Assembly: GCA_930367205.1 (NCBI GenBank)
Contig: OV884009.1
Span: forward strand, 104,243,189-104,307,188
Direction of reading: 5' to 3'
Length of the DNA stretch: 64,000 nucleotides
Source: Acanthosoma haemorrhoidale
Lineage: Eukaryota > Arthropoda > Insecta > Hemiptera > Acanthosomatidae
Part shown: positions 1 to 64,000 of the stretch, in pieces
Layout of the letters: every line of letters begins with the position of its first letter
Position numbering within the stretch: the stretch's first letter is position 1
The notes under the pieces: model-generated
What the model saw: the letters and a program-made list of their open reading frames with translations, nothing else
The model's database searches: none
Told to the model about the DNA's origin: nothing
Program-made: the position numbers and the translations under genes

Positions 1-120
1 TAAATAATTCCTTTTTATTAAAATAAAAAAAAAATGGTGACTACAAATCAGAACACATTACTTGTAAAACAACACCTAAATAATTCCTTTTTAGTAAAAT
101 AAAAAAAAAATGGTGACTAC
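1..120. repeat. Two-copy direct repeat, period 76 bp
   Basis: A 44-base AT-rich block starting TAAATAATTCC and ending ATGGTGACTAC occurs at 1-44 and again at 77-120 with one evident difference. The first copy may continue left of the window, so the true copy number is unknown. No coding potential is seen. Confidence 0.8.
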
Positions 121-618
121 ATTTTTCTGTGAAAAATTTGTGGTTTTTTTTGCAGTTGTGATTTCTTAATATTACAGAGTAATATTCACTTTTGACTTTA
201 TAAGACATTTTCAAAGTACACAGAAAGAACCTAAAACAAGCTGAGTAATAAATAAGTTAGTTTTTTAATTAAAATATAATGATGTGTTGTTTGTGATTAA
301 TAATTTGTGAAAATATAACTTCTTTTAAAAATCCCTTAAATTTTGTATATTTCCTTTTATTGTTCAAAAGAATGACATACAACACAGAATCAGTGGAAAA
401 ACAAACAAACTAGACTGCTTGATTCTTCCACCTGTAATATTGAAACCTAGTATTTAGTAACTTCTGGTTGGAATTCTGCTTTCGGGCAATGCCCATTGAT
501 CACAACCAAGCAATTACACGTTACAAGACCAGATAGTATTATACAGCTTCTTCAAAATAACTGTTTAGTAAGTGTGTAATGATATATGTGTTAAATAAAC
601 GTAGTATTGAAATTTTAC
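121..618. other. AT-rich stretch, probably intron of the FLVCR-like gene
   Basis: No gene, repeat boundary or RNA was recognised. Because the exon ending at 619 stops in mid-codon at a GT donor, this stretch should be intron, with further 3' exons left of the window. Confidence 0.5.
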
Positions 619-722
619 TTGAATTTATGTGTCCAATCGAGAACGAATCCACACACCACAGATCCCAACATTCCCGATATGACCATAGCCAGGCCCAACC
701 TACCAGCATCTTCCTCTGCATT
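619..722 (-). CDS. FLVCR: FLVCR-like exon f (NAEEDAGRLGL segment)
   Basis: The exon opens after TTTCAG with codons for NAEEDAGRLGLAMVISGMLG and ends in the middle of a codon (AA) before GTAAAA. The glycine-rich helix and the following FVLDW turn correspond to the start of the second six-helix half of FLVCR proteins. Phase 0 at the 5' end fits the exon at 4013-4212, which ends on a complete codon. Confidence 0.85.
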
Positions 723-1008
723 CTGAAACAGAAGAAATTTAATTAATGGTTATCATTTATAAACATAGAACACACCGTTGTTCAAAGAATCACTGAAAAA
801 AATTATCGAACAATGCCAAAATTACTTTGGATTATCCTGCCAGGAGGGTGGCTTGTGTGCTTGAAGTAGCCCATGGTTTAGAAAAGCGCAACAACCAGGT
901 TTCCTAGGTAACCTGGTCCAAAAGAAAATGCACCATATCGCTAACCTTTTTTCTTTTGAGGACATGTCAACCACAAGGAACATTGATACATACATATATA
1001 TATATATA
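723..1008. other. Intron with (TA)n tract at its right end
   Basis: No feature is seen until a TA microsatellite at about 988-1008, which is the insertion target of the adjacent LTR element; the same tract resumes at 2270. Confidence 0.6.
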
Positions 1009-1198
1009 AGTTAATTGTCGGAGGTTAAGCTGTAAGAAATAATAGGAAAGAGGGAAACGATCTACACTCTCGAACTTCTGTAAAGAGACTACTTTATTGT
1101 CTTTAGCAATCCGACCTACATAGGATCATGGGTTGTTTACCTCCCATGATCGTATGATCGTATTAGTTTACAACATAAACTTGCCTCTGGCTTTAACT
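1009..1198 (-). repeat. 3' LTR of gag-only gypsy element
   Basis: 190 bp. It matches 2088-2269 except for a tandem 8-bp duplication CGTATGAT near 1150. The polypurine tract GGCAGGGGGG lies next to it at 1199-1208 (minus strand). Confidence 0.9.
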
Positions 1199-1451
1199 CC
1201 CCCCTGCCAGTTCCTGACCATCCGTCGGGAACTGAAACTTAACACTTATGCTAATTATATACAGTTCTGACATAATAATTTCCTGCTCGCCTAGAGCAGC
1301 ACAACACTGTCTTATAATCATAAAAACAGAACATAACTTTATCCAATGTGGTACAAGGTTAAAACGATAAAATAAAAAGACATGTATCTGGCAAATGCCA
1401 CCAAAAATCAAAAGAGATGTGTGCAGGAGTGAGAAAATTAGAGTCAATTTC

Positions 1452-1976
1452 CTATTTGGATGGCTTCTCCGTGATATTGTTGTATCTTGCCAGCATCGTT
1501 CCGGCGTACTGCCCGTTCGTCTGCTGGTGTCTCTTCGTTTCCCTGAAGAGTTTAAAAATGTCCTCTTCCGGGGTCCATCTTCCCCCACCGAACGCCTTCT
1601 TCAGCCGCTCCTTCACTACGTTGCACGAGGTCTCCTCGTCGGCCTGGATCATGTTCAGGACACTCCGCTTCACTCTGCACACCAGAGCTGCCCTCAGCGA
1701 TTCTGCGTCCCCTTCCGTTATCAGGTCCTCCGACCGTTTCCCCTCTATCCACGTAATCAGCCGGTCACCCCCTTTAAGGAAATGATTTAGTTCCCCGGTC
1801 TCGCCTGTGAATCTTTCCAGATCCGAAATCGACTTCCTCATGTCCTGAGCCGTAATCGCCTGGATCTTCATCCACGCCAATGTATTCGCGTGAGCCGCTG
1901 CCATGGTCGTTTGAGGTAACTGCGGTATATCTGTTGCCGCACTAAGCACTGGGGTTCGTAACACTCCCTCTGGCAT
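1452..1976 (-). pseudogene. Truncated gag of gypsy element
   Basis: The 174-residue open frame starts MPEGVLRTPVL and aligns by eye with the first ~170 residues of the 396-residue gag proteins at 26977 and 37121. Shared motifs are ELNHFLKGGDRL, DAESLRAAL.CRVKRS and GGGRWTPEEDIF. The frame stops just after NITEK, so the rest of the capsid region and both zinc knuckles are missing. A shortened gag might still be made, but it lacks the RNA-binding part. Confidence 0.85.
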
Positions 1977-2070
1977 TTTATTGAGAGAGAAAAAAAAAAC
2001 GTGAAGCGAAAGAACGAGAAAAAAAAATAAAGAAAAGAAAATTATTACTTTTCGCTTCGCCGTACTAGGT

Positions 2071-2088
2071 TCCCGGGTTTCGGCACCA
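2071..2088 (-). promoter_or_regulatory. Primer-binding site, tRNA-Phe
   Basis: The minus strand reads TGGTGCCGAAACCCGGGA directly after the LTR. This is complementary to the conserved 3' end of eukaryotic tRNA-Phe (..CCCGGGTTTCGGCACCA). The first base overlaps the LTR edge. Confidence 0.85.
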
Positions 2089-2269
2089 GTTAATTGTCGG
2101 AGGTTAAGCTGTAAGAAATAATAGGAAAGAGGGAAACGATCTACACTCTCGAACTTCTGTAAAGAGACTACTTTATTGTCTTTAGCAATCCGACCTACAT
2201 AGGATCATGGGTTGTTTACCTCCCATGATCGTATTAGTTTACAACATAAACTTGCCTCTGGCTTTAACT
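2088..2269 (-). repeat. 5' LTR of gag-only gypsy element
   Basis: 182 bp, ending TTAACT on the plus strand next to a (TA)n tract at 2270-2286. It lacks the 8-bp duplication of its partner. Confidence 0.9.
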
Positions 2270-2399
2270 TATATATATATATATATGCTTTACAATATAA
2301 TATATTACTTTAAAAAAATAGGAATAATGAGAAAGAAAAATGTTGGTATATGTCTGTAAAACGAGAAACTAAAAGTTAAGGAGGACTATAGTGCCAACT

Positions 2400-3620
2400 T
2401 TTTCACCTGGCGTTACCACTGGCGAGCCATAAATAAAACGTGACATTGTGACTGCTATCGGACGATTCACCAATAGAGGATTGTTCAAGTCGTGTTCAAC
2501 AAATGTAAGCCTTGCCATCCACAGACTTACTTACGCCGTCTCGAGTATCTAACTTAAAGGTCCCGCGAAGTCGACTCCAACATGGACCAAGGCACTACCA
2601 GTTGGAATGACTCTAGCCTCAGCCAAATTGTCCACGAAAGGATGCGGTGGTTTAGAGTGGATTCGAAAACACACCTCACATTCGCGTACAACCTTGCGAA
2701 TAAGTGATCTACCAGCTACAATCCAGTAGTCCCGGCTCAACAATACTTGAAGAGTCTTAGGCTCAACCTGCAAATTACTAACATGGTAGTACTCCACAAT
2801 AAGACGAGTCCAATAGGTGTTACGGAAGTAACAGCGGATGTTTTGTTGACCAAGGCAATAATGGGTTAGATAAACGGCCGCACACCCTTAAACAGCCCAA
2901 GGGATCTTACAAAGGATGCCAACGTCTGCAACGATAGACGCAAATGCCTCTTACGAGCTAAGGAGACGAATTAATCATGAAAATGATGACCCAAACACAT
3001 TTCAGCAACGCTGAACTCAGACAGATGAAGATGACGCTTAACCTCCTCAGACTTAAGGTTGGGATTATAACCCAATCTTAAGGCCCATGCCACAACACGT
3101 GGTGACAAGACGAGATAATAAAGAGACTCGATCATTAAAAAATACGGCATCATTTACGTCAGGGTCATTGGCTACACCAACCAAAGCAAGTCGTGTGATC
3201 TCGGGTATTTCACCGTCCAGGGCAGTATCGTCTGCAACCGGCCACTTCTAAGGAAGATAATATGTCCACGTAGGTCCCTACCACAATCCAACATCACAAG
3301 CTGCTGTGGTGACAAGCCACGGGGTACAGGACAGCTGGATGGCTTTAGTGTCCACTTCTAAAGCTATCCAGTATCCACGTGGCCCCAATACCTGTGAGGA
3401 AAGGACTGGACAATTTCTTCGACTTGATGAGCAACGAAGGTCTTCAATAAATGAGGTTCAATGCTTGACTAAGTCAACACTGTTTTAGAGTCGGACCAAA
3501 TATGAATGGAATGAGGTGGCAAACACCTGAGACAAGGACTAAGAGCAACCAACGTGTGGACTAATAATAGCGAACCACAAAGTTCCAATCGTGGAATTGT
3601 CAACAGCTTAAGCGCTGCAA
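2400..3620 (-). pseudogene. BEL/Pao retrotransposon pol relic
   Basis: Minus-strand fragments in several frames give, in order, an RNase H-like start (TIPRLELCG then WSDSKTVL), a middle segment (YYLVLSPRVVAWALR) and the integrase zinc-binding/core start (SRDYWIVAGRSLIRKVV, CEVCF, HVGVDFAGPL). This order and wording fit BEL/Pao polyproteins. Stops and frameshifts separate the pieces and no LTRs were found, so it is a dead internal fragment, in the same orientation as the host gene. Confidence 0.75.
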
Positions 3621-4012
3621 CCGTAATACTTTTTTAAATGTATGTAGCACATAAAAATAACAATATTTATGTATATGTTTGTTTACTCTGGAAATCAAAA
3701 ATTGGGCTAAACATGAAAAAATTATTTGTGACAAAATGAATTAATTGAAGGCTAAGAATGTTTCATTTTCAATCTCAGCTATGACAACGTAAAAAGTTTG
3801 GTCGGTTTAGTTTAACGGCTGTGACAGATTTTGACTGGACCGTCACACCCCTAGGCAAAATGGCCCAGCTGCCTGTTAAACAAGTGTCAACCTAATCGTT
3901 AAAAGATATAACATGTGTCCAAGCCCCAGATTAAAGAAAAAGTTATTTACCCTATTTCTAAAAGTTAATCTGGAATAATAACTTATTGCTAATTATTAAT
4001 TAAGATATTAAC
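3621..4012. other. Intron, nothing recognised
   Basis: AT-rich sequence between the BEL/Pao relic and the exon at 4013; no ORF or repeat signal was identified. Confidence 0.5.
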
Positions 4013-4212
4013 CTTGTAATAAAGCAAGATGACCCTGTTAAGAAGAGTAGATATGGCATAGAATATGCCCACATTAATTCCATAAGACACCAGCAGAAGA
4101 ATATAACCAAAGTTAGTTCCCAATCGCCTGAGTGAGCCCGCAAAGTCCTGTTCTCTCTCAGATTGCTTCAGGGCAGCCAAGCTTGGTGGAAGGGGTGGCT
4201 TCTCCTCGTAAA
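4013..4212 (-). CDS. FLVCR: FLVCR-like exon e (central loop and helix 7)
   Basis: 200 nt between TTACAG and GTTAATA. It completes a codon split with the previous exon (T|TT) and reads YEEKPPLPPSLAALKQSE, a proline-rich then charged cytoplasmic loop, followed by NFGYILLLVSYGINVGIFYA, a membrane helix, and STLLNRVILLYYK. This fits the loop between the two halves of FLVCR transporters and the start of the second half. Confidence 0.9.
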
Positions 4213-4983
4213 CTGTAATTTATTTAGTACACGTGGGTATTATATAATCAATCGTAAATTGGATAGTATGTAGTATATAGATATACAGTGTAGATATTAC
4301 ATACGACTATATACGTAGATGCACAGAGTTCGTATTGGTGCTTAGATTATTGCATTTTCCCTAATAGTATATCAGTTTTACCCCATTGCCCTTCCCCATT
4401 TTTTCACGATCAAATTATCTTTTTTATAGTTTCCCACGCTGGAGTAAGACTTAGGAGATAAGGAGTTATTTTTACTTCCTCAAGGAGAATCCCTGAGGTC
4501 TGGCTAATGAAATGGTGTTCAGACTTGACAGACAGTTATTGGATTTCTCAGCTTGCGAGATCTTATCTACTTGCCAAATCAATTCATCTATTATTTATTT
4601 TACACCTTTTTCATTAAATTTAACTTATGTTTATAGAAATAAGACATATGCTTTTTTGTTTAACAAATATCAATAAGTATTTATCATTATGCTCATGCTG
4701 TTGCAAAAATTCAATATAATTGAGCAGCCTTTCTTATTATTAAAATATGTAGACAGTTATAGTCTGGTTGGAATAGAATGTTTATTAGAAAGACACAATA
4801 TAGGTGTAGTGCTATCGCCAAAGTGAAGAAATGTGGCCAGTGCCCAGCTGGGTAAAAATAAACAGTGCCAACCAACCTTAAAAGATATAACACAGATTCA
4901 CATGTTTGTTTAAACATTACATTTGTTTCTCCCTCTAATGTAAAAATCTATTAACTAATAGAAGTCAAAGATAAAATACTTAC
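4213..4983. other. Intron, nothing recognised
   Basis: 771-bp AT-rich intron. No repeat family, RNA gene or splice-bounded ORF was identified. Confidence 0.6.
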
Positions 4984-5127
4984 AAATAGCGATGAGAATG
5001 ACCAAGACCAAAGTGAATCCTGCAACTCCTTTGAACATCAAACCAAGGTTAGCTCCGATTTTGTCTATTTCATGGTCATTTGGCACAATAATCGGTGGGA
5101 GAACAAAACCCATTGCAATCCCCAACT
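4984..5127 (-). CDS. FLVCR: FLVCR-like exon d, carrying a +2 frameshift
   Basis: Bounded by TTTACAG and GTAAGT. The first codons read LGIAMGFVL and the rest, in another frame, reads PPIIVPNDHEIDKIGANLG and a hydrophobic helix (VAGFTLVLVILIAI). Family members continue from the GF.L helix straight into PP, so the run GAGAGA at 5099-5104 (TCTCTC on the coding strand) holds one extra dinucleotide. Read literally, the frame meets a stop about nine codons further on. Both neighbouring splice phases agree with a 142-nt exon, not 144. The cause could be a sequencing error, a defective allele or pseudogenisation. Confidence 0.85.
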
Positions 5128-5410
5128 GTAAAAAACTGTATTGATTTTTTTTCGTACAAGTTAGTCAACAAAACACTAATAAATTTAATAATACTAAATA
5201 GTTTTTATTGCTATTATTTATAATAGCAACTTATATATGGTTAGGAATAAATGTCCTATAGTTGGGATGCTCAATTGAGATTCCTTTTTGTATATGAGTA
5301 TTAATTATAATGAATGTTGTGCTTCCAATCTTTTGGGGTTTTCTTTTCAATCAATTCCACCTGAAAGAAAATCTTTAAGACCATTGTGAGTCCCATTCTG
5401 TTAATCACAC

Positions 5411-5590
5411 AAGGCCATCCAAATGGTCCAGTAGTTAGCACGTTGACTTCTAACGCGGAGGCCCAGGTTCGATTTCCGGTTTTGGCCCAAGGATTTTGGG
5501 GGTGGGGGTGGGATGAGTCTGGTCGGGGTTAAATCCGCCTCGTAAGGGGGAGGGTAAACGAGTAGCAACTTTTATGAAGAAATAGCAAAT
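5411..5590 (+). repeat. tRNA-derived SINE-like sequence
   Basis: The head resembles a tRNA: an A-box-like TGGTCCAGTAGTTAGCACG at about 5424 and a B-box GGTTCGATTTCC at about 5465, about 40 bp apart. Downstream comes a non-tRNA body including GTCTGGTCGGGG, a motif also seen (GTCTGATCGGGG) after the tRNA-like head at 63.3 kb. That sharing argues for a dispersed SINE rather than a tRNA gene; no acceptor-stem pairing was found. Confidence 0.6.
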
Positions 5591-7270
5591 CTAGTTAAGA
5601 AAACCAAATTTAAGGTTGTACGGTAACGCCTTGCTAACCACACCGGCACCTAACTAATTTACAAGCAAAACCCTTTGTTGACCTCTTCATAAGGTGTTGT
5701 ACCCTTTATTCTATAAAATATGTTTCTTTTTACTCCCCCTCTTGCTTGAAAATATTTATGTTCTTATAGTTGCTTCGATTTATTAAATATTAGTCCAGCA
5801 ATGGCCTTCATTGGCAAAACATTGTTTGTGAAAATGGTTTATAAATAATTAGTACACATAAATATAATTTATAAGGCTAGTAACATTTGAAAAGGTCGCA
5901 GATGTTCATATGTTAATGGTCACGGAAATCGGCACCCCATGATGATGACAAGTTACAAAAAAAAACATCATAAACTTTTTGTCATAATTATGTTAAATGA
6001 ATGTTAAATAAATATTATATACAATGTAATGTAGTTCATAATTGATGTAGGATAATTTTTCGTAGTAAAACAAAATCTTAATTGTAATTTAAGATCTTTA
6101 AATCTTATACCCCATTATCTTAAATATAATGGGGGGAAATGGCAAGGCAATTGATCCTTTGAACAACTAGTTAGCTCATTCCAGAATGTCCAGGGTCAGA
6201 CTAAGGCTTTCTTCCAAGATACTGGGAAAGTTAAATTTTGAAGTGAACATCCTATAATAATATAGTGTTTAATAGTAGAAATTATACTGTAGAATGTATA
6301 TGGATAACTGGAAGATGTAGTTTTGTTAACTGGAATTCTAGCAGGACAAGTTGTTAATGCGTGGTCTAATTAATAAGGTATGTTAACATAAAAAAGAGAG
6401 GCATAGTTAATATCAAAATTATTACCACTGAATGAGGGAACACAAGAACTGTAGACTGAAGAAATATTGAAATGATTGATGACGAAGAAACAAAATATGA
6501 ATTCAGTTCATCTTGTGATACTGGCAAAACTTCTGAGGAGGAAACAAGAGAGGAGTCAAAGAGGGAGAATTTTGAAAGTAGTTGCTATTTTGGATTTGGA
6601 ATAAGGGGTAGAGTCGAGGACTCCATGAAAGTACTTGGATGTTGCCTGTCAAACATTAGCCTGAGTCATCTTCGGATTATCCTGAACACCTGACACAAGC
6701 CTTGTCCTTCTGAAGTGAACATGGGCCGCTTCATGCATTTTTACCAAGTCACCGATATTCACTGAGTAGTCCAGCGACAAGAGTTAGAGGTTTAAAGGGG
6801 AAATTTTTCGGTTTTTGAATTTCCCTTTTTCCTTTTTCCCACGTGAAAAACTGCTAAAATTTCCCTCATAAAATCAACGGAAAATTCCTGGCACCATGGG
6901 GCAGGGGAAATCATTTTTTTTTTTTTAATTTTATATTGTCGTGTTCTTGAAATTCATCATTACATGAAACCCTAACATTTTAGAAGCATATATCCTCTAT
7001 AGACCCAAGAGAAAAATTTGTGCGACGGTGTTTTCCAAATCCGTATATCTTTCATTCATTGGTGATGCATGTACCGTGTTGTCAAATACATTTAAACTCA
7101 ACTCAGTCCTAAATAATGATGTATATCAAATCTGAATTAGATTTGACATTCAGATTACCTTCTATTCACTCCATGATATAGTTATTATATCTATTATTAT
7201 ACTTATTACAGTAATCTAAAGTAATACTTATTATTACTCTCTATTTATGCATAGTTAAAGTCGTGAGTAC
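5591..7270. other. Intron, no confident feature
   Basis: AT-rich. A 73-codon ORF at 6472-6693 rich in Glu/Ser has no recognisable relative. About 6170-6240 shares a few words with the LINE relic near 9180 (GACTAAGGCTTTCTTCCAA) and may be a trace of the same family. A GGGAAATT/AATTTCCC fold-back lies near 6800-6830. Confidence 0.4.
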
Positions 7271-7366
7271 CTGGTTGCCAAATACACCTATGCTGCAAGC
7301 ACTCGACACTTGGTCGGACCCAAACCACACTGCGGCTTGTCTAGCAGGCACACTCAGCACAAATAC
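7271..7366 (-). CDS. FLVCR: FLVCR-like exon c ([17 protein letters not shown])
   Basis: 96 nt, exactly 32 codons, phase 0 at both ends, between TTTTAG and GTACTC. It encodes [19 protein letters not shown] and [12 protein letters not shown], matching the very conserved FLVCR stretch between helices 3 and 5. It joins the exon ending AISQ (16101) to that beginning LGIAMG (5127). Confidence 0.9.
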
Positions 7367-7527
7367 CTAAAATTATAATAAACATTAATTACTTCATTAA
7401 TAAACATTAGGCTTTAGTCAATGGTCATGCCTACACCCTTAACGGCGAAGCGGGAAGTGATAGTGATCGTTAAACCAGCAAAATTGGAAAAGAATCTAAC
7501 GAGGAAAATGGAGCCGATAACAATTAC

Positions 7528-7604
7528 CTGAGTTTTCACCACGTTAGACGTTAGAGTACTGATCCCATCTAGGTCTCCTCGAATCTTCGGACCCTGGGCT
7601 ATAT
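7528..7604 (-). other. Possible cryptic or poison exon
   Basis: 77 nt with an acceptor (CATTCTTCAG) and donor (CAG|GTAATT) on the gene strand inside the 8.7-kb intron. If included after the upstream exon, which ends in phase 0, it would read ATA then TAG. It is not needed by the protein family. One frame is fully open (IAQGPKIRGDLDG..), so it could instead belong to something unrecognised. Chance is quite possible. Confidence 0.25.
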
Positions 7605-7681
7605 CTGAAGAATGAGCAAGGGAAGCAGACAGTGGTTAATTAGGGTCATTGACTTGTGAATGGTTGAGGAGAAATGATCGA

Positions 7682-8302
7682 TGTCGGGTCGTCACTAGGG
7701 GGTGCCTGATCACCCTAGTCCTGGTGACAAGTGCGGATTGTTCGAGTTTATAACCTGGACAATCGTTCCATGACGGCGTTACTATCTGACTCCATTTATG
7801 ATAGGTATGTGCCCCGACAATGCACTATGTTCAAGAGAAGAGGTACAGAGGTTTCATAAAGAAGTAGTCAAGTTTTCAGAGTTCGAGTGGAAACCAAGCA
7901 AGTGTCACCGAGTAAAGGTCGCGAGAGACTAATTAACAGAGCCAGGAGCCCTGCCTTAAGTACCCTCTACCCTTGCCTGCTGGGAGGCTGCAAGGGTCTA
8001 AGCCGGGGGTGGGTCTCACGCACACCTGTGGCGAGGAACGTGACCGGTAGCGAGGAACGTGACCGCCGCCTTATTACCCAGCCAGGGGACAAGCCCTGGA
8101 GGTAGAGAGGGCCCAAAAGGGTTGTTATGTTTATGACCTGTCTCGTGTGACTTAGTTGGCTTCCGCCTTTTATTGCTTAACACATTCACAATGATTTATA
8201 TTTGTTTATAATACATTTAGTTCATGTTATTTTACTTTTGCTTACAATATATATGCAATAGAGTATAGGGCGATTTATCTTATGTAGTTAGCGGTCGCTA
8301 CA
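7682..8302 (+). repeat. Solo LTR with 5-bp target duplication
   Basis: 621 bp beginning TGTCGGG and ending GCTACA, flanked on both sides by ATCGA (7677-7681 and 8303-8307). This is the footprint of an LTR retrotransposon reduced to one LTR by recombination. Its last bases (TTAGCGGTCGCTA.A) recur at the end of the larger LTR at 18673-19675. It lies antisense to the host gene. The 72-codon ORF inside is not considered real. Confidence 0.85.
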
Positions 8303-8307
8303 ATCGA

Positions 8308-8849
8308 ATTCAGCTGATATAGTGCAGTCGATATAAGTGAAAAAACACCTAGGTGGAACTAATTGTAACAAAAATGATTCTTGTTATAAGCGATAGTTAA
8401 CACGCTCCTAATCAACATAATAAAAATAACCGTACTGTCGCTTTGGCCAATACCTTGAAAAAAAAAACATCAAAAATAAAAAAAAATCATGTGTGGTATC
8501 AAATTACAGGAAATTTCATGTTGAAAATGAACATTACACTGGGTTTATAAAAAACAAAGGAAATGGCAAAATGGTGGCCGAATAACTGAAAGCTTTTGGA
8601 GTATTAAAAAACGTATTTTTAACACACATTTTTAAAACGTATTGTCAGCTTTAACTTCCCTAACAAGTTAAAAAAATTAATAATTTTGATGTATTTTCAA
8701 GATGTCGGACAAAAAAAACGCATTTGTGCTAAAGCACGGTTGTACATTGTTAATATGTTGAGTAGAACCGCGTTACCTACCATTTAAAACAAGAATTATT
8801 GTTGTTGAAATTAGATTGTAAGCACTAGTTTTACTACACTAATAGAGCT
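8308..8849. other. Intron, nothing recognised
   Basis: AT-rich with several short A runs; no feature supported. Confidence 0.5.
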
Positions 8850-9250
8850 ATTGGAGGAAGCTAATGATTTTAACTTGGAAAGAAGGAGTGAGTGGTCTAT
8901 GGTAACAAACGCTTTAGATAAATCTAGGAGAATTAGGACGGTAAGTTTTTATTGACCAATAGCTGCAGAAATGTCACTATTGAGAATGATATTAGGTAGA
9001 GTAGAATGTCTGGAGTAACCGGTAACTTGATTGGAAAGGATTGAGAAGATTATACGGTTCAAGGAAATTGCTAATTGGGATTGGACTATTCTTTCAAGAG
9101 GTTTGGTGAGGTTAGAAAGCATGGAGATTGGGCACTCCCTGGGTTCGATGATGTAGGGTTAGGATTTTTTTAAGGGTTCGACTAAGGCTTTTTTCCAAAA
9201 AGTTCAAAACTAAATTGTTAATCTGGAGAACAGGTTGGATGCACTTATAA
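8850..9250 (-). pseudogene. LINE reverse transcriptase relic (CR1/Daphne-like)
   Basis: The minus strand reads, with interruptions, RECPISMLSNLTKPLERIV, then VTGYSRHST, then LTVLILLDLSKAF. These are RT motifs (RPIS.L, GF...HST, D.SKAFD) of a non-LTR element. A relative in the same orientation lies at 22240-23100. No intact frame or ends were found. Confidence 0.7.
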
Positions 9251-10074
9251 GGTCTGTGGAATAGATATAGTTAAAATAAATGTCATTGCCATTAAATGTT
9301 CGCGAGAACTTTAACATGAGGGAGACGTTAAAATGGTTGAGGAGGCAAAAATAAAATAAGAGTTTAGCTCAGCAGGTGAGAGTGAATACCTCTGAGGATA
9401 TCGCTATTAGTGCCTCCACTTCATTGAAGATAGTCATAAGATCATCGGCATTTAACTTAAACATTAAAGTAAAGTTAAACATTTTGTAATTACCCATGAT
9501 ATGATGGCCAATGCAGTATAATCTGTGAAGACCGGACACAAACTTACTTATCATAGTCTCAAGGATCGAAAGCCAGGGTGGTTGGGTAGGGGGTATCGGG
9601 TCTACAAGGAGAAGAAGTAAATATGGAGATCTATAGACATATTTTGGTGTGGGTTGAGATTGTTATAAGAATATGGATGTAAGGTTGGATAGATTGCTCA
9701 ACATATATGTGTTGTTTGATTGTTTTTGTGTTTGTTTATTTTATAACTGTCACATACGAGATTGAAAAGACGTGCAATTTAATTATTTTCTACAGGCAAA
9801 GGACCTGATTTATATGTATTATTTATTCTAATTATTGTATTTTTATTATATTTATCTCTTGTACAGAATAAAATCACGTTCCCAGAAAGAATTTTATATG
9901 CATATCTGTTAATTATGTTGCAGAAATAGTAAGTGATTTTTATTCTGTCTTTATATTTATGGGAAATATGTGAAGGTAGATTAGGATGTTTATCTAGACT
10001 ACAGCAATAAATACTATGGCGGTAACTATTGTTCATAAATGGAGTGAGTTGAATACAATTGTATTGTGTTGAAG
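9251..10074. other. Intron, possibly more LINE-derived sequence
   Basis: Two minus-strand ORFs (61 and 85 codons) have no recognisable motif. The adjoining LINE relics make a decayed LINE origin plausible but unproven. Confidence 0.3.
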
Positions 10075-10314
10075 AACTTGTCGATTGCCGGTGTCCCCCA
10101 AGGATCGGTGCTAGGCCCGTTGCTGTTCAACATTGACACCGCCCACATCGTAGGAGCCTCGTACCCCAACTGCGAGGTATCCGCGTACGCAGACGATATA
10201 GGTGTCTACAGCACTAGCATCAATCCCTCCAGAGCCCTGAAATTCGCTGAGAGCGCCAGTCAACAAATCGCCGAGAAACTCGATGCCGTCTACATTAAAG
10301 TCAATCCGGCCAAG
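10075..10314 (+). pseudogene. RT fragment of an older jockey-type LINE (5' piece)
   Basis: Reads AGVPQGSVLGPLLFNI, YADDIGVYST and AEKLDAVYIKVNPAK, i.e. RT motifs including the catalytic YADD. It stops abruptly at 10314, where a younger LINE begins. Its continuation resumes at 13840. The copy at 51307-51690 overlaps both pieces and shows that 256 bp are missing between them. Confidence 0.85.
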
Positions 10315-10966
10315 TGCCATCAACCACGTCATAGTTCGTGTAGTGACGTTCAAGGAACAGAGAGGCGCCCCTCAATGCTTTAGATGTCAAGAGTTCGGCC
10401 ACACAAAGAACCACTGTGGCAAGAAACTTAAATGTGTGAGATGTGCAGGACCCCACGAGGTGGCACAATGCCCCAGGAACGAGACGGCACCGCTTAAGTG
10501 TTCCAACTGCGGCGAGGCACATCCCGCCTCGTACAGAGGCTGTGAGGAAAGGAAGAAGCTCCTAGCCAGAGTGAGACCGGCCCCCGACAGAGTGCAGCCC
10601 CAGCAGAAGAGGAGCCGCCAAGACGTACCACTAACGAGACCTGCTCCACCGCCATCTGTACCTGCCTGGCAGAACCCACTCTTCAAGCTCTTTCAAGCCA
10701 GAGATGAAGAAACGGCTCATCCTTCGAAGACGAGAGCAGCCGCCTCCACGTCGAGAGCTGCCCCCTCCACGTCGAGAACTGCCCCCAGAACTTCGCAGGA
10801 CACTCCGGAAAATAACAATTGTGAGTATCTAGATCCTAGGCTTAAGTTTCTTACAAACGACCAGCGTAAAGACCTTGAATGCGCACCGAAATGGGTAACT
10901 GCCCTAGTAGACTTCTGTAGCCAAATGCTCATGGCTATGATATCTGGTAAACATCAACAATGGTAG
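10315..10966 (+). CDS. LINE ORF1 (nucleic-acid-binding, 5'-truncated)
   Basis: An open frame with three zinc knuckles in a row: CFRCQEFGHTKNHC, CVRCAGPHEVAQC and CSNCGEAHPASYRGC. Next comes a basic, proline-rich stretch with repeats of the type TSRAAPSTSRTAP. Jockey-clade ORF1 proteins bind their own RNA and escort it to the target. The frame enters from the older flanking element (ATG at 10283), so the native start and N-terminal region are lost; only the C-terminal ~215 residues belong to this element. The stop TAG overlaps the ORF2 start. Confidence 0.85.
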
Positions 10967-13583
10967 ATTACCAAGTATTAAATTTTAACGTTGATGGTCT
11001 CCTGACCAAAATAGATGAGGTAGAAGTGCTGCTAGCTCTCTACCGACCAGATATTGTAGTTTTGACAGACACTAGGGTATCTACACAATCGTTTCACATT
11101 AAAGGTTATTCAACTGCCATTGAAAGAGTTAACGGTTACGGAGGCGTTTTAATTGCTATACGCCTTGGCATCAATTGGAAGACAGTGGCTTCACCACTGA
11201 CTACAACTGATCCCAAGCTTCACCACTTGACAGTTAAGGTAAATTTGGGGAGACCCATTTACCTTACCGCCCTGTACAGAAGACCGTACGCGTCTCTACA
11301 GCAGTACTCAGCCTTGCTACACGCATGTGCGCAAAGATCTAACCACTGGGTGGTGGGAGATCTCAATGCGAGACACACAATGTGGTATAACACCGTAACG
11401 AACAAGGCTGGGAGACTCCTGTTGAGAACGCCATTCACGGTCGTTCACCCCCAGACTTTTACTTTTCGACAAAGAGGTAACCCGCAGGCTCCATCGACGA
11501 TTGACTTACTACTAACAAAACAACCCCACCGTATCACTAGTTGCACCGCCCTTGACTTTATTACCTCTGACCACAGGCCAGTACTGTATGCAGTTGATGG
11601 TAAAGTGGCGACCCCTCGTCCCACGAGATACGACTACCGTCGTGCCGACTGGGATCTGTATCGGTCGCAGATTTACCATAACCTGCATACGGTACCCATT
11701 CTCCGCACGAAAGAAGAAGTAGATCTTCAACTAGCTTTCATAACTGATGTGATCATAGACGCAGCAAACACTGCGATCCCGAAGTACACTCCCATGCCAC
11801 CGTCTCTGCGACCACCTCCAGACCACATTCTTAAAATTATAGCCTTGCGCAATAATTGGAAGAATAGATGGTACAGGACGAGAGATCAGCAAGCCAAGGT
11901 CGTTGTGAATTCTCTCACAACGCAAATCCGGGGCTTGATGAAACTCTGGAAAACAGCGCAGTGGCATGAGAGACTTCGTAGCACTCACGGAGATCACAGA
12001 AAGTTTTGGAAGCTGTTGAAGACTACAAAAGGCAAGACAGCCACTGTCCGTCTTCACGAAGGCGACATGTTCTGACTGCTGAGCAACAGGCAACAAAACT
12101 GGCCGACCATTACGCTAGGGATATTACGGCTAGGACGGGATACTACCACATGCCTCCTCCGGTAGATGCTGAACAGAACCACATGTTTGTATCACCGAAG
12201 CAGCTCAAGGCGATTCTTCGCCGGTGTCAGGGAAACCGAGCACCAGGGCACGACGGGATACAAACAGTGCTGCTCAAACAAATGCCGAGGAGAGGGATAG
12301 TACAACTAGCAAACTTATACAACTCTTGTATAAGATTGCGGTACTTTCCTGACACATGGAAACAAGCCATCTTGTTTCCATTACTAAAGCCAGCCAAAAG
12401 TGGAGATCACCCAGCCGACTACCGCCCGATCAGTCTGCTACCACAGATGGGGAAAATCTTTGAGAAAATTCTTTTGAATTATCTCAAAGATTACTGCTCG
12501 GAAAATGACATCATTCCGCCAGAGCAGACTGGATTCCAATCCAGTATGAGCGCAGAGCACCCCCTTCTGAAGGTGCAGTCAGAAGTTAGCCATAACATGA
12601 ATAGAAACATAGCCACGGCTATGATTTCCATTGATTGCACCCAAGCATTCGACTCGGTGTCTCACGGGACACTGTGTCAAATGCTCTGCGACCGGGAATG
12701 CCCGGAACAACTATATTCAATTCTGGCTAGCTTCCTGAAAAACAGATCGCTGCGGGTGCGGGTGGGTGATAGCTTCTCCGAAGCTGTGCCACTGACCTGT
12801 GGAGTACCCCAAGGCGCCGTCTTATCCCCTGTACTATTCAACGTATACACGTCTGAGATTGTCGGAGCCCGCTACAAAAATACCACAGTTACTGCTTTCG
12901 CAGATGACATAGCGGTGTACAGCAGCAGCATGAGTGCCAAGGTAGCTCTAAGACAGGCTGAAGCAGCCTGTAACCAGATCAGTGAGAGATTGGGGAGACT
13001 CAATATCTCTGTAAACGCGGGTAAGACCGACTGTGCAATTTTCTCTTTTCAAAAGGGAAAAAGCCCGCTCCCTACTAGTTACATAGTAGGAACGAAGCAA
13101 AATTCACCAGCCAACGACCTAGTATATCTGGGAATTAAAATGGACAGACACCTCCATTTTAGTAACCATTTTGCGAAGAAGTTGAAGCATACACGCATGA
13201 AGTCTTACCGGCTTACGCACTTATTGACTTCCCCCAATCTATCACTGCGTCTCAAGCTACTGATTTACAAGAGCATACTCAGGCCTACTCTGCTGTATGG
13301 TGCACCGCTATTTCGTTACCTGACGTATACGACAGCTAAGAAACTCCAACAATTCCAAAACGGTATACTGATGAAAGTGGTCAGAGGTACTTCATTCGAG
13401 CAGCGACGGAACAGTGAGCTGCATGAGATATTTGAGCTGCCTACGGTGGATGAATTCATCCAGCGTAGACATATCAAATTTTTCGACTCATTACAATATT
13501 TGACAAACCCGGTGTTTAACACTATAACCCCCGCTCCGTTCCCCCATCGATGGCAGGACGCTGTCGTGGCTGGAACGCTTTAG
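10960..13583 (+). pseudogene. LINE ORF2: endonuclease-reverse transcriptase, one frameshift
   Basis: Frame 1 (10960-12075) is an APE-type endonuclease: N-terminal LNFNVDGLLTK, VVGDLNARHTMW in the middle, and TSDHRPVLY near its end. Frame 3 (to 13583) is the reverse transcriptase: RAPGHDGIQT, YRPISLLPQMGKIFEK, DCTQAFDSVSHG, GVPQGAVLSPVLFN and catalytic FADDIAVYSS, then the thumb and a C-terminal RRHIKFFDSL. The halves join near 12066-12075 through a single-base shift; otherwise there is no internal stop. Together they would be about 870 codons, normal for jockey-clade ORF2. The copy looks young but cannot make the full protein as written unless the shift is an error. Confidence 0.88.
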
Positions 13584-13808
13584 TTTTAGGTTCTAGGTAT
13601 AGTTTCTAGTTTGTAAGTTTTTTCTCCCATTTTTAAACCGAAGGTGAGCCCCATCACCTAGATTTGTATTCGTAGTATTTTCCTATTAACCACAATCTGT
13701 ATTGTTAAGTAACACGAACTCCTTCAAATGCATCTGTGCATAGCAGGATAAGGAGAAATATGCAAAGCTTCTTTTAATATTTTCATTATATAACTTCATG
13801 GGGTTTAG

Positions 13809-13839
<31 letters not shown>

Positions 13840-13841
<2 letters not shown>

Positions 13842-14552
13842 CCTGCATTGATGTATGGAACCCCTCTCTACAAGTATTTGACTCCCAACACTCTCCTAAA
13901 GCTCCAGCAATTTCAGAATAGAGTTCTCCACACCTCCCTCAAACACACCCCTTTCGACCGAATGAAGGCCGACGAAATCCACAAAAAATTCGAAGTGCTC
14001 ACTATCCAAGATTTTATCAAGAGAAGGCACATCAAATTTTTTGACTCCCTAAGGCATAGCCATAACCCACTATTCTCCGACCTTCAGCCACCACCAATGC
14101 CCGTCAGATGGAAGCACTCCTGGACCGCCGAAGCTTGGCGAATGAAAGACATCATAGAGGACTGACGGACCTACACCCAGCCGAGAGATCGAGGCCGATC
14201 TCCCGGCCGACTCAACCGACGCCACATTACCCCATCTACCTGTGTAAGCAGGGTTGATCTTCCGGCCGATTAGGCCGACTCATTCAGGCCCCTGGCGGGG
14301 CGGCCGGCCAGGCTTCGCCTGGCCTACAACAAACCATCGCCTAGGCACCCCTAGGCTCAATCCTTGGTAGACTCTCACTACCTTCCTGACTCAATCCGCC
14401 TTTCTAGGCATTCCACACCCCATATCCTTCTCATACATCCTTCAAGTAGGGGTCTCCCCTTAGTGAAAGGCACTTTCCAGCCAAAAATAATTTTCCTTAT
14501 TTTTCCCACATTCCTATTTTTATAAGTTTGAGAGCTTAGGGAAAAAAAAAAA
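13840..14552 (+). pseudogene. 3' piece of the older jockey-type LINE
   Basis: Continues the RT frame of 10075-10314: MYGTPLYKYLTPNTLLKLQQFQN through RRHIKFFDSL to a TGA at 14163. A GC-rich 3' UTR with repeated GGCCGA words follows, then an A run at 14542-14552, which is its likely 3' end. A mariner is inserted just after it. Confidence 0.8.
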
Positions 14553-14561
14553 TTGTTCATA

Positions 14562-15410
14562 AAGGGTGTCCCAGAATTAACGCAAGACTTGAAGTAAAGT
14601 AATGGCAACCCTAAAAAAAAACAATTTGACAGCTGACAGTTTAGGCTTAGCAAAAATGGAGCGTTACACGATAGAACAACGTGTCTTTATTGATGAACAT
14701 TATCTCAAAAATAATAAGTTTGGCGGCCACAGTTCGAAAATTTCATACAAAATATGGTCGGAGTATGTTTTGACTTCATCAACTGTAAAGAGATTAATTG
14801 AAAAATTTAGGGAGACTGGATCAGTAGGAGACACTGAACACACTGGTCGTCCAAAAACAAGCCGTTCAAATGTCAATATCGAAGCAGTGCGTGATAGTGT
14901 TGTTGAAAATCCAGGAACATCAATTCGGCGTCATAAGCACAGTTCTTTAGGCAGAAATTGGATGATATTAATGTGGCCAATATGTGGTTTCAACAAGATG
15001 GTGCCACATGCCATACAGCCCATGAAACAATTCAAATACTGCATGAGACATTTCCAGGTCGTGTACTCTCTTGTTTCGGTGACAAGAATTGGCCCCCTAG
15101 ATCGTGTGATTTAACACCTTTAGATTTCTTTTTATGGGGTTATTTGAAGTCAATTGTGTATGTCAACAAGCCCACATTCACCAGTGCATTAAAAGACGAA
15201 CTTCAACGCTAATTTAACGAAATTCAACCTTAATTTCGACAAGAGTGCGTATGTGCCAGCAAAGTCGTGGAGGCCATTTGCCCGATGTGTTATTCCATAA
15301 ATAACCCTATCCTATTTACTTTATAATTCAATAAAAAAAATAACAACAAAAATACTAAAAACTGTGTTTTCTATTTAAATCAAATCTTGCGTTAATTCTG
15401 GGACACTCTT
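14562..15410 (+). mobile_element. Tc1/mariner-type transposon (DD41D), internally deleted
   Basis: 849 bp with 26-bp terminal inverted repeats that differ at one base. The left end starts AAGGGTGTCCCAGAATTAAC and the right end reads the same on the opposite strand with AAGAGTG. Each side is flanked by TA (14560-14561 and 15411-15412), the standard duplication of this superfamily. It encloses one decayed transposase. Confidence 0.92.
14602..15212 (+). pseudogene. DD41D transposase with internal deletion
   Basis: The first part (14602-about 14945) has the N-terminal DNA-binding region (YTIEQRVFIDEHY, STVKRLIEKFRETGSVGD, HTGRPKTSR). The second part, in another frame from about 14950, has WFQQDGATCHTA and CDLTPLDFFLWGYLKS. 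The spacing from the D of QQDG to the D of PLDFF is 41 residues. The segment between, which should hold the first catalytic Asp and roughly 140 residues, is deleted, so no active enzyme is possible. The intact ends could still be mobilised by a related source. Confidence 0.88.
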
Positions 15411-15412
15411 TA

Positions 15413-16100
15413 AAAGGTCTTTTTAGAATCATTTCGATTCCTTCTTCTGTTTCCGATTCACCTCCTTTTTATTACAAAACGGTTTGAAAGCCTCGTCCAA
15501 TATCCAAGTTAGTAGTTTCCATAGGCTCGGTATTGATCCTTACTGTTGTGTCATCCAAATTCTCTCTGCTTGCTGACTCCAGCATCAGACCAGATAGTTG
15601 AGCATCAGGGATGATGGAGGTGGGAATAGAGGAGTGTCAGGAAGGAGGGTGGAAAGGATTAGTGGGAGGTGAGGGTAAAGTAGTGAGAGGTGGAAGGAGT
15701 GAGGGATATGATGGTTGTGGATGTAAAGGAGTAGGAAGAGGTAGGGGTATTTGTATAGCTGACACTTTGCTTTTGCAGACTATCTTGAAAAAAGAATAAT
15801 TTATGCCTTTACTTTAGGTTATAATATTTTCTTATATATATCTCCTACATTACTATTAAATATTACTAACCAATCTAATTGCTATGCTTATTTACATATT
15901 ATGATATATTCATGATTATCGTGTACTGTGTAATGTATGTAATATCTGGATAGAGTTAATAAAGCTTTAATATGGCATTGAAGGTAAAATTCAATAGAAT
16001 TTATCATTTAGATCGTATTTATAGCATGATTACTGGTTATAGCATGACACCTGTAAGAATAAACAAATCCAAATAATAAAAAAATATACGAATAATGAAC
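15413..16100. other. Intron with purine-rich tract
   Basis: About 15600-15765 is strongly G/A-biased on the plus strand (GGAGG, GAGGTGAGGG words) over some 160 bp. The reverse strand reads as Pro/Ser/Thr-rich with stops, so it may be a decayed LINE ORF1, but there is no motif. Nothing else is seen. Confidence 0.4.
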
Positions 16101-16229
16101 CTGGGATATGGCAACGATGGTTTGACCGATGAATCCAATGTAAAAGTGATGTGGGTCAACGGAGAAGACCTTTATCCAGGAACCTATGCAAGTACCGGTC
16201 ACTCCGACTAGGACGCATTTCCTCATCCC
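16101..16229 (-). CDS. FLVCR: FLVCR-like exon b (GMRKCVLVGV)
   Basis: 129 nt, exactly 43 codons. The acceptor is a long T run plus CAG, and the donor is CAG|GTTCAT. It encodes GMRKCVLVGVTGTCIGSWIK and HFYIGFIGQTIVAISQ: the start of helix 2 and helix 3 of the major-facilitator fold. It joins DRF of the upstream exon and VFVL of the downstream one in frame. An 8.7-kb intron follows. Confidence 0.92.
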
Positions 16230-17058
16230 CTGAAAAAAAAAAAAAAAATTCTATGTAAGCAGATCAGCATTATTATTTATTTCATGTGACAAAAAACAAA
16301 ATCTGATTTGGGCAATAGGTTTTGCTGCATATTGTGGTTCTCTTGTTGATTTAGGCCAACCCTTCCTCCCATGTGTCTATCTTTTGGTTGGTGTTTTCCA
16401 CCTCCTTCAGTGTTTTCCTATGGACACTTACGGAAAGTTATATTTTGTCCACACTTGTCAGACCTCACCAAAAGATGCGTGAAAGAAACATATAGCTGAC
16501 ATTTATCCATGGTAATTCAGCCCAATGCTTGATACTTTCTTGGATAAAAAATAAATAAATAAACCGGTTCAATTATTAAGTCAACACTATGTTCTGGTTT
16601 TCTGGGCAAAGTAACCATAAGCTTTCACCGAGATATAACGAAGTACTTATTTTTAATAAAAATAAATGCTAGATACAATACTTCATACTTTAATTACGAA
16701 CAAAGAAGAGTTTCGATCCTTCAAAGAAATTTTTCAGAAAAAATGAATTAGAGAAAAAGAAAACTAAAAATTCTGATGTTTTACTAGTGCCATTAATTTT
16801 TTTCCCATGGAATGATATGGCACAATCATATGCCCATTGTGGAAAAAATTCTAAACCTTCACATACCTCAAGTGGGAAACAGAATTCAACAATAAAATAA
16901 CAGATTTTGGTAGCTCCTAGCTAGTTACTTAACTTTCCTCAAAATGTCTGACGCTTTGCAGCCTAATTATTGTTTGGCTCAGCTATGGCAAATGCACTGT
17001 CTTTAGCAATATTTCAAACAACTTAATATTAAAATATTTGTTAAAATAGTTTACATAC
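16230..17058. other. Intron, nothing recognised
   Basis: 829-bp AT-rich intron between two transporter exons; no feature supported. Confidence 0.6.
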
Positions 17059-17276
17059 GAATCTGTCAAGTGCCCAGGAGCCAGGAACGATGAGAAAGAT
17101 GTACGTGAGCATGTAGACCATGCTGGTCCACTCGACCCAGGAAGTTCCTTGTAGTTGGTAGTATTTGCTCACGACGTTTTCTATTATGGAGTACTGGACC
17201 CACTGCATCGCATTTGCCATCGAGTAGAAGACAAACAGGGTCAACATCAACCATCTTCTCTTATATACTTGGCACT
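17059..17276 (-). CDS. FLVCR: FLVCR-like exon a (helix 1 region)
   Basis: 218 nt with acceptor TTACAG and donor GTATGT. The exon starts with two bases completing a split codon, then reads CQVYKRRWLMLTLFVFYSMA, NAMQWVQYSIIENVVSKYYQ, VEWTSMVYMLTYIFLIVPG and SWALDRF. This is the most conserved part of FLVCR proteins: the basic YKRRW before helix 1, helix 1 itself and helix 2. The preceding exon with the start codon was not found and must lie to the right. Confidence 0.92.
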
Positions 17277-17724
17277 CTGTAACCGTTCAATAAACTTAAT
17301 AAGTAACTCTATAATTATAAATGCGTGGTAATGAGCTCTACTAAATAGATTAGATTCTAAATATATAGGAATATAAGGGTGGTGGACGAGGTGAGGACAT
17401 TCCGTCCGAATCTTGCAATAAATAGTGAAGGAAGATGTAAAGTTATAAAGTCTTGAACATCGCAGTTTTTTCTAAACATTCCCTGTCAAGATACTGACTG
17501 AGGTACGATGACGGATTCGGTACTAAAACTGATTAGTGACTGGAGGGATGGACGTGGTAAAAGAACGAACTAGCAGTGGTCATTAGAACAATCACTGAAA
17601 GAATAAAACACTCTCTGTCAAAATAATGCAATTGGGCCACAACATAACGCACAGACATATTTGTGAGTAGCAAGTTTAAAAAAATATGTACCTTCCCGGG
17701 ATGAGGATCAATAATAAACAACGG
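17277..17724. other. Intron or 5' region, nothing recognised
   Basis: No exon with the expected phase (one base of a split codon before GT) or other feature was recognised. Confidence 0.4.
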
Positions 17725-18000
17725 CAACAACACAAACTAAAATGCTATGACCACCCACCGTGGGACACTCCCTCCAAAAAATGAATGGGGATGAGGTCAG
17801 TTCGATTTCAATAGACAATCATTATGCAGACCTGGTCTGCCTTTCTTACCAGGGACTCATTCATTAATCAATAATTCAGGGATTCATTAATGAATGAATA
17901 GATGCTTAGCACTGTAGAGAAATTTACGTTATGGCAGATTAATTTTTTGGAGGCACTGTCCCACGGTGGGTGGTCATAGAATTTTAGTTTGTGTTGTTGT
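17725..18000. mobile_element. MITE-like element with ~58-bp inverted repeats
   Basis: The left arm (about 17725-17782, CAACAACACAAACTAAAAT.. through CCACCCACCGTGGGACA) recurs as reverse complement at about 17942-18000 with few differences. The ~160-bp centre has no coding potential. Size and ends fit a non-autonomous DNA transposon. The exact edge and target duplication could not be fixed. Confidence 0.75.
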
Positions 18001-18504
18001 GATGATTGCGAACTTTCTCACATGAGAAAGATGATTCAGAGTTTCGGGAAATCCTCGCATTCCTCTGATTAGTAAATAATCGGAGAATCTGAGCATTCCA
18101 AAACGCCCACTGTTACGTAGTTACAGCAGATAACCAGCGACTTTAATCTTTTATTAGGAGTATAGGGATCTGTGCACTTCTGCAGTAAATGTGTTATGTG
18201 ATTAGGATATTCGCATACGTTTTGATAGAACTTCGTGAACTCAATAGAGGTAAGATTAAGAACTGCGAATCTTTTGAAGCCTCCTTTTGATGACCCTTAA
18301 TTAACTATTGTTGTCAGGACCTCGAGGAAAACTAGAGGATAACTCTAGTCTGTATATCAAAATTGGTTTTAGTATAGCAGTTTATTTCATTATTGAGATT
18401 CGCTTGTTTAGTTCTTATTTTTTTGCCTTTGTCTTTAATTCATATTAGACATTTATGAAGGTGGAAATCTGTGTCAAATATAGAAAGAAGAATGGAGGGA
18501 TACA
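18001..18504. other. Nothing recognised
   Basis: AT-rich with several short imperfect palindromes (e.g. around 18020 and 18050-18090) but no supported element. Confidence 0.4.
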
Positions 18505-19925
18505 GAACTGATGGACAGGACCTGAGACAAACGGTGAATATAACACTTACCGCACTTCTCGTGGTTGCGTCAATTTTTGATCTTCTTAAGTTGTCTCTGA
18601 AGCTTTTGAAGAGATGACTTTTCAGGGTCTAGGGGGGGTGACTAGACTGCTGCTGTCATCAGCAAATGTCAATATAGCGACCGCTAACTATATATGTAAA
18701 TTACCCTACACTCTGGTTCATAATTAATGTATTATAATAGAAAATGTCATGTAACTTCATTATGTAACTTCTGGTAATAAATCATAGAGAGGTCGGAAGT
18801 CGTAGACAAGTGCGAAAAGGGTGCGGCAATAAACCAAGAGAATTAGCCACCTGGTACCATAAAACCTGGGCAAAGGACACTTACCCCTATTAAAATAGAC
18901 CTTCAGTCACGTTCCCACGGTCAATAAATCATGCTAGGAACCCTTTTGGGACCCATGGGATAATAACCTTGCTATAGGTGGTCAACTAACCCAAGGGGGT
19001 GAAGCCCTAGCAGCTATAAAAAACACACCCTTGTATCCCAACGGCCATATAACTAAGTATACCATATACCAAGGCCATATATCGTAAACATACCCGTGGC
19101 CGACAGGTTCCGCCTCCCGGCAGGAAAAGGGCACGGGTATTTATATCAAGGGGTTTTCGCCCTGGACAGTCAGTCTCTCAGTCTTCATAGCCGCCGACTT
19201 ATCACTAACCCCAGGGCCACCTGGCCCTGGTGGGCCTACTCTTTCTCTGCTGTCCTATGAGTCGACACTCTGTCTCTTAGTCTCCCGAGTAACTTGAGAC
19301 CAGGGGCACTTGGCCCCTGGTAGGCCCCACTCTTCATTCTTTTCTAGTTTCGACATACCGATAGCCGCTACCACCGACGGCCCTTAGCCTCACAGCCTAT
19401 ACCAGACCTCTGACGACTTGTACTTATTACGCTGCCGATCTCTCGCCCGAACTCTAAAACTGGTCTTATTCTTTATGAACCTCTGAACCTCATCCTGAAC
19501 ACAGTGTCTTGTCGGGACACATTCCTAATCATATATGGAGTCAGATATTAACGCCTACATGGAACATGGTCCATGTTATTAACTACAACAATCCGACAAT
19601 TGTTGACCTCAGACAATTGTTCACCTTTTCCGACAATTGTGCACCGCCGACAATTGTTCAACCAATATCCCGACAGTCAACGAATAGGTTAGGGGAATAG
19701 AAGGGAGATCAGCGGTGTGTGTAGAAGTTATAGGCGATAGGACTCAGAACACTGCCCTGCGGAACTCATGATACGAAAGAATAGTAATTAGAATATTCTT
19801 AACCACAGCAGATCATAATGAAAGTTTCGAAAGATAGAAAAAGGTCTGTGATAAATGCTTTACGACCTTATAAAATATGCTGGAGCGTCTTCTAGAGAGG
19901 CAACCGTGCAATAAGATTGGCTTTC
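18505..19925 (-). pseudogene. LINE RT fragment split by an LTR insertion
   Basis: 18505-18672 and 19681-19925 both match, on the minus strand, consecutive parts of the LINE RT at 45.86-46.3 kb (around the catalytic FADDTAVLSS and the GVPQGSVLGP motif). Removing the LTR at 18673-19675 and one GTCAA copy restores continuity. The fragment has stops and indels and is older than the LTR. Confidence 0.8.
18673..19675 (-). repeat. 1-kb LTR-like insertion with 5-bp target duplication
   Basis: 1003 bp flanked by GTCAA (18668-18672 and 19676-19680). On the minus strand it starts TGTCGGG and ends GGTCGCTATA, the same ends as the solo LTR at 7682-8302, so both are solo LTRs of related families. The U3-side end holds four ACAATTGT palindromes. 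Lengths differ (1003 vs 621 bp), so the interiors have diverged or rearranged. Confidence 0.75.
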
Positions 19926-22239
19926 AAAAGATAAGGGTATGTGAGGAATCCATAGCCCAGTAGAGATAACTCAAAAAAGGGGTTGGGTTGCAAAAGTTGG
20001 GGTAATTTTGGTTTTCAGCTTTGTTGTACGTATTGCTCCTCTCGTGAAAAATCCATTTTTTCGACCTCTCCTCCCCACCATCTAGAAAAAAACAGCTAAG
20101 AAATAGCACTTTTATCAGTTTTTTCGCAGTAACTCGTATCCCATGCTTTTGAGGCAAAAATTTATCATTACTAATTTTAAAGAATGTATACTTTCCTGCA
20201 AAAAGTTGGATATAATCAACTTATTATATATATACACATATTTTCATCTTTCTGTCTCCATCCCGAGCTCACCAGAGCGAAATTTCGAATCGTGTTGTAA
20301 TCACTTCCTGCTTTTGTTGTGTCAGACAAATTTCGTTTTCCTTCATATTATTTTAGTTAAAATTATTTCGAATTTTTCCGCAAACGAATAAATTTTAATT
20401 TTGCTTTGAAATATTATGTGCGCATTTTTAATTATAATGTGCAGTGTTAAAAACGGTTAAATTTAAATTTTTTTTTAAATTTGAACTTGTGGCTTGTAAT
20501 GAATCCCTGGAATGTTACAGCTCAAACCCTTTAGAATGACGGCATAGCCTGTCGAAAACGTTCGGGTGAAAATGTGAAAGATGTTAATTAATATATATAT
20601 ATATATATATATACACTCCAAACCTGCACCGTACCGTTAATAGAAATACTATTTGGCCACAACAATCAGTAAAAGGAATAATTTGATTTTAAATGATTTA
20701 AACCCAAAATAAACATTTTTTTTTTGAGATACTTATTTTTGTTTGTGTTCATTTATTTTATATTAGCTTCCAGTGCGTATTACACAATTAGTAGGATCGA
20801 TCCCACGGCTGCAGGTAAATCAGAGCTTGAGGTTTATTGTCAATTTGATTAGTCAAATTGCAATAAGCTTTCGATCCCTGGATCCTCCGAAATAGGGGTT
20901 TGAATTGAAGTATTGACCGCGTCGTATTTTTATAAAGTAATATGGATGTTTGTAATAAAGTTAGTGAGACTTTGATGGGTTACTCCATTGATGAATATTG
21001 CATTCCTTTGTTAGATAATATTTTAGAAGGTGTTACTTGTAGAAGGACCAACAAATATAAACTGACTTGAGAACAGCAGGGCACCACGAATTAGTAAGAA
21101 ATTAAATTTGAAAATAGAGCAGAGTAGCATGATAATGGAGGACACTGTTGACAGCGAAAGAAAAATGAATAAGAATCTCGATAGACTTAAACCAGATATT
21201 TAATATATAGGTGACAGTAATTTTTAATTTGGTTGAGAAACTAAATGTCATGAATTAAGGTATACACAAGAAATGGGAACGTAAATAAAGTAAGAAATAA
21301 TATTGAAAGTCAAGTGTTAAAGATTTGAAAATTAATAAAGCAAAATATAAAGGTTTTCATAATTCAAGATTGTTTTTCAAGGTATTGATACTTAAATAGA
21401 AAAGTTTGCACATGTAATGAAAAAAAAAAATGGAGAGAATAAAGCTTGTTTAACCCAAACTGCTAACATACATTTGTAAAGGTTTCTTTTTAACTATCAA
21501 CACCTTTTATTTGGTTTTGCGGAGAAGCTTTCACATTAAAATATTCTTTGATTAACAATAATCTAACAGTAACCATTTCACCTGTTCAGGGATCATCAGG
21601 ACTAAGAAAGTTATCAATAATAACATTATTGTTAAACATATTCTTGTATGTTCTGAATTGGATTAGCAACTTTACTGCTACTAACTAATTCGTAAATAAA
21701 ATCTGTGTATAATCTCTCCATGGTATTCTTGAATCTAGAAAATTTACTTTAAAGTAATAGAGTTTTCAAATTAATTATTAAATAATATGGCCGATAATAA
21801 TTGTGAATTAAATATTAGTAATTACGAGGAGCAAATTTATTTTCTTTGTTAAAATTAGTTGTAATAATAGATAGAATGGTAAATATAAATAGAAAAAAAA
21901 TTGTGTTCCGGGAGAAAGCCCCCAATGAATAACAATAGTGTTTAGAATAACAGATTTATGTCTTGATAATAAAAATAAAGATTACAAAAAAGAAAATGTA
22001 AAATAAAGCGTGAACCTCTGTAAGACAATAATAATAGCAATAACATAAGATTAATTTAACAACAATAATATATGTAAACCCCATTTAACAAAAACCGTTA
22101 GGTTGAACCAAAAGAAAAATAAGTGCACAACAGCTAAATTTACAAAAGTGAAAAAAAATAAAAGTATGAAAATATAATATATTAACTAAATGGTTCCATA
22201 ACTAGCAAGCGTCTGTCTGGGTGAGGAGTTGTTGGAATA
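19926..22239. other. Long AT-rich stretch with (TA)n
   Basis: No gene recognised. A (TA)n microsatellite lies at about 20588-20615. A hairpin at about 20836-20868 has CAATTTGA/TCAAATTG arms. Several 60-100 codon ORFs here are AT-rich and unrelated to anything recognised. Confidence 0.5.
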
Positions 22240-23100
22240 TGAAGGTTATTTATTATTGGGGTAGAGCATGGCAGATACTAGGAGGCAGAGAATTCCAGAG
22301 GGTGGTAGAGTGAACAAGGAAGGGCCGATCGTATTATGCAGTTTTGTGGGCCGCAGTATAAAGGTCTGAGAGACGGGACTGGACTGAGGATCTGAATAGT
22401 AAACTATTAAATATATAAGGGGCGTGATGAGCATTGATGGCTTGGAAAAGGAATGAACCAAGGGAATATTGTGCACGGAAAGAAGGGAAGGCCCACCTTA
22501 ACTCGTCTTCCGAAGACAAATCTAACGAAGCAATTCAAGATTCACTTCTTCTTGATTTCTACCAATAGAAATCTATACACCACACATCTTAAGTCAAAGT
22601 GTAGTGAAATGAGAAAGGATACAAGGAGTTGGCATGTAGGCTGGGAGAGCAGAGAGGGAGATGAAATAGTTTGTATTGTTTGTTGTTTATATTGTTGCGA
22701 TATATGTTGGTTCCAAGAGGGCGTTCAAAAGTTATCACTAGCTTTTATACGGTGGAGTAGAAAGTGATGGGATGGTTTTGGGTAAAGGGTTAAAGTGGGA
22801 ATATCGGCAAAGTATCTGAGGAGGAAACTGGACACTATGACAATTGACTGGGGGTTCGTTGCGTTTAACCTCAGTTTATTCAGGTTCACGTTATTGAGGG
22901 GTTGAATAGGGATAGTAATTACTTGTGAGTTGGAGAGAAATGATTGAAATCAGCGGATAGTGCTATTGGATGAGGTTAATCATTTTAACTTGGAAAGATG
23001 CATTGACTGGGCATATCAAATGCTTTAGAGAAAGCTAGGAGAGTAATCAGTACTTTAGTTGATCAATAGAAGCATGAATGTAAACAGTGGTATTAGGTAT
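22240..23100 (-). pseudogene. CR1/Daphne-like LINE RT relic
   Basis: The minus strand carries, broken by stops, an RT core piece (LSKLK.LTSSNSTIRWFQSFLS) near 22.9-23.06 kb. At 22.25-22.5 kb it carries the typical C-terminal end: FRAQYSLGSFLFQAINAHHA, SRLSDLYTAAHKTA and LFTLPPSGILC. The relic at 8850-9250 belongs to a similar element. No ends or poly-A were found. Confidence 0.7.
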
Positions 23101-23158
23101 AGACAAGGAGCTAACGACGGATGCATTTAACGGAAAAACGTACAGCTAAAAAATATTT

Positions 23159-24190
23159 TAAATGACAGATGATCCTCATCTCAATATACAAATCCGGTCA
23201 ATCGCTCGAATGCCAACAGTTGCAAAATTTGGCGTTTTATGCAGTTGAACATTTGATACGATGTTTAGCATGTGTTCCTAAAAGAGGAATAACATTAACT
23301 GACCACATCATACCTGGTTTCGTTTTAAAAACTGAGGGTGTCAAAGAGACCAAATGTGTGTGGTGCATTTAACAAAAACACTTAACTAGATTTCCTGAAA
23401 GAGAAGTTTTGTTAACTGACGATGTTGGTAGTTGAATTACCAAATTTTAAAACCAATTCAATAGATGCGATGGTCGAAGATCAAAAGCCCACAAAATGAC
23501 CAATAAAAATAATTGCATTTCCAGAACTGACAAAGAGCTCAATGAGCCTAAATTTGCGCGGCGCATCATCAAAAACACTAACGATTGAAAGTAAGTTCAA
23601 AATTTGTAGCAAGCCACCCTGAAAAAGAATTTTAATTAACTGAATGATAGATAATCTTCATCTGACTACACAACTCTGGGGGTCATTCTTTTGAAAGTCG
23701 TTTTTTTATACATGAACATTTAACTTGATAATTTGCGAATTTTGGTGTTTCATTTAATGAGAACATATCATTTAAATTTTGATACGAAGTGCAGTATGTA
23801 TTCCTAAAAAAGGAAATACCTTAACTGACCACGACCCTGGTTGAATTTTAAAAACTGATAGTGTCAAAGTGACCAAATTTGTGCGGTGTATTTAACGAAA
23901 CCATTTAAGATTTAAAATAGGCTCAAAATTTGAAGTAAGCCACCCTAAAACTAAGTGCAAGTTAACTGACGATTTAGGTGGTTGCAATTTGAAAACTGGC
24001 CGAATTTGAACGTTTGGGTTGAAACCATTCAACGAAAGTTATGGATGAAAGTGGTCACGTTCGATAAATGAGACGGATGTACATTGAAATGTCACAACCT
24101 GACCACAAAAAGTTATTATACTTTTGGAACTGACCATCTCAAAGACACTGAATTTGTGTGCATAAAAAAATGTTGCGTTCAAAACTCCAT
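23159..24190. repeat. Decayed direct repeat (~0.5 kb units)
   Basis: Words recur at irregular spacing. AAAACTGA.GGTGTCAAAG.. followed by CCAAAT.TGTG and GT.TTTAAC occurs at about 23327 and 23858, with weaker versions near 23529 and 24127. CTGATTGACGAT-like words and AGATAATC/GATCCTCATCT recur near 23165 and 23650. This suggests an old tandem duplication or satellite. There is no open frame. Confidence 0.5.
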
Positions 24191-24214
24191 TTCGTTACTT
24201 GCTAGAACACGCAT

Positions 24215-26445
24215 CAAATGAGTACGGCAGGGAACAAGAAGCAAACTGCTCCAACTTTGGTGATCCCCACGTAGCCTCCTATAAGCTGTACCCCCTACAG
24301 TGGTTAAGCTCCAAGCCACAGCGGGCCTCCAAAGAAGGCAGACGGAGAAACCACCACCGGCCCAAAACCACCAACAGCAGGAACCTATCGTGAGATAACC
24401 GACAGTCTATACACCACGATACCAAAAGATGCACCAGGATCCTCCTGGATCAGCAGAGACCATTTTTCTCATTTTAGACCCGATGCCTCAAGCCTTCCGC
24501 CTTAGCTCTCGATCCTCGAGACTGTGATAAATATTTTTTTGTCCAGTCTTCACATATTATATGCTCAATTGGCCATCATGTCCTGGGTAAACACAAAATA
24601 TTTAACGTCGATGGTCCAGTGACTACCATCGAAGGACGGGAAGCAGTAATATCGATCTCTAACCCAAACATCCACGAACCAGAGTGGAAGGCAAGAGGGC
24701 TACTCTGTTGTCATCGAACGGAACAATGGCAACGATTGATTTCTGGTAGCTATACGGCACGGGATCACATGGATGAAAGAGGCTCCACCACTGACAACAT
24801 TTGATGTCAACTTGGTCGTGAAGATGAACTTGGGGAAACCTATTTATCTCACCACTATGCATAAAAGACCGAGGGCGCTTTCTAAGAGCCCTTAGCTCTT
24901 CTTACAGACTGCTCTGAGAAAAAAAAACATTGGGTTGAATGCACTGCGTTTACTGTGGAACAATACCACCGTCAACCCAGTTGGGAAAAAGTTGGTAAAG
25001 GCACTCTTTACTGTCGTCCATCCCCAGAACTTCACTTTTTGCCAAAAAACAGTCGAATGATCTCAACCCTAGACCTCCTACTCACAAAACAGCCGCTACG
25101 AATAAATAATTGTAAGACTCTGGTTCTAGGGACAACTGATCATCTGCCAGTCCAGTATTTAATTGACGGTAGAATTATGGTACTGCTTTCCACAAAGTAC
25201 GACTACAGCAGGGCCAAATAGGATTTATATCAATCAGAACTATGCCACTCTTCTTCGCACTACAGAGGAAGTGGGTTGACAGGTAGCTCACTTAAGGGAG
25301 GAATCATCGATGCAGCTGACACTGCCGGCCGAAAGTATAACCCGAAGCCACTAACGGTGCAAAAAGCCATCAGACCATATTCTTCGTCTCATTGCAATAC
25401 ATAATAACTGAAAGAATACCTGGTACCGAACAAAGAATCGTCAAGCCAAGAAATTAGTTAAATCTCTTCACAACACAAATTTGTGGCTTGATGAGGAACT
25501 GGAAGACGGTTACGTGGCACGAGCAGATTTGTGGCTTACACGTTGATCACCGTAAGTTTCAGAAGCTCGTTAGGAACACTACCAAAAAAGACTCAGGCGT
25601 CCACCTTTATAACGACAACAGCTTTTACATGGCGGAAGAACAAATGAAAATACTGGCCAACTACTACATCGCTGACAACGGCGCTAGGACAGGTTACTAC
25701 CACGAGCCTCGGCAGCTGGTTACAGCACAAAACATTATACAACACGACTCCCCGAAGTAACTCGGGGTGGTTCTTCGGTGGCTTCCGGAAACCGAACACC
25801 AGGGCGCAAAGGGGTGCAAATTGTTTTGCTGAAACAGATCCCGAGCAGAGGAATCGCCCAACTCATAATCCTGCACAATGCATTATCAGGTTGCGATAAT
25901 AAAATATAAGCCCCCGACAGGATGGAAACAAGCTATCTTGTTCCCGGTGTGGAAGCCCACTAAGAGAGGTGACTACACAGCCCACTACTACCCGATCAGT
26001 CTCCATCCTCAAATATGGAAGATTCTAGAAAAGATTATACTGAATTACCTGATAATTCCATCATTCCGTACGCACCAATAGCCTTTCAGGCTCATCTGAA
26101 TACAGACCATTCACTTGTGATGGTACAGACGGAAGTCAACCTTGGTATCAGTAGAACACAGAAATACTAAGATCTCATTGGATTTTTGACTCAGTGTCCC
26201 ACGGGATACTGTGCCAAAAGCTCTGTGATTGTAAATCCCCAGACCAGTTAGTTGGTTTTCTTCTTGAAGGACAGAACGTTTCGGGTACGGGTGGGTAACT
26301 GCCTCTCGAACCCTCTAGCCTGTGGAGTTCTTCAAGGAGTGGTTTTGCCTCCAGTTCTTTTTAACATGTACACGTCTGATATCATTGGGACAGAATATAT
26401 GAAAGCTACTGTAATCGCTTTCGCTGACGAGATTTACAGCAAATG
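24215..26445 (+). pseudogene. Decayed copy of the jockey-type LINE
   Basis: Follows the order of the element at 10315-13839. An ORF1 knuckle trace (NCSNFGDPHVASY) lies near 24246, the ORF2 start word FNVDG near 24600, and endonuclease pieces (STLDLLLTKQPLRINN, TTDHLPVQY) at 25.06-25.2 kb. The linker (DHRKFQKLVRNT) is at 25.55 kb and RT pieces (YPISLHPQIWKILEK, GVLQGVVLPPVLFN, AFADEI) run to 26.44 kb. It is full of stops and indels. The RT breaks off where the (TA)n tract begins. Confidence 0.8.
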
Positions 26446-26455
26446 TTATATAAAG

Positions 26456-26460
<5 letters not shown>

Positions 26461-26515
<55 letters not shown>
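26461..26515. repeat. (TA)n microsatellite, left flank of gypsy composite
   Basis: Uninterrupted TA repeat directly abutting the first LTR. A matching tract at 41594-41630 flanks the other side of the composite. Confidence 0.95.
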
Positions 26516-26517
<2 letters not shown>

Positions 26518-26695
26518 TTAAGTCCAGGCGCCGCTAGTGCCCAGCCTTAATCCCCAAACATATGTTATCTGTATATGTTTACAGGTAATACCTATAGATA
26601 GAGGTATCTTGGTCTAAATAAAGCAGTCTTGTTATAACGTTCTACGTGTTCTTATTACCAACCTTTCTTAGCTTGTAATTCAATAAACATTAACT
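26516..26695 (+). repeat. LTR1, outer left LTR
   Basis: 180 bp, AGTTAAGTCC..ATTAACT. By eye identical to the LTR at 41414-41593. It contains AATAAA-type signals in CTAAATAAAGC. It is followed by TGTAT and then another LTR instead of a primer-binding site. Confidence 0.95.
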
Positions 26696-26700
26696 TGTAT

Positions 26701-26880
26701 AGGTTAAGTCCAGGCGCCGCTAGTGCCCAGCCTTAATCCCCAAACATATGTTATCTGTATATGTTTACAGGTAATACCTATAGATACAGGTATCTTGGAC
26801 TAAATAAAGCAGTCTTGTTATAACGTTCTACGTGTTCTTATTACCAACCTTTCTTAGCTTGTAATTCAATAAACATTAAG
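26701..26880 (+). repeat. 5' LTR of element A
   Basis: 180 bp. It differs from LTR1 by an altered start (AGGTTAAG), GATACAGG for GATAGAGG, GGACTAAA for GGTCTAAA and an altered last base next to the primer-binding site. Confidence 0.9.
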
Positions 26881-26895
26881 TGGTGCCGAAACCCG
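26881..26895 (+). promoter_or_regulatory. Primer-binding site of element A, tRNA-Phe
   Basis: TGGTGCCGAAACCCG is complementary to the last 15 bases of tRNA-Phe with CCA. The next base (T) departs from the match, unlike the 18-base site at 2071-2088. Confidence 0.85.
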
Positions 26896-26976
26896 TGAAC
26901 CGTGGAGAAAGAGAGTTATCGAGTGCAAGCGTAATTTTTTTTTGTTTTTTTTTCTTCTATACGCGAAAGAGAGAAG

Positions 26977-28167
26977 ATGACTGAAGGAGGAGTTTTGAGA
27001 CAGCCCGTCTTGAATCTCGTAGAGGGAGCAGATATTAGAAGAGTGGGAACTATGCCAGAAGTTCATGCCACGGCGCTCGCGCTGATGAGGGTAAAAGCGA
27101 TGAATACCCAGGATCTGAGGAAGGCTGTTTCGGAGCTGGAGAGATTCACTGGGGAACTGGGGGAGCTGAACCATTTCCTAAAAGGAGGAGACCGTCTCAC
27201 AGCTCTAATTGGAGCTAAAGTAAAAGAAAATTTAATAGATCCCAGAGACGCGGAATCGTTGAAGGCGGCCCTGATATGTCGGGTCAAGAGAAGTATACTG
27301 AATCAAATTCAGGCAGATGAAGAAACCCCGTGGGAAGTAATTAAGATGGGATTGAAGAAGGCGTACGGAGGAGGACGATGGACTCCCGAGGAGGACATAT
27401 TCCAAATGTTTAGGGAGACAAAGTCCCCAAGACAAAGTAACGGGCAATATGCTGCGGGGTTAGTAGTCCGTTTCAATAAGATAACGGAGAAGATGAGGGA
27501 GTCAATTAGTGTAGAAGAGGTGGAGGGTAGAATGGGATTCTTATCCACAATTCTAAAAGTGCAACTGGCCAAGGAGACAGGAAGAAAGGAAGGATTCTCT
27601 GATGAGCGCTCGTTCTCGGAGTGTGCACAATCAATGATCGACACTAGTGCCAAGGAGGAAGAAGTGACGGTGCAAGACGTCGACAATGAGTGGAGCCGAG
27701 TTGCATTCAAAAGAACCCGGACCCTGAAACCAACCTGGAGGAGACCAGAAACGTCCGTTATTGGCAGAGACAAGGGAACGACAGGAGAAAGAAGATTCAG
27801 AGGAACGAGACCGAGGTATGCCCCGCCCAGGGAAGAAAGAAAATGCCACGGATGTAGGAAGGCAGGACATTTAGTGGCACAGTGTCCTAGAACGAAATGT
27901 TTTGAGTGTGGCGAGGAAGGCCACATCGCGAGGCATTGCCCGTATATCTTCCGGCGGAGAGAATACCAACGACCAGAACCGATGGAGGTAAACACTCAAG
28001 AAGTAAGAGAGAGACGGAGCATGACACATGGGGAGAGTGGATCATCAGAAGATGAGTCATCAGGGACTTCGGGAACTGAAGGAAAAGAAGTGAGGCGCAG
28101 CAGAAACAGGAGACAGACAGGGCAGAAGGTCGAGTCACGTAGATGGGAGCAACGTGATGAAGCCTGA
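26977..28167 (+). CDS. Gag of gypsy element A (396 aa)
   Basis: Intact. The start MTEGGVLRQPVL follows a short leader. The capsid-like region contains ELNHFLKGGDRL, CRVKRSILNQIQADEETPW, GGGRWTPEEDIFQMF and EVEGRMGFLSTILKVQLAKE. Two nucleocapsid zinc knuckles sit near residues 290-322 (CHGCRKAGHLVAQC and CFECGEEGHIARHC), followed by a Ser/Glu-rich, basic tail. Gag would assemble the particle and package RNA. The frame ends at a TGA that is conserved in the relatives and is followed in the same frame by pol, so about one ribosome fraction may read through. It is nearly identical to the gag at 37121-38311. Confidence 0.9.
   Translation: MTEGGVLRQPVLNLVEGADIRRVGTMPEVHATALALMRVKAMNTQDLRKAVSELERFTGELGELNHFLKGGDRLTALIGAKVKENLIDPRDAESLKAALICRVKRSILNQIQADEETPWEVIKMGLKKAYGGGRWTPEEDIFQMFRETKSPRQSNGQYAAGLVVRFNKITEKMRESISVEEVEGRMGFLSTILKVQLAKETGRKEGFSDERSFSECAQSMIDTSAKEEEVTVQDVDNEWSRVAFKRTRTLKPTWRRPETSVIGRDKGTTGERRFRGTRPRYAPPREERKCHGCRKAGHLVAQCPRTKCFECGEEGHIARHCPYIFRRREYQRPEPMEVNTQEVRERRSMTHGESGSSEDESSGTSGTEGKEVRRSRNRRQTGQKVESRRWEQRDEA
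28165..28167 (+). promoter_or_regulatory. Gag-pol TGA, candidate readthrough stop (A)
   Basis: GCC TGA GGA; the frame beyond is open for 130 codons, through the protease. The same TGA GGA context is found in elements B and C. Readthrough is inferred from conservation, not shown. Confidence 0.65.
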
Positions 28168-31100
28168 GGAGCGTGTCGGCAGAGAGGCGACCGCATCCTG
28201 AGATGTAATGCAATTCGGGAGAGGATGTGTGCGTTGCCAATAATTAGGGTCAAAGGAGGAGAGATGTGTCTGGTGGACACGGGAAGCACCAACACAATCA
28301 TGTCCCGTGGAGCGCTGGAGAGGCTGTATGGCGGAGAGAGGGCACTCCAGATTCAGGTATGTAATTGTAGTTTAATCACCCTGGGAGGCCCCTGCGAGGT
28401 AGTGGGAGAGTTAGTCATAGGGCTAAATAGGTGGGCGAAGAAAGGGGGGGATCTAAAGATACATATCGTAGGAAACATGCCGTGGGAGTACCAGGTGATA
28501 GTTGGGTGCGACATGTTGGGGAAGGTAGGCGCGCGTGTGGAGAATATCGGGGAAAAATGAAACATTAAGTTGGGGAAAGTGGATTATAAATGTCAAGGGA
28601 CTATATGGGACGGAAGAGCGCGGATAGGGGCGGTTAATAAAATAGAGGGCTGGAGGGAAGGCCTACAGAGGGAGTTTGAGGATATTTTTTACGTAGAGGG
28701 AGACACGCTAGGACCGACTGGGAAGACGGTCCACGAGATCCAGTTAAAGAAAGAACGAGTGACATACGTGAAAGAGAGACGATATCCGCAGGCGCTACGT
28801 AGGCATATTAGAGAGGAGCTAGAGATTCTCAAACGGCAAGGGATTATAATTGATAGCACTTCGCCATATAACAGTCCTCTATGGGCAGTGAGGAAGAAAA
28901 ATAGACCTGGGGACGAGACGGAGAAATACAGGGTATTTATCGATTATCGGAAGTTAAACGAGAACACGACGGACGAGAAGTATCCTATTCCCCGATTTGA
29001 GGACATATTAGACAGATTGAACGGGGCGACAATATTTAGTACCCTAGATCTAAAGGCAGGCTATCACCAGATCAAGATGAGCGCGAACGACCAAGACAAA
29101 ACGGCCTTTACATTTGAGAGGGGGCATTATCAATTTACCAGGATGCCATTTGGACTGAAAAACGCCCCGATTACCTTTCAACGCCTAATGGATGAATTTT
29201 TGAGGGGAATAGACGAAGCGGTATGCCAGGTCTACATGGACGATCTGTTAGTTTTCAGCAGAACGGAGGCAGAGCACGTTGAGCACCTAAGAAGTGTATT
29301 TCAAAGAGTCCGCGAATTCGGATTAAAATTGTCCATGGAGAAGTCTCTGTTGGGGAAGAAAAAAATCAATTTTTTGGGCCACACCATCTCACAGGATGGG
29401 GTTAAGCCAGACTCTACGAAGGTCGAGGCGATTAGAAGGATGGTGGTGCCCACAGATGTAAAGGGGATCCGTTGACTTCTGGGGACGCTTAATTATTACA
29501 GAAGATTTGTGCCGGACATGGCGGCATACCTGGTGCCTATTAATAATTTACTGCGAAAGGGAGCGAGGGAGGTAATTACCCCAATCATGGAGCAGAACTT
29601 CCGGAAATGTATGTCTAGCGCACAAGAGGAACCAATATTAGCATTTCCCGATTTCCAACATCCCTTCACAATCACCACTGATGCCAGCGAATACGCACTG
29701 GGGGCAGTGTTGTCGCAGGAGAGAGACGGTGGGGAGCACCCGGTGGCGTACGCTAGTCGACGGCTCACAGAAACGGAAGCGCGGTATAGTGCTCTAGAGA
29801 GAGAGCTCCTAGGTATCGTCTGGGCTATAGACCATTTCCGCCCATATGTCTTCGGCAGAAAATTCCGTGTTCACACCGACCACAGACCCCTAAAATGGGT
29901 AGGAAAGTTAAAGGAGTCCTAGGCGCGGGTCACGAGGTGGAAAGAGTTTTTGTCCCAGTACAATATGGAGATCATATATAAACCCGGGAAAGAGAACGTA
30001 GTGGCAGACTGGCTGTCCAGAGCCATTACTGTGAATGCATTGGAAGAAGGGGAACCATCCGGGGAAATCCAACAGTTTCTCCGGGAATGGACACCCGGGG
30101 AGGATGGAAGCCTCGGTACGCGAGGAGATAGCGAAGGCGAGGAAACCCTTGAAGAGGAAGGTTCCGCCGCCGAAAGACCTGTTGAAATGGAAGTAACAGA
30201 AGGGATCGTGAACGACAAAAGATGGCAGATCATTTAGAAATCCAAGACCTCAGGGCGGCTGCAGATCGCATATGACAGTTATGGGAGAAGTAAAATCGCG
30301 ACGATTTGGTCGCCACCAGGGGTTAGGAACGACCAAATTTGCCGTGCATTGAAAGATGCCTCGGAACCCGGAAAGACCCATCATGTATTTGTAGGGAATG
30401 CCACTATTTGGGAGAAAATTCGTAGACTTTGGCGAACGGAACAACTTGGAGTGGATAGGGTATTTATTCGGTGCACGTCGATGGTGGAGACACTCAAAGA
30501 CAGAGAACAGCAGCTGGAAGTGACACTGGCCTATCACCAAGGAAAAACGAACCACCGCGGAGTTCAGGAAACGTTGCAAGCGTTGCGGCGGAGGTACGTT
30601 TGGTGGGGAATGAAAAAGAGCATAGAAGAAATGATAGGGGCATGTGCAGTCTGTCTCACTACGAAGTATGACAGACATCTACCACAGGGGCGACAAGAAG
30701 AATCGCCCACCGCCGAGACACCGTTGAGTGACTTACAAGTGGATACCTTCACTTGGAGGGGGTATAAGTGGGTTACCACAATCGACAGCTTTAGCAAAGT
30801 GGCCATGGCGCACCCGGTGCAAGAACGGTCATCAGACGCGGTAATGCTGGCATTAAATACCTGGTTCCAGTTTTACGGAGTACCAGACCGGAACTCGTCG
30901 GATGGGGGCAGAGAATTCGACAATGCCAACATCCGAAAAGAAATGAAGACTCTCGATGTCTCTTGGCATCTTAATACCCCAGGGCACCCTAAGAGTAGAG
31001 GAGGGATAGAAAGATTGCACAGCACCCTGAGTGACCACCTGCGGGTATATCACGCGGAAAAGGGTCTGCCGGCGAATGAGGCAATGCCGAAGGCGGTGGC

Positions 31101-31548
31101 CGCTTACAATCATTCGATCCACACCGCGACGGGGTTCTCCCCGTTCTAGATCCTCTTTGGGCTGCGCGAAAGACGGAGAAATGGGGCAGAGACGGTAGCA
31201 GACGAGGGCATGGCGGAGAAAATGGCGAGTAATACTGTCGGTTTGAGGAAAATATGTGACAAAGTCCGAGAAAGGATAACGAGGGACAAAGCGAGACGAG
31301 TGGAACGGGAAAACCTCAAAGTCCGGGATCGAATGGGGGAACTTAAAATCGGGACTATCGTCTATAAAAAACTAGAGTCAAATAGGAGCAGAGAGCTGGT
31401 GCGATATGAGGGCCCATTTAAAGTGGTCGTGATTAGGGAACACAACGTCGTGACAATTGAGAGTATACGACCTCCTAAGAAGCGGCGAAATGTCCACATA
31501 GAACAATTAAAGCTTCCACCAGGGGGGGAGGTTGTAGATCAGGAATGA
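28168..31548 (+). pseudogene. Pol of element A, five in-frame stops
   Basis: One continuous frame with stops at 28558, 29473, 29920, 30235 and 31147 (each a sense codon in element C at the first four sites, and GAG at the fifth). Domains in order: aspartic protease (LVDTGSTNTIM near 28270), reverse transcriptase (KLNENTTDEKYPIPR, VYMDDLLVFS near 29230), RNase H (TDASEYALGAVLSQ near 29680) and integrase. The integrase has the HHCC zinc region near 30530-30660, catalytic D in LQVDTFTW, D in SSDGGREFDN, E in SRGGIERLH, and a C-terminal YEGPFKVV domain. All catalytic residues are intact; only the stops disable it. Confidence 0.92.
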
Positions 31549-31849
31549 GCTGGAGTGTCCTCGCAGCATACACGCGAGGAACATTGTAAATAGTTATAGT
31601 TATGTGATTTTTCCCACAAAAGTATTGTTTTTTTTTTAAAGTTTTCTTTTATGTTTTTTGTTTACAAGTGACAGTTGGTTTTTACGTTTTATAGGATTAG
31701 AGCTTAATGTGAGGGATTACAGGCTGTGTACGGGCGGGGTTGGCCTTTGCTCCTTTGTAACATTAGCGGAGCATTATTTGAATGGACTAAGACGTCCGAG
31801 TGTTGGACTTCAAAGTTTGCGAATGGGTGTTCGTAAACTGGTGGGAGGG
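31549..31849 (+). other. 3' UTR of element A with polypurine tract
   Basis: Non-coding 3' region; the 65-codon ORF here has no homologue recognised. It ends in the purine run GGTGGGAGGG just before the LTR, the expected plus-strand primer. Confidence 0.7.
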
Positions 31850-32029
31850 AGTTAAGTCCAGGCGCCGCTAGTGCCCAGCCTTAATCCCTAAACATATGTT
31901 ATCTGTATATGTTTACAGGTAATACCTATAGATAGAGGTATCTTGGTCTAAATAAAGCAGTCTTGTTATAACGTTCTACGTGTTCTTATTACCAACCTTT
32001 CTTAGCTTGTAATTCAATAAACATTAACT
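31850..32029 (+). repeat. 3' LTR of element A
   Basis: 180 bp, one difference from LTR1 (CCCTAAAC for CCCCAAAC). It directly abuts the cut end of element B's LTR. Confidence 0.95.
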
Positions 32030-32091
32030 TATGTTTACATCCCGACGTTCGAGGATTAAGGTTGAGTACTGATGCTGCCCGGAGCATAACT
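32030..32091 (-). repeat. Partial 3' LTR of element B
   Basis: First 62 bp of an LTR starting AGTTATGCTCCGG on the minus strand, cut by element A's LTR. The remaining ~120 bp are not found on the other side of A. Confidence 0.7.
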
Positions 32092-32454
32092 CCCCCCTGC
32101 CAGTTTACGCACATCTCCTCGTAAACTATGAAGTCTAAGCCTAAATTGAGGACGACTTAGGCGATATTACGATCACTCTCCTAATCGTACTAAGGGAGCG
32201 AAGGCCAGCCCAAACATTACACAACCTGTAATCCATTACATTCGGTCGTATTTATAAGACGCTTATAGTCCAAATAAAACGCTGCCTCTAACACTGCAGC
32301 CACTAGTGACAAAATAAAAAAAAAACAAAAAAAAATTACATGGCTCATTACTCACAGAAAACAATGGCATCTTACACGCTACGCAAACTCGATATTTCTA
32401 CACAGCCTGTGTACATTAAAATTTGGCTACGTGCAGAAGCGAGGACACTCCAAC

Positions 32455-35400
32455 TCACTCATGGCCTGCACCCTCCCCCCCTGGTGGGAGTTTTAACTGT
32501 TCGACGTGGACGGTCCTCCGTTTCGTCGGAGGTCTTGTACTCTCGATGGTGACGATGTTATGCTCCCTGATCACCACCACCTTGAATGGACCCTCGTATC
32601 TGACCGACTCTTTGCTCCGATTAGAGCCAATTTTATGATATACAAACGTCCCAATTTTAAGGTCCCCCATTCGACCCCGGACTTTGAGGTTTACCCGAGC
32701 AACTCTCTTGACCTTCTCCCTCACGATTTTGTCACGAACTATGCCCCAAAGTTTTCCGAGCTCTAAGTGAGCACTTAACATTTGTTCCGCCATTCCCTCG
32801 TCCACCATCGTCTCTGTCCCGTTCCGGCGCCTCGCGCGCAGTCCGAAGAGGATCTCGAACGGCGTAAACCCCGTGGTGGAGTGGATGGAATGATTGTATG
32901 CCGCCACTGCCTTCGGCATCGCCTCGTTCGCCTGCAGACCCTTTTCTACCTGATACACCCGCAGGTGGTCACTCAAGGTACTGTGCAACCTTTCGATGCC
33001 TCCGCGACTCTTAGGATGTCCTGGGGTGTTGAGATGCCACACGATATCAAGATTTTTCATCTCCGTCCGAACGTTTGCATTATCGAACTCCCTACCCCCA
33101 TCCGACGAGATTCGGTCCGGTACCCCATAAAACTGGAACCACGTTCGTGATGCCTGTAAGATGGCGTTGGATGATTTGTCTTTTACGGCGTACGCCATAG
33201 CTACCTTACTGAAGGTATCTATTGTCGTAACCCACTTATATCCCTTCCAAGTGAACGTGTCAATCTGTAGTTCACTCAGTGGCGTCTCTGCTGTGGGTGT
33301 TTCCTCCTGTTGTCCCTGTGGTGGGTGTCGATCATACTTAGTCTTAAGACATATATCGCACGTTCCTATAATCACTTGGATCGTCTTTTTCATATCCCAC
33401 CAGAAGTACCACCGCTGTAATGCTTGCAACGTCTCCTGTACACCGCGGTGGTTTGTCTTCCCTTGATGGTAGGCAAGCGTTACTTCCCGCTGCCATTCCT
33501 CATCACGCAGTGTCTGGACCATAGACAGACAACGAACAAACGATCGATCAGTTGTTCTGTTCTCCATAATTTCTTGATCAGATCCCACACTGTCGCGTTG
33601 CCGACAAATAGATGGTAGGTCTTCCCTGGTCTGGATGCATCTTTCAATGCCTGGCAAATTTGGTCACCCTTGACACTCGGTTGGGACCAGATTGTCATAA
33701 TACTATTCTTGCCATAGTTTTCATGAGTAGCTCGCATCAGGCCTGTCGTTTGCGTCTTCCAAATAATTTGTCGCCGTTTATCGTTAATGATACCCTCGAT
33801 CGTCTCCATTTCCACCGGACGTTCTCCGGCAGATTCTTCTGCTTCTTGGTGTTCGCTCCCATCGTTATCATCCCGCGTACCGCGACTTCCATCTTCCCCG
33901 GGCGCCCATTCCTGGATAAATTGTCTGTGATCCCCGGACGTTTCCCCTTCCTCGACTGCATTTACGGTAATAGCTCGAGATAGCCAGTCCGCCACTACAT
34001 TGTCCTTCCCTGGTTTGTATACAATTTCCAGGTTGTATTGGGACAAAAACTCCTTCCAGCGTGTCACCCTGGCGGATGATTCCTTAAGCTTCCCCACCCA
34101 TTGAAGAGGTCTGTGGTCCGTATGTACTCTGAATCTCCGCCCGAAGACGTATGGACGAAAATGATCAATAGCCCATATGATGCCAAGAAGTTCACGCTCG
34201 AGGGCACTGTACCGCGCCTCCGTGTCGGCCAGTCTTCGACTCGCGTACACCACTGGTCGTTCCCCCCCATCTCCCTCCTGCGACAGCACTGCTCCCAATG
34301 CATACTCACTTGCGTCGGTGGTGATAGTAAATAGCTTCTCAAAATCGGGAAACGCCAGGATTGGTTCCTCTTGCAGTCGAGCCATGCATTTTCGAAGTTT
34401 TTGCTCCATAATAGGTGTAATCGCTATCCGCGCCCCCTTCCGCAGCAGGTTACTGACGGGTACGAGATACTCTGCCATGTCTGGCACAAAACGCCGATAG
34501 TAATTTAGCGTACCTAAAAGTCGCCGAATGCCCTTGACGTCTTTCGGCACCGCTATCTTTCGAATTGCGTCGACTTTTGCAGAATCCGGCTGGACTCCCT
34601 CCCTCGAGATGGTATGCCCTAAGAAGTTGATCCGATCCTCTCCCAGCGATGATTTTTCCATCGACAATTTTAACCCGAATTCACGCAACCGTCTAAATAC
34701 CCTCCGGAGATCTTCAATGTGTTCGGATTCTGTTCGGCTGAAGATCAACAGATCGTCCATATAAATCTGGCATACCGCCTCGTCTATCCCCCTCAGGATT
34801 TCATCAATCAATCTCTGGAAAGTAATCGGAGCGTTCTTCAAACCAAATGGCATCCGAGTGAACTCATAGTGCCCCCTCTCGAAAGTAAAAGCTGTTTTGT
34901 GTTGATCGGTAGCGCTCATTTTGATTTGATGGTACCCTGCTTTCAAATCCAAAGTGCTAAAGATTGTGGCTCCATTCAGTCTGTCGAGAATGTCCTCAAA
35001 ACGGGGAATCGGATACTTCTCATCCGTTGTGTTTTCATTTAATTTTCTAAAATCGACGATGACTCTATATCTCTCCCCCTCCTCTCCCGGTTTACTCTTC
35101 TTTCGTACTGCCCACAGAGGACTATTATAAGGGGATGTGCTATCAACGATTATACCCTGTCGTCTTAAGCTGTCGATTTCTGTCCGGATATGTTGGCGGA
35201 GTGCCTGCGGATATCGTCTCTCCTTCACATACGTTATTCGGTCAGATTTTAATGGGATTTCATGTACTGTCTTCCCCGTTGCCCCAAGCATATCACCCTC
35301 CACGTAAAAAATATCTCCGAACTCCCTACGTAAGCTTTCCCTCCAGTCCACAACTTTCTTGACTGCCCCTATCCGCGCACTCCCACCTCTTACGGTCCCC

Positions 35401-35817
35401 TGACATTGATAAGTAACCCCCCCCCCAACTTGATCCGCCACTCCTTTCCCTTGTTCTCTACAAGCGCGCCTACCCGACCCAATAGGTCACACCCCACTAT
35501 TATTTCATACTCGCGCGGCATGTACTCCACAATATGTACGTTAATATCGCCCATTTCTCTAAATTCACGACCGCCTCGCCCGCCACTTTACAGGGCCCAC
35601 CCAGGGTAATTAACTTGCACTTACATACCTTGACCTGGAGTGCCCTCTCTCTGCCATACAGCCGCTCCAAGGCACCGCGTGACATTATGGTATTGGTGCT
35701 TCCTGTATCCACCAAGCACCTCTCTCCCCCCTCGACTCTGATTATTGGCAACTCGCATAGTATCCCTCTCACTGTATTACACTTTAGAGTGCGGTCGCCA
35801 CTCTGCTGCCACCCTCC
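32455..35817 (-). pseudogene. Pol of element B, frameshifted
   Basis: Protease (LVDTGSTNTIM, 35.7 kb) is in frame with gag beyond the TGA. A frameshift near 35555 and a C-run expansion (ten C at about 35411-35420) displace the RT frame. The 653-codon frame 35441-33480 holds RT (KLNENTTDEKYPIPR, IYMDDLLIFS) and RNase H (TDASEYALGAVLSQ). A third shift near 33535 leads to the 400-codon integrase frame 33657-32455 with the HHCC region, LQIDTFTW, SSDGGREFDN, SRGGIERLH and the C-terminal YEGPFKVV. Catalytic residues look intact in every domain; only the frame is broken. Confidence 0.9.
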
Positions 35818-35820
35818 TCA
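35818..35820 (-). promoter_or_regulatory. Gag-pol TGA of element B
   Basis: Same GCC TGA GGA context as A and C. The next ~27 codons are conserved with A/C as protein (both have GDR.L.CN..R...C.LPIIRV), although the DNA has diverged. Confidence 0.65.
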
Positions 35821-36935
35821 GGCTGCCACACGCCGCTCCCATCTTCTCGAAGTAGTCTTCTTTCGCTCATGCTCTCGGCTCCTGCCACGAGCTGGCTCTT
35901 CTTCCGTTTCCGACGTTCCTGACGCTCCTGAAGATTCCTCAGCTGAAGATCCATTACCCCTGGGTGATATATTTCTTCTTTCCCGCATCGTTTGCGTATT
36001 CACTTCCATGGGTTCTGCCCTATGAACATCTCTCCTCCGATACACGTAAGGGCAATGCCTAGCGATATGCCCCTCCTCACTGCACTCGAAACATTTTGTG
36101 CGGGGGCACTGTGCCACTAAATGACTCGCCTGCCGCTCCCCTGTCCCTACCGGTTGGTGTTTCGACTTTTTTCCAATTTGATTTAGGGACCCTGGTTCTC
36201 CTGTACACTATCCGGCTCCATTCTCCCTCATCCTCCTGTATCCTCCTCCCTGGCGCTGGTGTCAATCATGACTTGGGCACATTCGAGGAATGAGCGCTCA
36301 TTAGGGAATACCTCTTTTCTCCCTGTTTCCTTCGCCAACTGTACCTTCAGTATAGTAGACAGAAATCCCATTCTGCCCTCTAACTCTTCGATGCTCATTG
36401 TCTCTCTCATTTTCTCCATTATTTGATTATAACGGGTTAGAAGAACTGCGGCATATTGGCCGCTACTCTGCCTTGATGATTTTGTTTCCCGGAACATCTG
36501 GAAAATATCTTCTTCGGGCGTCCATCGCCCTCCTCCATATGCTTTCTTTAGCCGCATCTTCACTGTTTCACACGACGTCTCCTCATCAGCTTGGATCTGG
36601 TTGAGAATCCTTCTCTTGACCCGACATATCAGGGCCGCTCTTAGTGACTCTGCATCCCTGGGGTCCAGAAGATTTTCCTCCGATTTTGCTAGGATTAAGG
36701 CAGTGAGGCGATCTCCTCCCTTCAGAAAGTGGTTGAGTTCTCCTAATTCGCCAGTGAACCATTCCAGCTCTGAAATTGCATTTCTCAGATCTTGAGTGTT
36801 CATTGCTTTCACTCTCATCAACGCAAGAGCGGTAGCATGAGCTTCTGGCAAAACGCCCACTCTTCTCGTTGCTACATGTTCCGCGCCATCCACTACGTTC
36901 AGAACAGGTGGTCGTAGCACGCCTCCTTCCGCCAT
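35818..36935 (-). pseudogene. Gag of element B, frameshifted, one zinc knuckle lost
   Basis: The first frame (36935-36228, MAEGGVLRPPVL) matches the A/C gag through the capsid region. A shift near 36230-36265 and a deletion near 36117 remove the first zinc knuckle, and the remaining frame keeps CFECSEEGHIARHC and the charged tail. It ends GCC TGA GGA at 35820-35818, in the same frame as the protease. Confidence 0.88.
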
Positions 36936-37024
36936 TCTTTCTTCAATTTTTTATTTAACACGGCAAAAAGGAGAAGAGAAAAAAAAAAATCGAACAGACG
37001 TCGCTTACTTTTCTTCCACACCAC

Positions 37025-37039
37025 TGGTGCCGAAACCCG
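37025..37039 (+). promoter_or_regulatory. Primer-binding site of element C, tRNA-Phe
   Basis: TGGTGCCGAAACCCG as in element A, but preceded by ACCAC of the B junction instead of an LTR. Confidence 0.85.
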
Positions 37040-37120
37040 TGAACCGTGGAGAAAGAGAGTTATCGAGTGCGAGCGTAATTTTTTTTTGTTTTTTTTTCTT
37101 CTATACGCGAAAGAGAGAAG

Positions 37121-38311
37121 ATGACTGAAGGAGGAATTTCGAGACAGCCCGTCTTGAATCTCGTAGAGGGAGCAGATATTAGAAGAGTGGGAACTATGCC
37201 AGAAGTTCACGCCACGGCGCTCGCGCTGATGAGGGTAAAAGCGATGAATACCCAGGATCTGAGGAAGGCTGTTGCGGAGCTGGAGAGATTCACTGGGGAA
37301 CTGGGTGAGCTGAACCATTTCCTAAAAGGAGGAGACCGTCTCACAGCTTTTATTGGAGCTAAAGCAGAAGAAAATTTAATAGATCCCAGAGACGCGGAAT
37401 CGTTGAAGGCGGCCCTGATATGTCGGGTCAAGAGAAGTATACTGAATCAAATTCAGGCAGATGAAGAAACCCCGTGGGAATTAATTAAGATGAGATTGAA
37501 GAAGGCGTACGGAGGAGGACGATGGACTCCCGAGGAGGACATATTCCAAATGTTTAGGGAGACAAAGTCCCCAAGACAAAGTAACGGGCAATATGCTGCG
37601 GGGTTAGTAGTCCGTTTCAATAAGATAACGGAGAAGATGAGAGAGTCGATTAGCGTAGAAGAGGTGGAGGGTAGAATGGGATTCTTATCCACAATTCTAA
37701 AAGTGCAACTGGCCAAGGAGACAGGAAGAAAGGAAGGATTCTCTGATGAGCGCTCGTTCTCGGAGTGTGCACAATCAATGATCGACACTAGTGCCAAGGA
37801 GGAAGAAGTGAGGGTGCAAGACGTCGACAATGAGTGGAGCCGAGTTGCATACAAAAGAACCCGGACCCTGAAACCAACCTGGAGGAGACCAGAAACGTCC
37901 GTTATTGGCAGAGACAAGGGAACGACAGGAGAAAGAAGATTTAGAGGAACGAGACCGAGGTATGCCCCGCCCAGGGAAGAAAGAAAATGCCACGGATGTA
38001 GGAAGGCAGGACATTTAGTGGCACAGTGTCCTCGAACAAAATGTTTTGAGTGTGGCGAGGAAGGACACATCGCGAGGCATTGCCCGTATATCTTCCGGAG
38101 GAGAGAATACCAACGACCAGAACCAATGGAGGTAAACACTCAAGAAGTAAGAGAGAGACGGAGCATGACACATGGGGAGAGTGGATCATCAGAAGATGAG
38201 TCATCAGGGACTTCGGGAACTGAAGGAGAAGAAGCGAGGCGCAGCAGAAACAGGAGACAGACAGGGCAGAAGGTCGAGTCACGTAGATGGGAGCAACGTG
38301 ATGAAGCCTGA
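37121..38311 (+). CDS. Gag of gypsy element C (396 aa)
   Basis: Intact and the same length as the gag of element A, with few substitutions (e.g. start MTEGGISRQPVL). The capsid region, the two zinc knuckles (CHGCRKAGHLVAQC near residue 290, CFECGEEGHIARHC near 309) and the Ser/Glu-rich basic tail are all present. The start is the first ATG after the leader and is shared with A and B. Since C lacks a 5' LTR, expression would need readthrough from an outside promoter, e.g. another LTR in the composite. Confidence 0.9.
   Translation: MTEGGISRQPVLNLVEGADIRRVGTMPEVHATALALMRVKAMNTQDLRKAVAELERFTGELGELNHFLKGGDRLTAFIGAKAEENLIDPRDAESLKAALICRVKRSILNQIQADEETPWELIKMRLKKAYGGGRWTPEEDIFQMFRETKSPRQSNGQYAAGLVVRFNKITEKMRESISVEEVEGRMGFLSTILKVQLAKETGRKEGFSDERSFSECAQSMIDTSAKEEEVRVQDVDNEWSRVAYKRTRTLKPTWRRPETSVIGRDKGTTGERRFRGTRPRYAPPREERKCHGCRKAGHLVAQCPRTKCFECGEEGHIARHCPYIFRRREYQRPEPMEVNTQEVRERRSMTHGESGSSEDESSGTSGTEGEEARRSRNRRQTGQKVESRRWEQRDEA
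38309..38311 (+). promoter_or_regulatory. Gag-pol TGA, candidate readthrough stop (C)
   Basis: GCC TGA GGA, followed by an open frame of 815 codons to 40756. This is the only copy in the window where the downstream frame is uninterrupted, so it would be the best test of readthrough. Confidence 0.7.
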
Positions 38312-40756
38312 GGAGCGTGTCGGCAGAGAGGCGACCGCATCCTGAGATGTAATGCAATTCGGGAGAGGATGTGTGCGTTGCCAATAATTAGGGTCAAAGG
38401 AGGAGAGATGTGTCTGGTGGACACGGGAAGCACCAACACAATCATGTCCCGCGGAGCGCTGGAGAGGCTGTATGGTGGAGAGAGGGCACTCCAGATTCAG
38501 GTATGTAATTGTAGTTTAATCACCCTGGGAGGCCCTTGCGAGGTAGTGGGAGAGTTAGTCATAGGGCTAAATAGGTGGGCGAAGAAAGGGGGAGATCTAA
38601 AGATACATATCGTAGGAAACATGCCGCGGGAGTACCAGGTGATAGTTGGGTGCGACATGTTGGGGAAGGTAGGTGCGCGTGTGGATAATATCGGGGAAAA
38701 ATGGAACATTAAGTTGGGCAAAGTGGAATATAAATGTCAAGGGACTATATGGGACGGAAGAGCGCGGATAGGGGTGGTTAATAAAATAGAGGGCTGGAGG
38801 GAAGGCCTACAGAGGGAGTTTGAGGATATTTTTTACGTAGAGGGAGACACGCTAGGAGCGACTGGGAAGACGGTCCACGAGATCCAGTTAAAGAAAGAAC
38901 GCGTCACATACGTGAAAGAGAGACGATATCCGCAGGCACTACGTAGGCATATTAGAGAGGAGCTAGAGAGTCTCAAACGGCAAGGGATTATAATTGATAG
39001 CACTTCGCCATATAACAGTCCTCTATGGGCAGTAAGGAAGAAAAATAGACCTGGGGACGAGACGGAGAAATACAGGGTAGTTATCGATTATCGGAAGTTA
39101 AACGAGAACACGACGGATGAGAAGTATCCTATTCCCCGATTTGAGGACATATTAGACAGATTGAACGGGGCGACAATATTTAGTACCCTAGATCTAAAGG
39201 CAGGCTATCACCAGATCAAGATGAGTGCGAACGACCAAGACAAAACGGCCTTTACATTTGAGAGGGGGCATTATCAATTTACCAGGATGCCATTTGGACT
39301 GAAAAACGCCCCGATTACCTTTCAACGCCTAATGGATGAATTTTTGAGGGGAATAGACGAAGAGGTATGCCAGGTCTACATGGACGATCTGTTAGTTTTC
39401 AGCAGAACGGAGGCAGAGCACGTTGAGCACCTAAGAAGTGTATTTCAAAGAGTCCGCGAATTCGGATTAAAATTGTCCATGGAGAAGTCTCTGTTGGGGA
39501 AGAAAAAAATCAATTTTTTGGGCCACACTATCACACAGGAGGGGGTTAAGCCAGACTCTACGAAGGTCGAGGCCATTAGAAGGATGGTGGTGCCCACAGA
39601 TGTAAAGGGGATCCGTCGACTTCTGGGGACGCTTAATTATTACAGAAGATTTGTGCCGGACATGGCGGCATACCTGGTGCCTATTAATAATTTACTGCGA
39701 AAGGGAGCGAGGGTGGTAATTACTCCAATCATGGAGCAGAACATCCGGAAATGTATGTCTAGCTTACAAGAGGAACCGATATTAGCATTTCCCGATTTCC
39801 AACATCCCTTCACAATCACCACTGATGCCAGCGAATACGCACTGGGGGCAGTGTTGTCGCAGGAGAGAGACGGTGGGGAGCGCCCGGTGGCGTACGCTAG
39901 TCGACGGCTCACAGAAACGGAAGCGCGGTATAGTGCCCTAGAGAGAGAGCTCCTAGGTATCGTCTGGGCTATAGACCATTTCCGCCCATATGTCTTCGGC
40001 AGAAAATTCCGTGTTCACACCGACCACAGACCCCTACAATGGGTAGGAAAGTTAAAGGAGTCCTCGGCGCGGGTCACGAGGTGGAAAGAGTTTTTGTCCC
40101 AATACAATATAGAGATCATATATAAACCCGGGAAAGAGAATGTAGTGGCAGACTGGCTGTCCAGAGCCATTACTGTGAATGCATTGGAAGAAGGGGAACC
40201 ATCCGGGGAAATCCAACAGTTTCTCCGGGAATGGACACCCGGGGAGGATGGAAGCCTCGGTACGCGAGGAGATAGCGAAGGTGAGGAAACCCTTGAAGAG
40301 GAAGGTTCCGCCGCCGAAAGACCTGTTGAAATGGAAGTAACAGAAGGGATCGTGAACGACAAAAGACGGCAGATCATTTGGAAATCCAAGACCTCAGGGC
40401 GGCTGCAGATCGCATATGACACTTATGGGAGAAGTAAAATCGCGACGATTTGGTCGCCACCAGGGGTTAGGAACGACCGAATTTGCCGTGCATTGAAAGA
40501 TGCCTCGGAACCCGGAAAGACCCATCATGTATTTGTAGGGAATGCCACTATTTGGGAGAAAATTCGTAGACTCTGGCGAACGGAACAACTTGGAGTGGAT
40601 AGGATATTTATTCGGTGCACGTCGATGGTGGATACACTCAAAGACAGAGAACAGCAGCTGGAAGTGACGCTGGCCTATCACCAAGGAAAAACGAACCACC
40701 GTTCGAGATCCTCTTTGGGCTGCGCGAAAGACGGAGAAATGGGGCAGAGACGGTAG
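38312..40756 (+). CDS. Pol of element C (protease-RT-RNase H), integrase core lost
   Basis: The frame is continuous with gag across the TGA; the first internal ATG is at 38369. Protease LVDTGSTNTIM lies near residue 15 from that ATG, followed by RT with KLNENTTDEKYPIPR, LDLKAGYHQIKM and VYMDDLLVFS. The RNase H has TDASEYALGAVLSQ and TDHRPLQW, then the connector and the first part of the integrase zinc region (YHQGKTNHR). The frame then shifts at the 586-bp deletion and ends after about 17 unrelated codons. The product could still process and reverse transcribe but could not integrate. Confidence 0.9.
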   Translation, partial: GACRQRGDRILRCNAIRERMCALPIIRVKGGEMCLVDTGSTNTIMSRGALERLYGGERALQIQVCNCSLITLGGPCEVVGELVIGLNRWAKKGGDLKIHIVGNMPREYQVIVGCDMLGKVGARVDNIGEKWNIKLGKVEYKCQGTIWDGRARIGVVNKIEGWREGLQREFEDIFYVEGDTLGATGKTVHEIQLKKERVTYVKERRYPQALRRHIREELESLKRQGIIIDSTSPYNSPLWAVRKKNRPGDETEKYRVVIDYRKLNENTTDEKYPIPRFEDILDRLNGATIFSTLDLKAGYHQIKMSANDQDKTAFTFERGHYQFTRMPFGLKNAPITFQRLMDEFLRGIDEEVCQVYMDDLLVFSRTEAEHVEHLRSVFQRVREFGLKLSMEKSLLGKKKINFLGHTITQEGVKPDSTKVEAIRRMVVPTDVKGIRRLLGTLNYYRRFVPDMAAYLVPINNLLRKGARVVITPIMEQNIRKCMSSLQEEPILAFPDFQHPFTITTDASEYALGAVLSQERDGGERPVAYASRRLTETEARYSALERELLGIVWAIDHFRPYVFGRKFRVHTDHRPLQWVGKLKESSARVTRWKEFLSQYNIEIIYKPGKENVVADWLSRAITVNALEEGEPSGEIQQFLREWTPGEDGSLGTRGDSEGEETLEEEGSAAERPVEMEVTEGIVNDKRRQIIWKSKTSGRLQIAYDTYGRSKIATIWSPPGVRNDRICRALKDASEPGKTHHVFVGNATIWEKIRRLWRTEQLGVDRIFIRCTSMVDTLKDREQQLEVTLAYHQGKTNHRSRSSLGCAKDGEMGQRR

Positions 40757-41106
40757 CAGACAAGGGAATGGCGGAGAAAATGGCGAGTAATACTGTCGCT
40801 TTGAGGAAAATATGCGACAAAGTCAGAGAAAGGATAACGAGGGACAAAGCGAGACGAGTGGAACGGGAAAACCTCAAAGTCCGGGATCGAATGGGGGAAC
40901 TTAAAATCGGGACTATCGTCTATAAAAAACTAGGGTCAAATAGGAGCAAAGAGCTGGTGCGATATGAGGGCCCATTTAAAGTGGTCGTGATTAGGGAACA
41001 CAACGTCGTGACAATTGAGAGTATACGACCCCCTAAGAAGCGGCGAAATGTCCACATAGAACAGTTAAAGCTTCCACCAGGGGGGGAGGTTGTAGATCAG
41101 GAATGA
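40703..41106 (+). pseudogene. Integrase C-terminal remnant of element C
   Basis: Out of frame with pol after the deletion: EILFGLRERRRNGAE through the VRYEGPFKVV domain to KLPPGGEVVDQE. It matches A's end closely. It would only be translated if the deletion frame were compensated. Confidence 0.85.
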
Positions 41107-41413
41107 GCTGGAGTGTCCTCGCAGCATACACGCAAGGAACATTGTAAATAGTTATAGTTATGTGATTTTTCCCACAGAAGTATTGTTTTTTTTTAAAAGT
41201 CAAAGTTTTCTTTTATGTTTTTTGTTTACAAGTGACAGTTGGTTTTTACGTTTTATAGGATTAGAGCTTAACGTGAGGGATTACAGGCTGTGTACGGGCG
41301 GGGCTGGCCTTTGCTCCTTTGTAACATTAGCGGAGCATTATTTGAATGGACTAAGACGTCCGAGTGTTGGACTTCAAAGTTTGCGAATGGGTGTTCGTAA
41401 ACTGGTGGGGGGG
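41107..41413 (+). other. 3' UTR of element C with polypurine tract
   Basis: Closely matches A's 3' UTR; ends GGTGGGGGGG before the LTR. Confidence 0.7.
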
Positions 41414-41591
41414 AGTTAAGTCCAGGCGCCGCTAGTGCCCAGCCTTAATCCCCAAACATATGTTATCTGTATATGTTTACAGGTAATACCTATAGATAGA
41501 GGTATCTTGGTCTAAATAAAGCAGTCTTGTTATAACGTTCTACGTGTTCTTATTACCAACCTTTCTTAGCTTGTAATTCAATAAACATTAA

Positions 41592-41593
<2 letters not shown>
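41414..41593 (+). repeat. 3' LTR of element C, outer right LTR
   Basis: 180 bp, by eye identical to LTR1 at 26516-26695, and followed directly by (TA)n. Confidence 0.95.

Positions 41594-41630
<37 letters not shown>
41594..41630. repeat. (TA)n microsatellite, right flank of composite
   Basis: TA repeat directly abutting the LTR; the counterpart of 26461-26515. Confidence 0.95.
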
Positions 41631-41633
<3 letters not shown>

Positions 41634-42834
41634 AACCTACCTCATTTTTTACCATTTCTTTTTCTAATTTATTTGATCAATTTACCTTAACTAATTTGTT
41701 AGGTCCGTCATGAGATCTTTAATTCAAATTGTTTTTATATGTCTTCGACATAGGAATTTATCCCGATTGAATCGCCCGATCTCAAGGCTAATGTTATAGT
41801 TATTAATAAATTGAGAAACTGATAATTGTGAAATATATACAAATAAAATGATTATAACAAATAATTATAATTATATAGAGTGCTGACATAAATTATATAA
41901 AAATATTCAATTCCTTTTGAACAAGGATAGTTACTACTAATTACGATAAAAACATGAAAATTGAGCTCAATCTCTTTTAATGGATCCATATTAAAAAAAC
42001 AATATCAATATCACCCAATCGATGATCTCCGTATAATCCACTCCACGTTACTGTTGATCTCTTCTTCTTCTTCTTCTGTTGGATACCGCCATATATATAT
42101 ACTTATACTTATATCCATTATATATATATATATATAACGGAAGTAGAACGTGAAGTAGAAAGACAATATAACCAATTTTTTATAATTATAAATTAATGTA
42201 TTTATTTATTTTTTTAAATTATTTATCCATAGAGAAACTATTGCATATCTTAAATTAAAACTGAACGAGATCAACATAAAATATCTTGGAAATTATACCA
42301 TATTTTATCTGTACAACAGTGAAGATTTAACTTGTAAACAAAACATATTAAAGGAAAAAAAATTAACTTCCCCAGAGTCTCAAAAAATATATGTTTAGTT
42401 TCTTTAATTTTTATAATACTCCTTTATTATTTATAAATATATTAAACCTAATGAGAACGGCTGATTATGGTATGTCAAAAATATTTATTTTAATTGAAGG
42501 AGCACTTTCATTCCTTGACTAATGGACAATATGTTTCTCTGCTATAAACGTTTTTATTATTATTATTTGACTTGGCATATAATTCAGATAGTACTCAAAA
42601 CCATACACACGACATTTAGACTGAAAAATCTTCATTCAGGTATGGGCATTATTGAGTTAATCGTAACACTCTTTCAGACCTTGACAGAGCGCAGTAGAAA
42701 GAAACATATTCACCAACATTTTGCCACATATTAATTTATACAGATCCACTCTAGGTATTTACCACCACAGCCCTGGCGATAATCTGTTTACAATAATATC
42801 TCTCCGGTAACATTATAAACCAATAAAACGTTGA
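41631..42834. other. AT-rich stretch with simple repeats
   Basis: A CTT run lies at about 42061-42078 and TA runs near 42091-42136. No gene recognised. Confidence 0.5.
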
Positions 42835-44880
42835 ATGAAAACAATTGTCATCTCCCATCTCCTATCTCAGCGTTGGTTAAAGCCAAGCATTATTGATCTG
42901 GTCCTCAAAAGAAGTATTCCCAATCTCTCAAAACTCATTTCCCTTCCCTGTCTAAGCGCCGACCACAACCCGGTGCTTTTCCGCATTGAAAAGGAAATTA
43001 CTGAAAATGCTTCTTCCCAAAAGTTTCTTTTCAAAACTGAAAACTGGAAAGAAATCCGAAAATTTTTAGATAAACAAATTCAACATGAACCCCTCCATTC
43101 ATCCGTTACTGACAAATGTATAACCAAATTAAACGAGGCTGTAAAATTCGCATTTATAACAGCCATATTCCCAAGACTTTCTAAGCTTAATGTACATATG
43201 TCATTTCCGAACCGTTTGAAAACACACATAGAAATTAAAACCGAATCAAAAAGAAACGACATATAAATAGCCCATTTCTTTTTTTTTTCATTTCAATTTT
43301 TACGTCAGTAATCCACTAGAGAAATGGAAAAACGAAAAGTTGTCACTCACTCTAAACGAACTTCGCTCAGGAGTTACAAATATGTGGAAAATACATAACA
43401 TTTTTACTTACATCAAACCACGTCTAACAATGACCGTGTGTACTCAAATAAAGAAAAAGTAGACCAATAAGCTTTCCATTTTAAATTTAACAGTAACCTG
43501 GCCAAACATTTAGGGCCAGCAAACCATGACCAAATTGTAAATAGGATCACCACCCAACTCCGAAGAATATCTATAGCACACTTTTTTCCATCCATTTTTC
43601 CAAAAGTCATATGCAAATAAATAGAACTGCTGAAACTAAGAACATCGCCAGGAGTAGACACAATCCCACATACAGTCATTAAAATTGACGCAAAAAGGCA
43701 ATCATACACCTCACTAAAATCTACATATACAATAGCAGCTAATAAAATCTACAATAGCAAATAGCATACAGCATACAATACACCGACACAGGTACTTCCC
43801 TTCATCCTGAAAAATAGCAAACATCATTGTCATACCTAGACCAAACAATGAACACGCAAACATGGGAAGCTATAGACCAATCAGTCTTTTGAACAGTTTT
43901 TCAAAAATATTAAAAGCTATACTCCAAAGGATCGCAAATCACGTAGAAGTTAATAATTAATGAACACTTTGGTTTCAGACCACAGACGTATTGGGATAAT
44001 AACGCTGGATATGGGTTAAGCTTTCGATACTGTATGGCAACCCCAGGCACATTCATAAACTTACGAGTTACAATTTTCTACTTTATACAATACAACTCAT
44101 CCACTCAGTCCTACCTTTCTTATAGATCTTTTTACATTGCACTTAAATCCTATCAAGAAATCATCAACAATCAGCAGGGCTTCCTCAAGGCTCTTGTCTA
44201 TCTCCTACCCATTTTAATCTATGCAACGCCGACATCCCTTCACACCACAAAAGTCAAAAGATTGTTATACACACACTACACAATCTTATTCCAATCTTAA
44301 TTTCACAATCGTCACGCAATCTACACAGGATCATTCATAATAAACACACTAGTTTGTAGGCACAAATAGAAAACTCAACGCCTATTTCAATAAATGAAAT
44401 ATTAAAATTATCCCACTTAGAACAGAGGCCATAGTATTCAGCAAACATCGACTTACATTAACTCCTCATTTATCCTCAAACTATTCCTAAATACCCTGGT
44501 ACCCTCCAGTCTCTACTCAGGAGATCCTAGACCCTTCCTTCACTTTCACAAACCACCTAAACAATCAATGTAACAAAACTCCCCCCCCCCACTTCCTGAG
44601 GTCTAAACCTCAAACGGGGTTTCCCCACAAGCACATTAAGCGAGCTCATAGGGGTACGTCGCCTGTGGTGCGCGTATTCCGATGCAATGAGATTGCTGCA
44701 TCGGTCAGCGCACCTTATGTTAGAATGTAACAACACTAAAAACCTCATCAGTAAAATGTCACCCTACTTCCACAAAAAATCAATACTGACCCCTAAAAAC
44801 AAATTAATACTACATAAAACAGTAATCGACCCCATAATGACCTTATGCCGCATCGGTTTTGAGTTACATTTGAACTGATT
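42835..44880 (+). pseudogene. Decayed non-LTR retrotransposon
   Basis: An endonuclease end at 42880-42990 reads PSIIDLVLKRSIPN and LSADHNPVLFRI. An RT start near 43880 reads GSYRPISLLNSFSKILKA. A fingers/palm trace near 44200 reads LLPILFNLCNADIP in a shifted frame, and a thumb piece near 44800 reads KLILHKTVIDPIMT. Many stops and indels. The family resembles the LINE at 45-47 kb in motif order but is too decayed to place. Confidence 0.65.
44667..44714. repeat. Strong hairpin inside the LINE relic
   Basis: Arms GGTGCGC/GCGCACC and CCGATGCA/TGCATCGG enclose an 8-10 base loop. It is preceded by a C10 run and GC-rich sequence at 44581-44660 that looks foreign to the AT-rich relic. Its function is unknown. 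Confidence 0.7.
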
Positions 44881-44995
44881 TCAGTTTATTCACCCCACCT
44901 TCAATAATTGTGTTACATATATAACTATAAATTAGAAGTACGTTAAAAGGTAAATACAATTACTTTAGGTCCAGTGGTCAACAAACAACAAATAC

Positions 44996-45007
44996 TGTCA
45001 AAGCTAA
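44996..45007. repeat. Target-site duplication (left) of the 5S-LINE unit
   Basis: TGTCAAAGCTAA, repeated exactly at 47264-47275. Confidence 0.9.
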
Positions 45008-47145
45008 TTCAATAACAACTTTATTATGATGAAATTACAATCTGCCTGATTAATAGGCAATAAATAATTGAGATAAGTGTTTTCATTCATACCATATTTA
45101 CAATTCATCATTCGTTCGCACATTCATACAATATTTACAAACAGCCCAGGGGCCCCCCAAGTCCACACGGCTGTTGCCTCCCTCGCAAGCGAAAGAGGAA
45201 GCGGAGTGTCGGGAAGTCCCCCACTTTCCCCACCAGCCACGTCACCGGATACGAGCCAGCGGAGGCTGACGAAGAGCGCGAGAGCCACATACGCTCAGGA
45301 CATGATTGGAGAAACTGGCCGTTGCCAGGACTCCCACTGTGCGCATTTATAGTAGGTCACGAGGCCACTGCCGTTTCAGTCTCCGGGGAGGATTATAGGG
45401 ATGAGTGGAGCAGTGCAATGACTGTGCTACGGGATTAGGGTGGTTGGATAGGTTACTATGGAATTTCATGAATTTGGAAGGGATGAGTTCAAGAATGTAG
45501 GGTATATTAAGATCATTATGAAGGGTTTTGTTGGTGACATAATAGGGGGCATTTACTATTGTTCTCAGGACTTTTGATTGAAAGGATTGGATGCGCTTGA
45601 TGTTCAACTTTTTTGCTGTCCCCCATAGCTCTATTCCGTATGTCCAGATTGGCTTAAGTATAACTTTGTAAATAAGTAGTTTATTTTCTATTGAGAGATG
45701 GGATGTCCTTCGAAGTAGTCTGTACAGTAGTCCAAAGCGTCTGTTTAGTTCTTGTCTTTTTAGCCTCGTGTGTGGGTTCCATGTAAGTCTTTTGTCGAGA
45801 TGGAAGCCTAAATACCTTACTGTCTCAGACACGGGGAGAGGAATCGAATTGAAAAATACTAGCGGACAGGACTTGCGGCAGAGGGTAAAGGTTATGTGGG
45901 AACATTTTGCTTCATTGAACTTGATTCGCCATTGGTTGCACCAATACTCGATCTCATCAAGGTGTTTTTGAAGGTTTTGGGATGCTATATCAGGGTCTGA
46001 GTGGGATGACAAGACTGCAGTGTCATCTGCAAATGTTGCCAAGAAGGTATGGGGGTAGAGGGGACATCAGCGGTATATAGGTTATAGAGGATGGGACCCA
46101 GGACGCTGCCCTGTGGAACTCCTGCTTTTATGGGATAGTAGTTAGAATATTCTAAACCACAGCGGACTTGGAAGAAGTGGTTTGAAAGGTAGGACTTTAG
46201 GATTAGAAAAAGGGTCTGTGGTAAATGTTTTTTGAGCTTGTAAAGCAAACCTGCGTGCCAAACCCTGTCAAAAGCTTGAGCTATGTCCAGAAATGCAGCA
46301 GTGCAATACTGTTTGGATTGAAGGGCTGAGGAAATGTGATCAACAACGCGAAGGCCTTGTTGAGTAGTGGAATGTTGTTGACGGAAGCCAAACTGATGTA
46401 TAGGGAAAAGGTTTTTGGATTCAACAATTGGAAGTAGACGTTTTAAGAGGAGTTTCTCAAATATTTTTGAGAGGATAGGGAGTAGGCTAATTGGACGGTA
46501 AGATGAGGCATCGTTGGGTGGTTTTCCGGGTTTGGCGAATAGGACAATAATGGAGTGTTTCCAGAGGAGAGGAAAGTGCGTCGTTCGGATAATGCAATTA
46601 TAGATGTAGGTTAGGAAGATTATGGCTTTATGAGGAAGCTGTTTGAGAATTTGAGGAGTAAGAAGATCATATCCACGGGATTTTCGGTAAGGTAAGTTTT
46701 TCAGACCTCAGAGGGGTTAACGGCTTTTGGTGGAAGTGAGAGAGGTATAGGTGAAGTGAGGTAATCTTCCACAGTTGTGCTGTGAGTATGGTTTTGATGA
46801 GAAAGGTGAGGTGTCAAAGTATGGGTAAGATGCAGAGCAAATTCCTCCGACCTATCATCACGACGGAGTGGGTGTGAAACAGGATGATACTTTAGGATTT
46901 TTTTAGTTACATTCCACAGAGAGTTATCCCTGGTAGAAAGAGAGGAGAGGTGGGAATTGAAGGAATCGGAACGGAAGGACGCCAATTGCCGCTTTACCAA
47001 TCTGCAGTACTGATTGTATGAGCGGCGATCAGCAGGATGTCGGGATCTTTGCCATACTGTTCTGGAACGGTGTTTGGATTGGATTAGGTCTTTGAGATGC
47101 TGAGGTAAACGATTATGATTGTAGATTTTTGGGTGACGATGGGTT
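45008..47145 (-). pseudogene. 5'-truncated LINE, reverse transcriptase and 3' UTR
   Basis: Begins downstream of the endonuclease (HPKIYNHNRLPQHLKDLI). The RT follows in three frames: PADRRSYNQYCRLVKRQLAS to about 46700, then SYRPISLLPILSKIFEKLLL and HQFGFRQQHSTTQQG, DIAQAFDRVWHAGLL, AGVPQGSVLGPILYNLYTAD to 46040, then FADDTAVLSS and the thumb with C-terminal PRRLKRQWPRDLL ending at 45347. The 3' UTR (45346-45008) shares words with 58200-58300. Two frameshifts (about 46700 and 46040) break it. All RT motifs are otherwise clear. The same family occurs at 18505-19925 and 56389-58465. Confidence 0.88.
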
Positions 47146-47263
47146 ACCAACAGCACGCGGTTTTCCCAGGCGGTCACCCATCCAAGTACTAACCACGCCC
47201 GACGTTGCTTAACTTCGGTGATCGGACGAGAACCGGTGTGTTCAACGTGGTATGGCCGTTGGC
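47146..47263 (-). rRNA. 5S rRNA sequence (retrotransposed copy)
   Basis: 118 nt, starting GCCAACGGCCATACCACG and ending CGTGCTGTTGGT. It includes the internal promoter blocks intact: AAGTTAAGCAACGTCGGGC (box A region) and GTACTTGGATGGGTGACCG (box C). Only the last one or two bases of a standard ~120-nt 5S are missing, where the LINE begins. No T-run terminator follows. It lies inside the target duplications, so it is a retrocopy rather than part of a 5S cluster. Whether it is transcribed is unknown. Confidence 0.93.
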
Positions 47264-47275
47264 TGTCAAAGCTAA
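47264..47275. repeat. Target-site duplication (right) of the 5S-LINE unit
   Basis: TGTCAAAGCTAA, identical to 44996-45007. Confidence 0.9.
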
Positions 47276-48688
47276 AGTAAAAATTAATTGAATAAAAGAA
47301 ACACCATAAGAAAGAAAGAAAGAAAAACAGAATAAACGTGGTAGTCCACTCATTAAAAGTATATGGAACTCCTGTATACATTTTTGAATAAAAACCTCAA
47401 TGACCGATTTTTCCCGGCAAATTTTCTAGTTTTGTTTCAGGCACAGTATATAATACCAATGCTATCAATCAATGGCATGTTGCGACTTTAATTTTAATAT
47501 TTTTGGGCTATGAAATCGGCGCATGCCTTGCCAACCTTACTTGAACGCAACTCGGTTGAAGCCTATCTACTTACAACACGGTACGATCACAGGGTTACCG
47601 ATTTCAATGAATCTCTTTTCGGTTTCACCAAAGGTTGGAAAAGTATTTGAGTAAGAAAAAAGTTTTTTTTTTGTTTTACGTGTGAAATACGCCAAACATC
47701 ATTGAAATAATTTTTTCACAGAAAAAAAAATGCCGGATTGCAATAAATGAGCAAAGCTTAATGAAAACTTAGAGAATCCCCATGAAAAATTACAGGGGTC
47801 TATTAGCTACGCATAATGATACCAACCCAATCTCTGCAAATAAATTAGAAACGGAGATATTAAATAAAATGTTTTATGATTTTCCATTATTTTTCTTACT
47901 TAAATAAAACATTAAACCTAATTGCTGTTCACTTATATCGAAAGTGGAGATTAAGGTTTCCAATGGTGGTAACTACTTTGCATTTATACATAATTTAAAC
48001 GAATTATGAAGTTTTAACTGGAATAAAAGAAATTAAGTAACCCCCCCCCCCCGTGAAGAATCTAGTCAAAAAATGAAGCCTTTGATTGCCGTAAAGATGT
48101 GGATTTAAATATTTAAAGCGGAGCTGAAAAGAATACGTACTTTTTTCGCTTGACTTACTTAAATCGACCTATGGTTTTTGTAACTTTTCCAGCCATGCTC
48201 ATTTAATACAATCCGGCATATTTTTTTGTATTGTGTGAATAAAAATTCAAATAGTTAATGACATATAACACAGCCCTACAAGAAAACAACAATTTTTTGG
48301 CGCCTAGGATTTTAGGAGTGATTTTAGCTATCTTTCAGGCGCTGAATCTAAATATGAAATCAATTTTTCTCTATCTGCTCTCCATTTTTAGATCCGAGTT
48401 TTTTTTTTGTAACGTGCAGTTGTAACTGACTTTTGTGCACTTCTATCACATATACAAGGATTGGCACCTGTATATTTGCCCAGTTGTCAGGCTGCTGTCC
48501 AGTTAATTTCAGGAAAATCCACCAAATGGAGTAAGCATCCCGTAACTTATGTGACCTTCTACGCTTCAACTAGAGTTGAGGTTAGTTTGCGAGTACCCGC
48601 CAAGCAAGGTAGATCGAAGTAGGCCTCGCGTGATATTTGTGTTTAGGATTTGTTATTAAGTTTACCTTAAACGTACTGCTTTGTATTT
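47276..48688. other. Nothing recognised
   Basis: AT-rich with a C run at about 48042-48053 and two short ORFs without relatives recognised. A promoter for the ORF relic that follows was not identifiable. Confidence 0.4.
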
Positions 48689-50160
48689 GTGTTTTTGAAT
48701 AGAAATAAAATGAGTTCAAGTAGTAGAAGGCTTGGTGATCAAGATAAAACCTGGGCACTGCATCAGATCTGTAAAACTTGTACAAAACATTTGCGATGGT
48801 GGACTACCGGGAAAACAAAACGTCTGCAATTCGGCATACCAATGGTTTGGAGAAAACCCAAAAACCACTTCAATGACTGCTATTTCTGCCTAGTAAATAT
48901 TACTGGAATGAATCGAAACAACCACAGTAAGTGGACTTATTCTGATTTAGTCTCTGCAAGACCCCTGGACCCTAACTCAACGGAATCGTTGATTCCTATG
49001 TTCCTCAACGTTTCAACCAGGATAAGTTTAATGACCTCACCATAGATCTCAACCGGTCAAAAGAAGCTTTTCAATTACTGGCAAAATTTCGTGGAATAAG
49101 GACCCAAAATTACATTTTACCGTACAAGAGAAAATGGTCGCTAGCCTTCTTTTCTCAAGAAGACAATCTTGTATTTTGTCAAGAAACTTTAGGACTCCTG
49201 GAAAAAATGGGTCTTCCTGACTATTTTCCAGATGGCTGGCGCCTATTTAATGACAGCTCAAAGCGAAGTTTGAAATGTCCCCTTCTACACAATTGGAAAT
49301 AATATGATTCAATACCAATTGCTCACTCAACGAAAATAAAAGAAAAATATAACACAATAGGTTGGGTCTTGGAGAAGATAAAGTATCATAAACCATCAAT
49401 GGTGAGATGTGATGACTTATAGATGGTACATTCTCCTTGGACATCTAAGTGGCCACACATCAAATATCCTTGCTTCTTGCCTGTCTCTGGGATAGCAGAG
49501 ACAAAACATATCACCTGGTTAGAAAACAGTAGGTTAAGAGACAAAACATGGAGGTTGGGGAAAAGAATGTCATTAACGACCCCTTAGTTGAACGAAAGAA
49601 AAACATATTTCCTTCACTGCATGTATGAATATGCGTTATCAAGCAGTTTGTAAAGCCTCTTGATAAGAAAGGATCATGCTTTGCACATATAGGCGAAAAA
49701 TTGACTCAGTTGAGTACGGAAAAATTTAAAGCACGAATATTTGACGGCTCATAAATAAGACGAATCGTTAAGGATTCTGCATTCGTAAATTTATTGAATA
49801 AAGCAGAACGAAAAGCCTGGACTTCATTCATAGCAGTTGTCGGAAATATTCAAACGCAAAGCTGAAAATTATGTTGAACTGGTAAACGAGATGCGTAACA
49901 GGTTCAAATCCCTTGGATGTAACATGAGTTTATGAGGTGCACTATTTACACCGCCACTTAGATCGTTCTCCTGAAAATTTAGGGGACACCAGTGAGGATC
50001 AAGGTGAAATATTTCACCAGGATATTAAAACTACGGAAGCCCGCTACCAAGGAAGATGGGATACGTACAAGATGGCAGATTACGGCTGGATTTTAAAAAA
50101 GGACTGTTCCAAAATTCATTCAAGTGTGTCACGAAAAAGAAGCTTCCGAAGTGTGCAGTG
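48689..50160 (+). pseudogene. Decayed copy of a multicopy ORF family of unknown function
   Basis: Start region MSSSSRRLGDQDKTWALHQI with CKTCTKHLRWW, FGIPMVWRKPKNHFNDCYFC (Cys pairs suggest a zinc site), then PYKRKWSLAFFSQEDNLVFC, GWRLFNDSSKRSLK and, past many stops, FKSLGCNMSL and GEIFHQDIKTTEARYQGRW to 50160. I recall this order of motifs from uncharacterised proteins present in many copies in insect and cnidarian genomes, which suggests a mobile origin. This is from memory and not checked. The middle is missing or scrambled, so the copy is dead. Confidence 0.6.
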
Positions 50161-51306
50161 ACTAGTTTCATCGATAGTGTTTTCCTCTATCTTTGTATAT
50201 AATCGTATTTGTATAATATAATAATAAATACTCCGTGTTTATTTTTTTTATTTCATCTGGGGATTTAACTTAAAATAGTTTAACGTATATTTCTCTAAAA
50301 TGTTATGTCTTAGAAATGTGAGCTCCTAGGCAAAAACTAATGCCATTTTAGAATGCAGGACATCAAATTCATATGAAATCAGCTCCAAATACTCCTGTTG
50401 GCCAGTGTTATATATAATCTTCAATAAATGAAGTTTTAAACTTTTTTCTTGGCTTTTAGAATACATTGGGAGGAAAGCTCGGCCACGTCAAATATTTTTC
50501 TATTATGACCAAAAATAGTTTTATTTTAACCGGTGAACTCATGACCATAGCCTCCATATGTTAATCTCAAGCGAGAACCCGACCCAAAACATTTATGTCC
50601 TATTGCCACAGGTCAGTTCTCCACTTTTACAGTACAGAATTTAGTATTAAAAGTATTTTAATGATTAAATGATAACACCGTTTTATCTTTGAGATAGTAC
50701 CCACATAGTTCAAAATCAGAATTATAAAACTTCTTTATTTAGGTAACATATTGAAATCAATAGAGAGTTTTGTTAGTAAAAGGTTAATATCAAGCGACCG
50801 CTATCAATTATATTTACCACTCTCAAGACATAGCCTCTATTTCATACAGCTGCTGGAAAATCCTTTGTTTTATCAGTCCGTGTGCGTGTCTGTTCTTCCA
50901 CAGTGGTAGTAAAAATTGACTCAATCCACGTAAAGTTACGTCCCCCGCCATTCTGTGTCTGTTCTGATTAGTTTTGGGTTCAAATACTGTAGCTTCAAGA
51001 ATAAATATGTAAATTAAACTTGGAAAAAGTCAAGCCTGTTTCGCTCATATGCTCCTTAAAATTCAGTTCAATTTTTCCTTTATGGCTTAGGGAATATTAA
51101 CGACGTTAACACACACACACACACACACACACACAAAGACACAATTACGATTCCAAAGACATTCCCACAAATATTTTATCAAACAATCAGCTCCGTATAT
51201 TTTATATAATCACTTATCAAGTATTTCAGAATTTCTTGACGGTGACAGATTATTTCATTCCCATAATTTGCATATGTAAATATCACTGATATTGTTTGAA
51301 TAAAAA
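50161..51306. other. AT-rich stretch with (AC)n
   Basis: An (AC)n microsatellite lies at about 51109-51135. Nothing else is recognised. Confidence 0.5.
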
Positions 51307-51690
51307 AGAGCGCCAGTCAACAGATCGCCGAGAAACTCGATGCCTTCCACATTAAAGTCAACCCGGCCAAGACGCAACGAATTGTATTCAGCTATAAATC
51401 CGGAAGAAAGAAGCTCCCGAAATCCTTCGTCTGAGACGGCAAAGAGTGCCCTGTAAGCAACAAGCTACGCTACCTTGGGATTACCCTCGGTAGACACTTG
51501 TCGTTCACTACACATCTCGGCAAGCAGTTAAAGAGTGTTAGGAAGAAATTCTTCAGCCTCGGACACCTACTTCACAGCCCGGCTTTATCGGTACGCCTCA
51601 AGCTGCTGATATACCAGAGCGTCCTAAGACCTGCTTTGATGTATGGGACCCCTCTCTTCAAGTATCTGACTCCTAACACTCTCTATTGTG
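51307..51690 (+). pseudogene. RT fragment of the older jockey-type LINE
   Basis: ASQQ/ASQQIAEKLDA-type start followed by KTQRIVFSYKSGRKKLPKSF, LRYLGITLGRHLSFTTHLGK, LSVRLKLLIYQSVLRPALMY and GTPLFKYLTPNTL. It overlaps both pieces at 10075-10314 and 13840-14552 and carries the 256 bp (51372-51627) missing there. Ends are abrupt, with no poly-A. Confidence 0.85.
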
Positions 51691-54600
51691 GACTTTTACG
51701 AAGAAAAGTTGAGTGATCTCTTGGCAATTGGAAGGGAGATTCATGGATTCTGCAAAATGGTTGTGATCGACCGCAAAAAAATCTTGCAACATGTGCTCAA
51801 TTAATACCTCAAATTGCCTTTTTTTAGATTTTAAAATTTTATTTGTCAGAATTGATTTTTTTTGTTAAACGTTTTCACATTTGGTTTATTTATTTGCTGT
51901 GTATTGAGAACCCAATTAATATTGGACATTCCTATTAAAACAAATAAATGTGCATATATATTTATATACATTATACATACATAATATACTGGTGAGAATG
52001 CTGATCCTTGGATCCAATCGTATCTCATTACATACCATCACTATTCCATTACATACAATAATTACATCTAATTAATGTTTGCAGTAAATTTAGAAGCATG
52101 TATCGAGTTAACGATTATTACAGGTATGTATTTAGTGTATCGTTACCTGTTGCTCCAAGCTGGCCAGAGTCCATGACTAGTTTGACAAGTGAAGTGCAGT
52201 GGTAGAATATTTAACAAGCAAGTGTTAAGAGAAGTGTGCCAACGTGAAGATAAAGCTAAATACTACTTTAAACTTAAATGGGGTGGACCACAATTAGAGG
52301 AAGCTGTGCCATATACCGTACATCTTGCTACGCCTATGCTTTACAATGAAATGAAGCGAAATGAAAGTAAAATAAATTATAAACTAAAACAAAAAGGCAA
52401 ACAACAAAGGTTGGGAAGGTGATTACTGACTGTGGTGTGCTGCGATGTGTTGTCTGACTGAGAAGTGAGTAACTGTGAACGGAGCGACGCCAGTGCGCAT
52501 GCACCCAGCTGGGATCCATAGCTTTATCATTCACACCTTACTACATCTTTAATTTACTTGTCGTTAGGTTCTTTTATTTATATTTGTTTATATTTATAAA
52601 TTAAATTTTACGTGAACTCCAAAGAAGAATTTTTTCATATCCCTTAGCGATGAATTTTTTTTTTTGACATAATGTATTGCATATTAGTAAAAGATTATTC
52701 GATCAAGTAAATATTTGAAATAAATCGCTTTAAATTTGAATTTATATTTAACAAATTTACATGTAAAAAAAAAACATTTTTATTATGATAAAGATGCTTT
52801 TTTATGTGAAATAAAATTGAAAACTTTAACAACCGATGGCAATTATAAGTTAATGAATGTAAGTGCGCCCGCATTAAATTTTACCTTACGTAGTCGATCA
52901 CAGCCACTAGTCCACTTTAATACCCTTGCCTTTTCGACATTGACTCAGTTCATCACCTTGGCCTTGGACTCCACCTCGACATTAGACTAACTTACTAAGA
53001 CCATGTAACTACAAAACTTACTAATCCCCTCATTTAATCAGCTTTGTACGTACCTAAAAGATAAGTTAGTCAACCCCGTGGTCAAGACAACAACTCTGAA
53101 TATGAGACTATTTATTTAATATGAGTGTCATTTGGCCCCTTTCTACCTATTATTATTATTCTAACATTACTACCCTTTATTAGATATACAAATCTCCTAA
53201 AATCAACTTAACAATCGTCTAAGACTAAAAAGTCACCCAAGCTGAAGAACGATCTTGCCTCACTACCTCCAACAAAATACTTGGTAGTACTGTTCGATAC
53301 TCATTCCTTAATGGATGTAGAATATGGTGCCTTCCAACATTCCTGCCACAACTCGTGCGATCGCTCAAATGACAGCGAGTGAAACTGCTCAAAAATCGGT
53401 CACCTATAAGATACTGGTAAGTATGGCCGAGAGGATTTGTCATTGTCTCGCACCAGATAGAGAATTTCCAGAACGTTAACTGCAGGTTGGCGAATCATGT
53501 CTTGTTACGACAGGTAACTTGGAGTCCTGCTATTAATCCGGCCCATCAGCCTTCTTGCAATCTTCTCTAAGGTTTTTGAGGAAATGGCCAATAAACATTC
53601 CACAGAGCAGAATGTTTTTTCACATTTCCTGAGCCCTATAGGAATGGCACACTGCTTGGTCATTTATGCTTGGCTCAGTCATTTTACTTCAACAAAAGCA
53701 GGTGTACGACGCACGATGAAATAAAAAAACAAAAGAAGAAGCAAAAACAATAATTATTAGTGGTTACCCTTTTAAAAAGTTGTTACGGTAATTTGATAAA
53801 TATATTTGCAGAGAGAGCAGTGAAGTTTAAACGTGCAACATAGTTAAATGATAAATAATGACGAAAGTACCAACAATATGAAAAAATCAACTACAAAACA
53901 ATATATGTATGTATATAAAGTCAACAACTAAGGTAAGCGTGATAACGGATTTTGATTGATGAAAACCATAAAGGCCACCAAAGAAAATAAGGCGGACACG
54001 CAGCCTTTCCTCAAGATCGCAAATAGGATGTGGGGTAAGCGTGAAAACAAGAAGAAACAGCCCAATTTTGAGGTAACAGAGTAAACTGAGATAATAGGGG
54101 AAAACAAAAATAGGTGACCGACTTCCAATGGTATAAACAAGCAGGTAGATTCATGCATGTTGAAATATATGCAAATAAAATAAGAATATTCATAACTGAA
54201 TAAAATTGTTTATATTTCATCCAGGCCTTATAAGTAAACTAAATTGTTCCTGTAACAAATTGTGTTCAAATTATGTGTTAAAATCATGTAATTATATTGT
54301 GTTTAAAAGTATGCTATGTACTATAGAATGTACAATGAATACAATGTATGTACTATATACAAATCCAAGTATCCAATGAACACCTAGGTCTCACCAGCAG
54401 AATTTATTCATTAAAATATTGATATTTTGCCCATTTCAGGCATCCTCATTCTTTCATCATATTTCATACTATTTCACCAAAAAAGGATCATATAAACTAA
54501 TTTGCCACTCATTGATTATACAAACATTGGGAACCATAAATTTTACATTATGGTAACTTTACTTTGTATTAGAAAAAATAATTAAAAACGGGACCCCAAT

Positions 54601-55076
54601 AAGAAGTATAGTTCAAATGTTATGGTTTTATTATTGCAGGTAATAAGGTAATACATAATTAAACTGATGGTTAAAGCGGTAATAACGGTGCTAGGAGATT
54701 GCCGTGGTGAGGGGACAATGGTTAAATTGTCCACATCCTCCTTGGCAGATACTAATCTTCTTCTCCCCTTCCATAGTCTACTGCTATGTTAAATTGCACC
54801 TTCTACTAATATTCTGTACAGATTAACGGGCTAAAAATCAAGCCAATGAAAAATCCAATCACTCACCATTTACTTAACTTTTAGGAATCTAAATCCAAAT
54901 TCGATATTGTCCTTTCATGTAAGTTTCAATACAGATTGAACATTAGTAATATTCCCAAGGTCATCACAGGTGTCGAATCATGGATACGATCCTAAAACTA
55001 ACCAACAATCAAGACAATGGAAGACTCCAAATAAGCTCGTCAGGTAAGATCAAAGATTAAAACGATGGTCATGTGT
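51691..55076. other. Long stretch without a recognised gene
   Basis: Several ORFs of 60-84 codons (e.g. 52189-52422, 52736-52990, 53225-53443 minus) show no motif, splice-bounded structure or known family. Composition is AT-rich throughout. A distal exon of the transporter gene could hide here but was not recognised. Confidence 0.4.
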
Positions 55077-55590
55077 TTTTTTTTAATGTGAGAGGAGTCG
55101 TCCATTCCCCCAGGTCAGACAATTAACCAAGCTTTTTACCTGGAAGTTTTGAAAAGATTGTGAAATAGTTTGTGGAGGAATAGGCCTGATTTGTGGCAGT
55201 CCAGGGGCTGGTTTTTCCACCACGACAACGCTCCCGCTCACAAAGCCGGGACTTCTGACCAAAAGTGGTATGACGACTGTGGCCCGTCCTCCCTATTCAC
55301 CCGATCTAGCCCCTACGACTTCTTTTTATTCCCCCTGATGAAAAGTGACATGAAAGGAAAGAGTTTTGCGGACGTTGAAGAGGTAAAGACAAAAAAGGAG
55401 GTGCTGTCTGACATCACAAAAGAGGAATTTAAAAAAATGTTTCAAACAGTGAAATAAAACATTGGACAAGTGTATTGGCTCAAATGGAGAGTACTTTGAA
55501 GGATATTACAGGGACTTTTGTAAAAAAAATTTAATAAATCACTATGAATAAAAACATTTCGGTTTCTTTTGGGTACGCCTTCGTAGATCA
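55077..55590 (+). pseudogene. Mariner transposase relic, 3' half
   Basis: Fragments FFNVRGVVHS, then RNRPDLWQSRGWFFHHDNAPAH and YDFFLFPLMKSDMKGKSFADVEEVK to KKMFQTVK. HHDNAPAH carries a catalytic Asp and the SPYDFFLFP segment the last one, as in mariner transposases. After the stop the sequence goes on with coding-like remains and then TTCTTTTGGGTACGCCTTCG at about 55567-55586, resembling a mariner terminal repeat. The 5' half and the other terminal repeat are missing. Confidence 0.8.
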
Positions 55591-56388
55591 AACAATGAAT
55601 TTTCTCTTTGTACTTTAAGGTCATTTTAAGATTCATTAAAGGTCTTTAGTGATATTTTTATATATTGTAAATACAGTCCGTTAAATCACCCCAGTTCAAG
55701 ATATTTGAGATTGCTATTTTGCTATTGTTGATGAAGCAAATTAAACTTAACGATATATGTAGATATAAAATCATACATATATATACATGACTCATTTTTA
55801 TTCCCATGAATGTAAAGGAACATGAAAGGGAAGGGTTCACAGTCGAATAGAGTCATATATATACTGTTATTTATGGACCCCTCACATATTTATAATTTTG
55901 AACCAGATACAGTAATATAGAAGATGTTTACCTATTCAACAAACAATATGCCTACAAACCAATTTCCCTTTATCTAAACTAATTTAAGTGTTAAATTTGA
56001 ATTTCAATGTGTGGGAGATCTCATTTTTACCACCAGGTCAAATAGTATGGTCAACTTGATTTAGAAGGTTTTTTGAGTTGAATGCGAGAACGGCGAAAAT
56101 CGGGACATCAGCATTTTATTTAAAAACATTTGAAAAGGAGATTAGGGAATTTGCCGATTAGGCCGACTGACTGGCAAAACCTAATAAAAGTTTTAACGCG
56201 AGGAAAAATTCCCTACTACACCTATGCCCCAAGAGCAGACAAACGAAAATTCCACAACTTGGGAAGAGATTAAGCAGGATATAAATCAATTATTGAGGTG
56301 ACATCCCGGGTGTCCTGGATATTTAGCGTTTAGTGTAAAACGGACGCCAATTGGGAAAAATGTGGAAAAAGCTATACAATAAATGGAA
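55591..56388. other. Nothing recognised
   Basis: AT-rich; no feature supported. 56150-56380 might be the ORF1 end of the following LINE but shows no motif. Confidence 0.35.
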
Positions 56389-58300
56389 CAACGTCGTCGA
56401 CCAAAAGAAGAGAATCCTCAAGCTCAAGAAGAGACCCAGCTGGAAATTTGAGGCCTTCTCTTTTCCCGATGCAGTTCGTTACAGAGAGCAATAACAGGCA
56501 ATGCCCTCTCCTCGTCAGCAAGTGCGTCTTCCTCAGCATTCCATTCTTCTCGGCAACCAGCAAACCCACAATCCATAAATACATCCTTTCGACTCCTTAT
56601 CCATTCTCCTTTGGACTGCGAATGGTATTCGCACCCACACTAACGAACTGAGAGCATTACTATACTGCAAGAACATTGACGTGGCTCTCATAACTGAAAC
56701 AAGACAAGAATATACGACCATTTACAGTTCGACAGTACCAGACTTATCAAGCTATTCACCCAGATAGAAGAGCTCATGCAGGTATCGCTGTCATTGTCCA
56801 TAACTCCATTTCACATCACATAGTTCCTTTGGTAGCACTGATTTCCTTCAGTCCACTGCAGTGTCAATCAGCCCCCTCACTCTAGCATCAGTGTACAGCC
56901 CTCCCAATAAATCAATTTCCGATTCCCAATTCATCTCTTTTCTAGACTCCATCGGACTTCGTTTCCTTGTGGGCGGGAAATGCAAAGCATTGACATTGCG
57001 GCTCAAGATCCACAAATACAAGTGGACGTACTTAGCTTTCTGAACTCTCACGGAAACATTGCTCCACTATCTCTCCCGACACAGCTACCTATCGGCCATC
57101 TGATCCCAACCGATCACAGCCCTTTTATTCAAACTATTTCCCAAAGACCAATTTGCAAAGCACTTCCTCCTTCATTTATTGGGGCCCCAGTTGATTGGGA
57201 CCACTTCCACCATTTTCTTACAGATTCCGTAGATCTCAAAGTCTACACCCTGAAAACATCCCAATACCTAGAGGATGCAGTGCATTATTTTACTACTCTG
57301 ATCCAGGTTTAGGAGGCATCGTCACCTTGCCGTCATCTAATAATTCACAACGAATATCCTTTACCTCAGCATCTCAAAGACCTAATCTAATCAAAACGCT
57401 ATTTGAGGCCAGCGTGGCATATATCCCGACATCCTGCTGATCGTCGCTCTTACAATCAGTACTGCCGATTGGTAAAGCGGCATTTAGCATCCTTCCAATC
57501 CGATTGCTTTAATTCCTACCTCTCCTCTCTGTCTACAGTGTATAATTCTTTGTGTAATGTAACTAAAAAGGTCCTAAAATATTACCCTGTTTCACAACCA
57601 CTCCGTCCCATTCCGATGATGGGTCCTGGGCGGCTTCAGATGGGGAAAGTTCAGAAGAATTCACTCCGCAGCATTCCCGTACTTTCACGCCCTTTCCCCA
57701 ATCCTGCAATCCTACATTTCAAACCGCTTCTTCCAAGACCACAGTGGCTAAGAATATTCTAACTACTATCCCATAAAAGCAGGAGTTCCACAGGGCAGCA
57801 TCCTGGGTCCCATCCTCAATAACTTATACACCGCTGGTGTCCCCTCTACCCCAATACTTTCATGGCCATATTGGCAGATGACACTGCTGTCCTGTCATCC
57901 CATCCAGACCCCAATATAGCATCCCATAACCTTCTAAAACACCTTGATAAGATCGAGAATTGGTGCAACCAATGGCGCATCAAAGTTAATTAAGCAAAAT
58001 GTTCCCACATTACCTTTGCACTCTGCCACAAATGCTACCCGCTAGTCCTTCTGAATTTTATTTCTCTTCCTGTCTCCAAGACAGTGTGGTATTTAGGCTT
58101 CCATCTTGACAAAAGCTTGACATGGAACCCATACACGATGCTAAAAAGACAAGAACTAAACAGACACTAAACTAACTCTACTTGCTCGTATCCCGTGACG
58201 CGACTGAATGAGCAGCGTGGGAGTTTTCCACTCCCAAGATTCCACTTACTCTTTCGTATGCGAGGGAGGTGACAACCATGTAGATTTGCCAGGTCTCTAG
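56389..58300 (+). pseudogene. Decayed copy of the LINE family at 45-47 kb
   Basis: Retains the endonuclease that the 45-kb copy lacks: LLWNANGIRTHTNELRALLY near 56.6 kb, VYSPPNKSISD near 56.9 kb and PTDHSPFIQTIS near 57.11 kb. The linker PADRRSYNQYCRLVKRHLAS follows at 57.42 kb. The N-terminal half of the RT is deleted (57.6-57.7 kb), then AGVPQGSILGPIL, the LADDTAVLSSHPD block and the thumb to 58.17 kb, and 3' UTR words to 58.3 kb. Many stops. Confidence 0.82.
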
Positions 58301-58314
58301 ACTGGGGGAACATT

Positions 58315-58465
58315 TTATTGGGAGTCGAGGGAACATCAGCGGTGTATAGGTTCTAGAAGATGGGACCCGGGACACTGCCCTGTGGAACTCCTGCTTTTAT
58401 GGGATAGTAGTTAAAATATTCTAAACCACAGCTGACTTGGAAGAAGAAATAGGTAACCTGCTGCA
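58315..58465 (-). pseudogene. Inverted fragment of the same LINE
   Basis: Matches 46061-46210 (antisense of the GVPQGSVLGPILYNLYTAD coding region) in the opposite orientation to the copy just before it. It is probably a twin-priming or rearrangement product, or an independent fragment. Confidence 0.75.
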
Positions 58466-58716
58466 GCAGCTTGATATCACCAAGTGGGCACTGTCAGTTT
58501 TAGAGTGGCAAACCCGTCCATGTGAAGTATACTCCTGAAAGATTTCCCACATCAGTAGGCCGTCCGGTTAATACTGATAGTTCTGATGCTTTTAGAAAGA
58601 CATGTGAGTGGCTACAGGAAAACTGTCATGGGCCAATATCTTTCAGTGGAAAAAATGCGTATTTTGTTACCAGAGGGAAGTGAGCCTTACATTACTAGAC
58701 ATTTGAAGACTTGTCG

Positions 58717-58721
58717 TTTAG
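58717..58721. repeat. Target-site duplication TTTAG (left)
   Basis: Matches 63117-63121 on the other side of the mag-like element. Confidence 0.85.
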
Positions 58722-58865
58722 TGTGGTATCACTGTTTGTAACAGCGGTTGAACCTTCAGTTATAATAAACATGTAATGTGTTGTCATGCTCCTAACCGGA
58801 TTGTATTTAATAAAGTTATAAACAATGACTGGAAGACTTAATTAATAATTCTATATAATACAACA
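58722..58865 (+). repeat. 5' LTR of mag-like element
   Basis: 144 bp, TGTGGTATCACTG..ATACAACA, with AATAAAG near the middle. Confidence 0.93.
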
Positions 58866-58875
58866 TGGTGTCAGG
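58866..58875 (+). promoter_or_regulatory. Primer-binding site, probably tRNA-Leu
   Basis: TGGTGTCAGG matches the complement of a eukaryotic tRNA-Leu 3' end (CCTGACACCA); the match stops after ten bases. Confidence 0.5.
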
Positions 58876-58934
58876 TGAAATCCTAGTTATTTAATAAAGT
58901 GAATAAGTGTCATAGTCACCAACCACGTTGTGTG

Positions 58935-59702
58935 ATGGAGTTTAAACCACCCGCTGAATTAACGTTTTCGGGTAGTATTGCAGAAAACTGGAAAATTGGA
59001 AGCAGAAATTGGAATACTATCTTTTAGCAACTGAAAAGGATAAAAAAGCGGATAAAGTTAAAATAGCAATTTTACTCAACTTGATTGGTGATGAAGGTTT
59101 GGCTATTTTTAATACGTTTGGGCTATCTACTGAAGTCGACATATGACGCTGTAATTACTAAATATGAAAACTACTGCAAAGAAAAGAAGAATGAGTTGTT
59201 TGAGCTGCATAAATTCTTTAAAACATTGAGAATTGCTGGTCAGACTATTGACAATTATTTGACAGTGCTTCGCACTATTGGAGCAAACTGTGAATTCGGT
59301 GATCAGTTAGAATCTTTAATTAGGGATCAAATTGTTTTACACTTAACAGATCAAGGGCAGCAGGAAAGAATATTAACAGAAAGTGAACTAGATTTACTTA
59401 AAGTGGTTGATTTTGTAAAAGCATCTAAAACTACAAAGGAACAAGTGAGAGTAATACAAGATAAATCCGTAGAAGTACACGGATTAAAAAGAGGTAATAA
59501 TAAATCTAATTATAATACAGCTAATGATGAGGGCAGGAAACTTAATAATAATTTTAGGCCTAAATACGGGAATCACAGTAGTGTGAACATCAATATTGAT
59601 GCAGTATACTATCAGTGTTGGAAGTGTGGAAATAAACATAGACCCAATAATTGTCCAGCATATGGAAAGTATGGCAGTTTATGCAATAAGCCAAATCATT
59701 AA
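58935..59702 (+). pseudogene. Gag of mag-like element
   Basis: Starts MEFKPPAELTFSGSIAENWK, is broken by a frameshift and stop near 58990-59025, then resumes in frames covering KADKVKIAILLNLIGDEG and, from 59150, YDAVITKYENYCKEKKNELF to a zinc knuckle (CWKCGNKHRPNNCP near 59615). The order matches mag-type gag. Only the 59085-59702 part is an uninterrupted frame. Confidence 0.8.
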
Positions 59703-62700
59703 GTTTAGTACAGCAAAATAAGTATGAAAGTGAACAGGACAATGCGGATTCCCTTATTGACTCTTGTGAATTAGTTGAGAGCTCAAAGAAAAGTTTTAAA
59801 ATTGATAGTTTACAGTGGTTACAAAATTTAAATATTAATAACAAGGAATTGGAGTTCAAGCTTGATACGGGAGCTGAGATTAATGTAACGCCTATAAGCT
59901 GTCTGTTTAAATTGGGAGTAAGAACTGAAAATATGTGTAATAATAGAAAAATAATGCTGGAGGTATTTGGAGGCAATCAGTTAAAATCTTTAGGAGTTAT
60001 TAAATTGAAATGTAGTGCCAATAATGTGAGGAATTGCCAACTTAGTTTTGTTGTAATAAAATTAAACCCTTACTGGGGTTGTGTTAAATTAAACTTAATT
60101 AAAAGAATAAATGATCTTACAGTTGATAATCAAACGAAAGTGGAAATTTTGAAGAGAAATGAAGACATATTTCATGGAACTGGACTGATAAAAAATTATG
60201 AGTGTCACATTAAAGTGGATAAATCTGTAGCACCAGTTATCAGACCTCCTAGAAGAGTACCTTTAGTTATTAGGGACAGGTTGCAAGAAAAGTTAAATCT
60301 TTTGGAGAGAGCAAAAATTATTGAAAAAGTGGATTGTCCAGTGACATGGCTCAGCAATCTCGTGGTAATCTAAAAATTAGATGGAGGTCTTCGAGTATGT
60401 TTGGACCCAACTGATCTGAACAAAACCATCATTAAAACACCTGCGTTAATACCTACCTTGCAAGAAGTAACTTCTCAGTTAGAAGGTAAATGTTGGTTTT
60501 CTTTACTTGATCTTAAGGAGGGCTTTTATAATATTAAACTGGACAAAGAATCATCTAACTTGTGTGCGTTTTCAACAACTTTTGGGTGCAATAAATTCCT
60601 CAGACTCCCATTAGGTGTATTTAACGCCCCTGAGGAGTTCCAAAGAGTAAACACTTCCATATTTTCAGATATTCCTGGACTTATAATATATTTTGATGAC
60701 ATTTTAATTGCAACTGAGACAGAAAAAGAACATGATGAAGTGCTAAATAAAGTATTAGAAAGGGCCAGGTCAAGTAATTTAAAATTTAATCCTAGTAAAT
60801 TTCAGTATAAAACCAATAAAGTTACATTTTTGGGGTTTGAGTTTGAAAAAAATGGGATGAAAATTGACCCACAGAGAATAGAAGCTATTAAAAGTTTAGA
60901 GAACCCTAGTAATAAGAAGGAATTACAGAGAATTTACATAAGAAATTTAATTCCAAATTTTGCTGACTTAACTTCTAATTTGCGTACCCTTTTGAAATGT
61001 AATGTGGAATTTATTTGGACAGAAGCTCATTCAATGCTTCTAAAAAATATAAAAGAATTAATTACAAAATTCCAGTATTAACACATTTTGACACATCTAA
61101 GGAAATTACTATTGAATGTGATGCATCGAAGGATGCAATAGGATGCTGTTTAATGCAGGAGGGACAACCTATATCCTATGCGTCAAGGTCGTTGTCGCCA
61201 ACAGAAAAGAATTTTGCACAAATTGAAAAGGAATTATTAAGTCTTCTTTTTGCAACATCTAAATTCCATTTATACATCTATGGGCGTAAAACTTGTGTCA
61301 GAACAGACCACAAACCTCTTGTGTCTCTAATTAAAAGGAATGTTGGAGAAATAACATCACCCAGATTGCAGCGGATGATTCTTAAATTAATTAAATATGA
61401 CTTAGATTTGGGATATGTGCCTGGGAAGGAATTATATATTGCTGATTTGTTGTCAAGAGGTTGTGAAAATGAGGAGAACGTCAATTCTGAAGAAGATTGG
61501 ATTAGTGAGATAGTTCATGAAGTAGCATCTAATAATTATCAATTGCAGGTCACACCTAGAAGAAAAAAGATTCTCAAAGAAGAAACCGCCAAGGATAAGA
61601 CATTACAATGCCTAGTGCAGTACTACATGAAGGGATGGCCTGCCAATAGTAAAGATGTGCCTGAAGCAATAAAAGTATATTACAAATTTAAATATGAAAT
61701 TTGTGTTAGTGGAAACTTAGTATTTGTGGGCCAAAAGCTGTTGGTGCCTATTTCCTTGAGAAAAGAAATGTTGGAGAAGCTTCATAGTCCGCATTTAGGA
61801 GTCAGCAAAACACAAGCGAGGGCAAGACAAATATTTTACTGGCCACAAATGAACTCAGATATTGAAGGATATATATTAAAATATGTGAAACTTATAGGAA
61901 TAAAAATATAAAGGAACCTTTATTGCCTTACCCTGTTCCATCAAGACCTTATCAACGGGTCGGTATGGATTTCTTCCAATTAGGAAACTATTCCTACCTA
62001 ATAATTGTGGATTATTTATCAGCCTGGTTCGATGTAGTAAAGATGGCATATAAAACAGCATCAGAAACAATCAAGGCTATTAAACCAATATTTGCAACAC
62101 ATGGAATACCTCATGAAATTGTGGCTGATAATATGCCTTTCTCATCCTTTGAGTTCAAGCAATTTTGTCAAGGATGGGGAATAAAATTAACTAACACTAG
62201 CCCACACTATCCACAATCAGTTGGTATTTGCAAAAGTCTCATGATAAAATTTCACAAATCTGGACAAGATTTCAATTTAGGATTAATGGAGTATAGAAAG
62301 TGTCCAATCACAGGATTGCCAGTAAGCCCAGCACAAATACTGATGAACATACAGCTATGAACAGTCATCCCAACTATTGAAGAAAACCTTCTGCTAAATG
62401 TCGTTGGGGTGAAGGAGGATAGGGAGCTTAAACAGCAAAAGTCTAAGTTATGCTGTGATGTTATATCATAGTATAGAGAGAGGTTTCATTGATGGTGAAA
62501 GTGTAGTCCCATAGAGGAAGGAGATGGGAGCCAGCCCAGAATATTAAATCTAACAATGCGCCTAGATCCTACATAATAAGAACTGAGGATGGTCAAACAT
62601 TAGTTAGGAATTCAGTCCATCTACGGAAATAAGGAAATCCTTTTGCTATTAATGGAGAACAAAATAATTATCCCACTTTGGAAAATAACATTACCGAAAG

Positions 62701-62870
62701 TAATGAATTTAATACTAAGGCTGAACTGGTTCCAGCTCAATCACCTCAACATCCAGAAGAGAGTCCTGAGGTCACCTCTGAAACCCATAACCATAACCAG
62801 GTCTACCTCAAGCTATGTCTAGATATGGAAGACAAATTATTAAACCTACCAGATTAGTGGAAGAATAAAC
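59703..62870 (+). pseudogene. Pol of mag-like element
   Basis: Protease FKLDTGAEINVTPISCL (59.86 kb). The RT begins VIRPPRRVPLVIRDRL, is interrupted by a TAA at 60371, and continues LDLKEGFYNIKL with catalytic IYFDDILIA (60.69 kb). RNase H has CDASKDAIGCCLMQ and TDHKPLVSLI; the integrase zinc region HLGVSKTQARARQIFYWPQM is followed by the core GMDFFQ, ADNMPFSSFEF and SPHYPQSVGICKS. In the last motif the usual Glu (NG..E) is replaced, so the integrase would be inactive even in frame. Frame breaks lie near 61080 and 61910. The C-terminal end MSRYGRQIIKPTRLVEE is visible at 62.82 kb. Confidence 0.88.
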
Positions 62871-62973
62871 TTTAATAGTAAAATTAGTATTATTGTATTT
62901 TGTCTATTTTGAAAATTTATTTTATTTTGTTGTGCATAATTGTTAATCTGGAATTTATATATAAGGAGGGAGA

Positions 62974-63116
62974 TGTGGTAACACTGTTTGTAACAGCGGT
63001 TGAACCTTCAGTTATAATAAACATGTAATGTGTTGTCATGCTCCTAACCGGATTGTATTTAATAAAGTTATAAACAATGACTGGAGACTTAATTAATAAT
63101 TCTATATAATACAACA
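62974..63116 (+). repeat. 3' LTR of mag-like element
   Basis: 143 bp; it differs from the 5' LTR by TAACAC for TATCAC and one missing A (CTGGAGACTT). Followed by TTTAG (63117-63121). Confidence 0.93.
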
Positions 63117-63274
63117 TTTAGTATTTCTTTTTCTTTTTTGGAAATTTAAAACTATAGTTGATTAACATTTGTACAATTCTCTAGAGAAGAATCGAAATTG
63201 ATCGAAATGATTTTCCACTCATGAGTGTAAAAATCAAATGGTAGTTAAAATGGAAAACCCCTCCTTCTAGGAGT

Positions 63275-63430
63275 TCAATGGCATGGTGATTAATGCGCCT
63301 TACTTCAACGACGCAAAGCAGGTCCAACACCTGGTCCCACTAATGACTTTCTTAAAAAAGTAATGGGTCTGATCGGGGACCATTCAGCCTCATATAGAAA
63401 AATCCGAAAGAATGGGTGAAAAAGAAAACA
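63275..63430 (+). repeat. tRNA-derived SINE-like sequence
   Basis: A tRNA-like head (TGGCATGGTGATTAATGCG as A-box region, CAGGTCCAACACCTGGT as decayed B-box region) is followed by GTCTGATCGGGGACC, the same body motif as in the copy at 5411-5590. Probably a diverged member of that family. Confidence 0.5.
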
Positions 63431-63480
63431 AAAATAAGTTCCACAGAAGGCTCTGAAGCAGTAACCAGCAACGAATGACG

Positions 63481-64000
63481 AATTGTAAGAAAACAATGCA
63501 ATTGCATTGTAGGACTTTTTTAATTGTGTGTTAGAGTTGTATACCAGGGAGTAGTTGTGGTCCTACTCCCCTCACAGGAGCTTTAGAAAAAAGAAGATAT
63601 AAAGATAAGAAATATTTTGTAATATATTATAATTCTTATAAGAATTTTTTTCTTGCTCCCTTAATAAATCAGAACAAAGCCATTCGTTAGCCGAGAAAGA
63701 AGTCTGCGCCGTCGTAGAAGCTTTTTGACACTGAAGACACATCTGGTAGGGTGGCATTTTGGGCTCATAACCGATCAATCTTTCATGTTTTCAAATGATG
63801 GACAAATTCAAAAACGATAAAATAATGCACTGGAGACTAGAACTCTCAACTTACAAGTATGAGATCATTCGATTGGCGAGAACATTTCGTCACTGAGAGC
63901 ACTACATGAAAACCTCTTCCACCCAGGAGAAACTCGACTATACCATTGAGTGATGAAAAAATTGGGCATGTCCTCTCGATGAAATTCGAAAAGTGACTTC
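63481..64000. other. Right edge, mostly unrecognised
   Basis: A minus-strand tRNA-like piece may lie at about 63827-63904 (ACTTGTAAGT anticodon-arm-like, GAGTTCTAGTCTCC B-box-like), possibly a third SINE head. Nothing else is seen. Confidence 0.3.

Follow-up and report, generated by a model that had tools for sequence, protein, structure and literature searches.

Insertions in which a LINE is joined to an unrelated RNA are already known from mammals and from a fungus (PMC13174262; PMC2104539), and the former source also mentions chimeras of RTE-type LINEs with 5S rRNA that became SINEs. In mammalian U6/LINE-1 chimeras, as PMC13174262 describes them, a full-length small RNA stands in sense orientation on a 5'-truncated LINE, with target-site duplications (TSDs) around the whole. 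The same paper gives 27 mammalian 5S/LINE-1 insertions, 20 of them with TSDs of 7-17 bp, in which 5S rRNA lies on the 5' side of the LINE; there the 5S part is as a rule antisense and incomplete, with 5S positions 46 and 90 as common points of truncation, which fits twin priming. By that account antisense chimeras are ascribed to twin priming and sense chimeras to template switching or RNA ligation. In Magnaporthe, the WEIRD/MGL elements unite a LINE from outside the mammals with a non-coding RNA that is highly expressed, and are attributed in PMC2104539 to template switching by the reverse transcriptase (RT); they are recurrent, with 33 bipartite elements and a GCC*A/U switch motif. Finally HaSE3, a 5S SINE of Helicoverpa, carries a 5S head on a LINE-carried part, and template switching has been proposed for it as well (PMC3272025).

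Here we analyze a composite insertion in a 64-kb stretch of DNA from the hemipteran Acanthosoma haemorrhoidale, the whole of which we call the window. Read on the minus strand, the segment 44996-47275 consists of a duplication (47275-47264), a 5S rRNA (47263-47146), a LINE (about 47141-45008) and the second copy of the duplication (45007-44996), giving a 5S-LINE composite of about 2.27 kb that includes an RT domain. Two unrelated RNA-derived segments are thus directly joined at a joint that can be placed to within 4 nt, both lie on the minus strand in the same orientation, and the LINE is 5'-truncated, the arrangement of the template-switch or ligation class. An earlier note on this DNA had described a 5S-LINE fusion within one duplication, and the Rfam match, the RT-domain match and the exact repeat pair presented below confirm it. 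That note had also pointed to mammalian 5S-L1 chimeras as comparable; this is right in kind, but those insertions are typically antisense and truncated (PMC13174262), whereas here the 5S is sense and full-length, and U6/L1 is the better structural match. The locus differs from U6/LINE-1 in having 5S rRNA, a Jockey-like LINE and an insect host, and in lacking a poly(A) tail at the LINE end. It differs from WEIRD/MGL in that one copy has been seen here and its LINE sequence at the switch point is a prediction based on relatives. We also considered and rejected a 5S-derived SINE; such elements are multicopy, 80-500 bp long by the definition in PMC3272025 and free of coding sequence, while the present insertion is about 2.27 kb long with RT coding sequence.

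The duplication supports a single insertion of the two parts. The 12-mer TGTCAAAGCTAA has exactly two occurrences in the 64 kb, at 44996-45007 on the LINE 3' side and at 47264-47275 on the 5S (5') side, and a preceding C common to both copies (47263 on the 5S side) extends the repeat to 13 bp; the first G of the 5S may belong instead to the duplication. With up to 2 mismatches allowed, the window holds 9 matches against 7.87 expected, so that the weight of the repeat comes only from its exactness and position. In a Markov simulation the 12-mer was present in 3 of 2000 stretches of 5 kb. Without a complexity filter, 30 of the 61,300 12-mers in the window recur at a distance of 2.0-2.6 kb; among 35,130 non-simple 12-mers only 3 recur at about 2.2-2.3 kb, and two of these are the overlapping 13-bp pair itself. 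Moreover, the duplication on the 5S side abuts 5S nucleotide 1, a boundary that Rfam sets independently. The LINE 3' end was found in no other copy within the window and is thus fixed only by the duplication, and a search with the flanks and with the joined empty site found no second copy of the target inside the window. The exact pair and the chance tests bear out the claim that a perfect duplication lies on the 5S side and the LINE 3' side and is absent from the joint.

This geometry speaks directly to the possibility that a 5S retrocopy and a LINE were inserted separately and came to abut by chance. Since a single duplication brackets both parts with none at the joint, and since the LINE breaks where the 5S ends, we regard two independent insertions as very improbable. 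We give equally little credence to the group of explanations that invoke an ordinary 5S array, a LINE targeted to 5S genes or an assembly artefact. An ordinary array is contradicted by the presence of only one 5S in 64 kb; a 5S-targeted LINE would lie inside a 5S gene, while here the LINE lies outside a 5S that runs uninterrupted from nucleotide 1 to 118; and a perfect duplication is not what one expects of a misjoin.

The 5S copy is complete. It matches Rfam RF00001 at 115.1 bits (E 1.2e-24) over model positions 1-120, from 47263 to 47145 on the minus strand, and is the sole Rfam match in the 64-kb window even at E values up to 0.5. Taking 118 nt, 47263-47146 with nucleotide 1 at 47263, the first 9 and last 9 bases close helix I, G-U pairs counted, and the ends read GCCAACGGC and GCTGTTGGT. 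The copy therefore begins at nucleotide 1 and includes the whole closing stem, the final 3' base or two being uncertain. It carries neither a spacer nor a T-run terminator and, being complete, looks as one would expect of the mature RNA.

Could such a copy drive its own spread? It had been proposed that, the internal promoter blocks being intact and no T-run following, Pol III might transcribe into the LINE and seed new chimeric copies. Intactness of the promoter blocks is judged here from the full-length Rfam match and not by function, and the absence of a T-run is right locally, the first TTTT lying 855 nt from the 5S start. Runs of four to five Ts stop Pol III. Here T4 runs (+855, +991) as well as T5 runs (+1053, +1408) come before the LINE 3' end at +2256, the point from which RT would have to begin; we therefore consider Pol III read-through an unlikely source of new copies, and this part of the earlier proposal is not supported. 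The same runs bear on the idea that this copy stems from a locus in which 5S and LINE were already fused, a 5S-headed LINE derivative transcribed and retrotransposed as such. That the 5S internal promoter region is present would suit such a descent, as does the existence of 5S-headed SINEs in insects (PMC3272025), but at the T4/T5 runs from +855 to +1408 Pol III would halt short of the LINE 3' end. A search of viral contigs for the exact 5S-LINE joint gave 0 matches, which says little about an insect genome. We judge descent from a fused locus to be improbable. PMC3272025 also presumes that 5S copies arising by retroposition, which lack upstream signals, are expressed weakly or not at all.

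The LINE part (45008-47141, minus strand) starts within ORF2, in the linker between endonuclease and RT, and extends to the 3' end, as seen from the RT domain, the alignment to 894-aa relatives and comparison with a second copy in the window. The Pfam domain RVT_1 is found on the same strand as the 5S at 45347-46042 with 34.6 bits, above the cut-off of 29.6, and again at 45985-46248 with 22.4 bits, below that cut-off. ORF2 is broken into three reading-frame pieces, from which it follows that this LINE copy is dead. The first (46704-47141) comprises the linker and the pre-RT region and aligns to nine relatives (P0122-P0128, P0130, P0132) from an LPQ motif to NPSEV; the second (45988-46707), in a shifted frame, belongs to the RT domain, its last 87 aa giving the 22.4-bit RVT_1 match within a region that matches RT proteins; the third (45350-46066) holds the 34.6-bit match, the end of the RT and a C-terminus ending PRDLL, an ending shared by P0001 and P0002. 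While the LINE is cut within ORF2, the C-terminus and the 3' UTR (45008-45346) are kept, the latter with AATAAA at 45025-45020, a terminal TTATTGAA and no poly(A) tail.

Protein searches place this LINE among insect elements, and the relatives that bear organism names make a hemipteran host likely, perhaps a true bug. The C-terminal piece matches 368 of 447 candidate proteins at E 1e-3 or better; 15 of the best 120 of these 368 carry an organism name, and 10 of the 15 are Hemiptera (6 Ranatra, 2 Nezara, 1 Triatoma and 1 aphid), the others being 2 termite, 1 moth, 1 wasp and 1 bacterial record. When the read-through protein is used, 3843 of 6426 candidates match, the best three being 894 aa long with 67-69% identity over the searched region, and 24 of the 25 named matches among the best 120 of the 3843 are Hemiptera (Ranatra, Panstrongylus, aphids), the other being a bacterium. 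The top match in both searches is filed under the bacterium Pantoea sp. Taur and is probably host DNA. The linker piece alone matches 1 of 28 candidates, over 38 aa far from the joint. For the RT piece we found no solved structure at E up to 1. Relatives of the LINE proteins number 0 in viral contigs (13 and 78 pattern matches) and 0 in prokaryote contigs (5 and 23 pattern matches), a collection from which records near the window's genome are possibly absent; this is as expected for an insect sequence. As an observation in its own right, insect-type LINE proteins stand under bacterial labels in P0001 and P0122 (Pantoea sp. Taur) and in P0121 (Klebsiella pneumoniae), probably through host or other contamination in the assemblies.

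The relative P0122 contains domains PF14529, PF03372 and PF00078, and thus has both the APE-type endonuclease and the RT that mark ORF2 of the Jockey clade; the endonuclease is absent from the copy at 45008-47141 owing to truncation. We take the LINE at 45-47 kb to be probably Jockey-like; one relative, P0235 (43% identity), bears the name 'transposon X-element' in its source.

The window holds further elements. A second, decayed copy of the same LINE family lies on the plus strand at 57331-58168 (BLASTN within the window, blocks of 83 and 86% identity) and serves below as comparator for the breakpoint. Next to it, at 58319-58446, a fragment of about 128 nt from the same RT region lies inverted; its identity is 92% to the element at 45-47 kb and 86% to the adjacent copy. 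At 10241-13839 there is a different LINE; its upstream ORF shows zinc-knuckle-like motifs (judged by eye), it has endonuclease and RT domains, and it ends in a 31-nt A run. No TSD was found for it: when the bases that follow the A run were looked for in 7501-10900, exact matching gave only two 8-mers, both inside the element. The plus strand of 26513-41600 holds two near-identical LTR elements, Gypsy-like by eye, that are separated by a diverged copy in inverted orientation; at the start of the first, its 186-nt terminal unit is present twice in tandem. Direct repeats of 112 and 33 nt at 58722-63117, each with copies about 4.25 kb apart, enclose broken pol frames that are Gypsy-like by eye, perhaps another LTR element.

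We now turn to the joint. Comparison with the second LINE copy and with protein relatives puts the breakpoint near residue 283 of 894, within the linker that separates endonuclease and RT. The ungapped alignment to the second copy begins at 47138. However, the 10-mer CATCGTCACC at 47141-47132 recurs at 57317 in the second copy, where relatives read Ala-Ser-Ser-Pro, and this shared block moves the start of LINE homology from 47138 to 47141. Counting both strands, the 64 kb contain this 10-mer three times (the third occurrence is at 32548), and in the second copy it sits 11 nt further up than the ungapped alignment would have it, an offset that a CGTCAYC repeat in that copy may explain. With homology from 47141, at most 4 bases, AACC at 47145-47142, lie between 5S and LINE; they may derive from the LINE, from the 5S 3' end or from untemplated addition. 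The claim of a joint without extra bases thus holds to within 4 nt, with AACC of ambiguous origin there.

What did the LINE read just beyond the break? The three nearest relatives have Ala-Val-Trp-Thr-Ala-Ser-Ser-Pro at the joint, and because they read Ala-Val-Trp the lost LINE sequence was probably GCN GTN TGG. At the level of single residues the joint was compared in 9 of the 120 best matches, and 8 of the 9 have Trp at the predicted position, P0127 being the one without; a loose, position-free Trp pattern occurs in 80 of the 120, and we do not count it as evidence. The 5S end GCTGTTGG resembles GCN GTT TGG, as GTN-TGG resembles GTTGG, so a TTGG may have been common to LINE and 5S at the joint. 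This resemblance is suggestive only. The second LINE copy has GTT for Val, TAG for Trp and no Ala codon, reading GTTTAGGAG there, and the 2138-nt LINE part contains TTGG 8 times; since the second copy has GTTTAGGAG rather than TTGG, and since the Magnaporthe study gives no microhomology at its jump sites (PMC2104539), the hint may be chance.

A duplication round both parts with none between them, a complete RNA in sense and a LINE cut at the joint all fit one target-primed reverse-transcription event, and the description of the locus as one retrotransposition unit is supported by this duplication geometry, by the completeness and sense orientation of the 5S and by the truncation of the LINE. 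We consider it fairly probable, on the evidence of one composite copy, that RT passed from the LINE RNA to mature 5S RNA during a single such insertion. The LINE endonuclease would have opened the chromosome at the 12-13 bp target, and RT, starting at the 3' end of the LINE RNA, would have copied it as far as about ORF2 residue 283 (relatives have 894). It would then have moved to the 3' end of mature 5S rRNA and copied this to nucleotide 1, and closure of the second strand would have left the duplication around the composite. From the layout we infer this order of events, and also that the 5S came from RNA rather than DNA and that RT jumped instead of copying an RNA already joined. Such behaviour has a precedent, since purified Bombyx R2 RT is described in PMC8857657 as adding untemplated bases and then jumping to another template with which there is little or no pairing.

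The two RNAs could instead have been joined before reverse transcription, by an RNA ligation of RtcB type, so that a continuous 5S-LINE RNA was copied in one target-primed event. Prior ligation yields the same geometry, is offered in PMC13174262 as the alternative for sense chimeras, and is the origin given in PMC8857657 for human LINE-1 chimeras in mobility assays. On the other hand, ligation would require that the 5S 3' end be ligatable and that the LINE RNA be broken at just this point, and the possible TTGG overlap, itself weak, would mildly favour a jump; no sign in the sequence for or against prior ligation was found. We hold ligation to be unlikely, albeit well short of negligible, and in our judgement the jump is clearly the favoured of the two. 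The RT jump proposed in the earlier note is thus our preferred account, without being separable from prior ligation of both RNAs.

The locus is a clear though not revolutionary example: it adds an insect host, a Jockey-like LINE, and a full-length 5S that stands in sense on a LINE piece that retains coding sequence. Among the first-listed open-licence papers, judged by title and the opening of the abstract, we came across no non-mammalian insertion of the 5S/LINE type apart from 5S SINEs, which is not proof of absence from print. A bolder reading would make this copy a member of a family of 5S-headed LINE derivatives in a hemipteran insect, an intermediate on the way from LINE plus small RNA to 5S SINE, arising from repeated jumps of a Jockey-like RT where the sequence resembles the 5S 3' end; we think this improbable. 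More generally, if our account is true, the joining of a complete small RNA in sense to a LINE would not be peculiar to mammalian L1 or fungal MGL. A Jockey-like LINE of insects would do so too, and would place the 5S in the orientation that 5S SINEs need.
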